DNA from: Gammaproteobacteria bacterium
Lineage (GTDB): Bacteria > Pseudomonadota > Gammaproteobacteria > Burkholderiales > Sulfuricellaceae
DNA: 64,000 nt
Direction of reading: 5' to 3'
NCBI GenBank assembly: GCA_018824405.1
Contig: JAHJGO010000017.1
Coordinates: 1 to 64,000 of the forward strand
The notes under the pieces were generated by a model that had not been told where the DNA came from, did not search any database, and was given only the letters and a program-made list of their open reading frames with translations. The position numbers were made by a program, and so were the translations under genes. Below are positions 1 through 64,000 of the stretch, piece by piece (positions within the stretch are counted from its first letter, which is position 1; each line of letters opens with the position of its first letter).

Positions 1-1
1 C

Positions 2-103
2 CTGCAAAACATCAGCCAGAAGTGGACCATGCCGATCCGGGATTGGAAAGCCGCCCTAAACCGGTTTACCATCCAGTTCGACGACCGGATGCCGCAACGT
101 TAA
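2..103 (+). CDS. IS256-family transposase, C-terminal tail (partial)
   Basis: The window opens inside a reading frame of 33 codons ending in TAA at 101-103. The visible peptide contains KWTMPIRDWKAALNRF followed by IQFDDR, the very conserved end of IS256-type (DDE, Mutator-like) transposases. The catalytic residues lie off the left edge, so whether the copy is intact cannot be judged. It is followed by a sequence matching the terminal inverted repeat of that family, which supports the call. It belongs to the mobile region that ends at tRNA-Asp. Confidence 0.75.
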   Translation: MQNISQKWTMPIRDWKAALNRFTIQFDDRMPQR

Positions 104-110
104 ACAAAAA

Positions 111-139
111 CCCGTTTACACAAAATTCAGGACACCCCC
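111..139. repeat. Right terminal inverted repeat of the IS256-family element
   Basis: About eight bases after the transposase stop comes GTTTACACAAAATTCAGGAC and then a C-rich run. This is the usual inner-to-outer order of an IS256 terminal repeat (GTTTACACAAAATT...). The other end is outside the window, so the exact boundary and the target duplication cannot be fixed. Confidence 0.6.
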
Positions 140-240
140 TGGCAGGTTGCCGCTGCATTGCCGACAGATTCGTCCCGCAGCCCCAAGGTCAGCTTTGGCC
201 GATGACCTGCCCGTTACCCTGAAGATTTCATCGTCGCTTC

Positions 241-274
241 CTCGGCCTTATGTGAAGCTTCACATAAGGCCGAG
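241..274. repeat. Perfect 34-bp palindrome
   Basis: The sequence CTCGGCCTTATGTGAAG is followed with no spacer by its exact reverse complement, giving two 17-bp arms. It sits in the roughly 155 bp between the IS256 end and the IS21 end, where I see no gene. There is no T-run on either side, so it does not look like a simple terminator. It could be a recombinase or protein binding site, or a scar of an earlier mobile element. The rest of 140-296 shows nothing I recognise. Confidence 0.7.
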
Positions 275-351
275 ATCCCGACAAATATGCCATAGCTGTC
301 AATCAGCATCCAAATTTGACCACCTTTCAGCGTCCAATTTTGACCAGGGTT

Positions 352-1086
352 TCAAGCTGACTTCTTGCGCTGTTTGAAGCGGAAGGAATCGTTACCTGTT
401 TCCAGAATGTCGCAGTGGTGAGTAATGCGGTCGAGCAATGCCGTGGTCATCTTGGCATCGCCGAAGACCTGCACCCATTCCCCGAAACTGAGGTTGGTGG
501 TGATGATCAGACTGGTACGCTCGTAGAGCTGGCTGATCAGGTGGAACAGCAAAGCGCCACCGGATTCCGGGAACGGCAAATACCCCAGCTCATCCAGAAT
601 CACCCCATCCATCTGGGTCAGCTGTCGCGCTAGGGCGCCAGCCCGGCCTTGAGTCTTCTCCTTCTCCAGTTGGTTCACCAGGTCCACCGCGTTATAGAAG
701 CGCACTCGCTTCCCCGCATGGATCGCCGCCACGCCCAGCGCAGTCGCCAGATGCGTCTTGCCGGTACCGGTGCCCCCCACCAGAATCAGGTTATGCGCCT
801 CCGCCATGAAGGCACCGGTAGCCAGTTGCCGAATCTGCTGCTCAAGCACAGGGGATTCCGGCCACTGGAAGCTCTCCAGATCGCGGTGGACCGGGAACTT
901 CGCCACATGCAACTGATAGCGCAGGCTTCTTGCCTGTCGGTCCACGGCTTCCGCCTCGACCAGGCGCTGGAGCCACACCTCCGGTGCTTCCGGTTTGCGG
1001 GTGCGTTCCGCGCCCATCTCTGCCAGTTCGGCTGCCATGCCATAGAGGTGCAGCGCCTTAAGGCGTTGGGTCAGTTCAGCCAGCAT
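352..1086 (-). CDS. istB: IS21-family helper ATPase IstB
   Basis: IstB is the AAA+ ATPase that works with the IstA transposase, by analogy with DnaC/MuB-like target selection. The P-loop GGTGTGKTH lies near residue 105, and a Walker B strand [11 protein letters not shown] about 60 residues later. The C-terminus ends in a basic tail ([10 protein letters not shown]). I start at MLAELTQRL (1086), the usual IstB start, rather than an upstream in-frame ATG at 1122; this gives 244 residues, normal for the family. It overlaps the end of istA by 16 bp, consistent with translational coupling. No frameshift is visible. Confidence 0.93.
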
Positions 1087-2570
1087 GGCATCCCTCCGCG
1101 CAGGCTGTCGTAACGTCCGCAATCAGCCACGGGCTCGACGACCAGCATAAGCGAGTTGGAAACGCTGATTGGCTCGGGTTTGGCCGGTGTCAGCAAGCGG
1201 TGCAGATGATTGAGGATGACTGCGGATGAGACCGTGCCTTGCTCCAGTGCCAGTTCACAGGCCACGGTCACCAGATCGGCGCCGTACTGACGCATCGCCA
1301 GCAGCACTTCGACAAAGGCGCGGTCGCCCTGGGGTGACTTGAGCAGTTTGTCCTTCACCGTGCCAATGGCCGTTGGCAAGGCCCAGTCCTGGAACGGCGC
1401 ACCGTTCCTGAGTGCGCCGGGTTTCTTCTCCAGCACCGGCAGGTAGTGCCAGGGATCGAGAATCAGCCGTTCCCGGCCGAAATGGCGTGCATGCTCGGCG
1501 ATCAGTTTGCCATCCGCCACCACCCGGATGCGGTTCGCATCTGCCCGGACAGAAACCCGCTGTCCGGCATACTCTGCCGGCACGCTGTAGCGGTTGCGAT
1601 CGTAACTCACCAGGCAGGTGGAGGACACCCGGTTGGTCTGCTCGAAGTAGCCGTCGAAGGGAACAGTAATTGGCCGCAGGCAGGGTTGTTCTTCGGCGAA
1701 CAGCGCCGCAATGGAACGCGCCTTCCATGTGGGATGCGGACGCTGGGCCAACTCCGTACAGCGGGTTTCCAGCCAGTCATTCAGATCTTCCAGGGTGTCG
1801 AAACGCAGGATGGGTGTGAACAGCCATTCACGCACATTGCCGACCTGATTCTCGACCTGCCCCTTCTCCCACCCGGAAGCCGGTGTGCAGGCTACCGGCT
1901 CGAACAGGTAATGGCTGGCGAGCGCCAGGAAGCGGCGGTTGAACTGGCGTGCCTTGCCGCTGAAGATGGTATCCACGATGGTTCTGGGGTTGTCGTAAAT
2001 CATCCGCACTGGCACCCCGCCGAAGTAGGCGAACGCGCGGTTGTGCGCATCGAATACCATTTCCTGGGATTCGCGCGGATAGGCGGCCAGAAACATCTGG
2101 CGGCTATGGGCGAGACGGAAGTGGGCGAGTTTCACAACCTGGGCGACCCCACCCAGAATGACATGCTCGTGGCTCCAGTCGAACTGGCAGGCGTCGCCTG
2201 CGGCGTAGACCAGCGGGACAAAGGCGTCCTGGCCGGCGCCAGGACGCTGTTCCTTCCACGTCTTCACGAAGCGCTGCACGCTGTCGTAGGCGCCGGCATA
2301 GCCTTCCCGTTGCAGGTCTTCGAACAGGCGCTGGGCGGTACGGCGTTCTCGCTTGGGGCGTTGACCATCTTGTTCCAGCCAGTTCTCAAGTGTCATCTGG
2401 AACTTGCCCAGCCTGGGGGCTGGCTGACGTTCTCGCTGGTAGATGGAATCTGCTGTTGCATTGAGGTATTTCTTGACGGTGTTGCGGGACAGATTGAGGT
2501 CGCGGGCAATCGAGCTGATGCTCTCGCCCTTGACCTTGTGACGGCGGCGTATCTTGCCGATGGTTTCCAT
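1071..2570 (-). CDS. istA: IS21-family transposase IstA
   Basis: IstA is the DDE transposase of the element. A helix-turn-helix ([17 protein letters not shown]) lies at about residues 18-35. The RNase-H-fold core follows with candidate acidic residues in ACQFDW, IYDNPRT and [11 protein letters not shown] Mu-type C-terminal DNA-binding region ends the protein. I place the start at [10 protein letters not shown] (ATG at 2570, with GGAG about ten bases upstream); a longer frame reaches 2633 but starts inside the terminal repeat. The frame is full length (499 residues) and intact, so with istB the element may still be mobile. Confidence 0.93.
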
Positions 2571-2680
2571 GCAGATCACTCCAGGTTGCTCCAGCACAAA
2601 AAGGCTGGATGATGGCACAACCGGGGTGGTCAAATTTGGACGCTGTTTACCCCGGATTCCTGGTCAGTTTTGCACGCTGA

Positions 2681-2962
2681 TTAACAGCGTTTGAGATGGA
2701 CGCTGGACGTCAGGGTTTCGCGCAACAGTCCGGCCTGAACCAGTTTCGCGGCATAGCCCTTGGTTGCTTGGCCGCTAACGATGTTAATGATGTCAGCGGA
2801 TGACCATCCCCAGCGGTAGATCCAGTCGAGCACGCGCAGACGTTTCTGCTGTGATCGCTTGTTGGGAGATTGGCCATCGAGGTATTTTGCGGCGACGGGT
2901 GGCCGCCTTTTTAAGGTGGCCAGCGTTTGGTTTGTGGGATGATCTGGGTGCAGTGCTTCCAT
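2681..2962 (-). pseudogene. Small DNA-binding-like island protein, 3' end cut by the IS21 element
   Basis: The frame starts at ATG 2962 with AAAGGA at a good distance upstream and encodes MEALHPDHPTNQ... followed by RVLDWIYRWGWSS and GYAAKLVQAGLL. The pattern (two helices, then a 'K-L-x-x-x-G-L-L' element) resembles a winged-helix domain such as those in mobilisation or replication accessory proteins of integrative elements; I do not recognise the family with certainty. The last four codons and the stop come from the terminal repeat of the IS21 element, so the gene has lost its natural end. No continuation is visible beyond the other IS end. Confidence 0.6.
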
Positions 2963-3171
2963 GGTGGGTCCTTTCGTAAGGGTTGGTACCATGGGATATA
3001 GCGAACGCACTGCGGGGAAGCCTTCGTCTGCCGCTGGCAGACAGCGCTCATGAATCTGCACCGTATCGGGCTCGCTTTGCTCGGCGGCTAGGGCCGCTTC
3101 CCCAATACTGGCGCGGCTGAACGCCACGCCTGCATCTTCCTGTTTGCCTTACGCCCTTTGGGCTCCAGCGA

Positions 3172-3480
3172 CCGGCATGCCGGCCTCGGGGGTGTCGCCG
3201 CACAAACCGCGGCTACCCACCTTCTGGGTACTGCGTGCAGCGTGCTCTACGAGCCCCCTTCACTTGACCTCCCCTAAAGGGGACTTCCGCTTGGGCGGAA
3301 GCAGAACGTGGGTAGCCTCGCTTCGCGGGCGACACGGGTGCAAGCACCCCCATCCGCAGACCGTGTGCCAGGGGGCACACTTTGATCCGGGGCAAGCCCG
3401 GATGCAATCTGCGGACGGCTCCCCCAGGTCTGACCGTGAGACGGCCAGACGGCTGCGTCCTGGACGGACTGGCCCCACTG
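3172..3480. other. Non-coding region packed with short strong hairpins
   Basis: Between the truncated gene and the integrase lie about 570 bp (2963-3529) without a credible gene; 2963-3171 shows nothing I recognise. From 3172 there is a run of inverted repeats: CCGGCATGCCGG (3172-3183), TACCCA/TGGGTA (3214-3230), CCCCTAAAGGGG (3271-3282), CTTCCGC/GCGGAAG (3284-3301), GGGTGC/GCACCC (3336-3349), GTGTGCC/GGCACAC (3363-3380) and ATCCGGG/CCCGGAT (3385-3403). The last two are enclosed by a further stem, TCCGCAGA (3353-3360) with TCTGCGGA (3408-3415), giving a branched fold. It may be a structured RNA, a transfer origin or a recombination site; sequence alone does not decide. Confidence 0.6.
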
Positions 3481-3529
3481 GCTGAGGCCAGCGGCTCCCT
3501 TCTGCGCATCTCCAAGTCTTCACTAGCAA

Positions 3530-5152
3530 CTAGCGTGTACGATGCCTGTCACCACGCCCAACAATCCTTGGGACTTTTACCGGTGGCACCACCTGAGCCA
3601 GCATATCTGCCAGCACATTAATCCGTCGTCCAATACCATAGCGGCCACCTACAGTACCTGGCTCATGACCACATATCTGGTCAACAGCGGAATCATCCAG
3701 ACCAGCATTCTTGCACAGGTCTTTGAACAAGTGCCTGAAACTGTGGAAGACTTTGGATTTTTCAGTAATGCCCAATGACCCCAGATAGCGGCCATACCAT
3801 TTGGAGTATGACTTGCTTTGAATCTCATCGCTGCATTTGACCTTGGGAAAGAGGCGTCCTGAGCAGGTTTTAACATAGTCTAGCAACCCTGCCTCAATCA
3901 GGGCAGGATGAAGAGGCACATCCCGGTCTGCGCTGCCTTCATTCTTGCCATCCTCGGTATGGATGTAGGGATGGCCTTCAGCATCCACCAGGAACTGCCG
4001 GGTCTTGAGCAAAGCAATTTCTTCCAGGCGCATCCCTGTCAGATATGCAATGGCAGGCATCCATGCAGCAGCCTCCCCTCCTCCACCCCGTGGACGAAAG
4101 CCCTGAGTGTAGATCGGAGAATTGAAGAAGGTCTTGAGTTCCTCATCACTCAAGGGAAGACGCTTCTTGCCTGCCATACCTCGCTTGGATTGCTTGATCC
4201 TGATTTTTTCAAAGGGATTATGCGGCAGAAACTTGACGTATTTGCTGTTATCTCGCCCGGAATTGAACAGCGTGCCCACAAAACCGATTTTGTTGGCAAC
4301 CGTGCCAGGAGCAAGACTTTTCTCATGAAGCAAAAAATCACGGTATGCCAGCACATCTTCACGTGTAATAAACTGAGGTGCGGAAGAACAGAAACTCATG
4401 AACAATTTCATGGAAGCCAGGTATGACGCCTTTGTATTCTCCCTGCGGTCACATTCCTTGACCCATACATCATAGAGATTCTGCCAAGTCACGTCTGGCT
4501 TTTTGGCCGCGGCTGCATTTTGCAGTTCGTACTGGCTGGGGAGAACATCGTCAACGGGTTGTTTGACCACATCACCATTGTGACGTAGCGCCATGCCTTG
4601 ATAGGCCTCCAGGGTGGCCTGGGTCATCACGTAGGCCATACGGCGCCAGTCTGTCGGAGATAACCTGGGATCATAGCCACGACCGATCAGATGGGTTCGG
4701 GCAGGCTCCAACATGGGCTCCACATTGCCCATGGCCAGTTGACGCCGAAGGGATTTGATGGCGTCTTCGATGTGCTGACCATATACCTCGAACGCTTCTT
4801 GATCCATTCCGGCGATACGTGTTTCCTGGTCGTTTTCGAGCAAAGCTATCCGCATGAGGCTACCAAAACGCTTTTCCAGTTCTGGTGTAATGCAGGTCAG
4901 GGGAAGGCGCTGGGTGCGCAGAATGCCTTCGCTGGAATACGGGTCGACAGGCAAGTTGTCGAATATCGCACGTGCTTCTGCAATTTGATTATCGGCTTCA
5001 ACCGCATAGCGTTTGCATTCACGTACAGCTTTTGGAAAATCACGACCAAGTGATTTCTTGATTTCACGTTTGCCGATGATTTGACGAAGTTCGGCGGGAA
5101 CGGATTGACGGAAGTAGTAGGTATTGTCTTTGTGGGTAAGATAGGGAGGCAT
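3530..5152 (-). CDS. Tyrosine recombinase (island integrase) with DUF6538-like N-terminus
   Basis: This site-specific integrase of 540 residues should insert and excise the genomic island. The N-terminus (YYFRQSVPAELRQIIG) resembles the arm-binding DUF6538 domain. A SAM-like core-binding domain follows in the middle, and the catalytic domain fills the last 200 residues: arginine in YLTGMRLEEIALL, HSFRHLFKDL (HxxR), HEPG, and the tyrosine nucleophile in GGRYGIG. I start at ATG 5152 because AAGGA stands about seven bases upstream; an in-frame ATG at 5209 would add 19 residues but overlaps direct repeats. The 5' end faces the 3' end of tRNA-Asp about 100 bp away, the usual arrangement for an island in a tRNA gene. 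Confidence 0.9.
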   Translation of the reverse strand: MPPYLTHKDNTYYFRQSVPAELRQIIGKREIKKSLGRDFPKAVRECKRYAVEADNQIAEARAIFDNLPVDPYSSEGILRTQRLPLTCITPELEKRFGSLMRIALLENDQETRIAGMDQEAFEVYGQHIEDAIKSLRRQLAMGNVEPMLEPARTHLIGRGYDPRLSPTDWRRMAYVMTQATLEAYQGMALRHNGDVVKQPVDDVLPSQYELQNAAAAKKPDVTWQNLYDVWVKECDRRENTKASYLASMKLFMSFCSSAPQFITREDVLAYRDFLLHEKSLAPGTVANKIGFVGTLFNSGRDNSKYVKFLPHNPFEKIRIKQSKRGMAGKKRLPLSDEELKTFFNSPIYTQGFRPRGGGGEAAAWMPAIAYLTGMRLEEIALLKTRQFLVDAEGHPYIHTEDGKNEGSADRDVPLHPALIEAGLLDYVKTCSGRLFPKVKCSDEIQSKSYSKWYGRYLGSLGITEKSKVFHSFRHLFKDLCKNAGLDDSAVDQICGHEPGTVGGRYGIGRRINVLADMLAQVVPPVKVPRIVGRGDRHRTR

Positions 5153-5174
5153 TAGCTGTCCTTGTGGACCGCGT

Positions 5175-5196
5175 TTTGTACCCTGACTTTGTACCC
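5175..5196. repeat. Two direct copies of TTTGTACCC, 13-bp period
   Basis: TTTGTACCC occurs at 5175-5183 and again at 5188-5196, just upstream of the chosen integrase start and close to the island end at tRNA-Asp. Short direct repeats in this place commonly serve as arm-type sites for the integrase or its excisionase. That role is inferred from position only. Confidence 0.45.
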
Positions 5197-5210
5197 CGGA
5201 AGCAACCATA

Positions 5211-5240
5211 GCCGTTGATTATATATTAATAATCAACGGC
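5211..5240. repeat. Inverted repeat between integrase and tRNA-Asp
   Basis: Arms GCCGTTGATTA and TAATCAACGGC (11 bp, perfect) flank an 8-base AT-rich loop. With one extra base the pairing continues outward into CCAT/ATGG. It lies in the region that must hold the integrase promoter and the 3' flank of tRNA-Asp, so it may be an operator, a recombination-protein site or a tRNA terminator. Confidence 0.5.
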
Positions 5241-5252
5241 ATGGCTACATGT

Positions 5253-5329
5253 TGGCGGAGTGGACGGGACTCGAACCCGCGACCCCCGGCGTGACAGGCC
5301 GGTATTCTAACCAACTGAACTACCACTCC
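5253..5329 (-). tRNA. tRNA-Asp (anticodon GTC)
   Basis: Read on the minus strand, the acceptor arm GGAGTGG pairs with CCACTCC, the D arm has AGTTGGTTAGAA, the anticodon loop is CTGTCAC (GTC), and the T arm is GCGGGTTCGAGTCCCGT. The gene-encoded CCA follows the discriminator G. The 77-base length includes CCA. Its 3' end faces the integrase, so this gene is the probable integration site of the island; the 3' end is regenerated intact here. Confidence 0.97.
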
Positions 5330-5347
5330 ATAAACCTTAAGCACAAC

Positions 5348-5423
5348 TGGTGGGTGCTGACGGGGTCGAACCGCCGACATTCGCCTTGTAAGGGCGACGC
5401 TCTACCAACTGAGCTAAGCACCC
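5348..5423 (-). tRNA. tRNA-Val (anticodon TAC)
   Basis: On the minus strand it begins GGGTGCTTAGCTCAGTTGG, with anticodon loop CTTACAA (TAC) and T arm GGCGGTTCGACCCCGTC, ending in CACCC, discriminator A and encoded CCA. It lies 18 bases upstream of tRNA-Asp in the same direction, so the two are probably one transcript, possibly continuing from hupB. Confidence 0.97.
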
Positions 5424-5474
5424 GATGATTTACAACTGAGGGGTTTTTTCAAACCTCTCAAAATCAAAGAGCGG

Positions 5475-5747
5475 CTAGTTTACTGCATCTTTGAGCGCTT
5501 TGCCAGCTCTAAATTTAGGAGTTTTAGCGGCCTTGATTTTGATGGTTGCGCCGGTGCGAGGGTTGCGACCATTACGAGCAGCACGTTTGCCCACATAGAA
5601 GGTTCCAAAACCAACAAGGGTCACCATATCGCCTTTTTTCATGGCACCCTTTACAGCAGCAACAGCAGCATCCAGAGCGCGGCCAGCAGCAGCTTTAGAC
5701 ATGTCAGCATCTTTGGCGATCGCGTCAATCAACTCAGATTTGTTCAC
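5475..5747 (-). CDS. hupB: DNA-binding protein HU-beta
   Basis: HU is the small nucleoid protein that bends DNA without sequence preference as a dimer. The 90 residues show the complete fold: N-terminal helices ([18 protein letters not shown]), the GFGTF turn, and the DNA-embracing arm RNGRNPRTG with the conserved proline at the tip. The start codon is GTG with AGGGGA upstream. It lies directly downstream of lon, the classical order. A weak hairpin (5438-5457) follows between it and tRNA-Val. Confidence 0.97.
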
Positions 5748-5857
5748 GTGTAGTCCCCTTATCAGATTGGTTGTTGTTACAAACAGTCCAGCATCCGCTT
5801 TATATCAAGCTGCAAAACCTTGTGTCAAGCGGTTCTGCGAAGTTTCATGTCTTAAGT

Positions 5858-8278
5858 TTAATGTTTGACGGTCACAGTAACGCCATTTTCCTCCACCACA
5901 GCGGGGATCGGCGTATCCTCATCGGTCTTCTCCGGCAGCGCTTCCGGCTTTCTTTCCAATGCAAAATCAAGAACTTGATCAATCCACTTAACGGGATGAA
6001 TCTCAAGCTTACCCTTGATGTTATCGGGAATTTCCACCAGATCCTTGACGTTCTCCTGCGGGATCAGCACCTTCTTGATTCCGCCACGGTGTGCAGCCAG
6101 AAGCTTCTCTTTCAAACCACCTATCGGCAACACTTCGCCTCGCAGGGTGATTTCACCGGTCATGGCCACATCTGCTCGCACGGGGATGCCAGTCAGGATT
6201 GAAACCATCGCCGTAGTCAGGGCAATACCAGCACTTGGCCCATCCTTGGGCGTCGCCCCCTCAGGCAAGTGGATGTGAATATCCTTCTTTTGATAAAAAT
6301 CATCCTCGATGCCTAAACCACGGGCACGACTGCGTACCACGGAAAGAGCGGCCTGAATGGATTCCTGCATGACCTCGCCCAGTTTGCCAGTAGTTGTCAT
6401 CTTACCTTTGCCTGGCAACGCAACCCCTTCAATGGTCAGCAGCTCTCCACCCACTTCGGTCCACGCCAGTCCTGTTACCTGGCCAACCTGGTTATGCTGC
6501 TCCGCGACGCCAAAAGTAAAGCGTTGTACTCCAAGGTATTTTTCGAGGTTACGTGCCGTAACAGAGACTTTTTTGCCTCCTTTTTTGAGCAGCAATTCCT
6601 TCACCACCTTGCGGCAGATCTTGGCGATTTCACGTTCCAGACTACGCACACCCGCTTCACGTGTGTAATAACGCACCACATCTCGCACCACACCCTCGGG
6701 AACACCGATTTCGGTATCCTTCAGTCCATGCGTCTTGAGCTGCTTGGGCAGCAGATAACGCATGGCGATATTGATCTTCTCGTCCTCGGTATAGCCGGAC
6801 AGACGGATGACTTCCATGCGATCCAGCAATGGCGCCGGTATATTCATGGTGTTGGAAGTTGCAACAAACATCACATCCGAAAGGTCATACTCCACCTCGA
6901 CGTAATGATCGACAAACGTATGATTCTGTTCCGGATCGAGCACTTCCAGCAGTGCAGACGACGGATCGCCACGGAAATCCATACCCATCTTGTCCACTTC
7001 ATCCAGCAGGAACAGCGGATTGCGCACCGCCACTTTGCTCATGCTTTGCAGAATTTTGCCCGGCATGGATCCGATATAGGTACGGCGGTGACCGCGTATC
7101 TCCGATTCGTCACGCACACCACCCAAAGCCATACGCACGAACTTGCGGTTGGTGGCACGAGCAATCGACTGGCCCAGCGAGGTCTTGCCTACCCCTGGAG
7201 GCCCGACCAGGCACAGGATCGGGGCTTTGAGCTTGTCCACACGCTGCTGCACGGCAAGATACTCGACAATCCTCTCCTTAACCTTTTCAAGCCCGTAGTG
7301 ATCCTCTTCCAGAATCGCATCGGCAATAGCCAGATCCTTGCTGATCTTGGTTTTCTTCTTCCACGGCAAACCGACCAGAACATCGATGTAATTGCGTACC
7401 ACGGTCGCCTCAGCTGACATCGGCGACATCAGCTTGAGCTTCTTGAGCTCTGCATCAGCCTTGGCCTTGGCCTCCTTGGGCATCTGCGCAGCCTTGATTT
7501 TTTTCTCCAGCTCATCCAGATCGGCGCCTTCATCCATATCGCCCAGCTCTTTCTGGATCGCCTTGACCTGTTCGTTGAGGTAATACTCGCGCTGACTCTT
7601 TTCCATCTGACGCTTGACCCGGCCACGGATGCGTTTCTCGACCTGAAGGATATCTATCTCGGAATCCAGTTGGCCCAACAAGTGTTCAAGCCTCTCACGC
7701 ACCGAGAACATTTCCAGCACGTGTTGCTTCTGCTCCAATTTCAGAGGCAGATGTGCAGCGATGGTGTCTGCAAGGCGGCCGGCTTCATCGATGCTGGCCA
7801 GGGAAGTCAGAATCTCAGGAGGAATTTTCTTGTTCAGCTTGACGTATTGATCAAACTGGGCAAAAACGCTGCGCATCATCGCTTCGGTTTCATGATCGTT
7901 TTCAGGAGGTGCGGGAACCACGTCGGCCTGAGCGGAAAAATAGGCCTCATCGTCAAAAAATTCGGTTACTTCGGCGCGCTGACTGCCTTCCACAAGCACT
8001 TTTACCGTTCCATCAGGAAGTTTCAGCATCTGCAAAATACTTGCAACGCTACCGATGGTGTAAAGATCATCCAGAGTTGGCTCGTCCTTGGCGGCGGATT
8101 TCTGCGCCACCAGCAGAATGTGCTTGCCCGATTCCATGGCCGCCTCAAGCGCCTTGATGGATTTTGGGCGACCAACGAAGAGGGGAATCACCATTTGCGG
8201 AAACACTACAACGTCGCGCAGAGGCAACAAGGGCAATCTTACGGTACTGGAGAGCGGTTCTTGCGTTTGTAACGACAT
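5858..8278 (-). CDS. lon: ATP-dependent protease Lon
   Basis: Lon degrades misfolded and regulatory proteins in the cytoplasm. The 806 residues hold the N-terminal substrate domain (first ~200), a coiled-coil region, the AAA+ module with Walker [12 protein letters not shown] and Walker [11 protein letters not shown], and the C-terminal protease domain with the catalytic serine in PKDGPSAG and the lysine in [12 protein letters not shown]. Length is close to the family norm (about 780-810). It is the last protease gene after tig, clpP and clpX, separated from clpX by about 150 bp with its own heat-shock-like promoter. Confidence 0.98.
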
Positions 8279-8315
8279 GGAATATGCACCTTAATAATTG
8301 CCAGATTATTTGAAG

Positions 8316-8341
8316 TTAAGGGGAGGCCCGGGAATTTCAAG
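8316..8341 (-). promoter_or_regulatory. Candidate sigma32 (RpoH) promoter of lon
   Basis: On the minus strand CTTGAAA (8335-8341) is a perfect -35 heat-shock box. After 11 bases comes CCCCTTAA (8316-8323), close to the CCCCATNT -10 consensus. The expected start of transcription is about 25-30 bases before the lon ATG. Control of lon by the heat-shock sigma factor is well established in other Proteobacteria. Confidence 0.6.
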
Positions 8342-8391
8342 CCAAACTGGAAAATAAACTACAGCAAGCTTAGGGCTCTTTAATAGGATTA

Positions 8392-8415
8392 CCGGAAGCG
8401 CAGGCGCGCCTCCGG
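8392..8415 (-). terminator. Hairpin after clpX, possible weak terminator
   Basis: CCGGA and TCCGG close an inner GGCGCGCC palindrome just 11 bases after the clpX stop. There is no clear T-run after it on the minus strand, so it may slow or stabilise the transcript end rather than terminate fully. Confidence 0.3.
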
Positions 8416-8426
8416 AGCAAAACAAA

Positions 8427-9683
8427 TCAGGCAACCTGGGGTTGATCTGCGTAAATCATGAGCGGTTTGCTTTCGCCGTTGACCACGCCATCATCCACCA
8501 CCACCTTGCTGACATTGGACATGGACGGCAAATCATACATGGTATCGAGCAGAGCGTGCTCCAGAATGGAGCGCAATCCGCGAGCACCCGTCTTGCGTGC
8601 CAATGCTTTTTTGGCAATGGCATCCAGTGCATCATCACGGAACTCGAGTTCAACACCTTCCATGGAAAACAGTTTTTGATATTGTTTGGTAAGCGCGTTC
8701 TTGGGTTCGGTCAGGATGCGGATCATGGCAGATTCATCCAGTTCTTCCAGCGTCGCAACGACCGGCAAGCGGCCAACGAACTCCGGAATCAAACCAAACT
8801 TGATCAGATCCTCAGGCTCCACTTCGCGCAATACTTCGCCGATATCCTTGCTGTTATCCTTGCTCTTCACTTCGGCACCAAAACCAATACCGCCCTTTTC
8901 GGAACGGTTACTGATCAACTTTTCCAGGCCACTGAAAGCGCCGCCACAGACAAACAAGATGTTGGTGGTATCCACCTGGACGAATTCCTGATTGGGATGC
9001 TTGCGGCCACCTTGTGGCGGTATAGAAGCCACAGTCCCCTCGATCAGCTTCAGCAGGGCCTGCTGCACACCCTCGCCAGAGACATCGCGGGTAATGGATG
9101 GATTATCTGACTTGCGCGAAATCTTGTCGATTTCATCAATATATACAATACCGCGCTGCGCTTTTTCGATATCGTAATCACATTTCTGCAGCAATTTCTG
9201 AATGATATTTTCGACGTCCTCACCGACATAGCCGGCCTCGGTCAGCGTGGTGGCATCTGCCATGACAAACGGAACATTGAGCAGACGCGCCAGGGTTTGC
9301 GCCAGGAGAGTCTTGCCCGAACCCGTCGGCCCGATCAGCAGAATATTACTCTTTGCCAGCTCAACCTCGTCATTCTTGTTGTGGTTTTTCAGCCGCTTAT
9401 AGTGGTTGTACACTGCCACCGACAGAATACGCTTGGCCTGCGCCTGTCCGATCACGTATTCGTCCAGGATCTGATTGATTTCCTGCGGCACCGGCAAGTC
9501 CTCGGTTCCACCCTTGACGGACTGTTCACCACGGATTTCCTCGCGGATGATGTCGTTGCAAAGGTCTACGCATTCATCGCAGATAAAAACCGAAGGCCCC
9601 GCTATCAGTTTTCGCACCTCGTGCTGGCTCTTGCCGCAGAATGAACAATAGAGCAACTTTTCACTGCCTGAGTCTTTTGCCAT
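8427..9683 (-). CDS. clpX: ATP-dependent Clp protease, ATP-binding subunit ClpX
   Basis: ClpX unfolds tagged proteins and feeds them to ClpP. The N-terminal four-cysteine zinc domain (CSFCGKS...CDECVDLC) is intact. Walker A is [11 protein letters not shown], the pore loop GYVGED, Walker [10 protein letters not shown], and sensor 2 lies in [10 protein letters not shown]. At 418 residues it is the normal length. It lies 39 bp downstream of clpP in the same direction. Confidence 0.98.
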
Positions 9684-9722
9684 CGTTTCCTAATCCCAAA
9701 TAATCATGCGTTTCAAGCCAAA

Positions 9723-10352
9723 TTAAGCCGCAACTTCAGCTCGATTGACAAGCACTTTATCCACCAGACCGTACTTCACCGACTGCTCCGCACTCATGAA
9801 GTTATCCCGATCGGTATCTTTTTCAATGGCCTTGACAGTCTGACCGGTATGCTTCGCAAGAATCTCGTTAAGTTTCTGACGCAAATAGAGAATTTCCTTG
9901 GCGTGAATCTCGATGTCCGAAGCCTGCCCCTGGAATCCGCCCAGCGGCTGGTGAATCATCATGCGCGAGCTGGGCAGACTGTAACGCTTGCCCGGCGCGC
10001 CCGCCGTCAGCAACAGTGCGCCCATACTGGCCGCCTGGCCTATACACAGCGTTGAGACATCCGGTTTGATGAACTGCATGGTGTCATAGATCGCCATGCC
10101 TGCCGTAACCGAACCACCAGGTGAATTGATATACAGGTAAATATCCTTGTCAGGATTTTCCGATTCCAGAAACAGCAACTGGGCCACGACCAGATTGGCG
10201 CTCATTTCATTGACCGGGCCGACCAGAAAAACCACCCGCTCCTTCAGCAAGCGCGAGTAAATATCGTAGGCACGCTCGCCACGACCACTCTGCTCAATCA
10301 CCATCGGGATATACCCGAGGCTTTGTGGATCCCAATTGCTTATTTCATTCAT
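9723..10352 (-). CDS. clpP: ATP-dependent Clp protease, proteolytic subunit ClpP
   Basis: ClpP is the serine protease barrel of ClpXP. The nucleophile serine sits in [11 protein letters not shown] and the histidine in [13 protein letters not shown]; the conserved glycine-rich [15 protein letters not shown] strand precedes them. The 209 residues match the family. The ATG (10350-10352) directly follows the tig stop (10353), so translation of the two is probably coupled. Confidence 0.98.
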
Positions 10353-11651
10353 TTACTTTTTCCCCATCAATTCATCAAAAACGGTCGGCGCATCGACAAC
10401 CTGAGCGCGTGTCAGAACCCATTCGACTACATTACCTTCCAATACCAGGGATTCAATCTCTGCCATCTGCTGCGGATTGGAATAAAAATATTTCACCACC
10501 GAATCTGGATCTTCATAGCTCTGGGCAACTTCTTCGACCTGTGCACGAATCTGCTCCGGTTTGGAATCGAGCTGATTAGATTTGACCGCTTCCGCTAAAA
10601 TCAAGCCCAGAGCAACACGACGTTTTGCCTGGTCACGGTGCAACTCGGGAGACTGCATGCCATCCAGCATCTGCACTCCGTGAGAAACCATGCTCTGGCG
10701 CATTTGTTCCATCAAGCGTTCGATTTCCATTTCAACCAGGGATGTTGGCAAATCCACTTTCGTGGACTCAAGCAACGACTCCATCACCTGGGTTTTCACT
10801 TTTTCTTGCACTCGTTTCTTAACTTCGCGTTCCAGGCTGGCGCGAATTTCATCTCGCATCTTTTCCAGATTACCGTCTTCCACGCCAAGGCTCTTGGCAA
10901 AATCAGCATCAATTTCCGGCAGCTTTGGCTCTTCTACTCCATTCAGGGTCACCTCGAAGGTAACAGCCTTGCCCGCAAGATCCTTTGAGTGATAATCATC
11001 CGGGAAAGTCAGATCGAATTTTTTGTTTTCGCCTGCCTTCATCCCCACAAACTGGCCTTCAAAATCTGGCAGAGTCCGCCCTTCGCCCAGCACCAGGTTA
11101 AACCCCTTGGCCTGACCGCCGGCAAATTCAACGCCATCCAGCATGCCGCGATAATCCACATTCACGCGATCACCTGTTGCTGCCGCCCTGTCGACTGATT
11201 CATAGCCCACTCTCTGCTTGCGCAGGATATCGATTGTTTTATTCACTTCATCGTCGCCAACGGTCACAACCGGGCGTTCGATCTTGCTTGCGCTGATATC
11301 ACCCAGCGTAACCTCGGGGTAAACCTCGAATGTCGCTGTGAACATCATGGATTCGCCTTCACCCTGGTCAGCCTTGGGTTCGATGCGGGGATAGCCGGCA
11401 ACCCTTAACTGGCTAAGCTGTACGGCATCAGAAAAACTCTTCTGTACCGACTCACCCAGCACTTCCTGACGCACTTGACCACCGTGCTGCTGCTCCACCA
11501 TTTTCATGGGGACCTTGCCGGGACGGAACCCTTGCATTTTTACCGTGCGCGCTACTTGCTTTAAACGATTTGCCACATCAGCTTCGAACTTCGCCAGGGA
11601 AACAGCCAGATCGAGTGTTTTTTCCAGCGGATTCACATTTTCCGTTTGCAT
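10353..11651 (-). CDS. tig: Trigger factor, ribosome-associated chaperone and prolyl isomerase
   Basis: Trigger factor binds at the ribosome exit tunnel and folds new chains. The ribosome-docking signature GFRPGKVP is near residue 45. The FKBP-type isomerase domain (GDRVNVDYRGMLDGVEF...LPDFEGQFVGMKAGE) occupies about residues 150-240, and the helical C-terminal chaperone arms follow. I start at MQTENVNPLE (11651), which has AAGGA upstream, rather than at an in-frame codon at 11675. It is the first gene of tig-clpP-clpX. Confidence 0.97.
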   Translation of the reverse strand: MQTENVNPLEKTLDLAVSLAKFEADVANRLKQVARTVKMQGFRPGKVPMKMVEQQHGGQVRQEVLGESVQKSFSDAVQLSQLRVAGYPRIEPKADQGEGESMMFTATFEVYPEVTLGDISASKIERPVVTVGDDEVNKTIDILRKQRVGYESVDRAAATGDRVNVDYRGMLDGVEFAGGQAKGFNLVLGEGRTLPDFEGQFVGMKAGENKKFDLTFPDDYHSKDLAGKAVTFEVTLNGVEEPKLPEIDADFAKSLGVEDGNLEKMRDEIRASLEREVKKRVQEKVKTQVMESLLESTKVDLPTSLVEMEIERLMEQMRQSMVSHGVQMLDGMQSPELHRDQAKRRVALGLILAEAVKSNQLDSKPEQIRAQVEEVAQSYEDPDSVVKYFYSNPQQMAEIESLVLEGNVVEWVLTRAQVVDAPTVFDELMGKK

Positions 11652-11818
11652 CTTCACATTCCTTAAATTAAGCACTTAAAAATTCGGGATTCAACTTTAT
11701 GACGTCGCCTTATCTGGCACACCACAAGCAACACAAAACAAATAATTTTTCATTGTACCATATGCAACCTAATCTCCATGCCACACCGCGCCCATAGCGG
11801 TACAATCCGGATAAAAAC

Positions 11819-11846
11819 TTGATTGTTCTTGAGAATTTGCTAGAAT
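11819..11846 (+). promoter_or_regulatory. Candidate sigma70 promoter of the rpsF operon
   Basis: TTGATT (11819-11824), 16 bases, then TAGAAT (11841-11846). It lies about 65 bp before the rpsF ATG in the divergent gap between tig and rpsF (11652-11912) and reads toward the ribosomal genes. No clear promoter for tig was identified in the same gap. Confidence 0.55.
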
Positions 11847-11912
11847 TACGTGTTTTCCAACCTTGCCTTACCGTCCCGCATGGCGGAAGGCTAAAATCCA
11901 CAAGGAGTGTGC

Positions 11913-12293
11913 ATGCGACATTACGAAATCGTTTTTATCGTCCATCCTGACCAGAGCGAACAGGTTCCGGGCATGGTCGAACGTTACCGCGGCCTGGTGA
12001 CTGCCAAGAGCGGCAACATTCACCGCCTCGAAGACTGGGGCCGCCGCCAGCTGGCTTACCCGATCCAGAAAATTCACAAGGCACACTATGTGCTGATGAA
12101 CATCGAATGCGATCAGGAAACCCTGGACGAACTGGAACACGCTTTCCGCTTCAATGATGCAGTTCTGCGTTACCTCATGGTCAGCATGAAGGAAGCAATG
12201 ACCGCCCCTTCCCCAATGATGAAGGAAGAGAAATCGCGCTCGCTGCAATCCCCGGGCGAAGGCCAGGTCGCTCCTGCTCCTGCCGCGGCATAA
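11913..12293 (+). CDS. rpsF: 30S ribosomal protein S6
   Basis: S6 binds the central 16S rRNA domain with S18. The protein begins [14 protein letters not shown], has the strand [16 protein letters not shown] and a variable C-terminal tail rich in lysine, proline and alanine, for 126 residues in all. ATG 11913 is chosen because AAGGAG lies six bases upstream; a GTG two codons earlier is in frame but badly placed. First gene of rpsF-priB-rpsR-rplI. Confidence 0.98.
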
Positions 12294-12596
12294 GTGTCTG
12301 GCAACCGGATCGTACTGAACGGCAAAATCCTTACCATCGACCCCCTGCGTTACACGCCCGCAGGCATTCCGGCACTGAACCTGACCCTGGTACACAATTC
12401 CAGACAAGTCGAAGCCGGGATGGAGCGCGAAGTCGAATGCGAAGTTCAGGTCGTAGCAATAGGTGAACTGGCGCAACAAGCAGCCCGCTGCAAAGTGGAA
12501 GATGGCATCCGGATTCAGGGTTTCCTGGCCAGGAAAAGCCGAAAAAGTACACAACTGGTATTGCACGCAAACAAAATCGAACTGTTAGAAATTTAA
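12294..12596 (+). CDS. priB: Primosomal replication protein N (PriB)
   Basis: PriB is a single-stranded-DNA-binding OB-fold protein that helps PriA restart stalled forks. The 100 residues ([19 protein letters not shown]...[18 protein letters not shown]) match the family in length and pattern. The start is GTG, immediately after the rpsF TAA with no spacer, so it depends on translation of rpsF. Placement between rpsF and rpsR is the conserved proteobacterial order. Confidence 0.96.
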
Positions 12597-12609
12597 AGAG
12601 GTAAACAAA

Positions 12610-12837
12610 ATGGCACGTCAAATGTTCCGCCGCAAGCGCTTCTGCCGCTTCACGGTTGAAGGCATCAAGGAAATCGATTACAAGGATGTAGATCTGCTCA
12701 AGGATTTCGTATCCGAAAACGGCAAGATCATTCCGGCCCGCATCACCGGGACCAAAGCCCGCTACCAGCGCCAGCTGGGCACCGCTATCAAGCGCGCCCG
12801 TTTTCTGGCACTGATGCCTTACACTGACCAGCACTAA
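12610..12837 (+). CDS. rpsR: 30S ribosomal protein S18
   Basis: The 75-residue protein is basic and carries the typical RRKRFCRFT and [17 protein letters not shown] segments followed by [19 protein letters not shown]18 pairs with S6 on the small subunit. The ATG has AGAGG upstream. Ten bases separate it from rplI. Confidence 0.98.
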
Positions 12838-12846
12838 GGAGAAATC

Positions 12847-13296
12847 ATGCAAGTTATTCTTCTGGAAAAACTGGCCAATCTGGGCCAACTGGGTGATGTT
12901 GTCAAAGTCAAGGACGGCTATGGCCGCAACTTCCTGATTCCACAAAAGAAAGCCAAACGCGCAACGCCAGCCAACCTGGCTGAATTTGAAGCCAAGCGTG
13001 CCGAACTGGAAAAAGTTCAGGCTGAAATTCATGCCCAAGCACAAGCCCGTGGCGAGAAAATTAACGGCGTGACTGTGCAGATTGCCCAGAAAGCCGGCGT
13101 GGACGGACGTCTGTTCGGCTCCGTGACAACCAGCGACATTTCGGAAGCACTCAAGGCCCAGGGTCTTGAAGTGGCGAAATCCGAAGTACGTCTGCCCGAT
13201 GGCCCGTTGAAGCAAGTGGGTGACTTCCCTGTGGATCTGTCCCTGCATACCGACGTAACCGCAAGCATTACGGTATCTGTCGTAGCTGCAGCCTGA
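12847..13296 (+). CDS. rplI: 50S ribosomal protein L9
   Basis: L9 has the usual two globular domains joined by a long helix: N-terminal [19 protein letters not shown] with the GYGRNFLIP loop, a central charged helix (residues ~45-75), and a C-terminal rRNA-binding domain. Length is 149 residues. AAGGAG precedes the ATG. A strong terminator follows and closes the operon. Confidence 0.98.
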
Positions 13297-13312
13297 TCGC
13301 TTCAGCAAAAAC

Positions 13313-13341
13313 AAAAAAGGGCTGGCGACAGCCCTTTTTTT
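13313..13341 (+). terminator. Rho-independent terminator after rplI
   Basis: AAAAAAGGGCTG and CAGCCCTTTTTT form a 12-bp stem around a GCGA loop, with a T-run. It lies about 17 bp past the rplI stop and about 75 bp before dnaB, which therefore probably has its own promoter. Confidence 0.92.
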
Positions 13342-13414
13342 GTTTCCGCTCCAGTCTTGCCAATTCACCCGCGAACCCGGAAACTTCCGGATTTAGCCTG
13401 AGCAATATCATTCC

Positions 13415-14782
13415 ATGAGCGACGCACAACTCGACGCCATCAAACTCCCACCGCATTCCATTGAAGCGGAACAGTCCGTTCTCGGCGGACTGTTGCTGGA
13501 CAACAGCGCCTGGGACCGGATAGCCGACGTCGTGGCGGAAAGCGATTTCTACCGCCACGACCACCGCCTGATCTTCCGCCACGTTTTCAGATTGCTTGAA
13601 GGCGGCAGGCCCGCAGACGTCATTACAGTATCCGAAGCGCTGGAAATTAGCGCTGAATTGAATAATGCGGGCGGACTGGCCTACCTTGCCGCACTGGCGC
13701 AAAACACCCCAAGCGCATCCAATATCAAGCGCTATGCCGAAATCGTGCGCGACCGCGGAGTCATGCGAAAACTATCCGAAGTCGGAACGGCAATCTCTGA
13801 CAGCGCCTACAATCCGCTGGGCCGCAGCGCCGGGCAATTGCTGGACGAAGCAGAAGCCAAGGTATTTGAAATTGCCGAAGCCAATGCACGCGGAAAGCAA
13901 GGTTTCGTTGAAATCCAGCCCCTGTTGATCCAGGTGGTGGAGCGTATCGACGAACTGTTCCAGCGCGACAACCCCAACGAAGTCACCGGGATTCCCACCG
14001 GCTTTCACGATCTGGACCAGAAAACATCTGGCCTGCAGCCTGGTGACCTGATCATCGTGGCAGGCCGGCCCAGTATGGGAAAGACCGCCTTTTCCATCAA
14101 TATAGGCGAAAACGTCGCGCTGAACACCGGCCTGCCGGTTGCCATTTTCAGCATGGAAATGGGTGGCTCCCAACTGGCCATGCGTATGATCGGTTCAGTG
14201 GGCAAACTGGACCAGCAAAAGATCCGCACTGGCCAGTTGCAGGACGAGGACTGGCTGCGCCTGACCAACGCCGTGGGCAAGCTCAACGACGCGCCGATTC
14301 ACATCGACGAAAGCGGCGCCCTTACCGCGCTAGAACTGAGAGCGCGGGCACGGCGCCTGCATCGCCAGTGCGGCAAGCTGGGCCTGATCATCATCGACTA
14401 TTTGCAGCTCATGAGCGGCAGCGGGGGCGGCGAGAACCGTGCCACGGAAATTTCCGAGATATCCCGCTCGCTCAAGGCGCTGGCAAAAGAACTGGAAGTG
14501 CCAGTCATAGCACTTTCCCAGCTTAACCGCAGTCTCGAACAGCGCCCCAACAAGCGCCCGGTCATGTCCGATCTACGCGAATCCGGCGCTATCGAGCAGG
14601 ATGCAGACGTGATTCTTTTCATCTACCGCGACGAAGTCTACAACCCGGATTCCCCCGAAAAAGGGAGCGCTGAAATTATTATCGGCAAGCAGCGTAACGG
14701 CCCCATCGGCACCGTCAGAATGACCTTCATCGGCGAATATACCCGCTTCGAGAACTACGCCCACGGCGGTGGAGACTACTAA
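13415..14782 (+). CDS. dnaB: Replicative DNA helicase DnaB
   Basis: DnaB is the hexameric 5'-3' helicase of the replication fork. The N-terminal domain (PHSIEAEQSVLGGLLLD) is present. The RecA-like domain has Walker A AGRPSMGKTAF, Walker B LIIIDYLQLM and the DLRESGAIEQDADVI segment. At 455 residues it is standard, with no intein. The ribosome site is weak. It overlaps nothing upstream and is followed after four bases by alr. Confidence 0.98.
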   Translation: MSDAQLDAIKLPPHSIEAEQSVLGGLLLDNSAWDRIADVVAESDFYRHDHRLIFRHVFRLLEGGRPADVITVSEALEISAELNNAGGLAYLAALAQNTPSASNIKRYAEIVRDRGVMRKLSEVGTAISDSAYNPLGRSAGQLLDEAEAKVFEIAEANARGKQGFVEIQPLLIQVVERIDELFQRDNPNEVTGIPTGFHDLDQKTSGLQPGDLIIVAGRPSMGKTAFSINIGENVALNTGLPVAIFSMEMGGSQLAMRMIGSVGKLDQQKIRTGQLQDEDWLRLTNAVGKLNDAPIHIDESGALTALELRARARRLHRQCGKLGLIIIDYLQLMSGSGGGENRATEISEISRSLKALAKELEVPVIALSQLNRSLEQRPNKRPVMSDLRESGAIEQDADVILFIYRDEVYNPDSPEKGSAEIIIGKQRNGPIGTVRMTFIGEYTRFENYAHGGGDY

Positions 14783-14786
14783 GCTT

Positions 14787-15851
14787 ATGTCGCGCCCGAT
14801 TCGTGCCACCGTGAGTCTTTCCGCGCTGCGTCACAATCTGGGCGTTGCCCGCAGGCATGCGCCGCACGCACGCACCATGGCGGTAATCAAGGCCAATGGC
14901 TATGGTCATGGCATGCTGCGGGTAGCAAAGGCGCTGGAAACGGCGGATGGTTTTGCCGTACTTAACCTGGCAGAGGCCATTGCACTGCGTGAAGCAGGCT
15001 TCAGACAGGACATATTGCTGCTGGAAGGGTTTTTCAGTGCAGACGAAGTATCTCTGCTGATCCAACATGGGTTGTCCACGGTAATTCATGCACAGTGGCA
15101 GATTGACGCCTTGACTCAGACACCAGTTTCTTCGCCGATCCAGGTGTGGATCAAAATCAATACCGGAATGAACCGCCTTGGCTTCCAGCCTGAAGACTTT
15201 CCTACAGCACTGCAAAGTCTGCAACAGATGGGCGCGCAGGTCACACTGATGACCCATTTTTCCCGTGCGGACGAAAAGAATTGCATCACGGAGCCGCTGG
15301 CTCTGTTCAACACCATCACTCTTGAATTGCCTTTGCCTCGCAGCCTGTCCAATTCCGCTGCAATACTCAACTACCCGGCGGCCCACGGCGACTGGGTCCG
15401 CCCCGGCATCATGCTTTACGGCGCATCTCCCATGAGCCATCAAAGCGCATCAGCGCTTGGACTCAAGCCCGCCATGACGTTTTTCAGCGAACTCATCGCC
15501 ATACGCGACATTTCGGCCGGAACCGAAGTTGGCTATGGAGGAAGCTTTCGTGCACCATGCGCCATGCACATCGGCACGGTAGCCTGCGGTTACGCCGATG
15601 GCTATCCGCGCCACGCCCCCACTGGCACGCCGGTGCTGATTGACGGGCAGCGCAGCCGCATCATCGGACGGGTTTCGATGGATATGCTGACTGTGGATTT
15701 GAGTGCAATTCCAGATACCCGGATCGGCTCGCCCGTCACCCTGTGGGGCAAAGATCTGCCGGTGGATGAGGTCGCCACGGCCGCGGGCACCATCAGCTAT
15801 GAGTTGCTGTGCGCTGTCGCCGCGCGCGTCCCCATGAGCGAGATCGAATAA
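14787..15851 (+). CDS. alr: Alanine racemase
   Basis: Alr makes D-alanine for peptidoglycan using pyridoxal phosphate. The Schiff-base lysine is in VIKANGYGHG near residue 34, and the second catalytic tyrosine is in VGYGGSF in the C-terminal barrel domain. The 354 residues are normal. Start MSRPIRATVSL at 14787, five bases after the dnaB stop; a longer frame begins inside dnaB and is not preferred. It shares a transcript with dnaB and probably with radA. Confidence 0.96.
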   Translation: MSRPIRATVSLSALRHNLGVARRHAPHARTMAVIKANGYGHGMLRVAKALETADGFAVLNLAEAIALREAGFRQDILLLEGFFSADEVSLLIQHGLSTVIHAQWQIDALTQTPVSSPIQVWIKINTGMNRLGFQPEDFPTALQSLQQMGAQVTLMTHFSRADEKNCITEPLALFNTITLELPLPRSLSNSAAILNYPAAHGDWVRPGIMLYGASPMSHQSASALGLKPAMTFFSELIAIRDISAGTEVGYGGSFRAPCAMHIGTVACGYADGYPRHAPTGTPVLIDGQRSRIIGRVSMDMLTVDLSAIPDTRIGSPVTLWGKDLPVDEVATAAGTISYELLCAVAARVPMSEIE

Positions 15852-15853
15852 TC

Positions 15854-17209
15854 ATGGCCAAAGCCAAATCCATCTACACCTGCACCGAATGCGGCGGCCA
15901 GTCGCCCAAGTGGCAGGGCCAGTGCCCGCACTGCACGGCATGGAACACATTGGTCGAAACTGTCGCGGAAAGTGCTGCGGGCAATCGCTACAACGCCCTG
16001 GCTGTAACCAGCAAGGTGCAGAGCCTGAGCGAAGTCGAGGCCCAGGAAGTGCCGCGAGATCCGACCGGCATCGCAGAATTCGACCGGGTGCTGGGCGGCG
16101 GACTGGTGCAGGGTGCCGTAGTGCTGATCGGCGGCGACCCGGGCATCGGGAAATCCACCTTGTTGCTGCAAGCCCTGTGCCATCTGAGTTCCAAGCATCA
16201 GGTACTCTACGTCAGCGGCGAGGAATCCGCACAGCAGATCGCCTCGCGCGCCAAACGTCTCGCGCTGGAAGCCAGATCCGTCCAGTTGCTGGCAGAAATC
16301 AGCCTGGAAAAAATTCTTTCCACCCTGGCTGCGAACAAACCAGCAGTAGCCGTGATTGACTCGATCCAGACCGTTTACTCCGAAGCACTGCAATCCGCCC
16401 CCGGCAGTGTGGCGCAGGTACGCGAGTGCGCAGCCCAACTGACGCGCTTCGCCAAGCAATCCGGCACGGCCGTGATCCTGGTCGGCCACGTCACCAAGGA
16501 AGGCGCCCTGGCAGGTCCAAGAGTGCTGGAGCACATCGTCGACACCGTGCTTTATTTCGAAGGCGACAGCAATTCCAGTTTCCGCCTGGTGCGCGCTTTC
16601 AAGAACCGCTTTGGCGCGGTCAACGAACTGGGTGTCTTTGCCATGACCGAAAAAGGGCTGCGCGAGGTCAGTAATCCATCGGCACTATTCCTCTCCCATC
16701 ACGGGCAGGATGTTGCTGGATCGTGCGTCATGGTCACGCAGGAAGGCACGCGGCCACTGCTGGTGGAAATTCAGGCACTGGTGGACGAAGCCCATGCGCC
16801 CAACCCGCGCCGCCTGTCGGTGGGGCTGGAGCAGAACCGCCTGGCCATGCTGCTTGCGGTGCTGCACCGTCATGCGGGAATAGCCTGTTTCGATCAGGAT
16901 GTATTTGTCAACGCCGTGGGTGGGGTCAAGATCACCGAACCGGCGGCGGATCTGGCTGTGCTGCTGGCGATTGTGTCTTCGCTCAGGAACCGGCCACTGC
17001 CGGGCAAGCTGGTGGTGTTCGGCGAAATCGGTCTGGCTGGCGAAATCCGCCCGGTACAGCGCGGACAGGAACGTCTCAAGGAAGCCGCCAAGCTGGGCTT
17101 CACTCACGCGGTCGTCCCAAAAGGCAACAAACCCAAACATGCGATTGCCGGCATGGAGATTACCGCTGTTGAACGGCTGGAACAGGCCGTCGATTATTGC
17201 CGGGGCTAA
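15854..17209 (+). CDS. radA: DNA repair and recombination protein RadA
   Basis: RadA is a RecA-like branch-migration ATPase. The order is complete: zinc finger CTECGGQSPKWQGQCPHC, Walker A GGDPGIGKSTLL, the RadA-specific KNRFG motif in AFKNRFGAVNELG, and a Lon-protease-like C-terminal domain (from about residue 290). I start at MAKAKSIYTC (15854), three bases after the alr stop. Length is 451 residues. Confidence 0.97.
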   Translation: MAKAKSIYTCTECGGQSPKWQGQCPHCTAWNTLVETVAESAAGNRYNALAVTSKVQSLSEVEAQEVPRDPTGIAEFDRVLGGGLVQGAVVLIGGDPGIGKSTLLLQALCHLSSKHQVLYVSGEESAQQIASRAKRLALEARSVQLLAEISLEKILSTLAANKPAVAVIDSIQTVYSEALQSAPGSVAQVRECAAQLTRFAKQSGTAVILVGHVTKEGALAGPRVLEHIVDTVLYFEGDSNSSFRLVRAFKNRFGAVNELGVFAMTEKGLREVSNPSALFLSHHGQDVAGSCVMVTQEGTRPLLVEIQALVDEAHAPNPRRLSVGLEQNRLAMLLAVLHRHAGIACFDQDVFVNAVGGVKITEPAADLAVLLAIVSSLRNRPLPGKLVVFGEIGLAGEIRPVQRGQERLKEAAKLGFTHAVVPKGNKPKHAIAGMEITAVERLEQAVDYCRG

Positions 17210-17211
17210 AA

Positions 17212-17982
17212 ATGACTACCAACACGTTCACTTGGGAGTTCGCCGGCGCCACCGACACTGGTCGCGTCAGGCCAGGTAACGAAGATGCCATAGTATGGAA
17301 CGCTGATTCCGGCCTGGCTTTGCTTGCCGACGGCATGGGCGGGTACGAGGGTGGAGAAATCGCCAGCAACCTGGCCATCAAAACGGCTCTTGAATCCTTT
17401 GGAAAACCCCTCGCACCGCACTGGCGCGAAGCCGAATGGGCCCAGAAAGTCAGTGACCCCATATTGAAGCTCTACGCGGCTGTCAGCGAGGCCAACCAAA
17501 GCGTGCATGCCACCGCGCTCAAACAGACTCGCTACGAAGGCATGGGCACCACTTTTCTGGCCGCCTATTTTCACGACAACCGGGTCACGCTGGCCCATAT
17601 TGGAGATTCACGCATTTATCTATGGCGCAATCGCGCCTTGAAACAGCTCACTGTAGATCACACCATGATCCAGGAGCGCCTCCAGAACGGGGAAATCACG
17701 GCTGCGGAAGCTGCATCCGACACTTACCGTGGTGTATTGACGCGCGCTCTGGGCGTGGATCCTGTGGTGGAAGTAGACATGCGCGAGGTCACCATCCAGG
17801 CCGGGGATATTTTTCTGCTGTGTTCTGACGGATGTTACGATATGCTCGCTTACGATGAAATGATTGCCATCATGAACGCCTGCCAGGAAGATCCGCAGCA
17901 ACTGGTTCGATTACTGGTGCGGCAAGCAAACGAAAACGGCGGTTATGACAATATTTCGGCCGTTGTGGTGCGTATTGGGTAG
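17212..17982 (+). CDS. PP2C-family Ser/Thr protein phosphatase, first copy
   Basis: This Mg/Mn-dependent phosphatase removes phosphate from Ser/Thr. The metal-binding motifs are all visible: RPGNEDA, ADGMGGYEGGE, GMGTTFLA, AHIGDSRIYLW, CSDGCYDML and DNISAVVV. At 256 residues it is a single-domain, cytoplasmic enzyme of the PppA/PrpC type. It starts two bases after the radA stop and is followed after 17 bp by an FHA protein. A second, related PP2C+FHA pair lies at 21347-22879. Its likely opponent is the kinase at 19847-21181. Confidence 0.93.
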   Translation: MTTNTFTWEFAGATDTGRVRPGNEDAIVWNADSGLALLADGMGGYEGGEIASNLAIKTALESFGKPLAPHWREAEWAQKVSDPILKLYAAVSEANQSVHATALKQTRYEGMGTTFLAAYFHDNRVTLAHIGDSRIYLWRNRALKQLTVDHTMIQERLQNGEITAAEAASDTYRGVLTRALGVDPVVEVDMREVTIQAGDIFLLCSDGCYDMLAYDEMIAIMNACQEDPQQLVRLLVRQANENGGYDNISAVVVRIG

Positions 17983-17999
17983 GAATTAGGACTCGTTTT

Positions 18000-18737
18000 A
18001 TGTCTAAACTGGTTTTACAGGGAGAACGCGGTCCTGCCAAGGAGTTTGCACTCGACCACGAACGTGTCACGATCGGGCGCAAGGCGAATAGCGATATCCA
18101 TCTTGATGACTCTGCGGTGAGCGGGAATCACGCCGTCATCATCACTCTGGGCAGTGATTCCTTTCTGGAAGATCTGGAGAGTACCAATGGCACCAAGGTC
18201 AATCAGAGCAGTATCCACAAATACGTACTTCAGGATGGCGACGAAATCCGTATCGCCCACTTTACCTTCACCTTTGTCAGCGAGGCGCTGGAAGCCAGCG
18301 CACCGGGCAAAACCATTTCAGCAACGCCAAGAACAGAGATTGCAACCACGCCTCACGCCGTCGCGCTGGATGGGGTCACCACAATGCCAGGATTGAGCAA
18401 GCTCAATTCCATCACCAATCTGGGCGTACCAACCCAGAGCGATATCTTCGGAAGCAATGAAGATAACCAAAGCAGCAGTCTCGCGCATGGCATCCTGAAA
18501 ATCACCACCGGCCTGGGCGCCGGACAGACGCTGGAATTGTCCAGACCTGTCACCACACTGGGCAAGCCCGGGATTCAGGTTGCCGCCATTACATTGCGTG
18601 ACGGCCAGTATTATCTCGGGCTGGTTGAGGGCTCGGATCTGCCTCTGATCAATAAAAATGAAATCAAGACACTCCCCTGCAAACTCCAGTCCGGTGATGT
18701 CATCGGTATCGCTGGTGTCGAACTGGAGTTCTCCTGA
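18000..18737 (+). CDS. FHA-domain phosphothreonine-binding protein, first copy
   Basis: The N-terminal FHA domain (residues ~5-95) has IGRKANSDIHLDD, the SGNHAVI core and STNGTKVN, the residues that read phosphothreonine. A linker follows and then a second, weaker FHA-like fold from about residue 165 (GAGQTLELSRPVTTLGKPG). The same two-part plan is found in the second copy at 22172. No membrane segment is seen. AGGA precedes the ATG. Known partners of such proteins are targets of the nearby kinase. Confidence 0.88.
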   Translation: MSKLVLQGERGPAKEFALDHERVTIGRKANSDIHLDDSAVSGNHAVIITLGSDSFLEDLESTNGTKVNQSSIHKYVLQDGDEIRIAHFTFTFVSEALEASAPGKTISATPRTEIATTPHAVALDGVTTMPGLSKLNSITNLGVPTQSDIFGSNEDNQSSSLAHGILKITTGLGAGQTLELSRPVTTLGKPGIQVAAITLRDGQYYLGLVEGSDLPLINKNEIKTLPCKLQSGDVIGIAGVELEFS

Positions 18738-18855
18738 AAGAATAAACTGTCCGCGTTTGAATTTGTCGCACAGGCAAGTGAAGCTGCCAGCCAGGCACCG
18801 AATATTCCTCTTGCTTCATTCACCCAAAATATTTAATAGGAAAGTGACCCAACTC

Positions 18856-19314
18856 ATGCCGAGATTGTTCATGTTATCCGCCATCGTGATGGCCTTGACC
18901 CTCACCGCCTGTAGCAACGAAGTTCAGGACACGCATCCGAATCAGCCCGTCACCAAGCGCAAGGCTATTTTCAAACAAATGCTCCGCACCCTGGAGCCGA
19001 TGGGAATGGTGGTGCGCGAACGCGAGGATTATGACCGTCAGACATTTCTCGGCGGCGCCCAGAAATTGAGGCAACTGGCGATGGAGCCCTGGATGCATTT
19101 CACTGCAGACAGCAATTACCCGCCCACACGTGCCAAACCCGATGTATGGCAAGAACCGGCCAAGTTCACCCAGGCCCAGAAAAAGCTGGAGGAATCAACA
19201 GAGAAACTGCTCAGAGCAGCCGAAAGTGGCAATATGGAACTCATCCGGCCTGCGCTCAACAGCGTTGAAGAAAGCTGCAAATCCTGCCACCAGCAATACC
19301 GGGGGAAGATTTAA
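18856..19314 (+). CDS. Lipoprotein monohaem cytochrome c (class II-like)
   Basis: The protein starts MPRLFMLSAIVMALTLTAC, a lipoprotein signal with a lipobox ending in cysteine 19, so it should be anchored on the outside of the inner membrane or on the outer membrane. The single haem motif CKSCH lies seven residues from the end, the arrangement of cytochrome c'/c-556-like helical bundles. The body is helical and charged. ATG 18856 has AGGAAAG upstream; longer frames start inside the FHA gene. It lies about 120 bp after the FHA gene, which is unusual company for a cytochrome. Confidence 0.8.
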   Translation: MPRLFMLSAIVMALTLTACSNEVQDTHPNQPVTKRKAIFKQMLRTLEPMGMVVREREDYDRQTFLGGAQKLRQLAMEPWMHFTADSNYPPTRAKPDVWQEPAKFTQAQKKLEESTEKLLRAAESGNMELIRPALNSVEESCKSCHQQYRGKI

Positions 19315-19326
19315 CCCGGCTAATTC

Positions 19327-19842
19327 TTACCGTTTTTTTTTGCCAGCTGCTTCAGCTTGCACCTCGCGGAATACCGGCCCCCATATTGGGTGGCCGACCT
19401 CACTGGCACTTAGTTCGAACCTGGAGTTGAGCGCCAACACTTTCTTGAATGCCCCTCGACACGCCAGTTTCTCGCCCGAAACACAGTAAATAAAGGCCAG
19501 AAACTTGTGTGCGGTGATCTGATCACCAACCGATAGCGAACCATCGCCCAAAGCATTCTGCAAATGACCGGCTGCGGTTTTGTATTGACCATCCTCATAA
19601 CTTCGAATTCCCAGATTCAATTCCTGCTCGGCCTTGCGTACGGCGGCTGGCGTGGATTTATCAGCAGGTTCTTCGATTTTCTTCTGGGTGGGCAAGGGTT
19701 TATCGGCAGGCTCTTCAGTTTTTTTCTGAACCGGCGCCTCATCCTGAATAAAGGGGAATTTTTTAAAGCTGGAGTTACTGCACGCACTGGTAAGCAGCAA
19801 CACTGCCAGCAAGGCAAGAAAAGTCAGAATGGATTTCGGCAT
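19327..19842 (-). CDS. TssQ-like type VI secretion-associated lipoprotein
   Basis: MPKSILTFLALLAVLLLTSAC gives a lipoprotein signal. A low-complexity linker with repeated KKxEEPADK follows. The C-terminal half has a TPR-like helical region ending in ASEVGHPIWGPVFREVQ, which I recognise as the TssQ family of lipoproteins linked to type VI secretion regulation. I start at MPKS (19842); an upstream in-frame ATG would hide the signal peptide. It begins four bases after the kinase stop, so the two are co-transcribed. No secretion machinery lies nearby. Confidence 0.7.
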   Translation of the reverse strand: MPKSILTFLALLAVLLLTSACSNSSFKKFPFIQDEAPVQKKTEEPADKPLPTQKKIEEPADKSTPAAVRKAEQELNLGIRSYEDGQYKTAAGHLQNALGDGSLSVGDQITAHKFLAFIYCVSGEKLACRGAFKKVLALNSRFELSASEVGHPIWGPVFREVQAEAAGKKKR

Positions 19843-19846
19843 GAAT

Positions 19847-21181
19847 TTATTTGAATTTGTGTTTGATTTTTTGGGTTGCTTCAGATTCGACATCAAGCAC
19901 TTGAGAATAAGTCGTGAAGCCTGGGTTTCGAATTTCAATTATGTGCTTGCCAACCGGCAGTTTCAACTCGTTCAGCGGCGGAGAAACGCCTTCGCGCTTC
20001 CCATCCACAAAAATCTCTCCCCAGGGAGTCACCGCCAAGGCGACTGTTCCCTGCGGCGTGGAAAGGATCGACAGTAAAGGTGCGTCAGGCTTTTCGGACT
20101 CTACCTCAAGATTTGCATTCACACCTGGAGTTTGGTCCTGAAGCGCTGGTTTTTCGCTGCTCAGGAGAAAAAACCCCAGCACCAGAAAAATCGCACCGAC
20201 AGCCAGAACAAGTGGACGCTTCCACCATGGACGCACAAATTCAGAACTGGGCGACACACCGGCAGCCATCAGCAAAGTCTGTTCGTCAAGTGAGCGAGGT
20301 TTGCTGCGGCGCTCCAGGGTACGTGGTTTCCCATCGGATCCCGCATGGAAATTCAAAGGCGTGTGCAATGTCCGGTTATTACGTAAATCCTCCGCCATCT
20401 CGGCAGCATTCTGATAACGGTCATCCGGATGTTTGGCCAAAGCCTTGGCGACTATGTAATTAAAGACTTCCGGCAAATCAGGCTTGAGCGTCACCGGAGC
20501 CACCGGCATTTCATTGAGGATGCGATACATGATGACGCTGATGTTTTCTCCGCTGAACGGCGGCTTTCCCGTCAGCATTTCATACAGCATTACCCCTAGT
20601 GAAAAAATATCAGAGCGGCTATCCACATCCTGTCCAACAACCTGCTCGGGCGACATGTATTTGGGCGACCCCAGCACCATACCCGCCATGGTACGGGAAG
20701 ACGAAGGGATCAGCGCAATACCGAAATCAGTGATCTTCGCCACCCCATTTTTCAGGATCATGATGTTGGAAGGCTTGATATCACGGTGGACCACGCCATG
20801 CTCGTGCGCAAATGCCAGGCCATCAGCAACCTGACTGGCAATTTCTACGATTCGGTCGAGGTCAAGTTGCGCGCCGCCATCCATGATATCGCGCAACTCC
20901 ACGCCTTCCAGAAACTCCATCGCCATATAGGCAATATGGTCTGTATTCCCCACGTCATGAACAGTGACGATATTGGGGTGATTGAGGCGTCCGGCCGAAC
21001 TCGCCTCGCGGTAGAAGCGTTGCTCGAATTCCTCGAATTCATCCTTGGACAGTTCCAGACTGATGGTCTTGATCGCAACCGTCCGCTCCAGCAAAGGATC
21101 CAAAGCGCGGTAAACCACACCCATCGCACCCTGCCCGATTTCGGAGACAATTTCGTAACGGCCTATTTTTTGCTTGATCAT
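19847..21181 (-). CDS. Membrane Ser/Thr protein kinase with C-terminal PEGA domain
   Basis: An N-terminal Hanks-type kinase (residues ~1-265) has the glycine loop GQGAMGVVYRA, VAIKTI, the catalytic loop HRDIKPSNIMI, DFGIALI and the SPEQVVGQ segment. A single membrane segment (LVLAVGAIFLVLGFFLL) lies near residue 330. The outer part ends in a PEGA-type domain (WGEIFVDGKREGVSPP). This is the PpkA/PknB-like plan. It is divergent from the second PP2C gene, with 165 bp between them, and the two PP2C enzymes are its likely antagonists. Confidence 0.93.
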   Translation of the reverse strand: MIKQKIGRYEIVSEIGQGAMGVVYRALDPLLERTVAIKTISLELSKDEFEEFEQRFYREASSAGRLNHPNIVTVHDVGNTDHIAYMAMEFLEGVELRDIMDGGAQLDLDRIVEIASQVADGLAFAHEHGVVHRDIKPSNIMILKNGVAKITDFGIALIPSSSRTMAGMVLGSPKYMSPEQVVGQDVDSRSDIFSLGVMLYEMLTGKPPFSGENISVIMYRILNEMPVAPVTLKPDLPEVFNYIVAKALAKHPDDRYQNAAEMAEDLRNNRTLHTPLNFHAGSDGKPRTLERRSKPRSLDEQTLLMAAGVSPSSEFVRPWWKRPLVLAVGAIFLVLGFFLLSSEKPALQDQTPGVNANLEVESEKPDAPLLSILSTPQGTVALAVTPWGEIFVDGKREGVSPPLNELKLPVGKHIIEIRNPGFTTYSQVLDVESEATQKIKHKFK

Positions 21182-21346
21182 GGAACAGGATTATAAGGTG
21201 TGGGTAAATTTTGGGCAGATATTCTGGATAACATTTAATGTTTCGGGCATCAATCCCGCCTTGCATCTTAGAGGATTGGAATGCGAGAATGCGGCGTGTA
21301 GAAAAAATAATAACAGGCAACCGCCATATTAGGGGAACAAACAAAA

Positions 21347-22159
21347 ATGTCCGTGCGCAGTGCTCTGGAAATCTCAACCATTACCGATACAGGTGTTGTC
21401 CGCTCGTTCAACGAGGACACCATTGCTACCGAACCCGATCTGGGCCTGGCCTTGGTGGCAGACGGCATGGGTGGATACAAGGCAGGAGACGTGGCTAGCG
21501 GCATGGCGGCCTCGATCATGATGATGGAACTCAAGCGCCAGCTGCGCGAAACTTCTCCCACCGCAAGCCGCATTGCAGAAATGCTGGAATTTTCCGTTGG
21601 CAGGGCCAATCGCGCAATTCATCAAGCGGCTCAGGCCAGCCCACAGCACCACGGCATGGGCACCACACTGGTTGCAGTTGTATTCCATGACAATCGACTG
21701 CATTTTGCTCATATCGGCGACTCGCGCCTCTACCGTCTTCGCCAAGGCAAGCTTCAGGTGCTTACACAAGACCATTCCATTCTTCATGAGCAGGTCGCTC
21801 TCGGTCTGATTTCCAATGATGACGCCAAAATCTCCCATAACCGCAATCTGGTGACTCGCGCCCTGGGTGTCGAAGCTCAGAGCGAATGCGAGGTGCAGGC
21901 TCTGGCCGTCGAGGTTGGCGACATCTATCTGTTGTGTTCGGACGGCCTGAACGACATGGTGGACGACGTCAACATCGAACTTGCCCTGAATTCGCTGCAA
22001 GCCAACCTGCCGCTTACAGTAAAACAGCTGGTGATGATGGCCAACGACAACGGCGGACACGACAATGTTTCCGCAATTCTGATTAAAGTGCATGAGTCCT
22101 TCCCTGCTATTGAGCAAAGCCCGGGACTGTTTGGCAGGCTCTTCGGCTGGCTGAAATAA
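21347..22159 (+). CDS. PP2C-family Ser/Thr protein phosphatase, second copy
   Basis: The motifs are the same as in the first copy: RSFNEDT, ADGMGGYKAGD, GMGTTLVAV, AHIGDSRLYRL, CSDGLNDMVDD and DNVSAILI. Length is 270 residues. AGGGGA precedes the ATG by ten bases. It is divergent from the kinase gene and nine bases upstream of an FHA gene. Its similarity in order and motif spacing to 17212-17982 points to duplication of a phosphatase-FHA cassette. Confidence 0.93.
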   Translation: MSVRSALEISTITDTGVVRSFNEDTIATEPDLGLALVADGMGGYKAGDVASGMAASIMMMELKRQLRETSPTASRIAEMLEFSVGRANRAIHQAAQASPQHHGMGTTLVAVVFHDNRLHFAHIGDSRLYRLRQGKLQVLTQDHSILHEQVALGLISNDDAKISHNRNLVTRALGVEAQSECEVQALAVEVGDIYLLCSDGLNDMVDDVNIELALNSLQANLPLTVKQLVMMANDNGGHDNVSAILIKVHESFPAIEQSPGLFGRLFGWLK

Positions 22160-22171
22160 CAGGAGAAAATG

Positions 22172-22879
22172 ATGGCAAAACTGGTTTTAAGCCTGGATGG
22201 CGAAGTACTCGGGTATCATTTTCTCGAAAAAGCGAGCTTTGGAATCGGTCGCAAACCAGAGAACGAAATGCAGATCGACGATTCGTCCGTCAGCAAGGAA
22301 CACGCTGTCATTCTCACCGTGGGCAATGATCAGATACTGGAAGACCTGGGCAGCACCAACGGCACGCTGGTGAATGGGGTCAAGATCAAGAAACACATCC
22401 TGCAGAACAACGATGTGATCGACATCGGTCGCTATCAGCTCAGGTATATCAACCAGAAGGCAAAACCCGGTGTGGATTCTGACCGCACCATCATGATGAT
22501 GCCGGTGATGAGCCAGAGGCACAGAGAAGAAAAATCAGAAAGCCCGGCACAGACAGCAACCCTTCCAGATACGGCAGTTTCGGTGGCACGTGTAGCTAAT
22601 GACATTTTTCCGCTGGGGGGGATCAAAGGGCTGCAGGGCCCCCTTGCAGGTCAGACGCTGGAATTAAGCCGCCCCCTTGCAACTTTTGGCAAGGCAGGCG
22701 TCCAGGTGGCCGTCATCAACCGTCGTCCGCACGGCTATTCCATCACGCGGGTGGAAGGCAAAAAGCCACCGCTGGTCAATGGCCTGGCAATCGGCGAGGA
22801 AGCGCAACTGCTGCAGGATGAAGATCAAATCGAAGTGGGCGGAGAAATTCTGCGTTTTTTTCTGAAACAGACCGCTTAA
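22172..22879 (+). CDS. FHA-domain phosphothreonine-binding protein, second copy
   Basis: The N-terminal FHA domain shows FGIGRKPENEMQIDDSSVSKEHAVI and STNGTLVNG. The C-terminal part repeats the degenerate FHA-like fold (LAGQTLELSRPLATFGKAG), as in the first copy. Two ATGs lie side by side (22169, 22172); I use the second, which aligns with MSKLVL of the first copy and has AGGAG seven bases upstream. Its stop overlaps the stop of the convergent SDR gene by three bases (shared TTAA). Confidence 0.88.
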   Translation: MAKLVLSLDGEVLGYHFLEKASFGIGRKPENEMQIDDSSVSKEHAVILTVGNDQILEDLGSTNGTLVNGVKIKKHILQNNDVIDIGRYQLRYINQKAKPGVDSDRTIMMMPVMSQRHREEKSESPAQTATLPDTAVSVARVANDIFPLGGIKGLQGPLAGQTLELSRPLATFGKAGVQVAVINRRPHGYSITRVEGKKPPLVNGLAIGEEAQLLQDEDQIEVGGEILRFFLKQTA

Positions 22880-23613
22880 CACTCGATAATCTGGCCGCTC
22901 ACGCCGCGGCTATCGCCGCCCATCAGATACAAATATTGCGGCATCAGGCTTTCCGGCAAGGGCATTGACTCCACGAGCTCGCCCGGATGCGTCCTGACGC
23001 GCTGAGTCGACTGCACCGGGCCGGGAACGATTCCATTGATGCGCAGATTGGGATGCAGTTCCAGTTCCTGCGCCCACATTTTTACCAGTACCTCGCCGGC
23101 AGCCTTGGATACGGCGAAGCTGCCCCAGTACGCTGCCGGAACATGGCCGTGCGTTTCCGAAGTCATGATAATGGAGGCATCCGGCGATGCCTTGAGCAAA
23201 GGCAGACAGGCGCGTGTCAGGGCAAAAGGCGCCATCAGATTGACGCGCAACGAGACCTGCCACTGTTCAAGGGTATGTTCCTCCAGACTGCGCAAGCTTG
23301 CGAAGTGCGAAGCATTGTGCAGAATGCCATCCAGGCGGGCGAACTGGCGCCGGATACCCGTCGCGAGCGCTTCAAAATCCCTGTCCTCTGCGCTGTACAG
23401 ATCGAGAGGGAAAATGGCCGCCTGAGGGAAGCCTGCAGCCTCGATTTCATCATAGACTGCCTCGAGCTTCTCCACCTTGCGCCCGTGCAGAATGACTGTC
23501 GCGCCACGGGAAGCAAAAGTCAGCGCTGCCGTGCGACCGATGCTCTGGCCCGCGCCAGTCACCAGAATCACCCGATCCTGGAGCAGATTTTGTGGCGCCT
23601 GATAGTTTTTCAT
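22876..23613 (-). CDS. Short-chain dehydrogenase/reductase with altered active site
   Basis: This Rossmann-fold protein of 245 residues is closest in outline to the YciK group. The cofactor loop reads TGAGQSIGR, where the family usually has TGxxxGIG. HNAS corresponds to NNAG. The active-site strand reads YWGSFAVSK, so the position of the catalytic tyrosine (YxxxK) holds phenylalanine, while serine (IIMTSE) and lysine remain. The enzyme may be inactive, use a different proton relay, or act as a binding protein. It is convergent with the FHA gene and upstream of amt on the same strand. Confidence 0.85.
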   Translation of the reverse strand: MKNYQAPQNLLQDRVILVTGAGQSIGRTAALTFASRGATVILHGRKVEKLEAVYDEIEAAGFPQAAIFPLDLYSAEDRDFEALATGIRRQFARLDGILHNASHFASLRSLEEHTLEQWQVSLRVNLMAPFALTRACLPLLKASPDASIIMTSETHGHVPAAYWGSFAVSKAAGEVLVKMWAQELELHPNLRINGIVPGPVQSTQRVRTHPGELVESMPLPESLMPQYLYLMGGDSRGVSGQIIEC

Positions 23614-23670
23614 GGGAATCCGTAAACGTAAAATCGAATTTTCGGATTATAACGGATATCCCTGTCCTGC

Positions 23671-24867
23671 TTAAACCTCACCCTCTGGCGTTGCCGAAAT
23701 TTTATGTATGGAAAGGTCGGCGCCATTGAATTCCTCTTCTGCATCCAGACGAATACCAACGAATTTCTTGAGCAACCCATACACGGCAAAGCCACCTGCC
23801 AGGGCAATAGATATGCCAAGCACGGTGCCGATCAACTGGGAAGCGAAGCTCACGCCACCCAGCCCGCCCAGCGCCTGAAGCCCGAAAATTCCAGCAGCAA
23901 CACCGCCCCAGGCCCCACACAAACCGTGCAGCGGCCATACACCCAGCACATCATCGATTTTCCATTTATTCTGCGTTTGCATGAACATCCAAACGAACAG
24001 CGCCCCGGCCACCAGACCGGTTGCCAGAGCACCCAAAGGGTGCATCAGGTCGGAGCCCGCACATACCGCCACCAGACCGGCCAAAGGGCCGTTATGTACG
24101 AAACCGGGGTCGTTCTTGCCCACGACTAGCGCAGCGAGGGTTCCACCCACCATGGCCATCAGCGAATTCACCGCAACCAGACCACTGATGGCGGAGAGGG
24201 TTTGCGCCGACATGACATTAAAACCGAACCAGCCCACGGTCAGAATCCATGCACCCAGGGCAAGAAAGGGAATACTTGAAGGAGGATGGGCAGCCATCAA
24301 ACCATCCTTGCTGTAACGACCACGCCGAGCACCCAGCAGCAACACCGCTGGCAGAGCGAGCCACCCCCCCATCGCATGCACCACCACGGAACCGGCAAAG
24401 TCATGGAATTCAGCGCCAAAAGCCACCTTCAGCCAGTCCTGCACGCCATAGTGATGATTCCATACAATGCCCTCAAAAAAAGGATAGATAAAACCCACCA
24501 GGATAAAAGTCGCTGCCAGCTGGGGATTGAAGCGGGCGCGTTCGGCGATGCCGCCGGAGATGATGGCCGGAATGGCGGCTGCAAAAGTCAGCAAGAAAAA
24601 GAACTTGACCAGCTCATAACCACTTTTTTGCACCAGCACTTCCGCGCCGGAAAAGAAATTCACGCCATAGGCAATGCTGAAACCGATGAAGAAATAGGCG
24701 ATGGTTGAAATTGCAAAGTCAGTCAGGATTTTCACCAGCGCATTTACCTGGTTTTTCTTGCGCACCGTACCCAGCTCAAGGAAAGCAAACCCGGCGTGCA
24801 TGGCCAACACCATGATTGCGCCGAGCAGAATGAACAGTACGTCACCACCCGTATTCAGATTTCCCAT
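23671..24867 (-). CDS. amt: Ammonium transporter Amt
   Basis: Amt conducts ammonia/ammonium as a trimer in the inner membrane. About eleven membrane segments are visible, with the family signatures DFAGSVVVHAMGGWLAL and GGIAERARF. The pore histidines are in VVVHAMGG and PLHGLCGAWGG. The start ATG 24867 has GGAG at a good distance. The C-terminal tail that meets PII proteins is present. No glnK gene lies next to it in the window, unlike the common glnK-amtB pair. Confidence 0.95.
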   Translation of the reverse strand: MGNLNTGGDVLFILLGAIMVLAMHAGFAFLELGTVRKKNQVNALVKILTDFAISTIAYFFIGFSIAYGVNFFSGAEVLVQKSGYELVKFFFLLTFAAAIPAIISGGIAERARFNPQLAATFILVGFIYPFFEGIVWNHHYGVQDWLKVAFGAEFHDFAGSVVVHAMGGWLALPAVLLLGARRGRYSKDGLMAAHPPSSIPFLALGAWILTVGWFGFNVMSAQTLSAISGLVAVNSLMAMVGGTLAALVVGKNDPGFVHNGPLAGLVAVCAGSDLMHPLGALATGLVAGALFVWMFMQTQNKWKIDDVLGVWPLHGLCGAWGGVAAGIFGLQALGGLGGVSFASQLIGTVLGISIALAGGFAVYGLLKKFVGIRLDAEEEFNGADLSIHKISATPEGEV

Positions 24868-24901
24868 CGAATTTCTCCACAATTTTTATCCGTGCAAATA
24901 A

Positions 24902-24917
24902 AGCACAAATTGTTCCC
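24902..24917 (-). promoter_or_regulatory. Candidate sigma54 promoter of amt
   Basis: On the minus strand GGGAACAATTTGTGCT carries GG and GC spaced by ten bases, the invariant -24/-12 pattern of RpoN promoters, and agrees with about eight of eleven consensus positions. The start of transcription would fall about 20-25 bases before the amt ATG. Support comes from the upstream NtrC-like site. Confidence 0.4.
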
Positions 24918-24979
24918 AATTAAATTGTGGTTGATTCCATGAGGTTTTTTTCTCTATTTAAAAGAACAACAGCGCGATT

Positions 24980-24996
24980 TGCACCAATAAAGTGCA
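24980..24996. promoter_or_regulatory. NtrC-type binding site upstream of amt
   Basis: TGCACC-N5-AGTGCA matches the NtrC consensus TGCACC-N5-GGTGCA in 11 of 12 positions. It lies about 75 bp upstream of the candidate sigma54 promoter and about 110 bp from the amt start, a normal distance for an enhancer site. It could also affect the divergent gene at 25071. Confidence 0.5.
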
Positions 24997-25070
24997 TCAG
25001 GATAAATTACGCACCACAACGAGTCATAGCCTATCTTGTCAATTCTGCATCCCTTCGCCATACTTCACAA

Positions 25071-25844
25071 ATGCTAAAATTTATAGTCGCGCTGTATCTC
25101 ACCTTTTTTACCCTGTCCGCTCCAGCTGCCGATCTGGCACGCGAAAAACGACTTGCGGATGAAATCGTGGATATGATTATCGAGGGAGAACCCGTCTGGC
25201 TTAATGCCAGCAACCATTCATTTCTCTCCATCTTTACTCCAACCACCCAGCGCCACCCGCGTGGCGCGGCCATCATCCTGCATGGTCGCGGCATGCACCC
25301 GGACTGGGCTGATGTGGTAGCCCCCCTGCGCACCGGACTGCCGGCCAGCGGATGGCATACCCTGTCGCTACAGATGCCGGTGCTGGAAAAGGATGTCAAG
25401 TATAACGACTACGTTCCACTGTTTGCAGAAGCAGGGCCACGTATCGACGCTGCCATTGCCTATCTGCGCGACACCGGGGTCAAGCATATTGTGCTTGCCG
25501 CCCATAGCTGCGGCGCACACATGGCCATGCACTGGGTGGCACGCCAGGGCGACAAAGATATCAATGCCTATATTGGCATCGGCATGGGTGCAACTGATTT
25601 TGGCCAGCCGATGATAGAACCTTTCCCGCTGGCGAAAATGCATGTTCCGGTGCTGGACGTGTATGGCAGCGCCGAATACCCGCAGGTGCTGAACATGGCC
25701 CCGGAACGGCTCGCAGCCATGCGTAAGGCCGGCAACCCACAATCACGGCAAATTGTAGTTCCTGGCGCCGATCATTACTTCCACGAGCGCAATGGTGAAC
25801 TGGTCAAGGTCGTCACCGAGTGGCTCGATCAACTCAAACTCTAA
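25071..25844 (+). CDS. Secreted DUF3530 alpha/beta-hydrolase-like protein
   Basis: The protein of 257 residues has a signal peptide ([20 protein letters not shown]). The body has an alpha/beta-hydrolase look: [15 protein letters not shown] near residue 65, a nucleophile-elbow-like [10 protein letters not shown], and a late histidine in PGADHYFHE. This fits DUF3530. I start at ATG 25071, which sits directly at the signal peptide, although no good ribosome site is seen; a frame open from 24927 is less likely. Substrate is unknown. It is eight bases upstream of pyrD. Confidence 0.75.
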
Positions 25845-25852
25845 GAAATCGC

Positions 25853-26863
25853 ATGCTCTATTCCCTGATCCGATCCGTGTTCTTCAGCATGGACGCCGAA
25901 TCCGCCCATCATCTTGGCATGCAGGGCATGAAGACGGCCCAGCGCCTTGGACTACTCGGCCTGCTGGCTCACACGGTTCCCGACAAACCCCGCAACGTGA
26001 TGGGCATCGACTTTCCCAACCCCGTCGGACTGGCTGCCGGTCTGGACAAGAACGGCGACTACATCGACGCGCTGGCAGCGCTGGGCTTCGGTTTCCTTGA
26101 AATCGGCACCATCACCCCTCGCCCCCAGCCCGGCAATCCCAAACCGCGCCTGTTCCGCATCCCGGAGGCGAATGCGATCATCAACCGCATGGGCTTCAAC
26201 AACGACGGCGTGGACAAGCTGATCGAGAACGTCAGAAAAGCAAAATATAGCGGCATTCTCGGCATCAACATCGGCAAGAACTTCGACACGCCGATCGAGA
26301 ACGCGGCAGACGACTATCTCACCTGCCTGCGCAAGGTCTATCCCCACGCCAGCTACGTCACGGTCAACATTTCCTCACCCAATACCAAGAACCTGCGCCA
26401 GTTGCAGCAATCGAGCGAGCTCGAAGCCCTGCTCGATGCGCTCAAGAACGAACAGGGAAAACTGGCCCAGCAACATGGCAGACACGTTCCCCTGGCACTG
26501 AAAATCGCGCCCGACCTGGAAACGGAGCAGATCATCGAAATTGCCGACCTGCTGCTGAAATATCAGATCGAGGGCGTAATCGCCACCAACACCACGCTAG
26601 CCCGAGAAGGCGTGGCCGGATTGCCTCACGGCGAAGAAGCTGGCGGTCTTTCCGGGGCGCCGGTACGGCTCCGATCCACCAGTGTGGTGAAGCAACTCAG
26701 CCTGGCGCTTGACGGGAAAATCCCCATCATCGGCGTGGGCGGCATTATGAGTGGACTGGATGCGAAGGAAAAAATCCTTGCCGGCGCCAGCCTGGTGCAG
26801 TTCTACAGCGGCTTCATCTATCGCGGCCCGGCACTGATCAAAGAGGCTTGCGAGGAGATTTGA
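25853..26863 (+). CDS. pyrD: Dihydroorotate dehydrogenase (quinone), class 2
   Basis: PyrD oxidises dihydroorotate to orotate with FMN and passes electrons to quinone at the inner membrane. An N-terminal membrane-associating helix ([19 protein letters not shown]) marks class 2. FMN and active-site segments include [21 protein letters not shown], the base-bearing [11 protein letters not shown] and [10 protein letters not shown]. At 336 residues it has the usual length. The start is ATG 25853. The stop is one base away from the ald start. Confidence 0.96.
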
Positions 26864-26864
26864 A

Positions 26865-27974
26865 GTGATCATCGGCGTCCCCAGGGAAATCAAGGATCAT
26901 GAATTCCGTGTCGGACTGACCCCGACAGGCGTTCGCGCCCTGGTCACTGCCGGCCATGAGGTACGGGTGGAAGCCCGCGCGGGTGCTGCCATCGGCTATG
27001 GCGATGAGCGCTATTCCGCTGCCGGCGCGCAGGTGGTGGCGACCGCGGCGGATGCCTTCGCCTGCCCCATGGTGATCAAGGTCAAGGAGCCGCAGTCCGC
27101 CGAAATCGGGATGTTGCAGGAAGGCCAGATCCTCTTCACCTACCTGCACCTTGCCGCCAATGCCGAACTGACGCGCCAGCTGGTGGAACGCAAGATCATC
27201 GGCATCGCCTACGAAACCGTCACCGATACACAGGGCCGCCTGCCCCTGCTCACCCCGATGTCCGAAGTCGCAGGCCGAGTCGCGATTCAGGCGGGCGCGA
27301 CCAGCCTGCAGATGAATCACGGCGGCAGTGGCGTGCTGCTGGGTGGGGTACCTGGCGTCATGCCGGGGAAAGTGGTAATTCTCGGGGCCGGATCGGTCGG
27401 AACCGAAGCCGCAAAAATGGCGCTGGGACTGGGCGCGGATGTCACGATCATGGACATCAACCTGAATCGCCTGCGCTACCTGGACGATGTGTTCGGCGGG
27501 CGTCTCAAGACCTGTTTCTCACAGACGGGCGCCATCGAAAAAATGGTTGCGGATGCCGATCTGGTGGTCGGCTCGGTGCTGATCCCCGGCAAGCGCGCAC
27601 CCAGGCTGATCAGCCGTGACATGGTCAGCAGTATGCGCCCCGGCTCAGTGCTGGTGGATGTCTGCATCGACCAGGGCGGCTGCGCCGAAACCTCGCATCC
27701 GACCACCCATTCCCATCCTACCTATATTGAAGAAAACGTGGTGCACTACTGCGTCACCAACATGCCTGCCGCCTGTGCGCGCACCTCAACCCAGGCGCTC
27801 ACCCATGCCACCCTGCCCTATGCGCTGAAAATTGCCAGTCTTGGCTATCGGGAAGCCCTGCGGCAGGATGCCGGATTGCTGGACGGACTGAACCTGCATC
27901 TCGGGCAGGTAACGCATCCCAGCGTGGCAGCGGATCTGGGTTATGGCCACATGCCGGCACTGGAAGTTATCTAG
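26865..27974 (+). CDS. ald: Alanine dehydrogenase
   Basis: The 369-residue enzyme interconverts L-alanine and pyruvate plus ammonia with NAD. N-terminal MIIGVPREIKDHEFRVGLTP and the lysine in MVIKVKEPQ are the substrate site; the Rossmann loop is VILGAGSVGTEAAKMALGLGADV. The catalytic aspartate is in DVCIDQGGC. The start is GTG with GAGGA upstream overlapping the pyrD end. Ammonium uptake by the nearby Amt would supply this reaction in the reductive direction. Confidence 0.95.
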   Translation: MIIGVPREIKDHEFRVGLTPTGVRALVTAGHEVRVEARAGAAIGYGDERYSAAGAQVVATAADAFACPMVIKVKEPQSAEIGMLQEGQILFTYLHLAANAELTRQLVERKIIGIAYETVTDTQGRLPLLTPMSEVAGRVAIQAGATSLQMNHGGSGVLLGGVPGVMPGKVVILGAGSVGTEAAKMALGLGADVTIMDINLNRLRYLDDVFGGRLKTCFSQTGAIEKMVADADLVVGSVLIPGKRAPRLISRDMVSSMRPGSVLVDVCIDQGGCAETSHPTTHSHPTYIEENVVHYCVTNMPAACARTSTQALTHATLPYALKIASLGYREALRQDAGLLDGLNLHLGQVTHPSVAADLGYGHMPALEVI

Positions 27975-27986
27975 CAGCCTGAATCA

Positions 27987-28058
27987 AACCCCTCCCGGCC
28001 TCCCCTTGTCAGGGGAGGAGATAATCGCCCCCCTGACAAGGGAGGATCGAGGGGGGTT
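27987..28058. repeat. Palindromic REP-like repeat, copy 1
   Basis: AACCCCTCCCGGCCTCCCCT leads into TTGTCAGGGGAGG, and the far side CCCCTGACAAGGGAGG then GAGGGGGGTT is its near reverse complement. It stands between ald and rmuC, which converge here. Related copies are at 36596-36709 and, weakly, at 46318-46369. Such repeats occur between genes and may cap transcripts. Confidence 0.75.
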
Positions 28059-28106
28059 AGGCTGTGCAGGGCGCAACCCCTGCATTTCCCACATTTCTGA
28101 ATCACC

Positions 28107-29501
28107 CTACTCCCCTTCCAGCACTTCCAGCACGTCCTGCTGCGGGTGCTCCAACTCCACCGCCTCAATCTTCCGGAAACGGTCGCTGATTTTCTTGCTG
28201 GTTGTGTGCACTTCCACGGCATCGTCGTGCGCCAGACGGATATGGTCGGCAAGCTTCTTCATGCGCGTGTCGAAGCGTTCGAATTCCTTGCCCAGCTTGT
28301 TGAGCGCATCCTTGATGATGTGTACCTGCTTGCGCGTTTCCACGTCCTTCATCACCGCGCGAGCGGTGTTCAGCACCGCCATCATGGTGGTGGGCGAGAC
28401 GATCCACACCCGCTTGCTCATGGCGTAATCCACCACTTCCGGGTGGTAGGCATGAATTTCGGCGAACACCGCCTCGGCGGGCACGAACATCACCGCGCCG
28501 TCCGAAGTCTCGTTGGCGATGATGTACTTTGAGGAGATATCGTCCACATGCTTCTTGATATCCGCCTTGAACTGCCGCTGCGCAATCGTGTGATCGGCAT
28601 CGCTGACCCCCTGTGTAAACATCTTGTGGTAGTTTTCCAGCGGGAACTTGGAATCCACACCCACCGTGCCGGTCGGCTCGGGCAGGAACAGCGCACAATC
28701 CACCCGGCTGCCATTGGACAAAGTGTGCTGCATGGCATACATGGTAGGCGGCAGGATATTTCGGATCAGGTTTTCCAATTGCACCTCTCCGAAGGCGCCG
28801 CGCGAACGCTTGTCACCCAGCAGTTCCTGCAGGCTGACGACATTGGTGGTGAGACCGTCAATCTTCTTCTGCGCTTCGTCGATGGTCGCCAGCCGCGCCA
28901 TCACATTGGCGAAAGTCTCGTTGGTTTTCTTGAAGCCCTCATCCAGGCGTTCCGTTACTTTGCCGCTGATCTCCTGCAGGCGGCCATCCACGGTCTTACT
29001 CAACCCCTCGATGGTTGTCACCAATAGCCCGGTGCTGTTCTTCATGGTGGTCTGAATCAGTTCCTGATCCGCTCTGCCCTGCTCAGCCAGGGTCTGCATG
29101 GTCTTGGCAATCACTTCGGCACGCATGGCATCCTGCTTGCCCTGCAGTTGCACGCTCAGTTCCGCCAGTTGCTTCAGCAACGCCTCGCGTGTCTGCGCCA
29201 GGCTGTCGTTCTGCGCCAGTTGCAAAGACTGCATGGCATCGCGGGTCAGTTTCAGTTCCAGAGCGACAATTTCACGCAAGCGCTCGGAGCTTTCCAGCAA
29301 GGCATGATTCATGCGATCGCCCTGCTTCGCCAGACCCTCATGCAGATCGGTCAGCATGGCGCGGTGCTTTTCTTCAAGAATCTGGGCGAGATAATCAGGC
29401 AATTCATGCTGCGAACGGGTCAACCCGCCCAGCTTGATGCCGACCCAAAGCGAGGCCAGCAGAATAAAAATTATCAGTACGGCAATCAGAATTTCGAGCA
29501 T
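28107..29501 (-). CDS. rmuC: DNA recombination protein RmuC
   Basis: RmuC limits recombination between inverted repeats and carries a restriction-endonuclease-like fold. The protein starts with a membrane helix (LIAVLIIFILLASLWVG), continues with a long coiled coil (residues ~40-210), and ends in the conserved core including RGAFGEVQLENLI, VDCALFLPEP, VDSKFPLENY and VWIVSPTTMMA. At 464 residues it is of normal length. A REP-like repeat separates it from ald. Confidence 0.95.
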   Translation of the reverse strand: MLEILIAVLIIFILLASLWVGIKLGGLTRSQHELPDYLAQILEEKHRAMLTDLHEGLAKQGDRMNHALLESSERLREIVALELKLTRDAMQSLQLAQNDSLAQTREALLKQLAELSVQLQGKQDAMRAEVIAKTMQTLAEQGRADQELIQTTMKNSTGLLVTTIEGLSKTVDGRLQEISGKVTERLDEGFKKTNETFANVMARLATIDEAQKKIDGLTTNVVSLQELLGDKRSRGAFGEVQLENLIRNILPPTMYAMQHTLSNGSRVDCALFLPEPTGTVGVDSKFPLENYHKMFTQGVSDADHTIAQRQFKADIKKHVDDISSKYIIANETSDGAVMFVPAEAVFAEIHAYHPEVVDYAMSKRVWIVSPTTMMAVLNTARAVMKDVETRKQVHIIKDALNKLGKEFERFDTRMKKLADHIRLAHDDAVEVHTTSKKISDRFRKIEAVELEHPQQDVLEVLEGE

Positions 29502-29553
29502 GTATTTCTCCCTAGGCGGGAGTATAGCCCAGAGACCAAAGAATCAGGATTGC

Positions 29554-29787
29554 TCAGGCGTAATCATCGATCTGGTGATCGTCCTGCGGTGAATTACCCG
29601 GAGAAGGCTTTGGAGTAGGCTTGCGAGAACGTTTCTTGTGTAGCTGATCTTCCCAGTATTCCATGGGTTTTGAGCTGCCCTGATCGGGATGGATAGGTAA
29701 AGAATGCTCCAGACCGCCAACCGGATCGTCGACGGCAAAGTGGAACTGTGCTGGGGTTTGATGCAGAAAGGGGTTGTTACCTGGCAT
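29554..29787 (-). CDS. Small hypothetical protein downstream of fliT
   Basis: A 77-residue frame starts at ATG 29787 with GGGG about ten bases upstream, about 20 bp after fliT in the same direction. It begins MPGNNPFLHQTPAQFHF and ends in a polar, lysine- and proline-rich tail (KKRSRKPTPKPSPGN). No membrane segment or known domain is seen. Its place and spacing suggest the last gene of the fliD-fliS-fliT operon; function is unknown. Confidence 0.55.
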   Translation of the reverse strand: MPGNNPFLHQTPAQFHFAVDDPVGGLEHSLPIHPDQGSSKPMEYWEDQLHKKRSRKPTPKPSPGNSPQDDHQIDDYA

Positions 29788-29806
29788 ATCTCGCCCCAAG
29801 GGAAGA

Positions 29807-30133
29807 TTATGGGCCGTAGGCCTTGGATATTTTGCGTTCGGTGCCCAAGCTGCCGAGCAAACCTTTCAATTCCTCCTGCCATTCCTTGGCAAGAAAAGCG
29901 ATCTCGGCATCCGCTTCCAGAATAAACGTTATCAAGCTTGCCACCTGATCCGCCACCACATCTGGAATCTTGCCCTGCGCAGCATCCGTCATCAATTCGG
30001 ACAAGACCTCTGTGCGCTGTTGCTCCAATTCCACCAGCTCATCCCACTGACCGTGACGAGCAGCCTCCAGCATCTTCCCGGCAAGCTGCGCCACTGTTTC
30101 GTAGCGCTGCACGATCCAGTTGCCACGCTCCAC
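29807..30133 (-). CDS. fliT: Flagellar export chaperone FliT-like protein
   Basis: FliT is a small helical chaperone that holds the FliD cap protein and can inhibit FlhDC-type control. This 108-residue, helix-rich protein (RYETVAQLAGKMLEAARHGQWDELVELEQQR) fits the family by pattern and by position directly after fliS. I use GTG 30133, which overlaps the fliS stop (TGAGGTG region); an in-frame ATG at 30202 lies deep in fliS and is unlikely. Confidence 0.85.
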   Translation of the reverse strand: MERGNWIVQRYETVAQLAGKMLEAARHGQWDELVELEQQRTEVLSELMTDAAQGKIPDVVADQVASLITFILEADAEIAFLAKEWQEELKGLLGSLGTERKISKAYGP

Positions 30134-30134
30134 C

Positions 30135-30602
30135 TCAGACTTTGCCGTAGCTGATAGAAGGCCGTGCCGACGAAGCAGGCTTTTCTTCCACAGGCGGCGC
30201 AACAGACTGAGCTTTCAGCCCGATCTGCTCCCATGCAGTCTTGAGTTCGCCTAGCAAACGCGACACCTCATCCAACCCCTCAACATCGTTCCTGATGTTC
30301 GCCATCAGCAAGCGATTGCTCATATATTCATACAGGGCTTTCAGGTTCATGGCCAACTCACCACCCGCCTCTTCATCCAGGCTGACCTTGAGGCCCTCTT
30401 CAATAATCGCGATGGCTTTCGAAATAGACTCGCCCTTGGCTGCCACATTACCCTGCTGCATAAAAGCCTTACCGCGTAAAACGGCCAGAATCGCGCCATC
30501 AAACAACATCATGACCAGCTTGTGCGGGCTGGCGCTGGCAATACTATTCTCGACTCCCACCTGAGAGTACGCATTCAGTGCACTATGGGACATGACATTC
30601 AT
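30135..30602 (-). CDS. fliS: Flagellin export chaperone FliS
   Basis: FliS binds the C-terminus of flagellin and prevents early polymerisation. The N-terminus ALNAYSQVGVENSIASASPHKLVMMLFDGAI is the family signature; the rest is a four-helix bundle with YMSNRLLMANI. At 155 residues it is slightly long because of a polar C-terminal tail. Two nearby ATGs (30602, 30593) are both possible; ACAGG precedes the first. Confidence 0.95.
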   Translation of the reverse strand: MNVMSHSALNAYSQVGVENSIASASPHKLVMMLFDGAILAVLRGKAFMQQGNVAAKGESISKAIAIIEEGLKVSLDEEAGGELAMNLKALYEYMSNRLLMANIRNDVEGLDEVSRLLGELKTAWEQIGLKAQSVAPPVEEKPASSARPSISYGKV

Positions 30603-30623
30603 CCTGTTTATACTCTGTACTCA

Positions 30624-32021
30624 TCAACTACTTGCGCCGGGCAAATTAGCCAATTGCTGAGTCAAAAAATTACTGGTTTGAGTCATGTTGGCAATCAGCG
30701 TATCCAGCGTAGTAAATTGCTTTCGGTAGCGCGCTTCGATCTGAACCAGGCGCTGCTGGATCGAGTCGCTCTGCTTTCCAAGGCTTTTGATAGAGGCATT
30801 CAAGCCTTCAGTGCGTGAGGTAATCAGTCCGTCTGTACCCACCATGACATCGGCTGCCGTCTTGAATGCGCTGCCGTATGCCGACACCAGATTGGCCACA
30901 CTGTTGAAGTCATCTGCAATTGCCGCGTTCAGTTTGGTTGAATCGACCGCCAGCGACCCATCCTTCTGCATCGTCACGCCAATGTCAGAAAGGCGCTGTA
31001 GCGATGAGTCCGATAGTCCGGAAGGGGTATTCCCGATCAGCGAGCGGAAAGTATTTTCTGCCGAACGCAGTGTGCTGTCACCGATAAGCGGCCCGCCCTG
31101 TTTGGTCGCCGCATCATAACGGCCCAGACTCACCGCCGTTGTATTGAAATCGTTGTAAGCCTTGACGAAGGCACTCACCCCCGCCGACAGGCTGGAAGTG
31201 TCGCGCGTCACGGTCACCGTGGTTGTGCCGATCGCCTTGAGCGTGATTGTCAGCCCATCAACCGCTTCGCTGACGACATTACCGCTGCCTGTGATGGAAA
31301 TACCGTTAATCTTGAGCGCAGAGTCGACCGCTTCGTCACCTGTATTCTGGATAAGGCCGCCAGTATTGGTAGATGGGTCGTAATTAAGCGCCAAGACGTC
31401 CCCGGTCACGCGCATGACGCTTGCAGTCCCTGATTCATTACTGCTCAGGGAGAGGTAGCTGTCGGCCCCGCTGGTAATAACTGTGGCGGTGACGCCAGCG
31501 TTGGCGGCATTGATCGCATCGCGCACTCCCGCGAGCGTGGTGACGCTGCTATCGAGGCTGATGGCAACTGTACCTGAGGCGGTAAACGCACCTCCTGAAC
31601 CCACGCCGCCGGCAACGCTGCCAGTCTCGATGGTCATGGTTCGGACACCACTGCCAACACTTGGATTGGCGCCTGAAGTCAGTCGCTGCGTCTTGGCCAG
31701 GGAGATCACTTCGAGCGAGTAGGTACCACTCACGGCGCTGGATGAAGCCGAGGCCGTAGCGATGGTGGTGTCAGTAACCGCTGCTTTGTAAGTGGTAAAT
31801 TTTTCTGCCGCAGTGACACCCGTGCTGGGTACCAGACTGGTTGCTGTGGACTGTAATGCGGAAATGGCGCCATTGAGAGATCCAAACGCCGAAATTTTTC
31901 CTTGAAATCCAGCCTCTTTCTGGGCCAGCAATGTAAGAGGTCGTTGCTCGAGCTGCATCAATTGGCTGACGATTCCATTGATGTCAAGATTGGAACCTAT
32001 GCCGGGCGACGAGATTGCCAT
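30624..32021 (-). CDS. fliD: Flagellar hook-associated protein 2 (filament cap) FliD
   Basis: FliD caps the growing filament and guides flagellin assembly. The N-terminal GIGSNLDINGIVSQLMQLEQRPL and C-terminal coiled coil ending in TQTSNFLTQQLANL are the conserved polymerising ends; the middle is Ser/Thr-rich and variable. Length is 465 residues. It has its own sigma28-type promoter (32056-32082) and is followed by fliS after 21 bp. Confidence 0.97.
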   Translation of the reverse strand: MAISSPGIGSNLDINGIVSQLMQLEQRPLTLLAQKEAGFQGKISAFGSLNGAISALQSTATSLVPSTGVTAAEKFTTYKAAVTDTTIATASASSSAVSGTYSLEVISLAKTQRLTSGANPSVGSGVRTMTIETGSVAGGVGSGGAFTASGTVAISLDSSVTTLAGVRDAINAANAGVTATVITSGADSYLSLSSNESGTASVMRVTGDVLALNYDPSTNTGGLIQNTGDEAVDSALKINGISITGSGNVVSEAVDGLTITLKAIGTTTVTVTRDTSSLSAGVSAFVKAYNDFNTTAVSLGRYDAATKQGGPLIGDSTLRSAENTFRSLIGNTPSGLSDSSLQRLSDIGVTMQKDGSLAVDSTKLNAAIADDFNSVANLVSAYGSAFKTAADVMVGTDGLITSRTEGLNASIKSLGKQSDSIQQRLVQIEARYRKQFTTLDTLIANMTQTSNFLTQQLANLPGASS

Positions 32022-32055
32022 GATGATTATCCTGAAAGTCTGATGTATATATACA

Positions 32056-32082
32056 TTATCGGTTTAAACGAGACATTCTTAA
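32056..32082 (-). promoter_or_regulatory. sigma28 (FliA) promoter of fliD
   Basis: On the minus strand TTAAGAAT (32075-32082), 11 bases, then ACCGATAA (32056-32063). The -10 agrees with GCCGATAA at 7 of 8 positions and the -35 with TAAAGTTT at 5 of 8. It lies about 35 bp before the fliD start in the 172-bp gap behind flaG. Confidence 0.7.
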
Positions 32083-32193
32083 ACCCAGGTGACACTTGCA
32101 GATCAACTTGTAATCGGGGCAGACCCGACATGCATGCAACATTAACACCAGCATCTACCAATTTAATGAATAAAACAGGGTGCCAAGCACACC

Positions 32194-32577
32194 TTATGCC
32201 TTATCCCGCACCAGCAAGCCCTGCAACTGATCAAATGCCCTGGCAATTGCGATTACTTCTTCAGAAGGAAACTGACGGATCACTTCCTTGGTGTCTGTAT
32301 CCACAACTTTCACCACATCCATACCGGTATCTTCATCCACAGTAAATTGTAAATTGCTCGCCATCATTTTCATGGCCTGATTGAGCTTCTCGGTTGCCTG
32401 CTTGAGAGAGGAGGGGTTAGTCGTTTCCTTGACTGCCTCTACCGCCTTCGCTGGCATTTCGATTGTTGCTGCAGAAACCTTGGCCATATCGGAAGCCAAT
32501 GGACGAGACGAACCCGCCACTTCACCCTGCGATACTGGGCTATAACTGTTATTACCCACTTGAGAGATCTGCATCAC
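32194..32577 (-). CDS. flaG: Flagellar protein FlaG
   Basis: FlaG influences filament length in polar flagellates. The conserved C-terminal half is clear: LQFTVDEDTGMDVVKVVDTDTKEVIRQFPSEEVI. The N-terminal half is variable and polar. Length 127 residues. It lies about 75 bp after fliC, beyond a hairpin, and before fliD, the common order in polar flagellar clusters. Confidence 0.92.
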   Translation of the reverse strand: MMQISQVGNNSYSPVSQGEVAGSSRPLASDMAKVSAATIEMPAKAVEAVKETTNPSSLKQATEKLNQAMKMMASNLQFTVDEDTGMDVVKVVDTDTKEVIRQFPSEEVIAIARAFDQLQGLLVRDKA

Positions 32578-32597
32578 ATTCTCCTCTTAACAGAAAG

Positions 32598-32629
32598 TCC
32601 TGGCCAGGAAGACCGCCCCCTGGCCAGGA
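32598..32629 (-). terminator. Stem-loop after fliC
   Basis: TCCTGGCCAGG and CCTGGCCAGGA form an 11-bp stem about 25 bp after the fliC stop. Each arm is itself near-palindromic. A T-run is missing on the minus strand, so it may act as a partial terminator or stabilise the abundant flagellin mRNA while letting some transcription reach flaG. Confidence 0.5.
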
Positions 32630-32651
32630 TTACTTCTCGCTATTCTACCGC

Positions 32652-34115
32652 TTAACGCAGCAGGGACAACACGTTGTTTGGCAGCGCATTGGCCTGTGCC
32701 AGCATTGCCACACCTGCTTGTTGCAGGATCTGGTCGCGGGTCATGCTAGCAGTTTCTGCCGCGAAGTCTGCGTCACGGATGCGGCTGCGGGCGGCGGAGA
32801 TGTTTTCCGACGATGTCTGCAAATTCGAGATCGCCGAACTGAAACGGTTCTGGTACGCACCCAGGTCGGCGCGGGAGCTGCTGATTGCTGCCAGCGCGGA
32901 ATCGATTACGGCAATGGCGCTTTGCGCGCCGCTGGCCGTGGCGATACTGGAAGCGGCAACAGATGCCAGGGAGCTGGTATTAGTACCGGCCGTAGCAAAA
33001 ACATCTGCGTTGGCGTTGGCGGTGGACATTGCTCCCATGCTGCTGGAAAGCAGTACAGTACCCGTCTTGATCGAGGAGTCAGTACCACCCTCGGTCAGCG
33101 TTACTCCGGAGAAGGCGGCAAGTGCGCCTACGGCTCCCGTATTGGCATAGTCCAGGATGCTGATATCGCGGCCATCGGCGGCCGTCAGAGTCAGTGAGTT
33201 GGTAAGCCCGCTCGTGGTGAAGGAAGCGACCACTCCGGTGGATCCGGTTGAGGCGTTGATTGCACTCATCAGGCTGGTGTAATCGGCGGTGGTCACCCCT
33301 ATCGCATTTATCGCCGCGCCATTGAGAGTGAAGCTCACATCACCGCTGGCGCTAATTGTACTCAAGGTGGCGCTGTTCGAAGCAATAGCGGTGACACCGT
33401 AGGAACTCGCTGCGGTATTAATTGCGGCGGCGATAGCTTTAGCATCGGAGTTGGCCGCGTAGCTGATGGCTGCCGTCGTGCCGCCGCTGGCGGTCGAGAT
33501 CGTCAGATCGGCCTCAATACCAATGGTATTGCCACCAGTAAGGTCAGCCGCAGCCGCCTTGGTGTTGCCAGTTACTGTTCCGTCCAGCGTAATTTGGTGA
33601 GCACCGAGCGCGGTGGCCTGAGCGTTACCAATCGAGGTGATATTAATGGTCTGGTTAGCGTTGGCCCCCACCTGGAACGCCTGGTTGGCAAAAGAACCAT
33701 CCAGCAGATTGATCCCGTTGAACTGGGTCTGGCTGGCGACACGTGTGATTTCCGCGGTGAGCTGCGTGGCTTCAGATTGCAACGCTGCGCGATCGGAAGC
33801 GCTGTTGGTGGCGTTAGCCGACTGTACCGCCAGTTCGCGCAGGCGCTGCAGGTTGTTACCGATTTCGGACAAACCACCCTCGGCAGTCTGGGCAAGAGAA
33901 ACGCCATCGTTGGCATTACGTGCTGCCTGGTTCAGGCCACGAATCTGGGAGGTCATCCGCTCGGAAATCGCCAGACCGGCGGCATCATCCTTGGCGCTGT
34001 TGATACGCAGACCGGAGGATAGACGTTGCAGGGAAGTCGCCAGTGAAGACTGGGAAGTATTAAGGTTACGCTGCGCATTCAGCGAGGCGACGTTGGTGTT
34101 GATGACTTGTGCCAT
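32652..34115 (-). CDS. fliC: Flagellin
   Basis: The filament subunit has the conserved N-terminal helix ([37 protein letters not shown]) and C-terminal helix ([17 protein letters not shown]... ending NNVLSLLR). The central ~220 residues are Ala/Thr/Ser-rich and form the exposed variable domain. Total 487 residues. GGAG lies in front of the ATG, and a good sigma28 promoter is upstream. One flagellin gene is seen in the window. Confidence 0.97.
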
Positions 34116-34188
34116 TTTGCTTCTCCTTCAAACTGTTGTAGGAATTCTTGCGGCGGCGAGGATCTCGTTTGTTCCGCCGTCATGTTCA

Positions 34189-34215
34189 TTAGCGGAGGAG
34201 GAGAACAAAACTTTA
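34189..34215 (-). promoter_or_regulatory. sigma28 (FliA) promoter of fliC
   Basis: On the minus strand TAAAGTTT (34208-34215) is a perfect FliA -35 box, then 11 bases, then TCCGCTAA (34189-34196), 6 of 8 matches to GCCGATAA. The first three bases of the -35 box are also the TAA stop of the upstream DUF3025 gene. The leader to fliC is about 65 bases. Confidence 0.75.
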
Positions 34216-35031
34216 GGAATTTTCTATTTTCTTTTTTGGAGCGGGCCTGAAATAGCTGCCGTTATCGTAAAACGCAGCGCATTCATTTGCTTCCCACCAA
34301 CCCGGAACGCCTAATATAGGCAACGGGGTGAAGTCTTTGCTCGATAGCTGATCGCTTGAAGAAAAATGATCTGCCAGCAGAGCATCCAGATCCTGAGTTT
34401 GCTCCTCCGGGGCCAGATCAATGAGCTTTTTTTCCACTTTCAGCAACAAAGCTTTTCCGGTGAATCCGAGGTAGGGCTTGAGCGCTTTTTCATACAGCGA
34501 GTGTCCAAAGATCACAAAGCGCATTTTCTCCGCAACCTCTTGCCGCCTTTCACAGAACAGCTCCTTCCAGCGGAAATCCCTGATCTGGCCAGCCAGTTCG
34601 TCATCCGCATGCAGCACCACAATGCCGCTTTCATCGAAGAGGGTCAGTGCATCCTGGGTTTTGTCACGATTTCCTTCCCCGGTGGAGTGTGAAATCGACT
34701 TGAAATGACGCGCATTGAGCATCGCCTTGGTACGCGGAAAGGCAAGCCACACCAGCGCGTTGAACAGGTCATGCCAGTTTGCAGTGCGGGTCTGCACTTC
34801 TCCGTTGAGATAGATGCGCGCCTCGTACTTATCTTCCATGTGCGCCAGTTTTCCGGCCTGGGGAACAAACTGCAGGGCTGCCCCACTTGCTGTGCGAATA
34901 AGCGGATTCAGCAATGCGTTGTAGTCTTCCAGCGTCGGCCAGCGATCAAATTCAGCCAATGCTGATCCCACGCCGCGCAGCGGCTCGAACATGGGCGAGC
35001 TTTGCAGGAAACCGGGCTGCCACTCATCCAT
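34213..35031 (-). CDS. DUF3025 domain protein
   Basis: The 272-residue protein has the DUF3025 pattern (EARIYLNGEVQTRTANWHDLFNALVWLAFPRTKAMLNARHF; FVIFGHSLYEKAL). No signal peptide or membrane segment is visible, so it should be cytoplasmic. Function is unknown. It overlaps the end of the DUF1841 gene by eight bases, so the two are translationally coupled. Its stop codon lies inside the fliC promoter. Confidence 0.85.
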   Translation of the reverse strand: MDEWQPGFLQSSPMFEPLRGVGSALAEFDRWPTLEDYNALLNPLIRTASGAALQFVPQAGKLAHMEDKYEARIYLNGEVQTRTANWHDLFNALVWLAFPRTKAMLNARHFKSISHSTGEGNRDKTQDALTLFDESGIVVLHADDELAGQIRDFRWKELFCERRQEVAEKMRFVIFGHSLYEKALKPYLGFTGKALLLKVEKKLIDLAPEEQTQDLDALLADHFSSSDQLSSKDFTPLPILGVPGWWEANECAAFYDNGSYFRPAPKKKIENS

Positions 35032-35449
35032 GACGGTCGAGACAGGCGAAATACACCATCGGATCGGGTTGCGTGCGGTTGCGCTGCGCCTGCCAGATCA
35101 TTTCGCCCAGGCACTCCATCACCTGATGCAAGGCGTGATGCGGGTCGCCGCTTTGCTCCAGCAGTTTCTGGTAGCGTCCCTTGATGCCCGGCGGCTGGTC
35201 GATGGAAAGCTGTTCGGCAATCGCAAGGTGCAGGCTGAGATGCAGAAAGGGGTTGGTTTCGCCCTGCTCCGGGAGGTAATCCTGATCCAGATAGCGTTCC
35301 GGATTGTTGAGCAGGGCGTGATATTCGGGATGTTGCAGCAGAATTTCCAGCGTCATGTTTTCCAGCGCGCTCAAGGGCTGGTACTGACGGTATTTTTGCC
35401 AGGTATCGAAGAGAAACTGGCGCGCCTGATCGCGGCTGGGATTAAACAT
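35024..35449 (-). CDS. DUF1841 domain protein
   Basis: The 141-residue protein fits DUF1841 (FNPSRDQARQFLFDTWQKYR; NPFLHLSLHLAIAEQLSIDQP; HQVMECLGEMIWQAQR). It is helical and cytoplasmic with two histidines in the conserved HLSLHLAI segment. I start at MFNPSRD (35449), which overlaps the FIST gene stop by eight bases. Function is unknown; this family is common in Beta- and Gammaproteobacteria. Confidence 0.87.
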   Translation of the reverse strand: MFNPSRDQARQFLFDTWQKYRQYQPLSALENMTLEILLQHPEYHALLNNPERYLDQDYLPEQGETNPFLHLSLHLAIAEQLSIDQPPGIKGRYQKLLEQSGDPHHALHQVMECLGEMIWQAQRNRTQPDPMVYFACLDRHG

Positions 35450-36530
35450 GGCGAAACAATCCTGATACGGCTGCGTATTGAAATAGCTGGTTGCTACCGT
35501 TGAAGGGCGCAAATTCCCCATTGCCGTAAAAACCGATCACGGGCATGCCGGGAAAGCGCTTCTGCATGATCTGCAAATCCAGATCCACCCCGCCATAGAA
35601 GTACGGGCCACGCCCCATGCAGGGAAAGCACAAGCCAAAATCGGGCGCGCCTTGCAATTCCTGTTGCAGATTTTCCACCGTGAGCCGCATGTCGCGCTCG
35701 GCTGCCAGGGGCTGGCGCATGGCCCAGAACAGATGCTCGCCAGCTACCGGGCGAACCGACAGTGTCACCGAGCCCTGCAGCGGATTGACAGCGATAATGG
35801 GCGCCGAGCGGTATCGCCCCTCCGCGATTGCCGTGGCAGGATCGCCGTATGTGATGCCGGCCATGAGCAGGTGAAGCGGCAGTTTTTCGTCGCGCAACTC
35901 CAGCGGCAGATCGCGCATCAGCGCGTTAAGCGCAGGCTGCCCGGCCAACTTTTGCACGTCGAAATCATTTGCCTGGGTAATTTCAAACGGCTGCTGGTTC
36001 AGGGATCGAACGCCCTGCGACACGCCAACCACGCCGTGCGCACCGTGAATGGCCACTTCACACCGCCCAAGCTGCACCACCCTGCCACCCTGCCAGACGC
36101 AAAATGGCCCCTGCCCGGTGGCATCGCCGGAAACTCCACCAAAGCGCTCTCCGGGTTTGTCCAGCCATTCAGTATGGATGGCGTTGGGTGCCGCCAGGGT
36201 GAGCAGCAGGTCTTCATCCTGAGCATGGTGCACTGGCTCCAGGCTGACCCCGTCACCGAACACCATGGCGGCAGCAGCCGGCGTATCCAGCACCCAGTCC
36301 TGCTCGGTAAAAATGCCGGCGGCGCTGCAGCCGATGATCTGGGTACAGCTGGCTGCACGAGCGGCAGCTCGCAGCGCCAACTGCGGTTCACGGGCGAATT
36401 CCGGGGTCAGGAACAGCAGCACACTGCTGGCGATGGAAAGCTCAGCTTTATCCATCGCTGCAGAGACCGCCTGATATGCCAGCTCTTCGCTGGCGGTGTG
36501 GCTGGTGGCGAGACCCGTCGCTACTTTCAT
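35442..36530 (-). CDS. FIST signal-sensor protein (FIST_N and FIST_C)
   Basis: FIST domains are small-ligand sensing modules often tied to signal transduction. The N-terminal FIST domain covers about residues 20-210 (IIGCSAAGIFTEQ, VVGVSQGVRSLN) and the FIST_C domain the last ~130 (FWAMRQPLAAERDM, GLCFPCMGRGPYFYG, VIGFYGNGEFAPF). No kinase or cyclase domain is fused, so it is a free sensor of 362 residues. It overlaps DUF1841 and heads the trio that ends at fliC. Confidence 0.88.
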   Translation of the reverse strand: MKVATGLATSHTASEELAYQAVSAAMDKAELSIASSVLLFLTPEFAREPQLALRAAARAASCTQIIGCSAAGIFTEQDWVLDTPAAAAMVFGDGVSLEPVHHAQDEDLLLTLAAPNAIHTEWLDKPGERFGGVSGDATGQGPFCVWQGGRVVQLGRCEVAIHGAHGVVGVSQGVRSLNQQPFEITQANDFDVQKLAGQPALNALMRDLPLELRDEKLPLHLLMAGITYGDPATAIAEGRYRSAPIIAVNPLQGSVTLSVRPVAGEHLFWAMRQPLAAERDMRLTVENLQQELQGAPDFGLCFPCMGRGPYFYGGVDLDLQIMQKRFPGMPVIGFYGNGEFAPFNGSNQLFQYAAVSGLFRHV

Positions 36531-36595
36531 AAAGCCGAAAACCACAATTCAAATTCAATAACTGCAAAGAAACAGAAGTGCTCAGCGAGCCTTCC

Positions 36596-36709
36596 AACCC
36601 CTCCCGGCCTCCCCTTGTGCGAGCATCCGTTGCACGGATTGCCTGCTTGACCCGTTTCAGGGGAGGAGCGAACGGCTTCCCCCATGACAAGGAGGGATTG
36701 AGGGGGGTT
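36596..36709. repeat. Palindromic REP-like repeat, copy 2 with insertion
   Basis: The same outer arms as at 27987-28058 (AACCCCTCCCGGCCTCCCCT ... GAGGGGGGTT), but about 42 bp are inserted between CCCCTTG and CAGGGGAGG. The inserted piece holds its own small inverted repeat (GTGC...GCAC). It lies between the FIST gene and nth. Confidence 0.7.
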
Positions 36710-36753
36710 ATGTTTCATGATTGGGAGAAGCGCCCTGGTAATGTTGATTTGAA

Positions 36754-37389
36754 TCAATTTGCTGTCTTGTCTTTGTACCCGCACAAATCGCGGATCAGGC
36801 ATTCGCCGCACAGGGGCTTGCGCGCCTTGCAGACATAGCGTCCATGCAGGATCAGCCAGTGATGGGCGTCATGCCTGAACTGTGGCTCGATGACCTTGAG
36901 CAGCTTTTTTTCCACTTCCAGCACGGTCTTGCCCGGTGCCAGGCCGATACGGTTGGCGACGCGAAAAATATGCGTGTCCACGGCAATGGTGGGCTGGCCG
37001 AAAGCGGTATTGAGAATGACATTGGCCGTCTTGCGGCCGACGCCGGGAAGTTTTTCCAGCGATTCGCGATCGGAGGGTACCTCCCCGCCATGCTGCACCA
37101 CCAGTATCCGGCAGGTCTCGATCAGGTGCTTACCCTTGCTATTGTAGAGGCCGATGGTGTTGATGTATTCCTTCAGTTCATCCAGACCCAGATCCAGGAT
37201 GGCCTGGGGCGTATTGGCCACAGGAAACAGTTTGGCGGTTGCGAGGTTCACACCTTTATCGGTTGCCTGCGCCGACAGCAGCACCGCCACCAGCAATTCA
37301 AACGGGGTGCTGTAAACCAGTTCGGTGGTTGGATGAGGGTTGCCAGCCTGTAAGCGGGTAAAGATTTCCCGGCGCTTGGCAGCGTTCAT
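36754..37389 (-). CDS. nth: Endonuclease III
   Basis: Nth removes oxidised pyrimidines from DNA. The helix-hairpin-helix LPGVGRKTANVIL carries the catalytic lysine, and VDTHIFRVANRIG the catalytic aspartate. The 4Fe-4S cluster motif C-x6-C-x2-C-x5-C (VCKARKPLCGECLIRDLC) is intact at the end. At 211 residues it is the normal length. It follows rsxE in the same direction, the order known from E. coli. Confidence 0.97.
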   Translation of the reverse strand: MNAAKRREIFTRLQAGNPHPTTELVYSTPFELLVAVLLSAQATDKGVNLATAKLFPVANTPQAILDLGLDELKEYINTIGLYNSKGKHLIETCRILVVQHGGEVPSDRESLEKLPGVGRKTANVILNTAFGQPTIAVDTHIFRVANRIGLAPGKTVLEVEKKLLKVIEPQFRHDAHHWLILHGRYVCKARKPLCGECLIRDLCGYKDKTAN

Positions 37390-37401
37390 GGATAAACCAA
37401 A

Positions 37402-38091
37402 TTACGCCGCGGCAGTTGCTGCTTGCGAGGTCTGAAGCGGTTCGGCCCTGGCCGCCTTGCGCTGATCGAGCCAGTTCTTGCCGGCAATCAGCAGACCCAG
37501 GCCGATAAAGGCGCCGGGGGGCAGCACGGCAAGCAGGAAGCCGTGATAATCGGGAATCACGGTAATCACCCAGGCCTTGGCGGATTCGCCAAAAGCCAGA
37601 TTGATGCCTGACAGCAGCGTACCTTTGCCGAGGATCTCGCGCATCCCGCCCAGCACGGCCAGAATCAGGGTCAAGCCCATTCCGACCATGAAGCCGTCCA
37701 CAATGGAAGGGAAAACCGGGTTCTTCGAAGCAAAGGCTTCGGCGCGCCCCAGCACATTGCAGTTCACCACGATCAGCGGTACGAAGATACCCAGCACCAG
37801 ATACAGAGGCTGGACAAAGGCATTCATGGACAGGTCAATGATGGTGACCAGCACGGCAATGATCAGGATATATACCGGAATGCGGATTTCGCGTGGTATC
37901 CAGTTGCGCGCCAGCGACACGATGCCGTTGCTGAAAGCCATCACCAGGACAGTGGCCAAGCCCAGCCCCACGCCGTTGACCACAGTGGTGCTCACGGCAA
38001 GCAAGGGACACAGGCCGAGCAGCGTCACGATACCGGCGTTGTTCTTCCACAGCCCGTTCCAGATGATTTCCTTGTAGTTCACGTCGCTCAT
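37402..38091 (-). CDS. rsxE: Electron transport complex subunit RsxE/RnfE
   Basis: This integral membrane subunit of 229 residues has about six helices ([45 protein letters not shown]). With RsxA it forms the paired core that carries iron between the subunits in the Rnf/Rsx complex, which moves electrons between ferredoxin and NADH. It lies 12 bp after rsxG. The last gene of the complex before nth. Confidence 0.95.
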
Positions 38092-38103
38092 TTACAGGGC
38101 TCC

Positions 38104-38742
38104 TTAATCCTGCGTCTGTACAGGGAATGGGAAGATTTTCTCACGATTGGGAGAAAACCATACCAGTGCCTTGTGCACGGCCTTGATCACCGCGCGCGGG
38201 GTAATTGTCGCCCCGGTCATATAGTCGAACTGACCGCCGTCTTTTTTCACTTTCCATTCCTTGGACTCGTTTTTGTCCAGAGAAGTGCCATCAAAAGTCT
38301 TGATCCAGTTGCTCCTGGCAATCTCGATATAATCGCCCAGGCCGGGCGTTTCCTTATGGACCACGACGCGCACGCCAGAAACTTCGCCGTTGACCTTGAT
38401 GGCAATGAGCAGTTTGATTTTACCCGCGTAGCCATCTGGCGCGATGATTTCAAGCACAGCCGCAACGGGCTTGCCGTCTTTCAGTGCACGATATACCAGG
38501 GTCGGCTCCGTCGTGCCAAGTTCGACTACCGGAGGCTGTTCCACCGCATCCCTGATGATGTCGTTGTCGTACAAGGCTGATGGCAGGATCTGTGCGATCA
38601 GGGCCAGCTTGGCCTTTTTCTCGCTTGCCGCGATGTTGTCCCTGGTGGCGCTATAGGTCAACGCCAGCAAAGTCGTGCCAACCAGGGCAAAAGCCGCCAG
38701 CACCATGGCCAGCTTGGTGGAATGGCGGGTATAGACGCTCAT
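38104..38742 (-). CDS. rsxG: Electron transport complex subunit RsxG/RnfG
   Basis: RsxG is anchored by one N-terminal helix (LAMVLAAFALVGTTLLALTY) and carries covalent FMN on a threonine in the motif TGATIT (YMTGATITPRAV) near residue 180. The domain faces the periplasm. The FMN-binding fold includes DGYAGKIKLLIAI and KETPGLGDYIEI. Length 212 residues. Its start overlaps the rsxD stop by four bases. Confidence 0.95.
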   Translation of the reverse strand: MSVYTRHSTKLAMVLAAFALVGTTLLALTYSATRDNIAASEKKAKLALIAQILPSALYDNDIIRDAVEQPPVVELGTTEPTLVYRALKDGKPVAAVLEIIAPDGYAGKIKLLIAIKVNGEVSGVRVVVHKETPGLGDYIEIARSNWIKTFDGTSLDKNESKEWKVKKDGGQFDYMTGATITPRAVIKAVHKALVWFSPNREKIFPFPVQTQD

Positions 38743-39785
38743 TCCTTACTCCCCTTGAACCATTTTCTGGCATGGCCGAATACGCGCGGCTGGGTATAGG
38801 CGTCAATCAGCGGTACTGCCGAATTGAGAAACAGCACGGCGAAGGCCACACCGTCAGGGTAGCCGCCAAATACGCGGATGATGTATGCACACACGCCGAT
38901 TCCCGCACCAAAAATCAGTTTTCCCAGCAGCGTGGTGGGACTGGTGACATAGTCGGTGGCAATGAAGAAAGCCCCCAGCATGGTGCCACCGGCAAAGATA
39001 TGGAACAGCGGCGAAGCGTACTGGCTGGAATCAAAAAGATAAAACAAGCCCGCCGTACCGAACATGGCGGCAAGAAAAGACAGCGGAATGTGCCAGCTGA
39101 TAATGCGCTGCTGCCACAGGAACAAACCCCCAAGCAAATAGAGCAGCGCGATGATTTCCGTTCCCTTGCCACTAAGAGTGCTGAAAATTTTTCCGGACTG
39201 GATATCAGTCATCTCACGATCGAGATGGAGCTGGGTTTTCAGCGCATCCAGCGGTGTTGCCATGGTCACCGCATCAAGTTTACTATCCGCCGGGAGCATG
39301 CCGCCAAACACGAAATCCATCTGCTGCGTAAAGCTCCAGTGAGTTTGTGCCAGCATTTCCGGCGCCGGCCACTGCGTCATGTGCGCGGGGAAGGAAATCA
39401 TCAGTGCGGCGAAACCGACCATGGCGGGGTTGAAAAGATTATTACCCAGGCCACCGTAAAGATGCTTGGCCACCAGGATGGCAAACACCGTTCCCACCAC
39501 CACCATCCACCAGGGCGCCATTGGGGGAACCGAAAGCGCAAGCAGCCAGGCCGTCACCAGTGCGCTGCCGTCAAGCAGATAAACACGCAGCGGGTAGCGG
39601 CGCAGGTAGAGTACCGCTGCCTCGGTCGCCAGGGCGGCAACACTGGCCAGCGTGATGCTCACCAGGATGGCCGGGCCGAAAAAATACACGTAAACGGCGA
39701 TCGCAGGCACCAGGGCGCCCAGCACTTTGAGCATGATGACGCTTACCGTGGATTGTTCAGCCACAAGGGGGGAATTCATGCTCAT
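38739..39785 (-). CDS. rsxD: Electron transport complex subunit RsxD/RnfD
   Basis: RsxD is a polytopic NqrB/RnfD-type membrane protein of 348 residues with about nine to ten helices. The flavin attachment region resembles ATDYVTSPTT, and LDGSALVTAWLLALSVPP and NLFNPAMVGFA are family segments. It overlaps rsxC by four bases (ATGA) and rsxG by four bases, so the operon is translated as a coupled unit. Confidence 0.95.
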   Translation of the reverse strand: MSMNSPLVAEQSTVSVIMLKVLGALVPAIAVYVYFFGPAILVSITLASVAALATEAAVLYLRRYPLRVYLLDGSALVTAWLLALSVPPMAPWWMVVVGTVFAILVAKHLYGGLGNNLFNPAMVGFAALMISFPAHMTQWPAPEMLAQTHWSFTQQMDFVFGGMLPADSKLDAVTMATPLDALKTQLHLDREMTDIQSGKIFSTLSGKGTEIIALLYLLGGLFLWQQRIISWHIPLSFLAAMFGTAGLFYLFDSSQYASPLFHIFAGGTMLGAFFIATDYVTSPTTLLGKLIFGAGIGVCAYIIRVFGGYPDGVAFAVLFLNSAVPLIDAYTQPRVFGHARKWFKGSKE

Positions 39786-41455
39786 GCGCTCTGCCCTTCA
39801 TCGGTGTTTTGAGCTGTAACTGTCTGCTCGGCGGTTTCCTTGGCCTGAGCGCGCCTCTCGTCAATTTCGTCTATTTTAGCTTGTGCTTCGGGTGGCAGAT
39901 CGTCCACATTCTGTGGCTTTACTGCGGCCTTTTTGGCCTTGGCACGTTCGATAGCGGCTTGTATGGCGGCTTTCTTGGCAGCAGCGGCAGCATCTACATC
40001 AGCATCGCCCCCACCTTCTGAAGTTTTAGCAGCCCTGGCCGCCGCTTCAGCTGCCTTGGCGGCATGCCTGGCAGCTTTTTCCAGTTTTTCCCTTTCCTGA
40101 CGGAATTCACGGAATTCATGTCGCTCGCGCGCCAGGTCGGCAGCTTTCCTGTCTTTTTCCTGCGCCGAAATTTCGCTCTTGGCGAAACGGTAAAACTGCA
40201 CCAGCGGAATATGGCTCGGGCACACATAGCTGCAGCAACCGCATTCGATACAATCAAACAGCTTGTATTCCTGCGCCTTTTCAAAATTCTTGGACTTGGC
40301 GAACCAGAACAGTTCCTGCGGCTGCAGGTCGGCCGGGCAAGCCGCTGCACAACGCGTACAACGGATGCACGGCATGGCGCGCGGCAGTGGCGGAAAAAGT
40401 GCTTTCGAAGTGGCAATAATGCAGTTGGTCGCCTTCACCACCGGTACGCTCAGATCAGTCAGCGGCAAGCCCATCATCGGGCCGCCCATGATATAGCCGG
40501 TGGTGTCCGCCTTCGGCCTGGCCAGCTTGACCAGTTCACCTATCGGTGTGCCGATCAGTACTTCGTAATTGCGTGCCTCTTCCACGTTTCCGGTTAGCGT
40601 CACCAGCCGCGAAATCACCGGTTCTCCATGGTTGGCCACACGGTGCATGGAGTATGCCGTAGCGACGTTGAAGCATTGCACGCCGATCTGGGTGGGCAGG
40701 CCGCCGCTGGGCACCTCCTTGCCGGTCAGAAGCTTGATCAGCTGCTTGGTGCTGCCGCTGGGATAGAGCGTCGGCACCACCACCACTTCCATTCCGGTTC
40801 CCTGGCACGCCGCCTGCATCGAGGCAATCGCCAGCGGCTTGTTGTCCTCGATGCCAATCAGGACGTTCCTGGCACCCATGGCGTGCTGCGCAATCATGAT
40901 GCCCTGCACCACTTCGGCTGCGCGCTCGCGCATCAGCATGTCGTCGCAGGTGATGTAGGGTTCGCACTCGGCCGCGTTGATCACCAGTGTTTCCAGATGA
41001 TTGGCGTTGAGTTTGACATGGCTGGGAAACGCCGCCCCGCCCAGCCCAACCACGCCCATATCCTGAAGATGCTGGCGCAACCCTGAGGGGTCGATGGCGC
41101 AATAGTCCATAGGCTGGCGCTCGATCCAGCGCTCCTCGCCATCGGTTTCAAGAGTGATGGACAGATCAGGCAGGCCGGAATGATGAGGGGCCGGATGCAG
41201 TTCGATGGCCGTGATGCGGCCCGAACTGGGCGCATGAACCGAAGATGAAATCATGCCTTCCGCAGCGCCGATCCTCTGGCCTTTCAGCACCTGCTCGCCT
41301 ATTGTCACCACCGGCTTGGCAGGAGAACCTCTGTGCTGGAACAGCGAAACCACCAGACGCTGCGGCAGCGGTGCAACGGCGATACCAAGTTGAGCCGATT
41401 CGCTTTTGTGATCAGCGGGATGAACGCCACCATGGAAAGGATAAAGGGTTCTCAT
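39782..41455 (-). CDS. rsxC: Electron transport complex subunit RsxC/RnfC
   Basis: RsxC is the peripheral subunit thought to react with NADH. N-terminal [12 protein letters not shown], the glycine-rich [14 protein letters not shown] and a flavin/NADH domain come first. Two 4Fe-4S motifs follow ([12 protein letters not shown] and [12 protein letters not shown]). The last ~120 residues are a low-complexity Ala/Lys/Glu extension ([17 protein letters not shown]) that varies widely between species. Total 557 residues. It overlaps rsxB by four bases. Confidence 0.95.
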
Positions 41456-42024
41456 GTATTCACCTTGGCATCCCTCACGGTCTCGCTAATCGGATACACG
41501 GGGTACTTCCATTTCCAGCCACTTATTCCTTCGTCCACCCGTTCCATGGTGATGCAGTCCACCGGGCAGGGTGGCAGGCACAATTCGCAGCCGGTGCACT
41601 CCGATTCGATGATGGTATGCATCTGTTTCGCCGCCCCGACGATGGCATCCACCGGGCAAGCCTGGAAACAAAGGGTGCAGCCGATGCAGGTCTGCTCGTC
41701 GATGAAGGCCACCTGCTTCGGCTTGTCTGCTGCGTGCTCGGCTGCAAGAGGTTGCGGCTCGACACCCAGCAGGTCGGCAAGACGCAACATAGTGGCCTCG
41801 CCGCCGGGCGCGCACAGATTGATCGGAGCATTGCCAGCGCCGATGGCTTCGGCATAGGGCTTGCAGCCGGGATAGCCGCACTGGCCGCACTGGATCTGCG
41901 GCAGAATGGCGTCCACCTTGTCCACCAGCGGGTTGCCTTCCACCTTGAATTTCAGGGAGGCAAAGCCAAGCACAGCGCCCAATACCACGGCCAGCCCAAG
42001 CATTACCAGGAGTGCGCTCAACAT
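41452..42024 (-). CDS. rsxB: Electron transport complex subunit RsxB/RnfB
   Basis: RsxB is the ferredoxin-like entry subunit. An N-terminal helix ([21 protein letters not shown]) anchors it. Then comes a four-cysteine Fe-S domain ([16 protein letters not shown] with a later cysteine in NLCAPGG) and two 4Fe-4S motifs ([30 protein letters not shown]). Length 190 residues. It starts three bases after the rsxA stop. Confidence 0.95.
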
Positions 42025-42027
42025 ATG

Positions 42028-42603
42028 TTACTTGACCAAACCGGAGAACCCCATCGAGGCGATGCTCATCAGGCCCGCTGTGACCATGGCAATTGCGGAA
42101 CCCTTGAACGGCAAGGGCACATCCGCGCCTTCCAGGCGCTCGCGCATGGCAGCGAAGGTGATCAGCACCAGGGCAAAGCCGACTGCACCGCCAAAACCGA
42201 AGAACAGGGATTCGATGAAATTATGGTTTTCCTGCACATTGAGCAGCGGAATACCCAGCACGGCACAGTTGGTGGTAATCAGCGGCAGGTAAATACCCAG
42301 CACCTGATACAGCACCGGGCTGGTTTTATGGATGAACATTTCAGTGAACTGCACGATGCTGGCAATCACGATAATGAACGACAGAGTGCGCAGATAAATC
42401 AGATCCGGCCCGAGCAGGTACTGATTGATCAGGTAGCTGGCACCGGAAGCCAGGGTGAGCACAAAAGCAGTAGCCATACCCATCCCGATCGCCGCTTCCA
42501 ATTTCTTGGAGACGCCCATGAACGGGCACAGGCCAAGGAGTTTGGCAAGCACGATGTTGTTCACGAACACCGTGCCAATCAGGATCAGAAAATAGTTTTC
42601 CAT
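42028..42603 (-). CDS. rsxA: Electron transport complex subunit RsxA/RnfA
   Basis: RsxA is a six-helix membrane protein of 191 residues, paralogous to RsxE, beginning [20 protein letters not shown] and containing [13 protein letters not shown] and the [10 protein letters not shown] segment. I start at ATG 42603; an upstream frame to 42690 lacks membrane character. It is the first gene of rsxABCDGE-nth. No clear promoter was identified in the short upstream gap. Confidence 0.95.
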
Positions 42604-42764
42604 TGGGGACTTAAGCAGGGCGAGGCAATAGGCAGGATTATCGTCCGCGCCACCGTATGTTGCAACCACAACACCAGCGCGGTCATCCAAGCATAGCGCG
42701 TCTTATAACTTATATAAGACATGCATGTCAATAATTGCACGGCTTGAGCAGATTATTCGGGCAG

Positions 42765-43187
42765 TCAGGAAAACAGGGACTGCCACCAGCGCTTGCGGCC
42801 AGCGGGAACGATGCCCTTGGGGTGCATTTCGGTCGGAGGCAGAATGCTCATCACCCAACCCGGCAAGGGTGGCGGGTTCTTGCCAGAACCACAGGACGAG
42901 CCAAGATTATTGGGGTCGAATATCTTGATCAGCGTGGGATGTTCCAGATTATCGGCATACACGATGGCGCAATAATCTTCCTTGTGGTCGCGGCGCAGCA
43001 GGGCATCCACTTCCTCAACAAAGCGACTGACCTCGCCACCCGAAGCAGGTTCAAGCGGCACCGGTTCACCGATGGCGTAGAGATACCAGCCAGCCTCCGG
43101 GTTGACCCGGCCCCAGAATTCGGTCAATTGCGACCACGACATGAGGCTGTAAAAAGTGCCTGAAAAGGCGGTTTTGAAATCCGGCAT
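42765..43187 (-). CDS. Conserved hypothetical protein, 140 residues
   Basis: The protein (MPDFKTAFSGTFYSLMSWSQ; GWYLYAIGEPVPLEP; DYCAIVYADNLEHPTLIKIFDPNNLG; PGWVMSILPPTE) has no signal or membrane segment. It looks like a real, folded cytoplasmic protein with several conserved-looking aromatic positions, and it ends in RKRWWQSLF. I do not recognise the family. It lies between rsxA and dksA, separated from the latter by a hairpin. Confidence 0.75.
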   Translation of the reverse strand: MPDFKTAFSGTFYSLMSWSQLTEFWGRVNPEAGWYLYAIGEPVPLEPASGGEVSRFVEEVDALLRRDHKEDYCAIVYADNLEHPTLIKIFDPNNLGSSCGSGKNPPPLPGWVMSILPPTEMHPKGIVPAGRKRWWQSLFS

Positions 43188-43233
43188 ACAATACTGGCTC
43201 GTCTCGGAAGAACTGAAAGATATATCTGGTTAA

Positions 43234-43270
43234 TGCCGGCCGCACCCAATTCGAATGGGCGCAGCCGGCA
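43234..43270 (-). terminator. Hairpin after dksA
   Basis: TGCCGGC (43234-43240) pairs with GCCGGCA (43264-43270), and the inner CCCAATTCGAATGGG pairs further. It lies about 40 bp past the dksA stop. The T-run is weak, so it may be only a partial terminator. Confidence 0.5.
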
Positions 43271-43309
43271 GCCAGATAATTTGGCTACTTGCTTGAGAAC
43301 CTGTCCAGC

Positions 43310-43732
43310 TTACTTGGCTACCTGCTTTTCCCGCAGTTCATCCAGCGTCTTGCAATCGATGCAAAGCGTTGCAGTGGGGCGCGCCTCAAGGCGCTTCAGG
43401 CCGATTTCCACGCCGCAGCCTTCGCAGTAGCCATAGTCGCCGGCTTCGATCTTGCCAATGGTTTCGTCAATCTTCTTGATCAGCTTGCGCTCGCGGTCGC
43501 GGTTGCGCAGTTCCAGCGCCATGTCGGATTCCTGGCTGGCGCGGTCGTTGGGGTCTGCAAACAGGGTCGCTTCATCCTGCATGGTATGCACGGTGCGGTC
43601 AATATCCTGGCTCAACTCGGCTTTCCAGACCTCGAGAATTTTGCGAAAATGGGCGAGTTGATCGGGATTCATATACTCTTCGCCCTTTTTCGGTTCGTAA
43701 GGGATGAACTGCTTGTGTAATTCTGCGGACAT
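43310..43732 (-). CDS. dksA: RNA polymerase-binding transcription factor DksA
   Basis: DksA enters the secondary channel of RNA polymerase and, with ppGpp, controls rRNA and amino-acid promoters. The coiled-coil region includes ADPNDRASQESDMALELRNRDRE with the tip acidic residues. The zinc finger is complete (CEGCGVEIGLKRLEARPTAT then LCIDC). 140 residues. It is divergent from the CbbY-like gene. Confidence 0.96.
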   Translation of the reverse strand: MSAELHKQFIPYEPKKGEEYMNPDQLAHFRKILEVWKAELSQDIDRTVHTMQDEATLFADPNDRASQESDMALELRNRDRERKLIKKIDETIGKIEAGDYGYCEGCGVEIGLKRLEARPTATLCIDCKTLDELREKQVAK

Positions 43733-43832
43733 ATGCGCTCTACTCTTCTCTTCAGGTTTAAGGCAAACCGCTTTAATAGCAGATAATTTTACTTACCGCA
43801 AGTTTACGCAACACTCAACGGGAGGCGATAAA

Positions 43833-44588
43833 TTGGCTTTACAGGCTTTGATTTTTGACGTGGACGGGACACTCGCCGACACCGAGCGCGACGGACATCG
43901 CGTGGCATTCAACCTGGCTTTTCGCGAATTCGGGCTGAATTGGGACTGGAATGTGGAACTGTACGGCAAATTGCTGGCTGTCACCGGCGGCAAGGAACGT
44001 ATCCGTTTCTTCGTCGAATACTTCCTGAAAGACTACGACATGCCGGCCGATTTCGATGCCATGGTCGCCGAGATGCACAAGACCAAGACCCGGCACTATA
44101 CCGAGATGCTCAGTGGCGGTCTCATTCCCGTGCGTCCCGGCGTAAAACGCCTGCTGGAAGAGGCACGGCAAAGTGGTTTGCGTCTGGCCATCGCCACCAC
44201 GACCACACCCGATAACGTGACTGCACTGCTCAAATACAGTCTGGCTGAAGATGCTGCAGACTGGTTCGAAGTCATCGCGGCCGGCGACATCGTGCCCGCC
44301 AAGAAACCGGCGCCTGACATCTATTTCTGGGCAATGGAAAAGATGAACCTCGGCCCGGCGGATTGTCTGGCCTTCGAGGACTCTGAAAACGGCCTTAAAT
44401 CCAGCCTGGGTGCCGGTCTGAAAACGCTTATCACCATCAACGACTACACCGCCGACCACGATTTTGAAGGCGCGCTGGCCGTACTAAGCGACCTGGGAGA
44501 GCCGGGTAACGCCTGCCAGGTATTCAGCGGCGACATGCGCGGACGCAGCTATGTGGATATCCCTCTGCTCAGACAGTGGCACGAATAG
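43833..44588 (+). CDS. cbbY: CbbY-like HAD-family phosphatase
   Basis: The HAD motifs are clear: motif I FDVDGTLADTERDG, motif II TTTTPDN, motif III lysine in AKKPAPDIY and motif IV FEDSENGL. The cap domain is alpha-helical. The best match in outline is CbbY, which removes xylulose 1,5-bisphosphate, an inhibitor of Rubisco, although no Calvin-cycle gene is in the window. The start is TTG 43833 with GGGAGG ahead of it; a longer frame overlaps dksA. Length 251 residues. Confidence 0.85.
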   Translation: MALQALIFDVDGTLADTERDGHRVAFNLAFREFGLNWDWNVELYGKLLAVTGGKERIRFFVEYFLKDYDMPADFDAMVAEMHKTKTRHYTEMLSGGLIPVRPGVKRLLEEARQSGLRLAIATTTTPDNVTALLKYSLAEDAADWFEVIAAGDIVPAKKPAPDIYFWAMEKMNLGPADCLAFEDSENGLKSSLGAGLKTLITINDYTADHDFEGALAVLSDLGEPGNACQVFSGDMRGRSYVDIPLLRQWHE

Positions 44589-44593
44589 ACTGA

Positions 44594-45049
44594 TCAGAGC
44601 GTCTTTACAAAATCCAGCACTTCCTGGGCGTGGCCGGGCACCTTGACGCCCCGCCATTCCCGGCGCAGAACGCCAGCCGCATCAAGCACAAAGGTGCTGC
44701 GTTCGATGCCGCGCACCTGCTTGCCGTACATGTTCTTCATCTTGATCACGCCGAACAGCGCGCAAGCTTTCTCATCGCCATCGCTCAATAGCTCGAACGG
44801 CAACTCCTGCTTGGCCTTGAAATTCTGATGAGACTTCAGGCTGTCGCGCGAGATGCCGAAAATCTCGCACCCTGCTGCCTTGAACTGGGGAGACAGGTCG
44901 CGGAACTGCTGGGCTTCGGTTGTGCAGCCAGGCGTGGAATCTCTGGGATAGAAATACAGAACTATTTTCTTGCCACGTAGCGCGCTTAAGCGGAAGGGTT
45001 TTTCGCCGGTCACCGGCAATTCGAAATCACAAACAATTTCATCCATCAT
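44594..45049 (-). CDS. bcp: Peroxiredoxin, Bcp/PrxQ type
   Basis: Bcp reduces hydroperoxides with thioredoxin. The peroxidatic cysteine is in DSTPGCTTEAQQF. The resolving cysteine that E. coli Bcp has five residues later is absent (the position is glutamine-rich), but another cysteine occurs in AAGCEIFGIS, which can serve in some PrxQ proteins. 151 residues. GGAG precedes the ATG, which overlaps the stop of the deacetylase gene by four bases. Confidence 0.93.
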   Translation of the reverse strand: MMDEIVCDFELPVTGEKPFRLSALRGKKIVLYFYPRDSTPGCTTEAQQFRDLSPQFKAAGCEIFGISRDSLKSHQNFKAKQELPFELLSDGDEKACALFGVIKMKNMYGKQVRGIERSTFVLDAAGVLRREWRGVKVPGHAQEVLDFVKTL

Positions 45050-45972
45050 GCTGCACTCCTGGGAGGCAAAAAAGCAGCCCCCTGTAAAGCCAGATCACCC
45101 GAACGGCCCGGAATCTCCCCGAAAACCAGTTCATGGCGCGGCAAATTGGCCACGTCCAGATCAGCAAAATACTGCGCCATCGACACCAGTTCATAGCCCT
45201 GAGCACGCCAGCCTTCGAGCAACTGCTCGAACACGCCGGCCAGCTTCATGCCTTCCATCTCGGCGTGCAGGGTATAGACATGGCCAGTCGGGAGCGAGGT
45301 TTCGCTGAGCCTGAGCAGATGCTGGGCGACGTTTTCGGTGTTGATATCATCCACGCCGATCAGCTCATCCAGCGTCGGCAGCGTGGTCGGCAACTGGGGG
45401 CAATTGATGATTTCAGCACGATAAACCGGCATAAAGGGTTCGCTGCCGCGCGTATCGGAGCAATAGGCAAATCCAAGCTGCTGTTCCAGACGCAGGGCAT
45501 GCCGGTTCATCTGCCAACCGGCCGCGCCATGCGTTCTGGCCGGCTCGCCAAAAATCTTCTCGAACTGCTTGCAGGCTCGCTGTATCTCGCGCGCCGTCCA
45601 GTCAGCGTCCTGCCTGGCCACGTTATCCTGCCAATAAACGTGGTCGTAGCAATGAATGCCTACCTCGAACCCTGCATCGCGCACCTGACGCATGGTATCG
45701 GCGCAGCGTTTGCCGATATGCGGGCCTGGCAGCAGCGTGCCGTACATCAGGGTCTTGAGACCGTAATGCTCGCGTACCGAGGTGCGCGAAACTTTTTTCA
45801 TGAAACCGGGGCGAAACACCCGCTTGATGGCACGGCCAGTGTGGTCCGGTCCGAGACTGAAAAGGAAGGTGGCCTGCGCCTGGTGCTTCTGTAACAGTTC
45901 GACCAGCCGCGGCACGCCTTCACGGGTGCCGCGATAGGTATCGACATCGATCTTGAGAGCTAATTTTTTCAT
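45046..45972 (-). CDS. Polysaccharide deacetylase family protein, ArnD-like
   Basis: The protein belongs to the NodB/carbohydrate-esterase 4 fold. It starts KLALKIDVDTYRGTREGVPRL, with the metal-binding aspartate of motif 1, and has VGIHCYDHVYW for the motif-2 histidines. This resembles ArnD, which deformylates the Ara4FN lipid used to modify lipid A, but no other arn gene is present here, so substrate is open. I start at MKKLALKID (45972). 308 residues. It overlaps bcp by four bases. Confidence 0.82.
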   Translation of the reverse strand: MKKLALKIDVDTYRGTREGVPRLVELLQKHQAQATFLFSLGPDHTGRAIKRVFRPGFMKKVSRTSVREHYGLKTLMYGTLLPGPHIGKRCADTMRQVRDAGFEVGIHCYDHVYWQDNVARQDADWTAREIQRACKQFEKIFGEPARTHGAAGWQMNRHALRLEQQLGFAYCSDTRGSEPFMPVYRAEIINCPQLPTTLPTLDELIGVDDINTENVAQHLLRLSETSLPTGHVYTLHAEMEGMKLAGVFEQLLEGWRAQGYELVSMAQYFADLDVANLPRHELVFGEIPGRSGDLALQGAAFLPPRSAA

Positions 45973-46092
45973 CAGGAATTCATGGCAAAAAAGGGGGCTG
46001 CATGCCACTTCCGGCATGGCCCCAGTTTTGAGTGAGTATATTGGCACGCGACGACAGAAAAGGTCGCGGCAAGATTAAGGACGCGCCAACGC

Positions 46093-46296
46093 TCAGTGAT
46101 GGTGGCGGACTTCGCCTTTCAGCTTGTAAAGCGTGCCGCAATAAGGACACAGCGCCTCGCCCTTTTCCTCCAGCGGCAGATAGACGCGAGGATGGCTGTT
46201 CCACAGGGTCATTTCCGGCGTGGGGCAGTGCAGAGGCAGGTCATCTTCGGTCACTTCGATATAGCGCTGGGTGTTGTCGGCCAGATTGTGTTCCAT
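46093..46296 (-). CDS. Small zinc-finger domain protein
   Basis: The 67-residue protein has potential zinc ligands in LPLHCPTPEM, NSHPRVYLPL and CPYCGTLYKL, the pattern of the NDUFS6/CHCC zinc-finger family. It ends in RHHH. In many Betaproteobacteria a protein of this type follows ilvE, as here. No enzymatic role is known. The region 45973-46092 downstream holds nothing I recognise. Confidence 0.85.
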   Translation of the reverse strand: MEHNLADNTQRYIEVTEDDLPLHCPTPEMTLWNSHPRVYLPLEEKGEALCPYCGTLYKLKGEVRHHH

Positions 46297-46317
46297 GAAT
46301 TCTCCTTCTTTTCCCTC

Positions 46318-46369
46318 AACCCCTGCCCTCCCGTTGCCTGAGCGTAGCCGAAGGCGGGGAGAGGGGGAC
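46318..46369. repeat. REP-like repeat, degenerate copy 3
   Basis: AACCCCTGCCCTCCCGTTGC followed by CTGAGCGTAGCCGAAGGCGG and a G-rich arm gives a loose palindrome between ilvE and the zinc-finger gene. The TGAGCGTAGCCGAAGG core is of a type found in many REP-like repeats. It is only loosely related to the copies at 27987 and 36596. Confidence 0.5.
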
Positions 46370-46394
46370 GAAGTGTCGCTTTGCGACTGTCTGT

Positions 46395-47315
46395 TTATAC
46401 GAGGGTAAGCCAGTCGGAATGCTGCGCCGATTTTCCGGTTACGCAGTCGAAATACATGCTTTGCAGACGCGTGGTAACCGGGCCGCGATCGCCGTTGCCG
46501 ATGGCGCGGTTATCCAGTTCGCGAATCGGCGTCACCTCAGCAGCAGTACCGGTGAAGAAGGCTTCGTCTGCGCTATACACCTCGTCGCGTGTGATGCGCT
46601 TCTCGATCACCTGCAGGCCGATTTCCGCCGCCAGCTGGATGATGGTGTCGCGCGTGATGCCTTCCAGCGCGCTGGTCAGGTCGGGCGTGTAGAGCTTGCC
46701 ATTGCGTACGATGAACACGTTCTCGCCGGAACCCTCGGCCACGAAACCATCCACGTCCAGCAGCAGCGCTTCCTGATAGCCGTCATGCTCGGCCTCGCGG
46801 TGAGCCATGATGGAGTTCATGTAGTTGCCGTTGGCCTTGGCCTTGCACATGGTGACGTTGACGTGGTGACGGCTGAAGGACGAGGTCTTGACGCGGATGC
46901 CGTGTTCCAGCGCTTCAGCGCCCAGATAGGCGCCCCACGGCCAGGCAGCAACAATTACATGAGTGCTCAGTGTCTTGGCGGAAATGCCCATGGCTTCCGC
47001 ACCGTAAAACGCCATTGGACGCAGATAGCCGGATTCGAGCTGGTTGTCGCGCACGGCGGAAAGCTGCGCCTGGGTAATGGTTTCCTTGTCGAAGGGCATT
47101 TTCATGCCGAGGATATGCGCCGAGCGGAACAGCCGGTCAGTGTGTTCCTTGAGACGGAAAATTGCCGTGCCCTTGTCGGTCTTGTAGGCGCGCACGCCTT
47201 CAAATACGCCCATGCCGTAGTGCAGGGTATGGGTCAGGACATGGGTGGTGGCGTCGCGCCAGTTCACCATCTTGCCGTCGTACCAGATCAGGCCGTCGCG
47301 GTCGGACATAGACAT
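46395..47315 (-). CDS. ilvE: Branched-chain amino acid aminotransferase
   Basis: IlvE is a class IV PLP enzyme that makes and breaks valine, leucine and isoleucine. Family segments include YGMGVFEGVRAY, the lysine-bearing KAKANGNYMNSIMA followed by EALLLDVDGFVAEGSGENVF, and SALEGITRDTII. 306 residues, normal. It is followed by the zinc-finger gene on the same strand and is divergent from the cyclase gene. Confidence 0.96.
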   Translation of the reverse strand: MSMSDRDGLIWYDGKMVNWRDATTHVLTHTLHYGMGVFEGVRAYKTDKGTAIFRLKEHTDRLFRSAHILGMKMPFDKETITQAQLSAVRDNQLESGYLRPMAFYGAEAMGISAKTLSTHVIVAAWPWGAYLGAEALEHGIRVKTSSFSRHHVNVTMCKAKANGNYMNSIMAHREAEHDGYQEALLLDVDGFVAEGSGENVFIVRNGKLYTPDLTSALEGITRDTIIQLAAEIGLQVIEKRITRDEVYSADEAFFTGTAAEVTPIRELDNRAIGNGDRGPVTTRLQSMYFDCVTGKSAQHSDWLTLV

Positions 47316-47446
47316 CGTAAATTCTCCGGAGAATGCTTTAATAAAGACGAAAATTGTAGCTCAAAATTGACCTCTTGAGGTAAGCGCCACGCTAATTTCA
47401 GGCTTCACCATTCTTCGCATTGCCGTTATTTGGCTTTTCTAACAGA

Positions 47447-49294
47447 ATGCGAGTCATGCGCCGCTTACCCATCCCGCCCCTTGTGCTGCTCGCACTTGCC
47501 ATTGCACTGATCGCAAGCGCTGAAATTTCCGCCCTGCATTGGCTGCTGCCTCTGGAAAATCGTGTTTCCGATTATTTTGTCAGAACCCACGCCCTGACGC
47601 TGAAAGCCGATCCGGATATCGTGATCGTGGATATCGACGAAAAAAGCCTTGCCAGCATGGCGGACACCGCAGGCAGCTGGCCCTGGCCGCGCTCCGTCCA
47701 TGGCGAGCTGGTAGAGACCATCGAGCGGCAACAGCCGAAAGCGATTGTGTTCGACATCCTGTTTACCGACCCGGACATTTACCGCCCGGAAAGCGATGCG
47801 TACTTCAATACAGCGGTTCAGCAGCATCGCAATATTTATTTCCCCATGATCCGGCTCGATTCCGCCAACGACAGCAAGGGCGTGCCCATCACGGAGTTTG
47901 CGGCACTGATCGGCATGGAAGCGACTTCCAGAGCAGATCCGGATGCCAGAGTGGCACTGGTTCCGCCACGTGCCATTTCCACCGATAGCTGGCGGCTTGG
48001 CACCATCAACTACAGCGAAGACAGCGACGGCATCGGTCGCCGTTACCACATTTATCTGCCGGCCTCCGGCTGGCGCATTCCCTCCTTGCCGACCCGGCTG
48101 GCCAAAGATCTGGGCTTTGACGTGCCAGAAGCCGACCAGATCATTCTCGGCTGGCGCGGCGGCGCGCTCTCGCATCCGCATATTTCCTACGCTGATCTCT
48201 ACCATGATGCCAGCCGCAAAACCCCATTGCGCCCGCAGCAGGAACTGAAGGACAAGATTGTCATCATCGGCGCCAGCGCTTCGGGCCTGCACGATATTCG
48301 TTCAACTCCGATCAGCAGCCTGCATCCGGCACAGGAAATCCTTGCCACCGCCATCGACAACCTGAAAAACCGCAGTTATCTCCTTGCTGCGCCAGCCTAT
48401 AGCGCACCTGTTCTGACTTTGGCATTACTGGCGCTGCTGTTGCTGCTGTTTACGCGATACCAGCAGACCCTGCGCATTGGAGCCGTGCTGCTGGCGATCA
48501 CGGCAATGCTGCTGGGCGCCAGTTATTTCGCAGTCAGCCAGCGCTGGCTGATGCCGGTATTTCTTCCGCTGTTGTTTGCCTGGGCATTCTACTTTGCAGC
48601 GGCGCTGCACGAGTACCTGCGCGAGCGCAAGGCACGCGAACAGACGGTCCAGATGTTCAACCGTTTTCTCGATCCACGCGTGGTGAATGAGCTGATGGAC
48701 CAGGGCAGGACAGCCCAGAGCATGAGCGGACAGACACAGACCCTGAGCGTGCTTTTTTCCGATATCCGCAATTTCACCACCTACTCGGAACAGCACAGCG
48801 CGGAACAGGTAGTCGCCATGCTGAACCGTTATTTCAGCCTGCAGGTGGAGGTGATTTTTCGTCACGGCGGCACGCTGGACAAGTTCATCGGCGACGCCAT
48901 CATGGCTTTCTGGGGAGCGCCCACCGCTGACCCCCAGCACGCCACCAATGCCGTGGCAGCCGCGCTGGAAATGGCCCAGCGCCTGGAAGAATTCAAGCTC
49001 GAACTGGGCGAAGCCGGGGCCGCCTTCGATGTCGGCATCGGCATCCATAGCGGTCCGGCGGTGGTTGGCTTCATTGGCTCTGAGAGACGTCAGGATTACA
49101 CCGCCATCGGTGACACGGTCAATTTATCCAGTCGCATCGAGGGACAAACCAAGGGCGTAGCGCGTATTCTTGTATCGGACGAAACCCGCGCCTTATGTGA
49201 GGATAAGTTTGACTTTATCGATCATGGATTTTATAAAGTCAAAGGACGGACTCAGGAAGCGCATCTGTTCGAACCACGGAGGAAAGCGGAATGA
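47447..49294 (+). CDS. CHASE2-domain adenylate cyclase (class IIIb)
   Basis: A first helix (LVLLALAIALIASAE) leads into a CHASE2 extracellular sensor (residues ~30-310). Three further helices follow (~320-400), then a class III cyclase. The metal aspartates are in LFSDIRNF and IGDAIMAFW. The base-specifying lysine (DKFIGD) with threonine in YTAIGDTVN marks a class IIIb adenylate cyclase, a type often activated by bicarbonate. Two ATGs (47447, 47456) are possible; neither ribosome site is decisive. Its stop overlaps the next ATG (ATGA). It begins the eight-gene signalling block. Confidence 0.92.
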   Translation: MRVMRRLPIPPLVLLALAIALIASAEISALHWLLPLENRVSDYFVRTHALTLKADPDIVIVDIDEKSLASMADTAGSWPWPRSVHGELVETIERQQPKAIVFDILFTDPDIYRPESDAYFNTAVQQHRNIYFPMIRLDSANDSKGVPITEFAALIGMEATSRADPDARVALVPPRAISTDSWRLGTINYSEDSDGIGRRYHIYLPASGWRIPSLPTRLAKDLGFDVPEADQIILGWRGGALSHPHISYADLYHDASRKTPLRPQQELKDKIVIIGASASGLHDIRSTPISSLHPAQEILATAIDNLKNRSYLLAAPAYSAPVLTLALLALLLLLFTRYQQTLRIGAVLLAITAMLLGASYFAVSQRWLMPVFLPLLFAWAFYFAAALHEYLRERKAREQTVQMFNRFLDPRVVNELMDQGRTAQSMSGQTQTLSVLFSDIRNFTTYSEQHSAEQVVAMLNRYFSLQVEVIFRHGGTLDKFIGDAIMAFWGAPTADPQHATNAVAAALEMAQRLEEFKLELGEAGAAFDVGIGIHSGPAVVGFIGSERRQDYTAIGDTVNLSSRIEGQTKGVARILVSDETRALCEDKFDFIDHGFYKVKGRTQEAHLFEPRRKAE

Positions 49295-49842
49295 AATTAC
49301 TTGTTGCATGGGTTTTGCTGGGGCTTAGCATTAGTCTTTCAGCCACCGCCGAAACGGCAGTCACGAACAAGGAAACCGAACTCAAGCAGGAGCCCTTCAG
49401 CGACGCCGCCACACTCGTCACTTTGCCGGCACAAAGCTCGGTGGAAATTCTCAAGCGACAGGGCGGCTGGACGCAGGTCAAGCCTGCCACTGCCGCCACG
49501 GGATGGGTCAGGATGCTGAATCTGCGCCTGGGCACTGGCGCTCCTGCAAAACAGGGCGGTTCCGGCATCGGCGCCCTCTTCAACGTCGCCCGCAGCGGCA
49601 GCAGCGGCAACACCGTCACGACCGGCGTCAGAGGCCTGGATATCACCAAGGACACCCTGCAGAATGCCAGCCCCAACCCAAATGAACTCAAGCGCATGCA
49701 CGGCTACAGCGTCAGCAAGGCCGAGGCGCTCAAACTGGCGAGCAGCGCGAAACTGAGCAAACAGTCTGTGGAGTATATTGAAGCCGGATCGAGCCGTTCA
49801 TCCTCCGGCGCCAAACCGGCTTCTTCCTGGGGGGACAATTGA
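49291..49842 (+). CDS. Secreted bacterial SH3-domain protein
   Basis: A cleavable signal (MKLLVAWVLLGLSISLSATAE) is followed by an SH3_3-type domain (residues ~25-80: KQEPFSDAATLVTLPAQSSV, QGGWTQVKPA, GWVRMLNLRL), typical of periplasmic proteins that bind peptide or cell wall. The C-terminal half is Ser/Gly-rich with RGLDITKDTLQNASPN. GGAGG precedes the ATG. It overlaps the cyclase and the M48 protease genes, so the three are coupled. 183 residues. Confidence 0.82.
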   Translation: MKLLVAWVLLGLSISLSATAETAVTNKETELKQEPFSDAATLVTLPAQSSVEILKRQGGWTQVKPATAATGWVRMLNLRLGTGAPAKQGGSGIGALFNVARSGSSGNTVTTGVRGLDITKDTLQNASPNPNELKRMHGYSVSKAEALKLASSAKLSKQSVEYIEAGSSRSSSGAKPASSWGDN

Positions 49843-50711
49843 TGAAGCGCACATATTGGCAATTAACGACTCTGCTTGTGGGCGCATTGCTGACGTCCCA
49901 GGCCTCGGCATTTGGCGGTCTCAACCTGGATCTCAACAAGCTGATCAGTGCAGGCAAAAATCTGAACGAAGCCTCCAAGGATATTAGCGAACCAGAGGAA
50001 ATATCCATTGGCGAGGGCATGGCCTCCGTCCTGCTGGGCACCGCCCCCCTGGTGAAGAGCGATACCTTGCAGACGTATGTCAATCAGGTCGGCCGCTACC
50101 TTTCCCTGCAGACCGAACGCCCCGATCTGCCCTGGCACTTCGGCGTATTGGATTCCGATAGCGTCAATGCTTTTGCCACGCCGGGCGGACATATTTTCAT
50201 CACTTCCGGACTGCTGAGAAAAATGCACAGTGAAGCTGAACTGGCCGGGGTACTGTCACATGAAATAGCCCATGTACTGCGCAAGCATCACCTTGTTGCC
50301 ATGAAAAAAGCTGGCGGCATGGGTTTCCTCACGGACGTAGCAAGCATCGCGGTTGACCAGAAAGGGGGCGGAGGCTATGCCGGCAAGGAACTGAGCAAGA
50401 ATCTGATCAGCGGCATGAAGGAAATTCTGGTGCGCGGCCTCGACAAGGATGACGAATACGAAGCCGACCGCATGGGCGTGGTGATCGCCACCCGCGCGGG
50501 CTACGACTCATATGGCCTGCCTGCCGTATTGCAGATGCTGGATGGATTATCCAATACCAGCGACGTATCGTTGCTGTTCTCCACTCACCCGGCACCAGAG
50601 AGCCGCATGGACACCCTTTCCGGTGTGATGCAATCGAAATTTGATCACTACCAGGGACAGAGCGTGAATGACCGCTTCCGCCGCCTGATGACGAACAGCG
50701 CAAAAAAATGA
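49842..50711 (+). CDS. Periplasmic M48-family zinc metalloprotease
   Basis: Signal peptide (MKRTYWQLTTLLVGALLTSQASA), then an M48 protease domain. The zinc motif is HEIAH in LAGVLSHEIAHVLRKHH, with the third ligand in DEYEADRMGV. This is the BepA/LoiP-like soluble group that acts on outer-membrane or periplasmic proteins. 289 residues. It overlaps the SH3 gene (TGATG) and the phosphodiesterase gene, so the three belong to one transcript. A protease and SH3 partner may process or tune the sensor domain of the cyclase; this is inference. Confidence 0.9.
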   Translation: MKRTYWQLTTLLVGALLTSQASAFGGLNLDLNKLISAGKNLNEASKDISEPEEISIGEGMASVLLGTAPLVKSDTLQTYVNQVGRYLSLQTERPDLPWHFGVLDSDSVNAFATPGGHIFITSGLLRKMHSEAELAGVLSHEIAHVLRKHHLVAMKKAGGMGFLTDVASIAVDQKGGGGYAGKELSKNLISGMKEILVRGLDKDDEYEADRMGVVIATRAGYDSYGLPAVLQMLDGLSNTSDVSLLFSTHPAPESRMDTLSGVMQSKFDHYQGQSVNDRFRRLMTNSAKK

Positions 50712-51475
50712 TGCAATTGCGCGTCCTGGGGTGTAGCGGTGGCATCGGTGCCGGGTTGCGAACCACAGCGATGCTTCTGGACCAGGACATTCTGATCGAT
50801 GCCGGCACCGGCGTTGGCGACCTGACTCTGGAGGCAATGAGCCGGATTGACCATGTGTTTCTCACTCACTCGCACCTCGACCATGTCACCAGCCTGCCTT
50901 TTCTGCTCGATTCCGTTGGCGCCATGCGCGACCGGCCGGTCACCGTTTATGCACTGCCAGAAACCATAGCAACATTGCGGGAGCACTTGTTCAACTGGAA
51001 GCTGTGGCCGGATTTCACCCAGATTCCCAATCCGGACCACCCTTTTCTGCGCTTCAAGGTCATACACACAGGCCAACCCGTGGAACTGGATGGACGCAGA
51101 ATTACCGCGCTTCCCGCCCGGCATGTCGTCCCGGCAGTGGGTTATCTGCTTGACAGTGGCGAATCCAGCCTGGCTTTCAGCGGCGACACCATCGATTGCC
51201 CCGAATTCTGGGATGCGCTCAACCAGGTAGAAAACCTGCGCCACCTGATCATCGAGGTTTCCTTTGCCGACGAGGAAAACGGCATCGCCCATGCATCCAG
51301 GCACTACTACCCCTCGCTGCTGGCAGAACAGTTGCCCAGACTGCTGAAACAGGCAGAAATTTACATTACCCATCTCGGGCCGGGAGATCAGCCACGCATC
51401 ATGGCTGAAATCCTCGCAAAGGTGCATGGCACCGCACCAAGAATGCTGGCTCACGGCCAACTTTTTGAATTTTGA
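50708..51475 (+). CDS. MBL-fold cyclic-nucleotide (cAMP) phosphodiesterase
   Basis: The fold is metallo-beta-lactamase with the THSHLDHVTSLPFLLD motif of class II (PDE1/CpdP-like) cAMP phosphodiesterases. Further metal ligands are in FSGDT and THLGPGD. The N-terminus QLRVLGCSGGIGAGLRTT is typical of the family. No signal peptide: cytoplasmic, 255 residues. Pairing with an adenylate cyclase three genes upstream suggests it hydrolyses the cAMP made there. It overlaps the M48 gene stop. Confidence 0.87.
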   Translation: MMQLRVLGCSGGIGAGLRTTAMLLDQDILIDAGTGVGDLTLEAMSRIDHVFLTHSHLDHVTSLPFLLDSVGAMRDRPVTVYALPETIATLREHLFNWKLWPDFTQIPNPDHPFLRFKVIHTGQPVELDGRRITALPARHVVPAVGYLLDSGESSLAFSGDTIDCPEFWDALNQVENLRHLIIEVSFADEENGIAHASRHYYPSLLAEQLPRLLKQAEIYITHLGPGDQPRIMAEILAKVHGTAPRMLAHGQLFEF

Positions 51476-51493
51476 TCAATATCGGAATTTATC

Positions 51494-53842
51494 GTGAATA
51501 CCCAGGCATCAGAAAGCAACGCCGAACTCAGCAGCCAGCTTGTCTTTTCGCGCAAGCTGAATGCCGTCACCAACAAGATTCACGCCACCCAGAACATCGA
51601 CGAAATCATGCTGCAGCTATCGAGCGACATCTGTGCCCTGTTTGAGGCAGATCGCCTGACCATCTATACCGTCGATGAAGAAAAATCATCCATCGTCACA
51701 AAAATCAAAACCGGTCTGGGCGCTTTCAAGGATTTCAAGCTGCCCATTTCATCGCAAAGCGTGGCGGGTTATGTGGCACTCAACAAGACCATCGTCAACA
51801 TCAGGGATGTGTACGACGATGAAGAACTGAAATCCTACAACCCAGGAATCACCTTCCTCAAGGACATCGACCGCAAGAGCGGCTACCGCACCAGACAAAT
51901 GCTGGTGGCGCCAATCATTGACGCAGACAGCGGCGAACTGATCGGGGTCATTCAACTGATCAACGCCCTGTCCGGGCAACCCTTTCCCGCAGTAGCGGAA
52001 GAAGGCATGCAGGAACTGGCCAGAACTTTGGCCATCGCGTTCAGGATGCGCAAGCGCATCCGCACCAAATTTGATTCACTGATCGGCCAGGGCATACTCT
52101 CCCCAGCCGAAATCGAACTGGCGACACGCTCCGCAAACCGTAAAAACAGGGATGTCGAAGACATCCTGCTGGACGAATTTCAGGTCAAACCGGCAGATAT
52201 GGGGCAGTCGCTGGCGGACTTCTATCATGTTCCCTACGAGCCTTTCAAATCCGACCGCATCAAGCCCGACGAGCTGCTCAAAAACCTCAAGCGCGACTAT
52301 GTCGAAGGCAGCCTGTGGGTGCCGGTTGACGACACCCCTGAAGGCATGGTGATTCTGACCCCTGAGCCTGACCGGATCATGGGCTCGCGCGTGGTCAGCA
52401 ATATCTTTCCCAGACGCAAGCTGCTTTACCGGGTGTGCACGCACCGCGATTTCGCCGCGACGCTGAACCAGTTTTACGGCGCCTCCGCCAATCTCGGTTC
52501 AATTGACGACCTGCTTTCGAATCTGGACGATGAAACAGCCGAAGACGGCAGTTCCAGCAGTGACGAATTAACGGCTGCCGCCGACAACGAGCTGGTAAAA
52601 CTGGTCAACAAGATCATCGTGGACGCGTACAACCAGCGCGCTTCAGATATCCACATCGAGCCCTATCCCGGCAAGAACAAGACCATCATCCGTTTCCGCA
52701 AGGACGGCACGCTGTTCCCCTACATCGAAGTGCCGGCCAGCTACCGCTCCGCACTCCTGGCTCGTCTGAAAATCATGTGCGACCTGGATATATCCGAGAA
52801 GCGGAAACCCCAGGACGGCAAGATCATGTTCAAGAAATTCGGGCCGCTGGACATCGAACTGCGCGTGGCGACCATTCCTACATCGGGTGGCCTGGAGGAC
52901 GTGGTGATGCGCATCCTGGCTGCGGGCGAACCGATTCCCATTGACAAGCTGGGAGTCAGCCCGCACAACCTGGAACGCCTCAAGAAGGTGGTCAGCAAGC
53001 CCTATGGACTGTTTCTGGTGTGCGGCCCGACCGGTTCCGGCAAGACCACCACCCTGCATTCGGTACTGGGCCATATCAACACCCCGGAAACCAAGATCTG
53101 GACCGCCGAAGACCCGGTCGAAATCACCCAGAAAGGCCTGCGTCAGGTGCAGGTCAACCCCAAGGCGGGAATCACCTTTGCCGTGGCGATGCGCGCCTTC
53201 CTGCGTGCCGATCCGGATGTGGTGATGGTAGGCGAGATGCGCGACAAGGAAACCGTCGCCACTGGTATCGAAGCCTCGCTCACCGGCCATCTGGTGCTCT
53301 CGACGCTGCATACCAACAGCGCACCGGAAAGTATCGTGCGCCTGCTCGACATGGGCATGGACCCGTTCAACTTTGCCGACGCCCTGCTCGGCATCCTGGC
53401 CCAGCGTCTGGGCAAGAGCCTGTGCTCGGCGTGCAAGCAACCCTATACGCCATCAGCAAGCGAAATCGAATCCCTGCTCACGGAATACAGCGAAGAGCTG
53501 CTGAACACCCCTGATTGGCTGCAAGACCCGGTTGCCGCTCGCAAGAACCTGCACCAGTCGTGGATCAAAACCTACGGCAATGAAAAGGGCGAACTGCAAA
53601 TGCACAGGCCGGTCGGCTGCGAAAAATGCAACAAGACTGGTTACAAGGGCCGCTTTGGCCTGCACGAACTGCTGATCGGCTCGGATGCCGTCAAGAAAAA
53701 CATCCAGGAACACGCCCGTGTTGCCGAAATGACGGTGACCGCACTGTCCGAAGGCATGCGGACCCTGCGCCAGGATGGTATCGAGAAGGTCTTGCAGGGC
53801 ATCACCGACATGAAACAGGTGCGGTCCGTCTGCATCAAATAG
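51494..53842 (+). CDS. GAF-domain GspE/PilB-type secretion or pilus ATPase
   Basis: Three parts are seen in 782 residues. A GAF sensor (residues ~20-180) contains LVAPIIDADSGELIGVIQLIN. An MshEN/T2SSE_N-like domain (~195-310) contains GQGILSPAEIELA, a type that can bind c-di-GMP. The ATPase (~370-780) has Walker [16 protein letters not shown], the Asp box, Walker B VGEMRDKETV and the zinc cysteines CSACK...CEKCNKTGYKGR. No pilin, inner-membrane platform or secretin gene lies nearby. The start is GTG. A GAF fusion to this ATPase is unusual. Confidence 0.9.
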   Translation: MNTQASESNAELSSQLVFSRKLNAVTNKIHATQNIDEIMLQLSSDICALFEADRLTIYTVDEEKSSIVTKIKTGLGAFKDFKLPISSQSVAGYVALNKTIVNIRDVYDDEELKSYNPGITFLKDIDRKSGYRTRQMLVAPIIDADSGELIGVIQLINALSGQPFPAVAEEGMQELARTLAIAFRMRKRIRTKFDSLIGQGILSPAEIELATRSANRKNRDVEDILLDEFQVKPADMGQSLADFYHVPYEPFKSDRIKPDELLKNLKRDYVEGSLWVPVDDTPEGMVILTPEPDRIMGSRVVSNIFPRRKLLYRVCTHRDFAATLNQFYGASANLGSIDDLLSNLDDETAEDGSSSSDELTAAADNELVKLVNKIIVDAYNQRASDIHIEPYPGKNKTIIRFRKDGTLFPYIEVPASYRSALLARLKIMCDLDISEKRKPQDGKIMFKKFGPLDIELRVATIPTSGGLEDVVMRILAAGEPIPIDKLGVSPHNLERLKKVVSKPYGLFLVCGPTGSGKTTTLHSVLGHINTPETKIWTAEDPVEITQKGLRQVQVNPKAGITFAVAMRAFLRADPDVVMVGEMRDKETVATGIEASLTGHLVLSTLHTNSAPESIVRLLDMGMDPFNFADALLGILAQRLGKSLCSACKQPYTPSASEIESLLTEYSEELLNTPDWLQDPVAARKNLHQSWIKTYGNEKGELQMHRPVGCEKCNKTGYKGRFGLHELLIGSDAVKKNIQEHARVAEMTVTALSEGMRTLRQDGIEKVLQGITDMKQVRSVCIK

Positions 53843-53851
53843 GGATATGTC

Positions 53852-55480
53852 ATGACCCAAGCCAACGCCAACCATCTGCTGCAACGCCTGGATGAACTCA
53901 ACGCCATCGGCATAGCGCTATCCGGGGAAAAGGACATCAACCGTCTGCTGGAGGCCATTCTGCTGGCAGCAGTTCGCATCACACACTGCGATGCGGGAAC
54001 CCTCTACAGCGTGGGCGAGGACCAGGCCCTGCATTTCGAGATCGTACGCACCCAGTCGCTCGGTATTGCGCTCGGAGGCACAACCGGCAAGCCGGTTCCA
54101 TTTCCTGCGGTGCCGCTCAACGACCCGAGCGGCCAGCCCAACAACAGCAATGTGGTGGCCTACGCGGTGCTGCACGACATCACAGTCAACATCGCCGATG
54201 CCTACAGTGAACAGGGCTTCGATTTCGCCGGCACGCGCAAATTCGACAGCGCCAACCACTATCGATCCAAATCCTTCCTCACAGTGCCGATGAAAAACCA
54301 TGAGGGCAAGATCATCGCGGTACTGCAGCTGATCAATGCCCTCGACAAGGCGAGCGGCGAAATCACCCCCTTTTCCAGACCGGATCAGCACCTGGTGGAA
54401 TCGCTGGCATCCCAGGCCGCCATCGCCCTCACCAACCGGGCGCTGATCAACCAGCTGGAAGACCTGTTCGAATCTTTCATCACACTCATCAACATCGCCA
54501 TTGACGAAAAGTCGCCCTACACCGGCGGGCACTGCGAACGCGTACCGGTGCTCACCATGCTGCTGGCCGAGGCGGCGAGCAAGACCACAAGCGGACCGCT
54601 GGCCGGTTTTCAGATGAGCGACAAGGACCGCTACGAACTCAAGATAGCCGGGCTGCTGCACGATTGCGGCAAGATCACCACACCGGTGCACGTGGTGGAC
54701 AAGGCCAGCAAGCTGCAAACCCTGTTCGACCGCATCCGCCTGATCGACACCCGTTTCGAGGTACTGAAACGCGATGCCGAAGTCGACATGCTGAAACAGA
54801 AGCTGGCTGCACTGGAGAAAGGTACACGCGACACGACACAGATCGAAGCCGCCTTCCGCGAACGCATCGCCCAACTGGATGACGACCGTGAATTTCTGCA
54901 GAAGGCCAACATCGGCGGAGAATTCATGTCCCCGCCGTTGCAGCAGCGAGTAAAGGATATCGGTGCCTACCGCTGGATCAATGAAGCGGGGCAGGAATCC
55001 TGCTTTTTGTCCGAGGAGGAAATCCTCAACCTGAATATCGAAAAAGGCACGCTGACTGCAGAAGAGCGTGAAATCATCAACCATCACGTCATTTCCACCA
55101 TCAACATGCTGCAGGCGCTGCCCTGGCCGACGCATCTCCAGCGCGTGCCGGAATATGCTGGCGGCCATCACGAACGCGTTGATGGCAGGGGCTACCCGAA
55201 AGGCTTAAAAGGATCTGACATGTCGGTACAGGCACGCATCATGGCCATTGCCGACATTTTCGAGGCGCTCACCGCCAAGGACCGCCCCTACAAGGAAGGC
55301 AAGAAACTGAGCGATGCGCTGAACATTCTAGGCCGCATGAAACTGGACCAGCATGTGGACCCAGACCTGTTCGACATTTTTATCCGTGACCAGGTCTATC
55401 TCCAGTATGCACGGGACTATCTTGAGGACTACCAGATCGACGCAGTGGATGCCAGCAAGATCCCGGGGTATACGCCCTGA
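53852..55480 (+). CDS. GAF-HD-GYP protein with inserted segment in the HD-GYP domain
   Basis: An N-terminal GAF domain (residues ~15-200) resembles that of the preceding gene (LLAAVRITHCDAGTLYS, VPMKNHEGKIIAVLQLIN). The HD-GYP domain begins GGHCERV and LLHDCGK near residue 265, but the second half (REIINHHV, HHERVDGRGYPKGL) begins only near residue 402. About 110 residues with a coiled-coil look lie between, where ordinary HD-GYP domains have none. Metal ligands and the GYP motif are complete, so c-di-GMP hydrolysis is plausible. 542 residues; nine bases after the ATPase gene. Confidence 0.9.
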   Translation: MTQANANHLLQRLDELNAIGIALSGEKDINRLLEAILLAAVRITHCDAGTLYSVGEDQALHFEIVRTQSLGIALGGTTGKPVPFPAVPLNDPSGQPNNSNVVAYAVLHDITVNIADAYSEQGFDFAGTRKFDSANHYRSKSFLTVPMKNHEGKIIAVLQLINALDKASGEITPFSRPDQHLVESLASQAAIALTNRALINQLEDLFESFITLINIAIDEKSPYTGGHCERVPVLTMLLAEAASKTTSGPLAGFQMSDKDRYELKIAGLLHDCGKITTPVHVVDKASKLQTLFDRIRLIDTRFEVLKRDAEVDMLKQKLAALEKGTRDTTQIEAAFRERIAQLDDDREFLQKANIGGEFMSPPLQQRVKDIGAYRWINEAGQESCFLSEEEILNLNIEKGTLTAEEREIINHHVISTINMLQALPWPTHLQRVPEYAGGHHERVDGRGYPKGLKGSDMSVQARIMAIADIFEALTAKDRPYKEGKKLSDALNILGRMKLDQHVDPDLFDIFIRDQVYLQYARDYLEDYQIDAVDASKIPGYTP

Positions 55481-55491
55481 GCGTCAGGGAT

Positions 55492-57078
55492 ATGCCTGAG
55501 CTGATCAGGGCACTGCTCGAACCAGCCCGTTACGATCACCCGGTCAGCACTGTCGAACTGATCGAGACCCATATCTCCTGGGTTCTGCTCACCGGAAGCT
55601 ATGCCTACAAGATCAAGAAACCCGTCAATTTCGGCTTTCTCGATTTCAGCACGCTGGAGAAGCGCCGCTTCTATTGCGCGGAGGAACTGCGCCTCAACCG
55701 CCGCTTCGCCCCCAAGCTCTACCTGGAGGTCACCCCCATAGGTGGCACGCCACAGCATCCCGTCCTCAACGGAGATAGTGCGCCCATTGAATATGCCGTC
55801 AAAATGCGCCAGTTTCCGCAAGAAGTTTTGCTCGACCGCATGCTGGAAAATGGGCTGCTCAGCCCTGCCGAAGTGGATGAAATTGCACTTCAAGTGGCGC
55901 GCTTTCACGCCATGATTGCCACCAACCCTGCGCCGGTCGAGTTCGGTACGCCCGCCGCCGTCCAGCATCCGGTTCTGGAAAATTTTGCCCAAATAGTCGA
56001 ACGGGTGAATGGACGCCCGGAAGGGAAAATGCTGGCCGCACTGGAAGCATGGAGCAAGACAGAATTCACGCGGCTGCGCGAAAGCCTGGCCGCCCGCAAG
56101 GAGAATAATTACATTCGCGAATGCCATGGCGACCTGCATCTCGGCAACATGGCCTGGATCGATGGCGCGGTAACCCTGTTTGACTGCATCGAATTCAATC
56201 CCGCTCTGCGCTGGATCGATGTCATGAGCGATGCCGCCTTTGTGATCATGGATCTGCACGACCGGGGACGGTCCGATCTGGCGCAACGTTTTCTCAATAC
56301 CTATCTGGTGCATAGCGGCGACTTCAGCGGCCTCTGCGTACTAAACTATTATCTGGTCTATCGCGCCATGGTGCGCGCCAAAGTGGCCTGCATCCGCGGT
56401 TGCCAGCAGGGACTGGACGAGCGGCAGCAACAACTTGCATGGGAGCAGGCGAGGAGCTACCTGGCCCTGGCTAGCCGCTTCACCCAAGTTTCCCGCCCCT
56501 GGCTGATGATTACCCACGGCTATTCCGGATCGGGAAAAACCACGGCAACCCAGACTCTGCTGGAGCACAGCAGCGCCATCCGTGTGCGCTCCGACGTGGA
56601 ACGCAAGCGCCTGTTCGGACTGGCGCCGCAAGAGCACAGTCAGTCCGGATTAAAAACCGGAATTTATAGCCCCGAGGCCCACCGCCAGACTTATCAGCAT
56701 CTCGAACAGGTGGCGCGGGAAACACTTCAGGCGGGCTACCCGGCAATCGTCGATGCAGCTTTTCTGAAACTGGCCGAGCGCAAGGTATTCCAGGCCCTGG
56801 CAAAAGCCCTGCAGATACCCTTCGTCATCCTCCACCTGCAGGCCGATGAAACCACATTACGCCAGCGCATCACCGGCCGGCAGGAGTCCGGAAAGGATGC
56901 CTCCGAAGCCAACCTGCAAGTGCTGGAGCTACAATTGAATAACAGCGAAGGACTGACAACCGAAGAAACTGCCTCGACCTTTGTGCTGAATACGGAGCAT
57001 CCTGAGGCGGCACGTGCTGCACTGCAAAAGCTGGCCCGGCAGCTCATGGACAATCCCGACAAAATCTGTCAAGATTAA
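55492..57078 (+). CDS. Bifunctional aminoglycoside-phosphotransferase-like and AAA-type kinase protein
   Basis: The first ~330 residues have an APH/Fructosamine-kinase-like fold, with the catalytic HGDLHLGNMAW and the metal aspartate in LFDCIEFN. The last ~190 residues form a P-loop small-molecule kinase (THGYSGSGKTTATQTLL), gluconate-kinase-like. The fusion is known as a conserved but uncharacterised family in Proteobacteria. Substrate unknown; 528 residues. It starts 11 bases after the HD-GYP stop and 38 bases before the cNMP-binding gene. Confidence 0.85.
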   Translation: MPELIRALLEPARYDHPVSTVELIETHISWVLLTGSYAYKIKKPVNFGFLDFSTLEKRRFYCAEELRLNRRFAPKLYLEVTPIGGTPQHPVLNGDSAPIEYAVKMRQFPQEVLLDRMLENGLLSPAEVDEIALQVARFHAMIATNPAPVEFGTPAAVQHPVLENFAQIVERVNGRPEGKMLAALEAWSKTEFTRLRESLAARKENNYIRECHGDLHLGNMAWIDGAVTLFDCIEFNPALRWIDVMSDAAFVIMDLHDRGRSDLAQRFLNTYLVHSGDFSGLCVLNYYLVYRAMVRAKVACIRGCQQGLDERQQQLAWEQARSYLALASRFTQVSRPWLMITHGYSGSGKTTATQTLLEHSSAIRVRSDVERKRLFGLAPQEHSQSGLKTGIYSPEAHRQTYQHLEQVARETLQAGYPAIVDAAFLKLAERKVFQALAKALQIPFVILHLQADETTLRQRITGRQESGKDASEANLQVLELQLNNSEGLTTEETASTFVLNTEHPEAARAALQKLARQLMDNPDKICQD

Positions 57079-57115
57079 GGTTTTTACTCAGCCTAATTTG
57101 AATCAGGACACCATT

Positions 57116-57796
57116 ATGACCGCTGAACAATTCTCCCCCGAACAACGCATCCTGCGCGTCATGCGCAAGGTTCTGGCCAGTGTCGTCAAGGACGTCACCC
57201 CGCAGGAAGGCATGAACAACCCACTTACCGACCGCACCATCGAAGATATCCGCGATATTTTCGGCATGATTTCCACGCGTGAGAAAGAACTGCTCGAAGC
57301 TTTCGGCCAGGCCATGGGCGACCGCCCCTTCTACCCTGGCGAACAGCCTTCCGCCAAGGTCATTCCGATCAGCGTGGGAAGTCTGAAAGACTCACGCAAG
57401 AAAATCGAATCCAGCAACCCGCTTTCCGAAACGCCTTTGTTCAAGGGCGTCGATCTCGACGCACTGGATGAGTTGCTGGATGCCTGCCCGGTGTATGAAT
57501 TGAAGGCAGGCGAAGTCCTGCTGGGCGCCGGCGAAAAGAACAACGAGACCTACCTGGTACTGAACGGCCGGTTACAAGCCGACCTGGGAACGGCCGACGC
57601 ACCCCGCGTCATGGCTTTCGAACCCAAGCAGGCCATCGGCGAAATCTCGGTTCTGGGTGAGAGCACCATGTCTGCCCCGGTCGTGGCCACGGAAGAATCG
57701 GTAGTGCTGGCGATCCATCCCGACACCATGTGGGCGATGATGGAAATCGACGCCGTACTGGCGCACAATATCCTGAGTCTGCTCGCGCACCGCTAA
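57116..57796 (+). CDS. Cyclic-nucleotide-binding domain protein
   Basis: The C-terminal ~120 residues form a cNMP-binding beta-roll (ETPLFKGVDLDALDELLDACPVYELKAGEVLLGAGEKNNETYLVLNGRL shortened here; phosphate-cassette-like IGEISVLGESTMSAPVVA). The arginine usual in cAMP cassettes is replaced, so ligand identity is uncertain. The N-terminal ~110 residues are helical and hold no DNA-binding motif I can see, so it is not a CRP-type regulator. 226 residues. As the last gene of the block it is the likely reader of the cAMP made and degraded upstream. Confidence 0.85.
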   Translation: MTAEQFSPEQRILRVMRKVLASVVKDVTPQEGMNNPLTDRTIEDIRDIFGMISTREKELLEAFGQAMGDRPFYPGEQPSAKVIPISVGSLKDSRKKIESSNPLSETPLFKGVDLDALDELLDACPVYELKAGEVLLGAGEKNNETYLVLNGRLQADLGTADAPRVMAFEPKQAIGEISVLGESTMSAPVVATEESVVLAIHPDTMWAMMEIDAVLAHNILSLLAHR

Positions 57797-57821
57797 TTGA
57801 GCGAGGGGGGTGAGAGAATCT

Positions 57822-59141
57822 TTACTCCTGCACCCGCTCTCCCCACAAGTCGTGCTCATCGGCATCATGGATTGAAACCTGGATGAAGTCGCCCGGTTTC
57901 AATCCTTCGCTCCCTTCCACATAGACCAGGCCGTCGATCTCCGGCGCGTCCGCCATGCTGCGGGCGACCACGCCTTCGTCATCCACTTCGTCGATCAGCA
58001 CGGTCAGCGTCTTGCCGATCTTGCTGGCGAGTCGCTCGGCGCTGATTTGTGCCTGTAATTCCATGAGGCGCGCCTGGCGCTCCAGTTTGACTTCCTCCGG
58101 CACCGGATTCGGCAAGGCATTGGCCGTCGCACCTTCCACCGGGGAATAGGCGAAACAGCCGACGCGGTCGAGCCGCGCTTCGCCGATGAAATCCAGCAAT
58201 TGCTGAAAATCGTCCTCGGTCTCGCCCGGGAAGCCGGTGATGAAGGTGCTGCGCAGCGTGAGGTCGGGGCAGATTTCGCGCCACTTCTTGATGCGCGCAA
58301 GATTGCTGTCCTGGTTGCCGGGGCGCTTCATGGCTTTGAGTACACTCGGGCTGGCGTGCTGCAGCGGGATATCGAGATAAGGCAGGATCTTGCCTTCGGC
58401 CATGAGGGGAATCACCTCGTCCACGTGCGGATAGGGATAGACATAATGTAGACGCACCCAGGCGCCCAGATCGCCGAGTGCGCCGGCCAGTTCGGTCATG
58501 CGCGCCTTGAGCAATTTACTTTTCCAGAATTCGGCGCGGTATTTGAGGTCCAGCCCGTAGGCGCTGGTGTCCTGCGAAATCACCAGCAGTTCCTTGACCC
58601 CTGCCTTGACCAGGTTTTCCGCCTCGCGCATCACTTCGCTCACCGGACGGCTCACCAGATCGCCGCGGAAGGACGGAATAATGCAGAAAGTGCAGCGATG
58701 GTTGCACCCTTCCGAAATTTTCAGGTAGGCGTAATGTTTGGGCGTGAGCTTGATGCCCTGCTCCGGGATCAGGCTGGTGAAAGGATCGTGCGGCTGCGGC
58801 AGGTGCTCATGCACCGCGCTCATCACTTCCTGCAAGGCATGCGGGCCGGTCACCGCCAGCACGCGCGGGTGCTTCTCCATGATCACTTCGGGCCGCGCAC
58901 CGAGGCAGCCGGTGACGATCACCTTGCCGTTCTCCGCCAGCGCCTCGCCGATGGCATCGAGCGACTCCTCCACCGCTGCATCGATAAAGCCGCAGGTATT
59001 GATCACCACCAGGTCGGCGGACTCGTAGCTGGGCGAGATTTCGTAACCTTCGGCACGCAGCTGGGTGAGAATTTGCTCTGAATCCACCAGCGCCTTGGGG
59101 CAGCCGAGGGAAACGAAACCGATTTGGGGAGATTTGGACAT
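57822..59141 (-). CDS. rimO: Ribosomal protein S12 methylthiotransferase RimO
   Basis: RimO is a radical-SAM enzyme that adds a methylthio group to Asp of S12. The order is UPF0004 domain ([18 protein letters not shown]), radical-SAM motif C-x3-C-x2-C in [17 protein letters not shown], and TRAM domain ([18 protein letters not shown]). 439 residues, normal length. It converges with the cNMP-binding gene with a 25-bp gap. Confidence 0.96.
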
Positions 59142-59158
59142 AAATTACCGTAACAAAT

Positions 59159-59617
59159 TTAAGGAGTGTGGTTCAAGTCCACTCGGCTTGCGACAAGCAG
59201 CTTTGCCCAATCATCTGGCGGATTGCCGTGTTCCAGCATTCTCTGGAATACCGCATAGGGATCTGATTTGCTGCCGGTCGACCGCAGAGTGTGCTCGTCG
59301 TTGACCCAGGCAAAAACAATCACCCTCGACTTCGAGTCGTAACGAAAAAAAAGCCGGAAGCGCCGCCCGATCTTGGCCCGGCGCCAGTGGCGATAGGCCG
59401 CCCCCATGGTATTGCCCAGCCGATATTCTTCTCTTGCAGGATCACTCGGTACTGCCTCGAAAATTAACTGACTCAGCGCTCGATACAGCTTGACGTTGGC
59501 GTTGGCCTCAAAGCCGCAAGGATCGGCCGCTTCTGCCCGGTCCGAGGCAGCCTTCAGCTTCTGCAACTGCTCGATCAAACAATCGTGAAAGAGCAGCGAC
59601 CAACCATGACGCAGCAT
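59159..59617 (-). CDS. yhaV: Toxin YhaV
   Basis: YhaV is a ribosome-associated RNase toxin. The 152-residue protein has the family segments GWSLLFHDCLIEQLQKL, RAKIGRRFRLFFRYDS and VFAWVNDEHTLRSTGSKSDPYAVF. It starts one base into the antitoxin stop (TAATG), so production is tied to the antitoxin. No frameshift is seen, so the pair is probably functional. Confidence 0.92.
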   Translation of the reverse strand: MLRHGWSLLFHDCLIEQLQKLKAASDRAEAADPCGFEANANVKLYRALSQLIFEAVPSDPAREEYRLGNTMGAAYRHWRRAKIGRRFRLFFRYDSKSRVIVFAWVNDEHTLRSTGSKSDPYAVFQRMLEHGNPPDDWAKLLVASRVDLNHTP

Positions 59618-59937
59618 TACAGGGCGACTTCGCCGTCGATATCCTCATCAAGAGCAACGATATGATGAAGATTAGCCAGCATGGCCTGCGCCAGATCGTC
59701 TGGCAAAGCGCAAAGATGCTTGCCTGATTTGATATCATTTTCCAGCAAGGACAGGAAAGAGCCAATAGCAGGATCTTCATGCTCTTTACTGTCAGCCCGG
59801 CTTACAACGACTTCGGAACCACGCAAATCGAAGGCCACCTTCCCGCCGACATCGATACCCAAAGCCTGACGAATCGGCTTGGGCAAGGTGATCTGGCCTT
59901 TTGAAGTGACGGTCGCAATTTCGTGGATGTGGGGCAT
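59617..59937 (-). CDS. prlF: Antitoxin PrlF (SohA)
   Basis: PrlF neutralises YhaV and represses their shared promoter through a swapped-hairpin AbrB-type N-terminus (ATVTSKGQITLPKPIRQALG). The 106 residues end in an acidic tail (DEDIDGEVAL). I start at MPHIHEIA (59937); an ATG at 59967 is in frame but overlaps the operator. The order antitoxin first, toxin second is standard. Confidence 0.9.
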   Translation of the reverse strand: MPHIHEIATVTSKGQITLPKPIRQALGIDVGGKVAFDLRGSEVVVSRADSKEHEDPAIGSFLSLLENDIKSGKHLCALPDDLAQAMLANLHHIVALDEDIDGEVAL

Positions 59938-59964
59938 GGAATATTCCTTCTGACAACACAAGCT

Positions 59965-59990
59965 CATGGTAAGAATATTTCCTTACCATG
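59965..59990. promoter_or_regulatory. Inverted repeat upstream of prlF, probable autoregulatory operator
   Basis: CATGGTAAG (59965-59973) and CTTACCATG (59982-59990) are perfect 9-bp arms separated by 8 AT-rich bases. The right arm and spacer lie just upstream of prlF where the promoter should be. PrlF-YhaV complexes are known to bind such sites in their own promoter. The region 59991-60110 holds nothing else I recognise. Confidence 0.7.
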
Positions 59991-60110
59991 TCAAGATGGT
60001 GACTCCTGATGATTTCAGCTGTTGCTTTGATCGAATGAAAGCATGCAAAGAAAGTCTCCGCCGCATAACCCGCAACAAGCAATGCCGCAATGACGGGACC
60101 ATGTACTTCC

Positions 60111-62156
60111 CTAATCCTCCTCTTCCTGCGCCTTGAACTGCGACATCAAGGATTGCTGCACCGCTGACGGCACCGCTGCATAACGGCTGAATTCCAGCGA
60201 AAAGGAACCCTGCCCGCTGGTCAGCGAGCGCAGTCGCGACTGGTAGTCGGTGAGCTCGGCCAGCGGGACTTCGCCGGAAATGGCAACACCGCTGCCGCGT
60301 GGCAGCGTGCCGGTAACATGGCCGCGTTTGCCGGCAATATCGGCAGCAAGATCGCCTATGGCCGACTCCGGACCCAGTATCTCGATATTGACAATCGGCT
60401 CCAGCAAAATGGGGCTGGCCGCCTTGACCGCAGCGATGACCGCTTTGCGCCCGGCTACGACGAAAGCCACTTCCTTGGAATCCACCGGATGGTGCTTGCC
60501 GTCGTAAACCACGACGCGGATGTCCTGTACCGGATAGCCGGCGACCACACCTGCCTCCAGCGCCTGCCTGACGCCCTTCTCCACTGCCGGCATGAATACG
60601 CCGGGAATGGTGCCGCCTTTGACTGCATCCAGAAACTCATAGCCTGCTCCGCGCGGTAGCACCTCGATGCGCAGGAACACTTCGCCGAACTGTCCTGCCC
60701 CGCCGCTCTGCTTCTTGTGGCGGTAGTGGCCTTCGGCATTGCTGGAGATGGTTTCACGGTAGGGAATGCGCGGCGGCCGGGTATCCACTTCCAGCTTGTA
60801 GACTTGCGCCATCTTGTCCAGCTTGGCCCGCAGGTGCAATTCGCCCAGCCCGCGAATCACGGTTTCATTGGTGGATGGATGGCGTTCCACCATAAAGGTG
60901 GGGTCTTCCATTGCCAGCTTGTTCAGGATCTCGAAGAGACGCTGTTCATCGCCCTTGCGCCGGGTCTCGACCGCCAGACCGTGCATCGGCCTGAGAAAAT
61001 CAAGGGGCCGCAGGTGAATGTGGTCTTCGTCGTGCGAATCGTGCAGCACCGCGTCGAATTCGATTTCGTCCACCTTTGCCACGGCACCGATGTCGCCTGG
61101 CTGCAACGCATCGGTCTCGACATATTCCTTGCCCTGCAGCAGGTAGAGATGACCGGCCTTGAAGGGACGCTTGCCATTGCCGATGAAGAGTTGCGCATCG
61201 CGTTTGAGCGTTCCCTGATGGACTCTGAACACGCCCATCTTGCCCACATAGGGGTCGATGATGACCTTGAACACGTGGGCCAGGACATGTTTGTCGGCAT
61301 CCGGCTCGGCATGGAATTCCAGGGCATCAGCGCCTTCCCCTTTGAGGAATGGAGGCGCATTGCCTTCAGCCGGGTTGGGCGCGAGTTTGGCAATGACATC
61401 CAGCAACTCGCCCACGCCTGTGCCGTTTTTCGCCGCAGTGAAACACACCGGCACCAGATGGCCTTCGCGCAAGGCCTTTTCGAAAGGAGCGTGCAGTTGC
61501 TCCGGTTTCAATTCCTCGCCCTGCTCCAGATAAATGGCCATCAATTCCTCGTCTACCTCCACCACCTGGTCGATCAAGGCAGTGTGCGCTTCCTTGATTG
61601 AGGAAAAATCGGCGTCGCCGTCAGGGTTGAAGAAACAGTCCACCACCTCGTGCCGTCCATGCGCAGGGAGATTGATCGGCAGGCACTCCTTGCCGAAGGT
61701 CTCCTGAATGTCGGCCAGCAAACCCGGCAGATCGAGGTTGTCGGCATCGATCTTGTTGATCACGATCATGCGGCACAGCCCGCGCGCCGCTGCCGCTTTC
61801 ATCATGCGTCGCGTGGCCAGCTCGATCCCCGCCTGGGCATTGATCACCACCACGGCGGTATCCGCTGCTGCCAAAGCGCTGATGGCCTGGCCGGAATAAT
61901 CCGGATAGCCCGGGGTATCGATGAGGTAAATATGCTGCCCCTGATAGGAGAAATTCGCCACGGTGGAGTTGAGAGAGTGGCCGCAGTCTTTTTCAAGCGC
62001 ATCGAAATCACAGACAGTGTTGCCTTTTTCCACGCTGCCCCGGCTGGCAATTGCACCAGCCTGGAAAAGCAGGGATTCGGCCAGCGTCGTCTTGCCGCTG
62101 GCGCCATGGCCGACAAGCGCCAGGGTTCGTATGGAAGCTACATGATCGTTTGGCAT
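60111..62156 (-). CDS. Elongation factor G-like GTPase (paralogue)
   Basis: The five-domain EF-G plan is complete over 681 residues. G1 reads GHGASGKTTLAES rather than the usual AHIDAGKTT. G3 reads DTPGYPDY, so the catalytic histidine of DTPGH is replaced by tyrosine. G4 is NKIDADN. The C-terminal domains IV-V (GGAGQFGEVFLRIEVLPRG; PRGSGVAISGEVPLAELTDYQSRLRSLTSGQGSFSLEF shortened here) are intact. This fits the EF-G-2 group of stand-alone paralogues, not the main fusA, which sits with rpsL/rpsG elsewhere. Confidence 0.92.
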   Translation of the reverse strand: MPNDHVASIRTLALVGHGASGKTTLAESLLFQAGAIASRGSVEKGNTVCDFDALEKDCGHSLNSTVANFSYQGQHIYLIDTPGYPDYSGQAISALAAADTAVVVINAQAGIELATRRMMKAAAARGLCRMIVINKIDADNLDLPGLLADIQETFGKECLPINLPAHGRHEVVDCFFNPDGDADFSSIKEAHTALIDQVVEVDEELMAIYLEQGEELKPEQLHAPFEKALREGHLVPVCFTAAKNGTGVGELLDVIAKLAPNPAEGNAPPFLKGEGADALEFHAEPDADKHVLAHVFKVIIDPYVGKMGVFRVHQGTLKRDAQLFIGNGKRPFKAGHLYLLQGKEYVETDALQPGDIGAVAKVDEIEFDAVLHDSHDEDHIHLRPLDFLRPMHGLAVETRRKGDEQRLFEILNKLAMEDPTFMVERHPSTNETVIRGLGELHLRAKLDKMAQVYKLEVDTRPPRIPYRETISSNAEGHYRHKKQSGGAGQFGEVFLRIEVLPRGAGYEFLDAVKGGTIPGVFMPAVEKGVRQALEAGVVAGYPVQDIRVVVYDGKHHPVDSKEVAFVVAGRKAVIAAVKAASPILLEPIVNIEILGPESAIGDLAADIAGKRGHVTGTLPRGSGVAISGEVPLAELTDYQSRLRSLTSGQGSFSLEFSRYAAVPSAVQQSLMSQFKAQEEED

Positions 62157-62297
62157 TTCAAGTCCTTTCGATTATTGTTTGGTACTGAGAAAGGGAAATC
62201 TGGACCGGGTTGTCTGAATTATATCCCTCCGGCTTCCGCTAGAAAAATTTCTGTGGCACTACCGAGGTGAATCAACAACAGACAGGGAGTATCCATC

Positions 62298-64000
62298 ATG
62301 ACCAATGCGGAAATCATTGCGCGCCACCCTTCGCTGGCTGAATACCAGTCACGTCTCGTATCTGCAGGGGGAGCCGTCAGGCTGGTTCAGCCCGGTCACC
62401 AGGTTTTTCTCGGCAGCGCCTGCGCCACGCCTCGTCTGCTGGCGGCAGCAATGGAAAACCTGGCCAGTCCACCTCCTGATGTCACATTGCTGCACTTCTT
62501 CAATTACGGCGCGATTCCGCATCAGGGCGACAAGGCACGCACCCATTACCGGCACAAGTGCTTTTTTGTTGGCGCCGATGAACGCGCCGCCGTGGCAAGC
62601 CTGCAGGCCGAATACATCCCGGTTTCGCTATCCCGTGTGCCAAGTCTGATCGAAAACAGCAGCATCCCGGTTGATGTCGCGCTGGTTCAGGTATCGCCAC
62701 CGGATGAATTCGGCTATGCCAGCCTCGGCGTTTCCGTTGATATCACGGTATCCATGGTGGAACACGCCTCCCATGTCATCGCCGAGATCAACCCCAATAT
62801 GCCACGCACCCTGGGCGACAGCCTGATTCATGTCAGCCGCTTCGATGCCATGGTGTGGAACGATACGCCGGTGATCGAACTCCCGGTCACGCCAAGCGAC
62901 GAAGTTGTCGAACAGATTGCGCGCAATATCGCCAGCATTATCGAGGATCGCTCCACGCTGCAGATCGGCCTCGGGCACTTGCCGCAGGAATCGCTCAAAT
63001 ATTTAATGAACCGCCGCGATCTTGGCATTCACTCTGACCTCATCACGGATGCCATCATCCCGCTGGTGGAAAAAGGCGTGGTCAATGGCCTGAAAAAAAG
63101 CCACTACAAGGGAATGATCGTTGCCAGCTACTGCATGGGAACACGCAAGCTGTATGACCTGATCGACCGCAACCCGTTTTTCTCCCTTCAGACCATCGAA
63201 CGGGTGAGCGATATCCATGCGATTTCGCAGCAGAACAAGATGGTTTCGGTAAGCCAGGCCTGCTCGGTGGACCTGACCGGGCAGATTTGCAGCGACCAGT
63301 TCGAGGGCCAGTTTTGCGGCGGAGTTTCGACCCAGCCCGAGTTTATCCGTGGCGCAGCCCAGTCGCCGGGCGGCAAGCCCATCGTCTGCCTGCAATCCAC
63401 CGCCGATGGAGGAAAAACTTCACGTATCCGCCCTCTCCTGCTGGGCGGCGAAGGCGTCACCATCGCACGTTCGGATGTGCATTATGTGATCACCGAGTAC
63501 GGCATCGCCTACCTGTTCGGTAAATCCATACGCGAACGAGCGCTGGCGCTAGTCCAGATCGCCCACCCAGACTTTCGGCCATGGCTGCTGGATGAAGCCA
63601 AGAAACTCGGCTATGTGAGGCCGGAGCAGTTGCTGAAAAGCGGGGACGAATATCCCGCGAAAGAAGAGCGGCGTCTGACCCTGAGAAACCAGAAGGCCGT
63701 GCTCATCCGCCCCACCCGGAAAAGCGATGCATCAGCGCTGCAACAGTTTTTCCAGCGCATGATCAAGGAGGATCGCTACACGCGCATGTTCTGGCGCCTG
63801 AATCAGCTTTCCGACAGCGAAGTGCAGCGCCTGTGCAATGCGGACCAGGATAGCGATGTCGCATTCCTGGTTGTTTCAGGTACGGGGAAAGATGAGACGC
63901 TGATCGGCAGCGCCTGCTATTTCGTCAACGCCTCGACCAACATGGCCGAAGTCGCCTACATGGTCTCGCCCGAATGGCAGACCGTGGGGATCGGCAAGGC
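62298..64000 (+). CDS. Acetyl-CoA hydrolase/transferase fused to GNAT domain (3' end cut by window)
   Basis: The frame opens at ATG 62298 and stays open to the window edge (567 codons seen). Residues 1-440 form a CoA-transferase of the acetyl-CoA hydrolase type: VFLGSACATPRLLAA, LGLGHLPQESLKY-like glycine strand, and the active-site glutamate in YVITEYGIAYLFGKS. From about residue 470 (AVLIRPTRKSDASALQQF) a GNAT acetyltransferase fold begins, with AEVAYMVSPEWQTVGIG nearing the acetyl-CoA loop. Such fusions are known and may couple acetyl-CoA use to protein acetylation. It is divergent from the EF-G gene. Confidence 0.9.
   Translation, partial: MTNAEIIARHPSLAEYQSRLVSAGGAVRLVQPGHQVFLGSACATPRLLAAAMENLASPPPDVTLLHFFNYGAIPHQGDKARTHYRHKCFFVGADERAAVASLQAEYIPVSLSRVPSLIENSSIPVDVALVQVSPPDEFGYASLGVSVDITVSMVEHASHVIAEINPNMPRTLGDSLIHVSRFDAMVWNDTPVIELPVTPSDEVVEQIARNIASIIEDRSTLQIGLGHLPQESLKYLMNRRDLGIHSDLITDAIIPLVEKGVVNGLKKSHYKGMIVASYCMGTRKLYDLIDRNPFFSLQTIERVSDIHAISQQNKMVSVSQACSVDLTGQICSDQFEGQFCGGVSTQPEFIRGAAQSPGGKPIVCLQSTADGGKTSRIRPLLLGGEGVTIARSDVHYVITEYGIAYLFGKSIRERALALVQIAHPDFRPWLLDEAKKLGYVRPEQLLKSGDEYPAKEERRLTLRNQKAVLIRPTRKSDASALQQFFQRMIKEDRYTRMFWRLNQLSDSEVQRLCNADQDSDVAFLVVSGTGKDETLIGSACYFVNASTNMAEVAYMVSPEWQTVGIGK

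Follow-up and report, generated by a model that had tools for sequence, protein, structure and literature searches.

Control of pili by cAMP is known at the level of transcription, via Vfr, and c-di-GMP control of pili runs also through FimX/PilZ. Type VI secretion systems (T6SS) have a threonine phosphorylation pathway, PpkA-PppA-Fha, and PDB entry 4mcw is a GAF-HD-GYP protein, from Persephonella. Direct control of pilus ATPases by c-di-GMP is known via MshEN, which PMC5013675 describes as a receptor with two RLGxx... 24-residue motifs. For the cAMP-binding protein CyaB2, contacts to cAMP given in PMC4411481 include R291, T293 and D356.

Here we describe a block of eight genes within a 64-kb stretch of DNA (the window) that unites cAMP-type enzymes with a c-di-GMP enzyme and with a GspE/PilB-family ATPase bearing a cyclic-nucleotide-type GAF domain. 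Our leading reading, which we put at slightly less than an even chance, is that the ATPase would be a cAMP-gated accessory pilus-type motor with local turnover of cAMP and c-di-GMP, and that the gene island to which it belongs would control type IV pilus output.

Layout of the block and its enzymes

The reading frames of all eight genes are open over the coordinates below, and an ORF check together with Pfam searches confirmed the genes, overlaps and domains given by the initial annotation. The cyclase, SH3 and M48 genes belong to a separate conserved CHASE2-SH3-M48 module (module A).

46395-47315, minus strand: ilvE-type aminotransferase, divergent 5' neighbour (PF01063, 1.4e-58)
47447-49294, plus strand: CHASE2 sensor with class III adenylate cyclase (Pfam CHASE2 5.3e-51, cyclase 6.2e-30)
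49291-49842, plus strand: SH3-type protein, module A (SH3_3 7.2e-05, under its cut-off)
49842-50711, plus strand: M48 metalloprotease, module A (M48 2.2e-31; HEIAH)
50708-51475, plus strand: metallo-beta-lactamase-fold (MBL) hydrolase, island core (MBL 3.7e-20; HSHLDH)
51494-53842, plus strand: GAF-(degenerate MshEN)-GspE/PilB-family ATPase, island core (GAF 5.7e-11, T2SSE 1.4e-118)
53852-55480, plus strand: predicted GAF-HD-GYP c-di-GMP phosphodiesterase, island core (GAF; HD_5 1.2e-43; HDCGK, HHERVDGRGYP)
55492-57078, plus strand: two-domain kinase (APH 1.6e-05, AAA_33 1.3e-34)
57116-57796, plus strand: cyclic-nucleotide-binding-fold (CNB) protein (cNMP_binding 6.8e-11)
3' of the block, convergent: rimO-like gene

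The first four genes overlap on the same strand, by 4 nt (cyclase and SH3), 1 nt (SH3 and M48, at the ATG at 49842) and 4 nt (M48 and MBL), and the gaps after the MBL gene are, in order, 18, 9, 11 and 37 nt. The last gap follows the chosen start of the CNB gene, most likely ATG 57116 rather than GTG 57014. With a divergent gene on the 5' side, which is 95-98% identical in three relatives, and a convergent gene on the 3' side, the block forms an isolated one-way unit. A scan for promoters and terminators stayed at chance (3 found against 4.6 expected, and 10 against 11.0).

The cyclase carries the motifs FSDIRNFT, DKFIGD and YTAIGDTVNLSSR, which hold the metal-binding Asp pair, substrate Lys and transition-state Asn/Arg of class III adenylate cyclases, the roles of the individual residues being those usual for this class; the K-signature is kept in 34 of 34 cyclases. 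The MBL hydrolase is probably a cyclic-nucleotide phosphodiesterase, judging from its match to PDEase_II (PF02112; 5.9e-13, 49.1 against a cut-off of 23.7), but this match covers 66 of 340 model positions, and among NCBIfam models none scored over its cut-off. The prediction of c-di-GMP phosphodiesterase activity for the GAF-HD-GYP protein draws on the catalytic motifs of its family, with HDxGK in 47 of 47 members and HxExxDGxGYP in 45 of 47. The M48 protein has HExxH and scored 114.5 against the BepA model (NF052400), below the cut-off of 570. By eye, the N-terminus of the M48 protein is signal-like and that of the SH3-type protein has a signal-like stretch.

A conserved island and a composite block

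To place the block among its relatives, we selected 60 loci from many families out of the 158 genomes, among 399 sampled from the order, that have an ATPase match at E <= 1e-150. The relatives share an ordered island: kinase, PP2C phosphatase, FHA, CHASE2-cyclase, MBL, CNB-rhodanese where present, ATPase, HD-GYP and type IV pilin. By first occurrence this order is intact in 60 of 60 loci, 59 of which have two or more families, and adjacent profile matches lie a median of 14-99 nt apart (nine pairs up to HD-GYP, each in at least 12 loci). MBL was found in 53 loci, PP2C and FHA in 48 each, HD-GYP in 46, cyclase in 36, pilin and kinase in 35 each and CNB-rhodanese in 14, with profiles built from the same 60 loci, some of them cut by contig ends; at 60% profile coverage or more the counts are 33 for cyclase, 32 for pilin, 34 for kinase and 12 for CNB-rhodanese. 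The cyclase match is absent from 24 of 60 loci and HD-GYP from 14 of 60, so these genes are either dispensable there or lost at contig ends. Beyond the nine families, no further gene cluster occurred in more than 7 of 61 loci.

The order was likewise intact in 80 of 80 named loci, which are the best 80 of 547 and partly the same as the 60. In the 46 of these best 80 that have full context, kinase, PP2C, FHA, cyclase, MBL and HD-GYP are each present in 43-46 and pilin in 33. Azospira sp. I13, whose record bears no MAG label, has the complete island together with the pilin. In other classes, the ATPase lies near the same HD-GYP family in six of eight loci, five of these on opposite strands. The partners are absent from five loci of another family of the class, from two loci of the order in which the GAF is wholly or mostly missing from the match, and from a second copy in the window's genus. 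Collectively, the MBL hydrolase, the GAF-MshEN-GspE ATPase and the GAF-HD-GYP protein are the core of an ordered island common to many members of the order. Literature searches by title or abstract start, with most subscription papers outside coverage, returned nothing on this gene cluster, and the island is apparently new to the literature.

What the initial annotation proposed, that cAMP-type enzymes are joined to a c-di-GMP enzyme and to a pilus/secretion ATPase, exceeds chance, and the core linkage reaches far outside the genus; the full set of eight is a genus-level mosaic. By gene content, the block is a composite of the island core, the CHASE2-SH3-M48 module and two further genes, the two-domain kinase and the CNB gene, which among the loci compared are present only in the window's genus. 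This genus has no linked pilin and no linked island kinase, PP2C or FHA.

By its placement in the cyclase tree, within the module-A clade (100/100), the window cyclase is of the module-A type; in the gene order it occupies the position that the island's native cyclase has in relatives. That a cyclase from a different clade fills this position is as expected if cAMP matters there, and the swap, as an experiment done by nature, points to cAMP as the product that is required. We also considered a fusion by one deletion from the sister-genus arrangement, in which module A precedes the ATPase by ~30 kb in genome G010 and by ~53 kb in G004. This origin is doubtful: in G010 and its congener G003, Pfam gives no cyclase match for the CHASE2 partner and ilvE lies away from module A, and in the tree the window cyclase clusters with L227 and L228, rows that belong to another family.

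Elsewhere in the window, outside the block, lie further phosphorylation genes:

17197-18737, plus strand: first pair of PP2C phosphatase and FHA genes, next to a RadA-like gene
19847-21181, minus strand: PEGA-domain Ser/Thr kinase, lying between the pairs
21347-22879, plus strand: second pair of PP2C phosphatase and FHA genes

We considered these genes, at 17-23 kb, as a lost upstream half of the island; a search with FHA alone spoke against this. Across 23 genomes, the best FHA match (52-55%) lay apart from any island in G003, G004, G009 and G010, all of the window's family, and G004 and G010 additionally have an island FHA. The window pairs therefore look like paralogues of the island pair. 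No further FHA gene beyond the two pairs was found in the window's genome.

Candidate readers of cAMP

Cyclic-nucleotide-binding domains are marked by the arginine of the phosphate-binding cassette. In the CNB protein of the block this position is Met, both in the window and in three genus rows (two of them copies of one contig), which speaks against the eighth gene as the cAMP reader that it had been taken for. The CNB-rhodanese proteins of relatives have an intact cassette, with Arg in 12 of 12. Better candidate readers are the ATPase, through its GAF domain, and, where relatives have it, this CNB-rhodanese protein.

The best PDB match of the ATPase GAF is CyaB2 (1ykd), at 1.3e-32 as a profile and 4.7e-28 alone. 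Of the CyaB2 contacts named in PMC4411481, matched through profile and PDB alignments, the R291 position is Arg in 61 of 61 ATPase GAFs, T293 is Thr in 59 (Ser in two) and D356 is Asp in 61; in the ATPase these are R54, T56 and D126. The N359 position is Thr or Ser. In the island HD-GYP's own GAF the cAMP-contact Arg is replaced by Gly or Ala (47 of 47). Two observations count against the cAMP reading: the HD-GYP protein 4mcw has a GAF that shares the 'ADR' Arg, and the full NKFDE motif is not present, K and D being absent from 16 of 16 GAF rows, although all 61 keep N157 and F164 and 41 of 61 keep E169. The ATPase GAF is thus kin to cAMP-binding GAFs and keeps the contact residues, and we infer a cyclic-nucleotide ligand and an effect of that ligand on the ATPase.

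A somewhat unlikely alternative is that the ATPase does work as an accessory pilus motor but with a GAF whose ligand is no cyclic mononucleotide, the cyclase and MBL hydrolase serving other targets, such as a Crp-type regulator, and sharing the operon. The partial NKFDE motif, the persistence of the ATPase where the cyclase match is absent and the intact cassette of CNB-rhodanese, a separate candidate reader in relatives, all fit this alternative; against it, the GAF has its closest relatives of solved structure among cyclic-nucleotide GAFs and shows little or no variation at the CyaB2 contact residues. We retain cAMP as the candidate ligand of the ATPase.

The ATPase as a proposed pilus motor and comparison with known systems

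The ATPase belongs to the GspE/PilB superfamily (PF00437), with Walker A in 61 of 61 rows, Walker B in 60 and the four-cysteine motif in 52. It also has an MshEN segment (2.7e-05, Pfam) that the initial annotation had not named. The RLGxx[LIVM] pattern of MshEN receptors occurs in that region in 0 of 61, and c-di-GMP was dropped as a direct ligand. In a tree of 25 of the 61 island rows, 14 outside rows and seven of the genome's own paralogues, the island rows form their own clade (100/98), apart from the genome's own PilB; the paralogues are long-branched, and the island clade is hence the only use made of this tree.

The initial annotation's finding of no machinery nearby holds in the window, and no platform gene lies beside the block ATPase; in relatives, a same-strand type IV pilin lies downstream in 35 of 60 loci. 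Among 39 genomes, mostly selected for a linked pilin, 32 have a Pfam pilin. It lies downstream on the same strand, at a distance of 10 kb or less, in 26 of them, where a simple estimate predicts 0.07, and is not so linked in the other six; the linked pilin is the genome's sole Pfam pilin match in 14 of 39. The suggested search for platform genes lacking an ATPase returned none in the window's genome, all seven platform proteins found being adjoined by an ATPase gene, so that any platform used by the block ATPase would be a shared one.

That the ATPase is no pilus motor, but a type II-like secretion or export drive or a signalling protein only, with the pilin nearby for historical reasons, is an unlikely alternative. 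The window ATPase stays below the NCBIfam cut-offs for PilB (TIGR02538; 469.6 against 675.65 bits) and GspE (TIGR02533; 457.2 against 630.25), which is in keeping with this alternative, as are the separate clade among long branches and the pairing of all platforms with ATPases. The pilin linkage, far above chance, argues for a pilus role. It is improbable that the block is only a loose grouping of genes for envelope and biofilm signalling, which co-transcription keeps together without direct molecular coupling: the mosaic make-up and two genus-only members would suit this view, whereas the order kept in every locus from many families and the proximity of ATPase and HD-GYP on opposite strands in five of eight loci of other classes would not.

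In the reading that we favour, a cAMP-gated accessory motor, the CHASE2 sensor would receive envelope cues from the periplasm, in the window's genus perhaps through exported SH3 and M48 proteins. cAMP would be made by the cyclase and removed by the MBL hydrolase, and its binding to the ATPase GAF would gate the ATP-driven action of the motor on the type IV pilus platform and pilin that the cell already has. Local c-di-GMP would be lowered by the HD-GYP protein and would act through different receptors of the pilus or biofilm, since the MshEN segment of the ATPase seems unable to sense it. Among relatives, the kinase/PP2C/FHA branch and the CNB-rhodanese protein may supply extra control. The broader claim, that across much of the order three second-messenger or phosphorylation systems converge on one pilus motor gated directly by cAMP via a phosphodiesterase-type GAF, with cAMP maker and destroyer, c-di-GMP hydrolase, Ser/Thr kinase-PP2C-FHA and pilin co-encoded, is possible though rather doubtful. 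A motor ATPase with a cAMP-type GAF between cAMP and c-di-GMP enzymes makes cAMP switching of a pilus motor directly testable, and the island suggests that several signalling systems meet on one such motor.

Like the c-di-GMP-binding secretion and pilus ATPases of the MshE type (PMC5013675), the island protein belongs to the GspE family and starts with an MshEN-bearing N-terminal part, and its gene is linked to that of a c-di-GMP enzyme; unlike MshE, it lacks the RLG half-motifs (61 of 61) and has an extra cyclic-nucleotide-type GAF in front. That GAF is of the same sequence subfamily as those of Anabaena CyaB2 and mammalian phosphodiesterases, with the CyaB2 cAMP-contact residues kept, but it is single, has partly lost NKFDE and has a motor ATPase, not a cyclase or phosphodiesterase, as its output. 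With PilB and GspE the protein shares the whole ATPase core, an intact Walker A and, in 52 of 61, the four-cysteine motif, although it falls below both curated cut-offs, forms its own clade and adjoins no platform gene in this genome. The island HD-GYP protein resembles 4mcw in its fusion of GAF to HD-GYP with full catalytic motifs and differs in adjoining a GAF-ATPase and in having a GAF without the cAMP-contact Arg. Finally, relatives place a kinase, PP2C and FHA trio in a gene row with a secretion-type machine, as in the PpkA-PppA-Fha pathway of T6SS, but the island kinase carries CHASE2 and its partners are a GspE-family ATPase and a pilin.

A conserved gene island around the motor ATPase

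At a threshold of E ≤ 1e-150, matches to the block's GAF-MshEN-GspE-family ATPase were found in 12 of 22 genomes of the window's family, in 158 of 399 sampled genomes of the order (nearly full-length alignments in most of the matches listed) and in 39 of 398 sampled genomes of the phylum. These 39 comprised 8 from the order itself, including the window's genome, 6 from a single further family in the class and 25 from other classes, with 43-45% identity beyond the order. We compared 60 loci, each spanning the ATPase and its surroundings (up to 20 kb), picked by us from many families with long contigs preferred rather than at random; two belong to the window's genus and two more to its family, and contig ends cut some. 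One relative, L115, is a MAG record titled Bordetella parapertussis, a label that its company suggests is wrong.

The real find of this analysis is a conserved island that includes a pilin, in the order kinase, PP2C, FHA, CHASE2-cyclase, MBL, sometimes CNB-rhodanese (CNB, cyclic-nucleotide-binding), ATPase, HD-GYP and type IV pilin. Its families were found by clustering predicted genes and by searches with profiles derived from the same 60 loci, and its domain names come from a Pfam run on example members. By profile, the 60 loci contain CHASE2-kinase in 35, PP2C in 48, FHA in 48, CHASE2-cyclase in 36, MBL in 53, CNB-rhodanese in 14, ATPase in 60 and HD-GYP in 46, with a same-strand pilin downstream of the ATPase in 35; requiring at least 60% profile coverage leaves 34 kinases, 33 cyclases, 12 CNB-rhodanese proteins and 32 pilins. 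Family order by first occurrence was intact in all 60 loci, 59 of which carry two or more families; a set of 80 named loci, overlapping in part with the 60, showed no exception either. Beyond the nine families every gene cluster reached at most 7 loci, an internal control against general synteny. Neighbouring island matches lie close together except at the last step, where HD-GYP and pilin stand a median of 294 nt apart (25 loci); the pilin may therefore be transcribed from a separate promoter.

Among eight loci fetched from other classes (25 genomes with a match), a same-family HD-GYP gene lay near the ATPase in six, in five of these on opposite strands, and a whole CHASE2-cyclase in two. That the two genes stay close even where they share no operon is good evidence for a functional connection. 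Partner genes were absent near the ATPase in five loci belonging to a different family of the class, in two order loci where the matched protein has little or no GAF domain, and near a second ATPase copy in the genus.

Composite origin of the window's block

Rereading the frames and running Pfam upheld the eight open frames, overlaps and domains described for the block at 47447-57796, with two corrections: an MshEN segment sits between the GAF and ATPase domains, and the likeliest start of gene 8, the last gene, is ATG 57116. A divergent ilvE-type gene flanks the block on one side and a convergent rimO-like gene on the other. The genome spans 3.03 Mb in 29 contigs; judging from neighbours, the nearest named relatives of its group are probably L105 and L106, labelled Sulfuricella and Sulfurimicrobium. 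Its only two FHA matches both lie in the first of two further features of the window:

17197-22879, a PEGA-domain Ser/Thr kinase flanked on either side by a PP2C-FHA pair, the group adjoining DnaB-, alanine racemase- and RadA-like genes
59159-59967, a YhaV-type toxin gene (PF11663, 3.0e-56) that may form a toxin-antitoxin pair with an adjoining same-strand frame of 116 aa

By tblastn against the 60 loci, the window's MBL protein matched in 52, HD-GYP in 46 and the cyclase or its CHASE2 part in 36. Matches to SH3, the two-domain kinase, CNB and rimO were limited to the two genus loci, and M48 had nine matches beyond the genus, at 28-31% identity. The window's cyclase shares 23-36% identity with its best matches in the non-genus loci, versus 48-66% with cyclases adjoining SH3 and M48 in 12 of 19 other loci, which we selected among 112 genomes that gave an SH3 match; the CHASE2-SH3-M48 set is called module A here. 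In the cyclase tree a branch with 100/100 support separates the island cyclases from a module-A side that includes the window's cyclase and the two genus rows.

SH3 adjoins M48 in 19 of 19 of these loci, and 18 of them (all but L243) also have a protein related to the window's CHASE2 protein beside the pair. Three such proteins (562-613 aa) were run against Pfam:

L237:7935-9620, CHASE2 protein beside SH3-M48
L242:8144-9850, CHASE2 protein beside SH3-M48
L241:7441-9279, CHASE2 protein beside SH3-M48

In these three CHASE2 was matched and cyclase was not, so the module's constant partner is the CHASE2 sensor; their last ~200 C-terminal residues had no Pfam match and are a possible unknown output domain. 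Scanning the 19 loci with the island profiles gave no whole ATPase or HD-GYP, and MBL in L239 and L240 only. There, SH3, M48, an island-type CHASE2 cyclase and MBL are packed tightly together with no ATPase beside them; the two genomes belong to one family and had no ATPase match in the order search. Here the same kinds of genes are joined for a second time, in another way. In L106, the Sulfurimicrobium MAG, most of the cyclase, SH3 and M48 genes is gone and MBL, ATPase and HD-GYP are kept, reflecting either loss of the three module-A genes as a unit or an assembly fault:

L106:8860-9260, remnants of the cyclase and M48 ends

Candidate cyclic-nucleotide readers and the proposed mechanism

The phosphate-binding cassette of CNB domains carries an Arg. 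Relatives' CNB-rhodanese proteins keep it in 12 of 12; gene 8 has Met at this position in the window and genus rows, which argues against its proposed part as the cAMP reader.

The closest PDB matches to the ATPase GAF are the cAMP-binding GAFs of CyaB2, followed by the GAF of an HD-GYP protein and those of PDE10A, PDE2, PDE5 and PDE6. A fold search (model pLDDT 78, pTM 0.49) recovered these groups as part of a large number of GAF domains, so fold alone says little. We transferred the CyaB2 cAMP-contact positions named in PMC4411481 through the PDB-match alignments. Across 61 rows, the contact Arg and Asp are present in 61 each, the Thr in 59 (Ser in 2) and the Ile/Val in 60, with Thr/Ser where CyaB2 has Asn. 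From the NKFDE motif, K and D are missing in 16 of 16 rows, which counts against a cAMP-type GAF. The GAF of the island's HD-GYP proteins lacks the contact Arg in 47 of 47, and the MshEN motif, as defined in PMC5013675, occurs in 0 of 61 ATPases.

The joint role first proposed for the block holds for its core and fails for the CNB reader and for the unity of the eight genes. For the core we infer a mechanism in which cAMP would gate the ATPase through its GAF domain, HD-GYP would trim c-di-GMP for receptors other than the ATPase, and the output would be a pilus.

Platform and pilin linkage

Walker A is present in 61 of 61 ATPases and Walker B in 60; the window's protein scores too low to pass either the PilB or the GspE curated cut-off, and in the ATPase tree the island sequences group in one clade (support 100/98). 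Platform genes without an ATPase, for which the initial annotation had proposed a search, were not found: all seven platform proteins found in the window's genome adjoin an ATPase gene, so the block's ATPase would use a shared platform. The same genome holds a second sensor-fitted ATPase, in which a response-regulator receiver domain precedes MshEN and whose gene follows a histidine kinase gene:

L190:7594-11060 (contig C11), GspE-family ATPase with no platform gene nearby

We searched the Pfam pilin family in 39 whole genomes, mostly picked for a linked pilin already seen, and 32 had a match. In 26 a pilin follows the ATPase on the same strand at a distance of no more than 10 kb, where a simple estimate gives an expectation of 0.07, and in 14 it is the sole Pfam pilin match; it was not so linked in six (G016, G399, G101, G035, G084 and G163). 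Both Pfam pilins of the window's genome are on contigs other than the window's, the one on C20 being separated by some 12 kb from a pair of PilB-like and PilC-like genes. Downstream of the linked pilin lie a Wzy_C-matching cluster in three loci (Pfam, one member) and a TPR-repeat cluster in two, reminiscent of pilin glycosylation genes.
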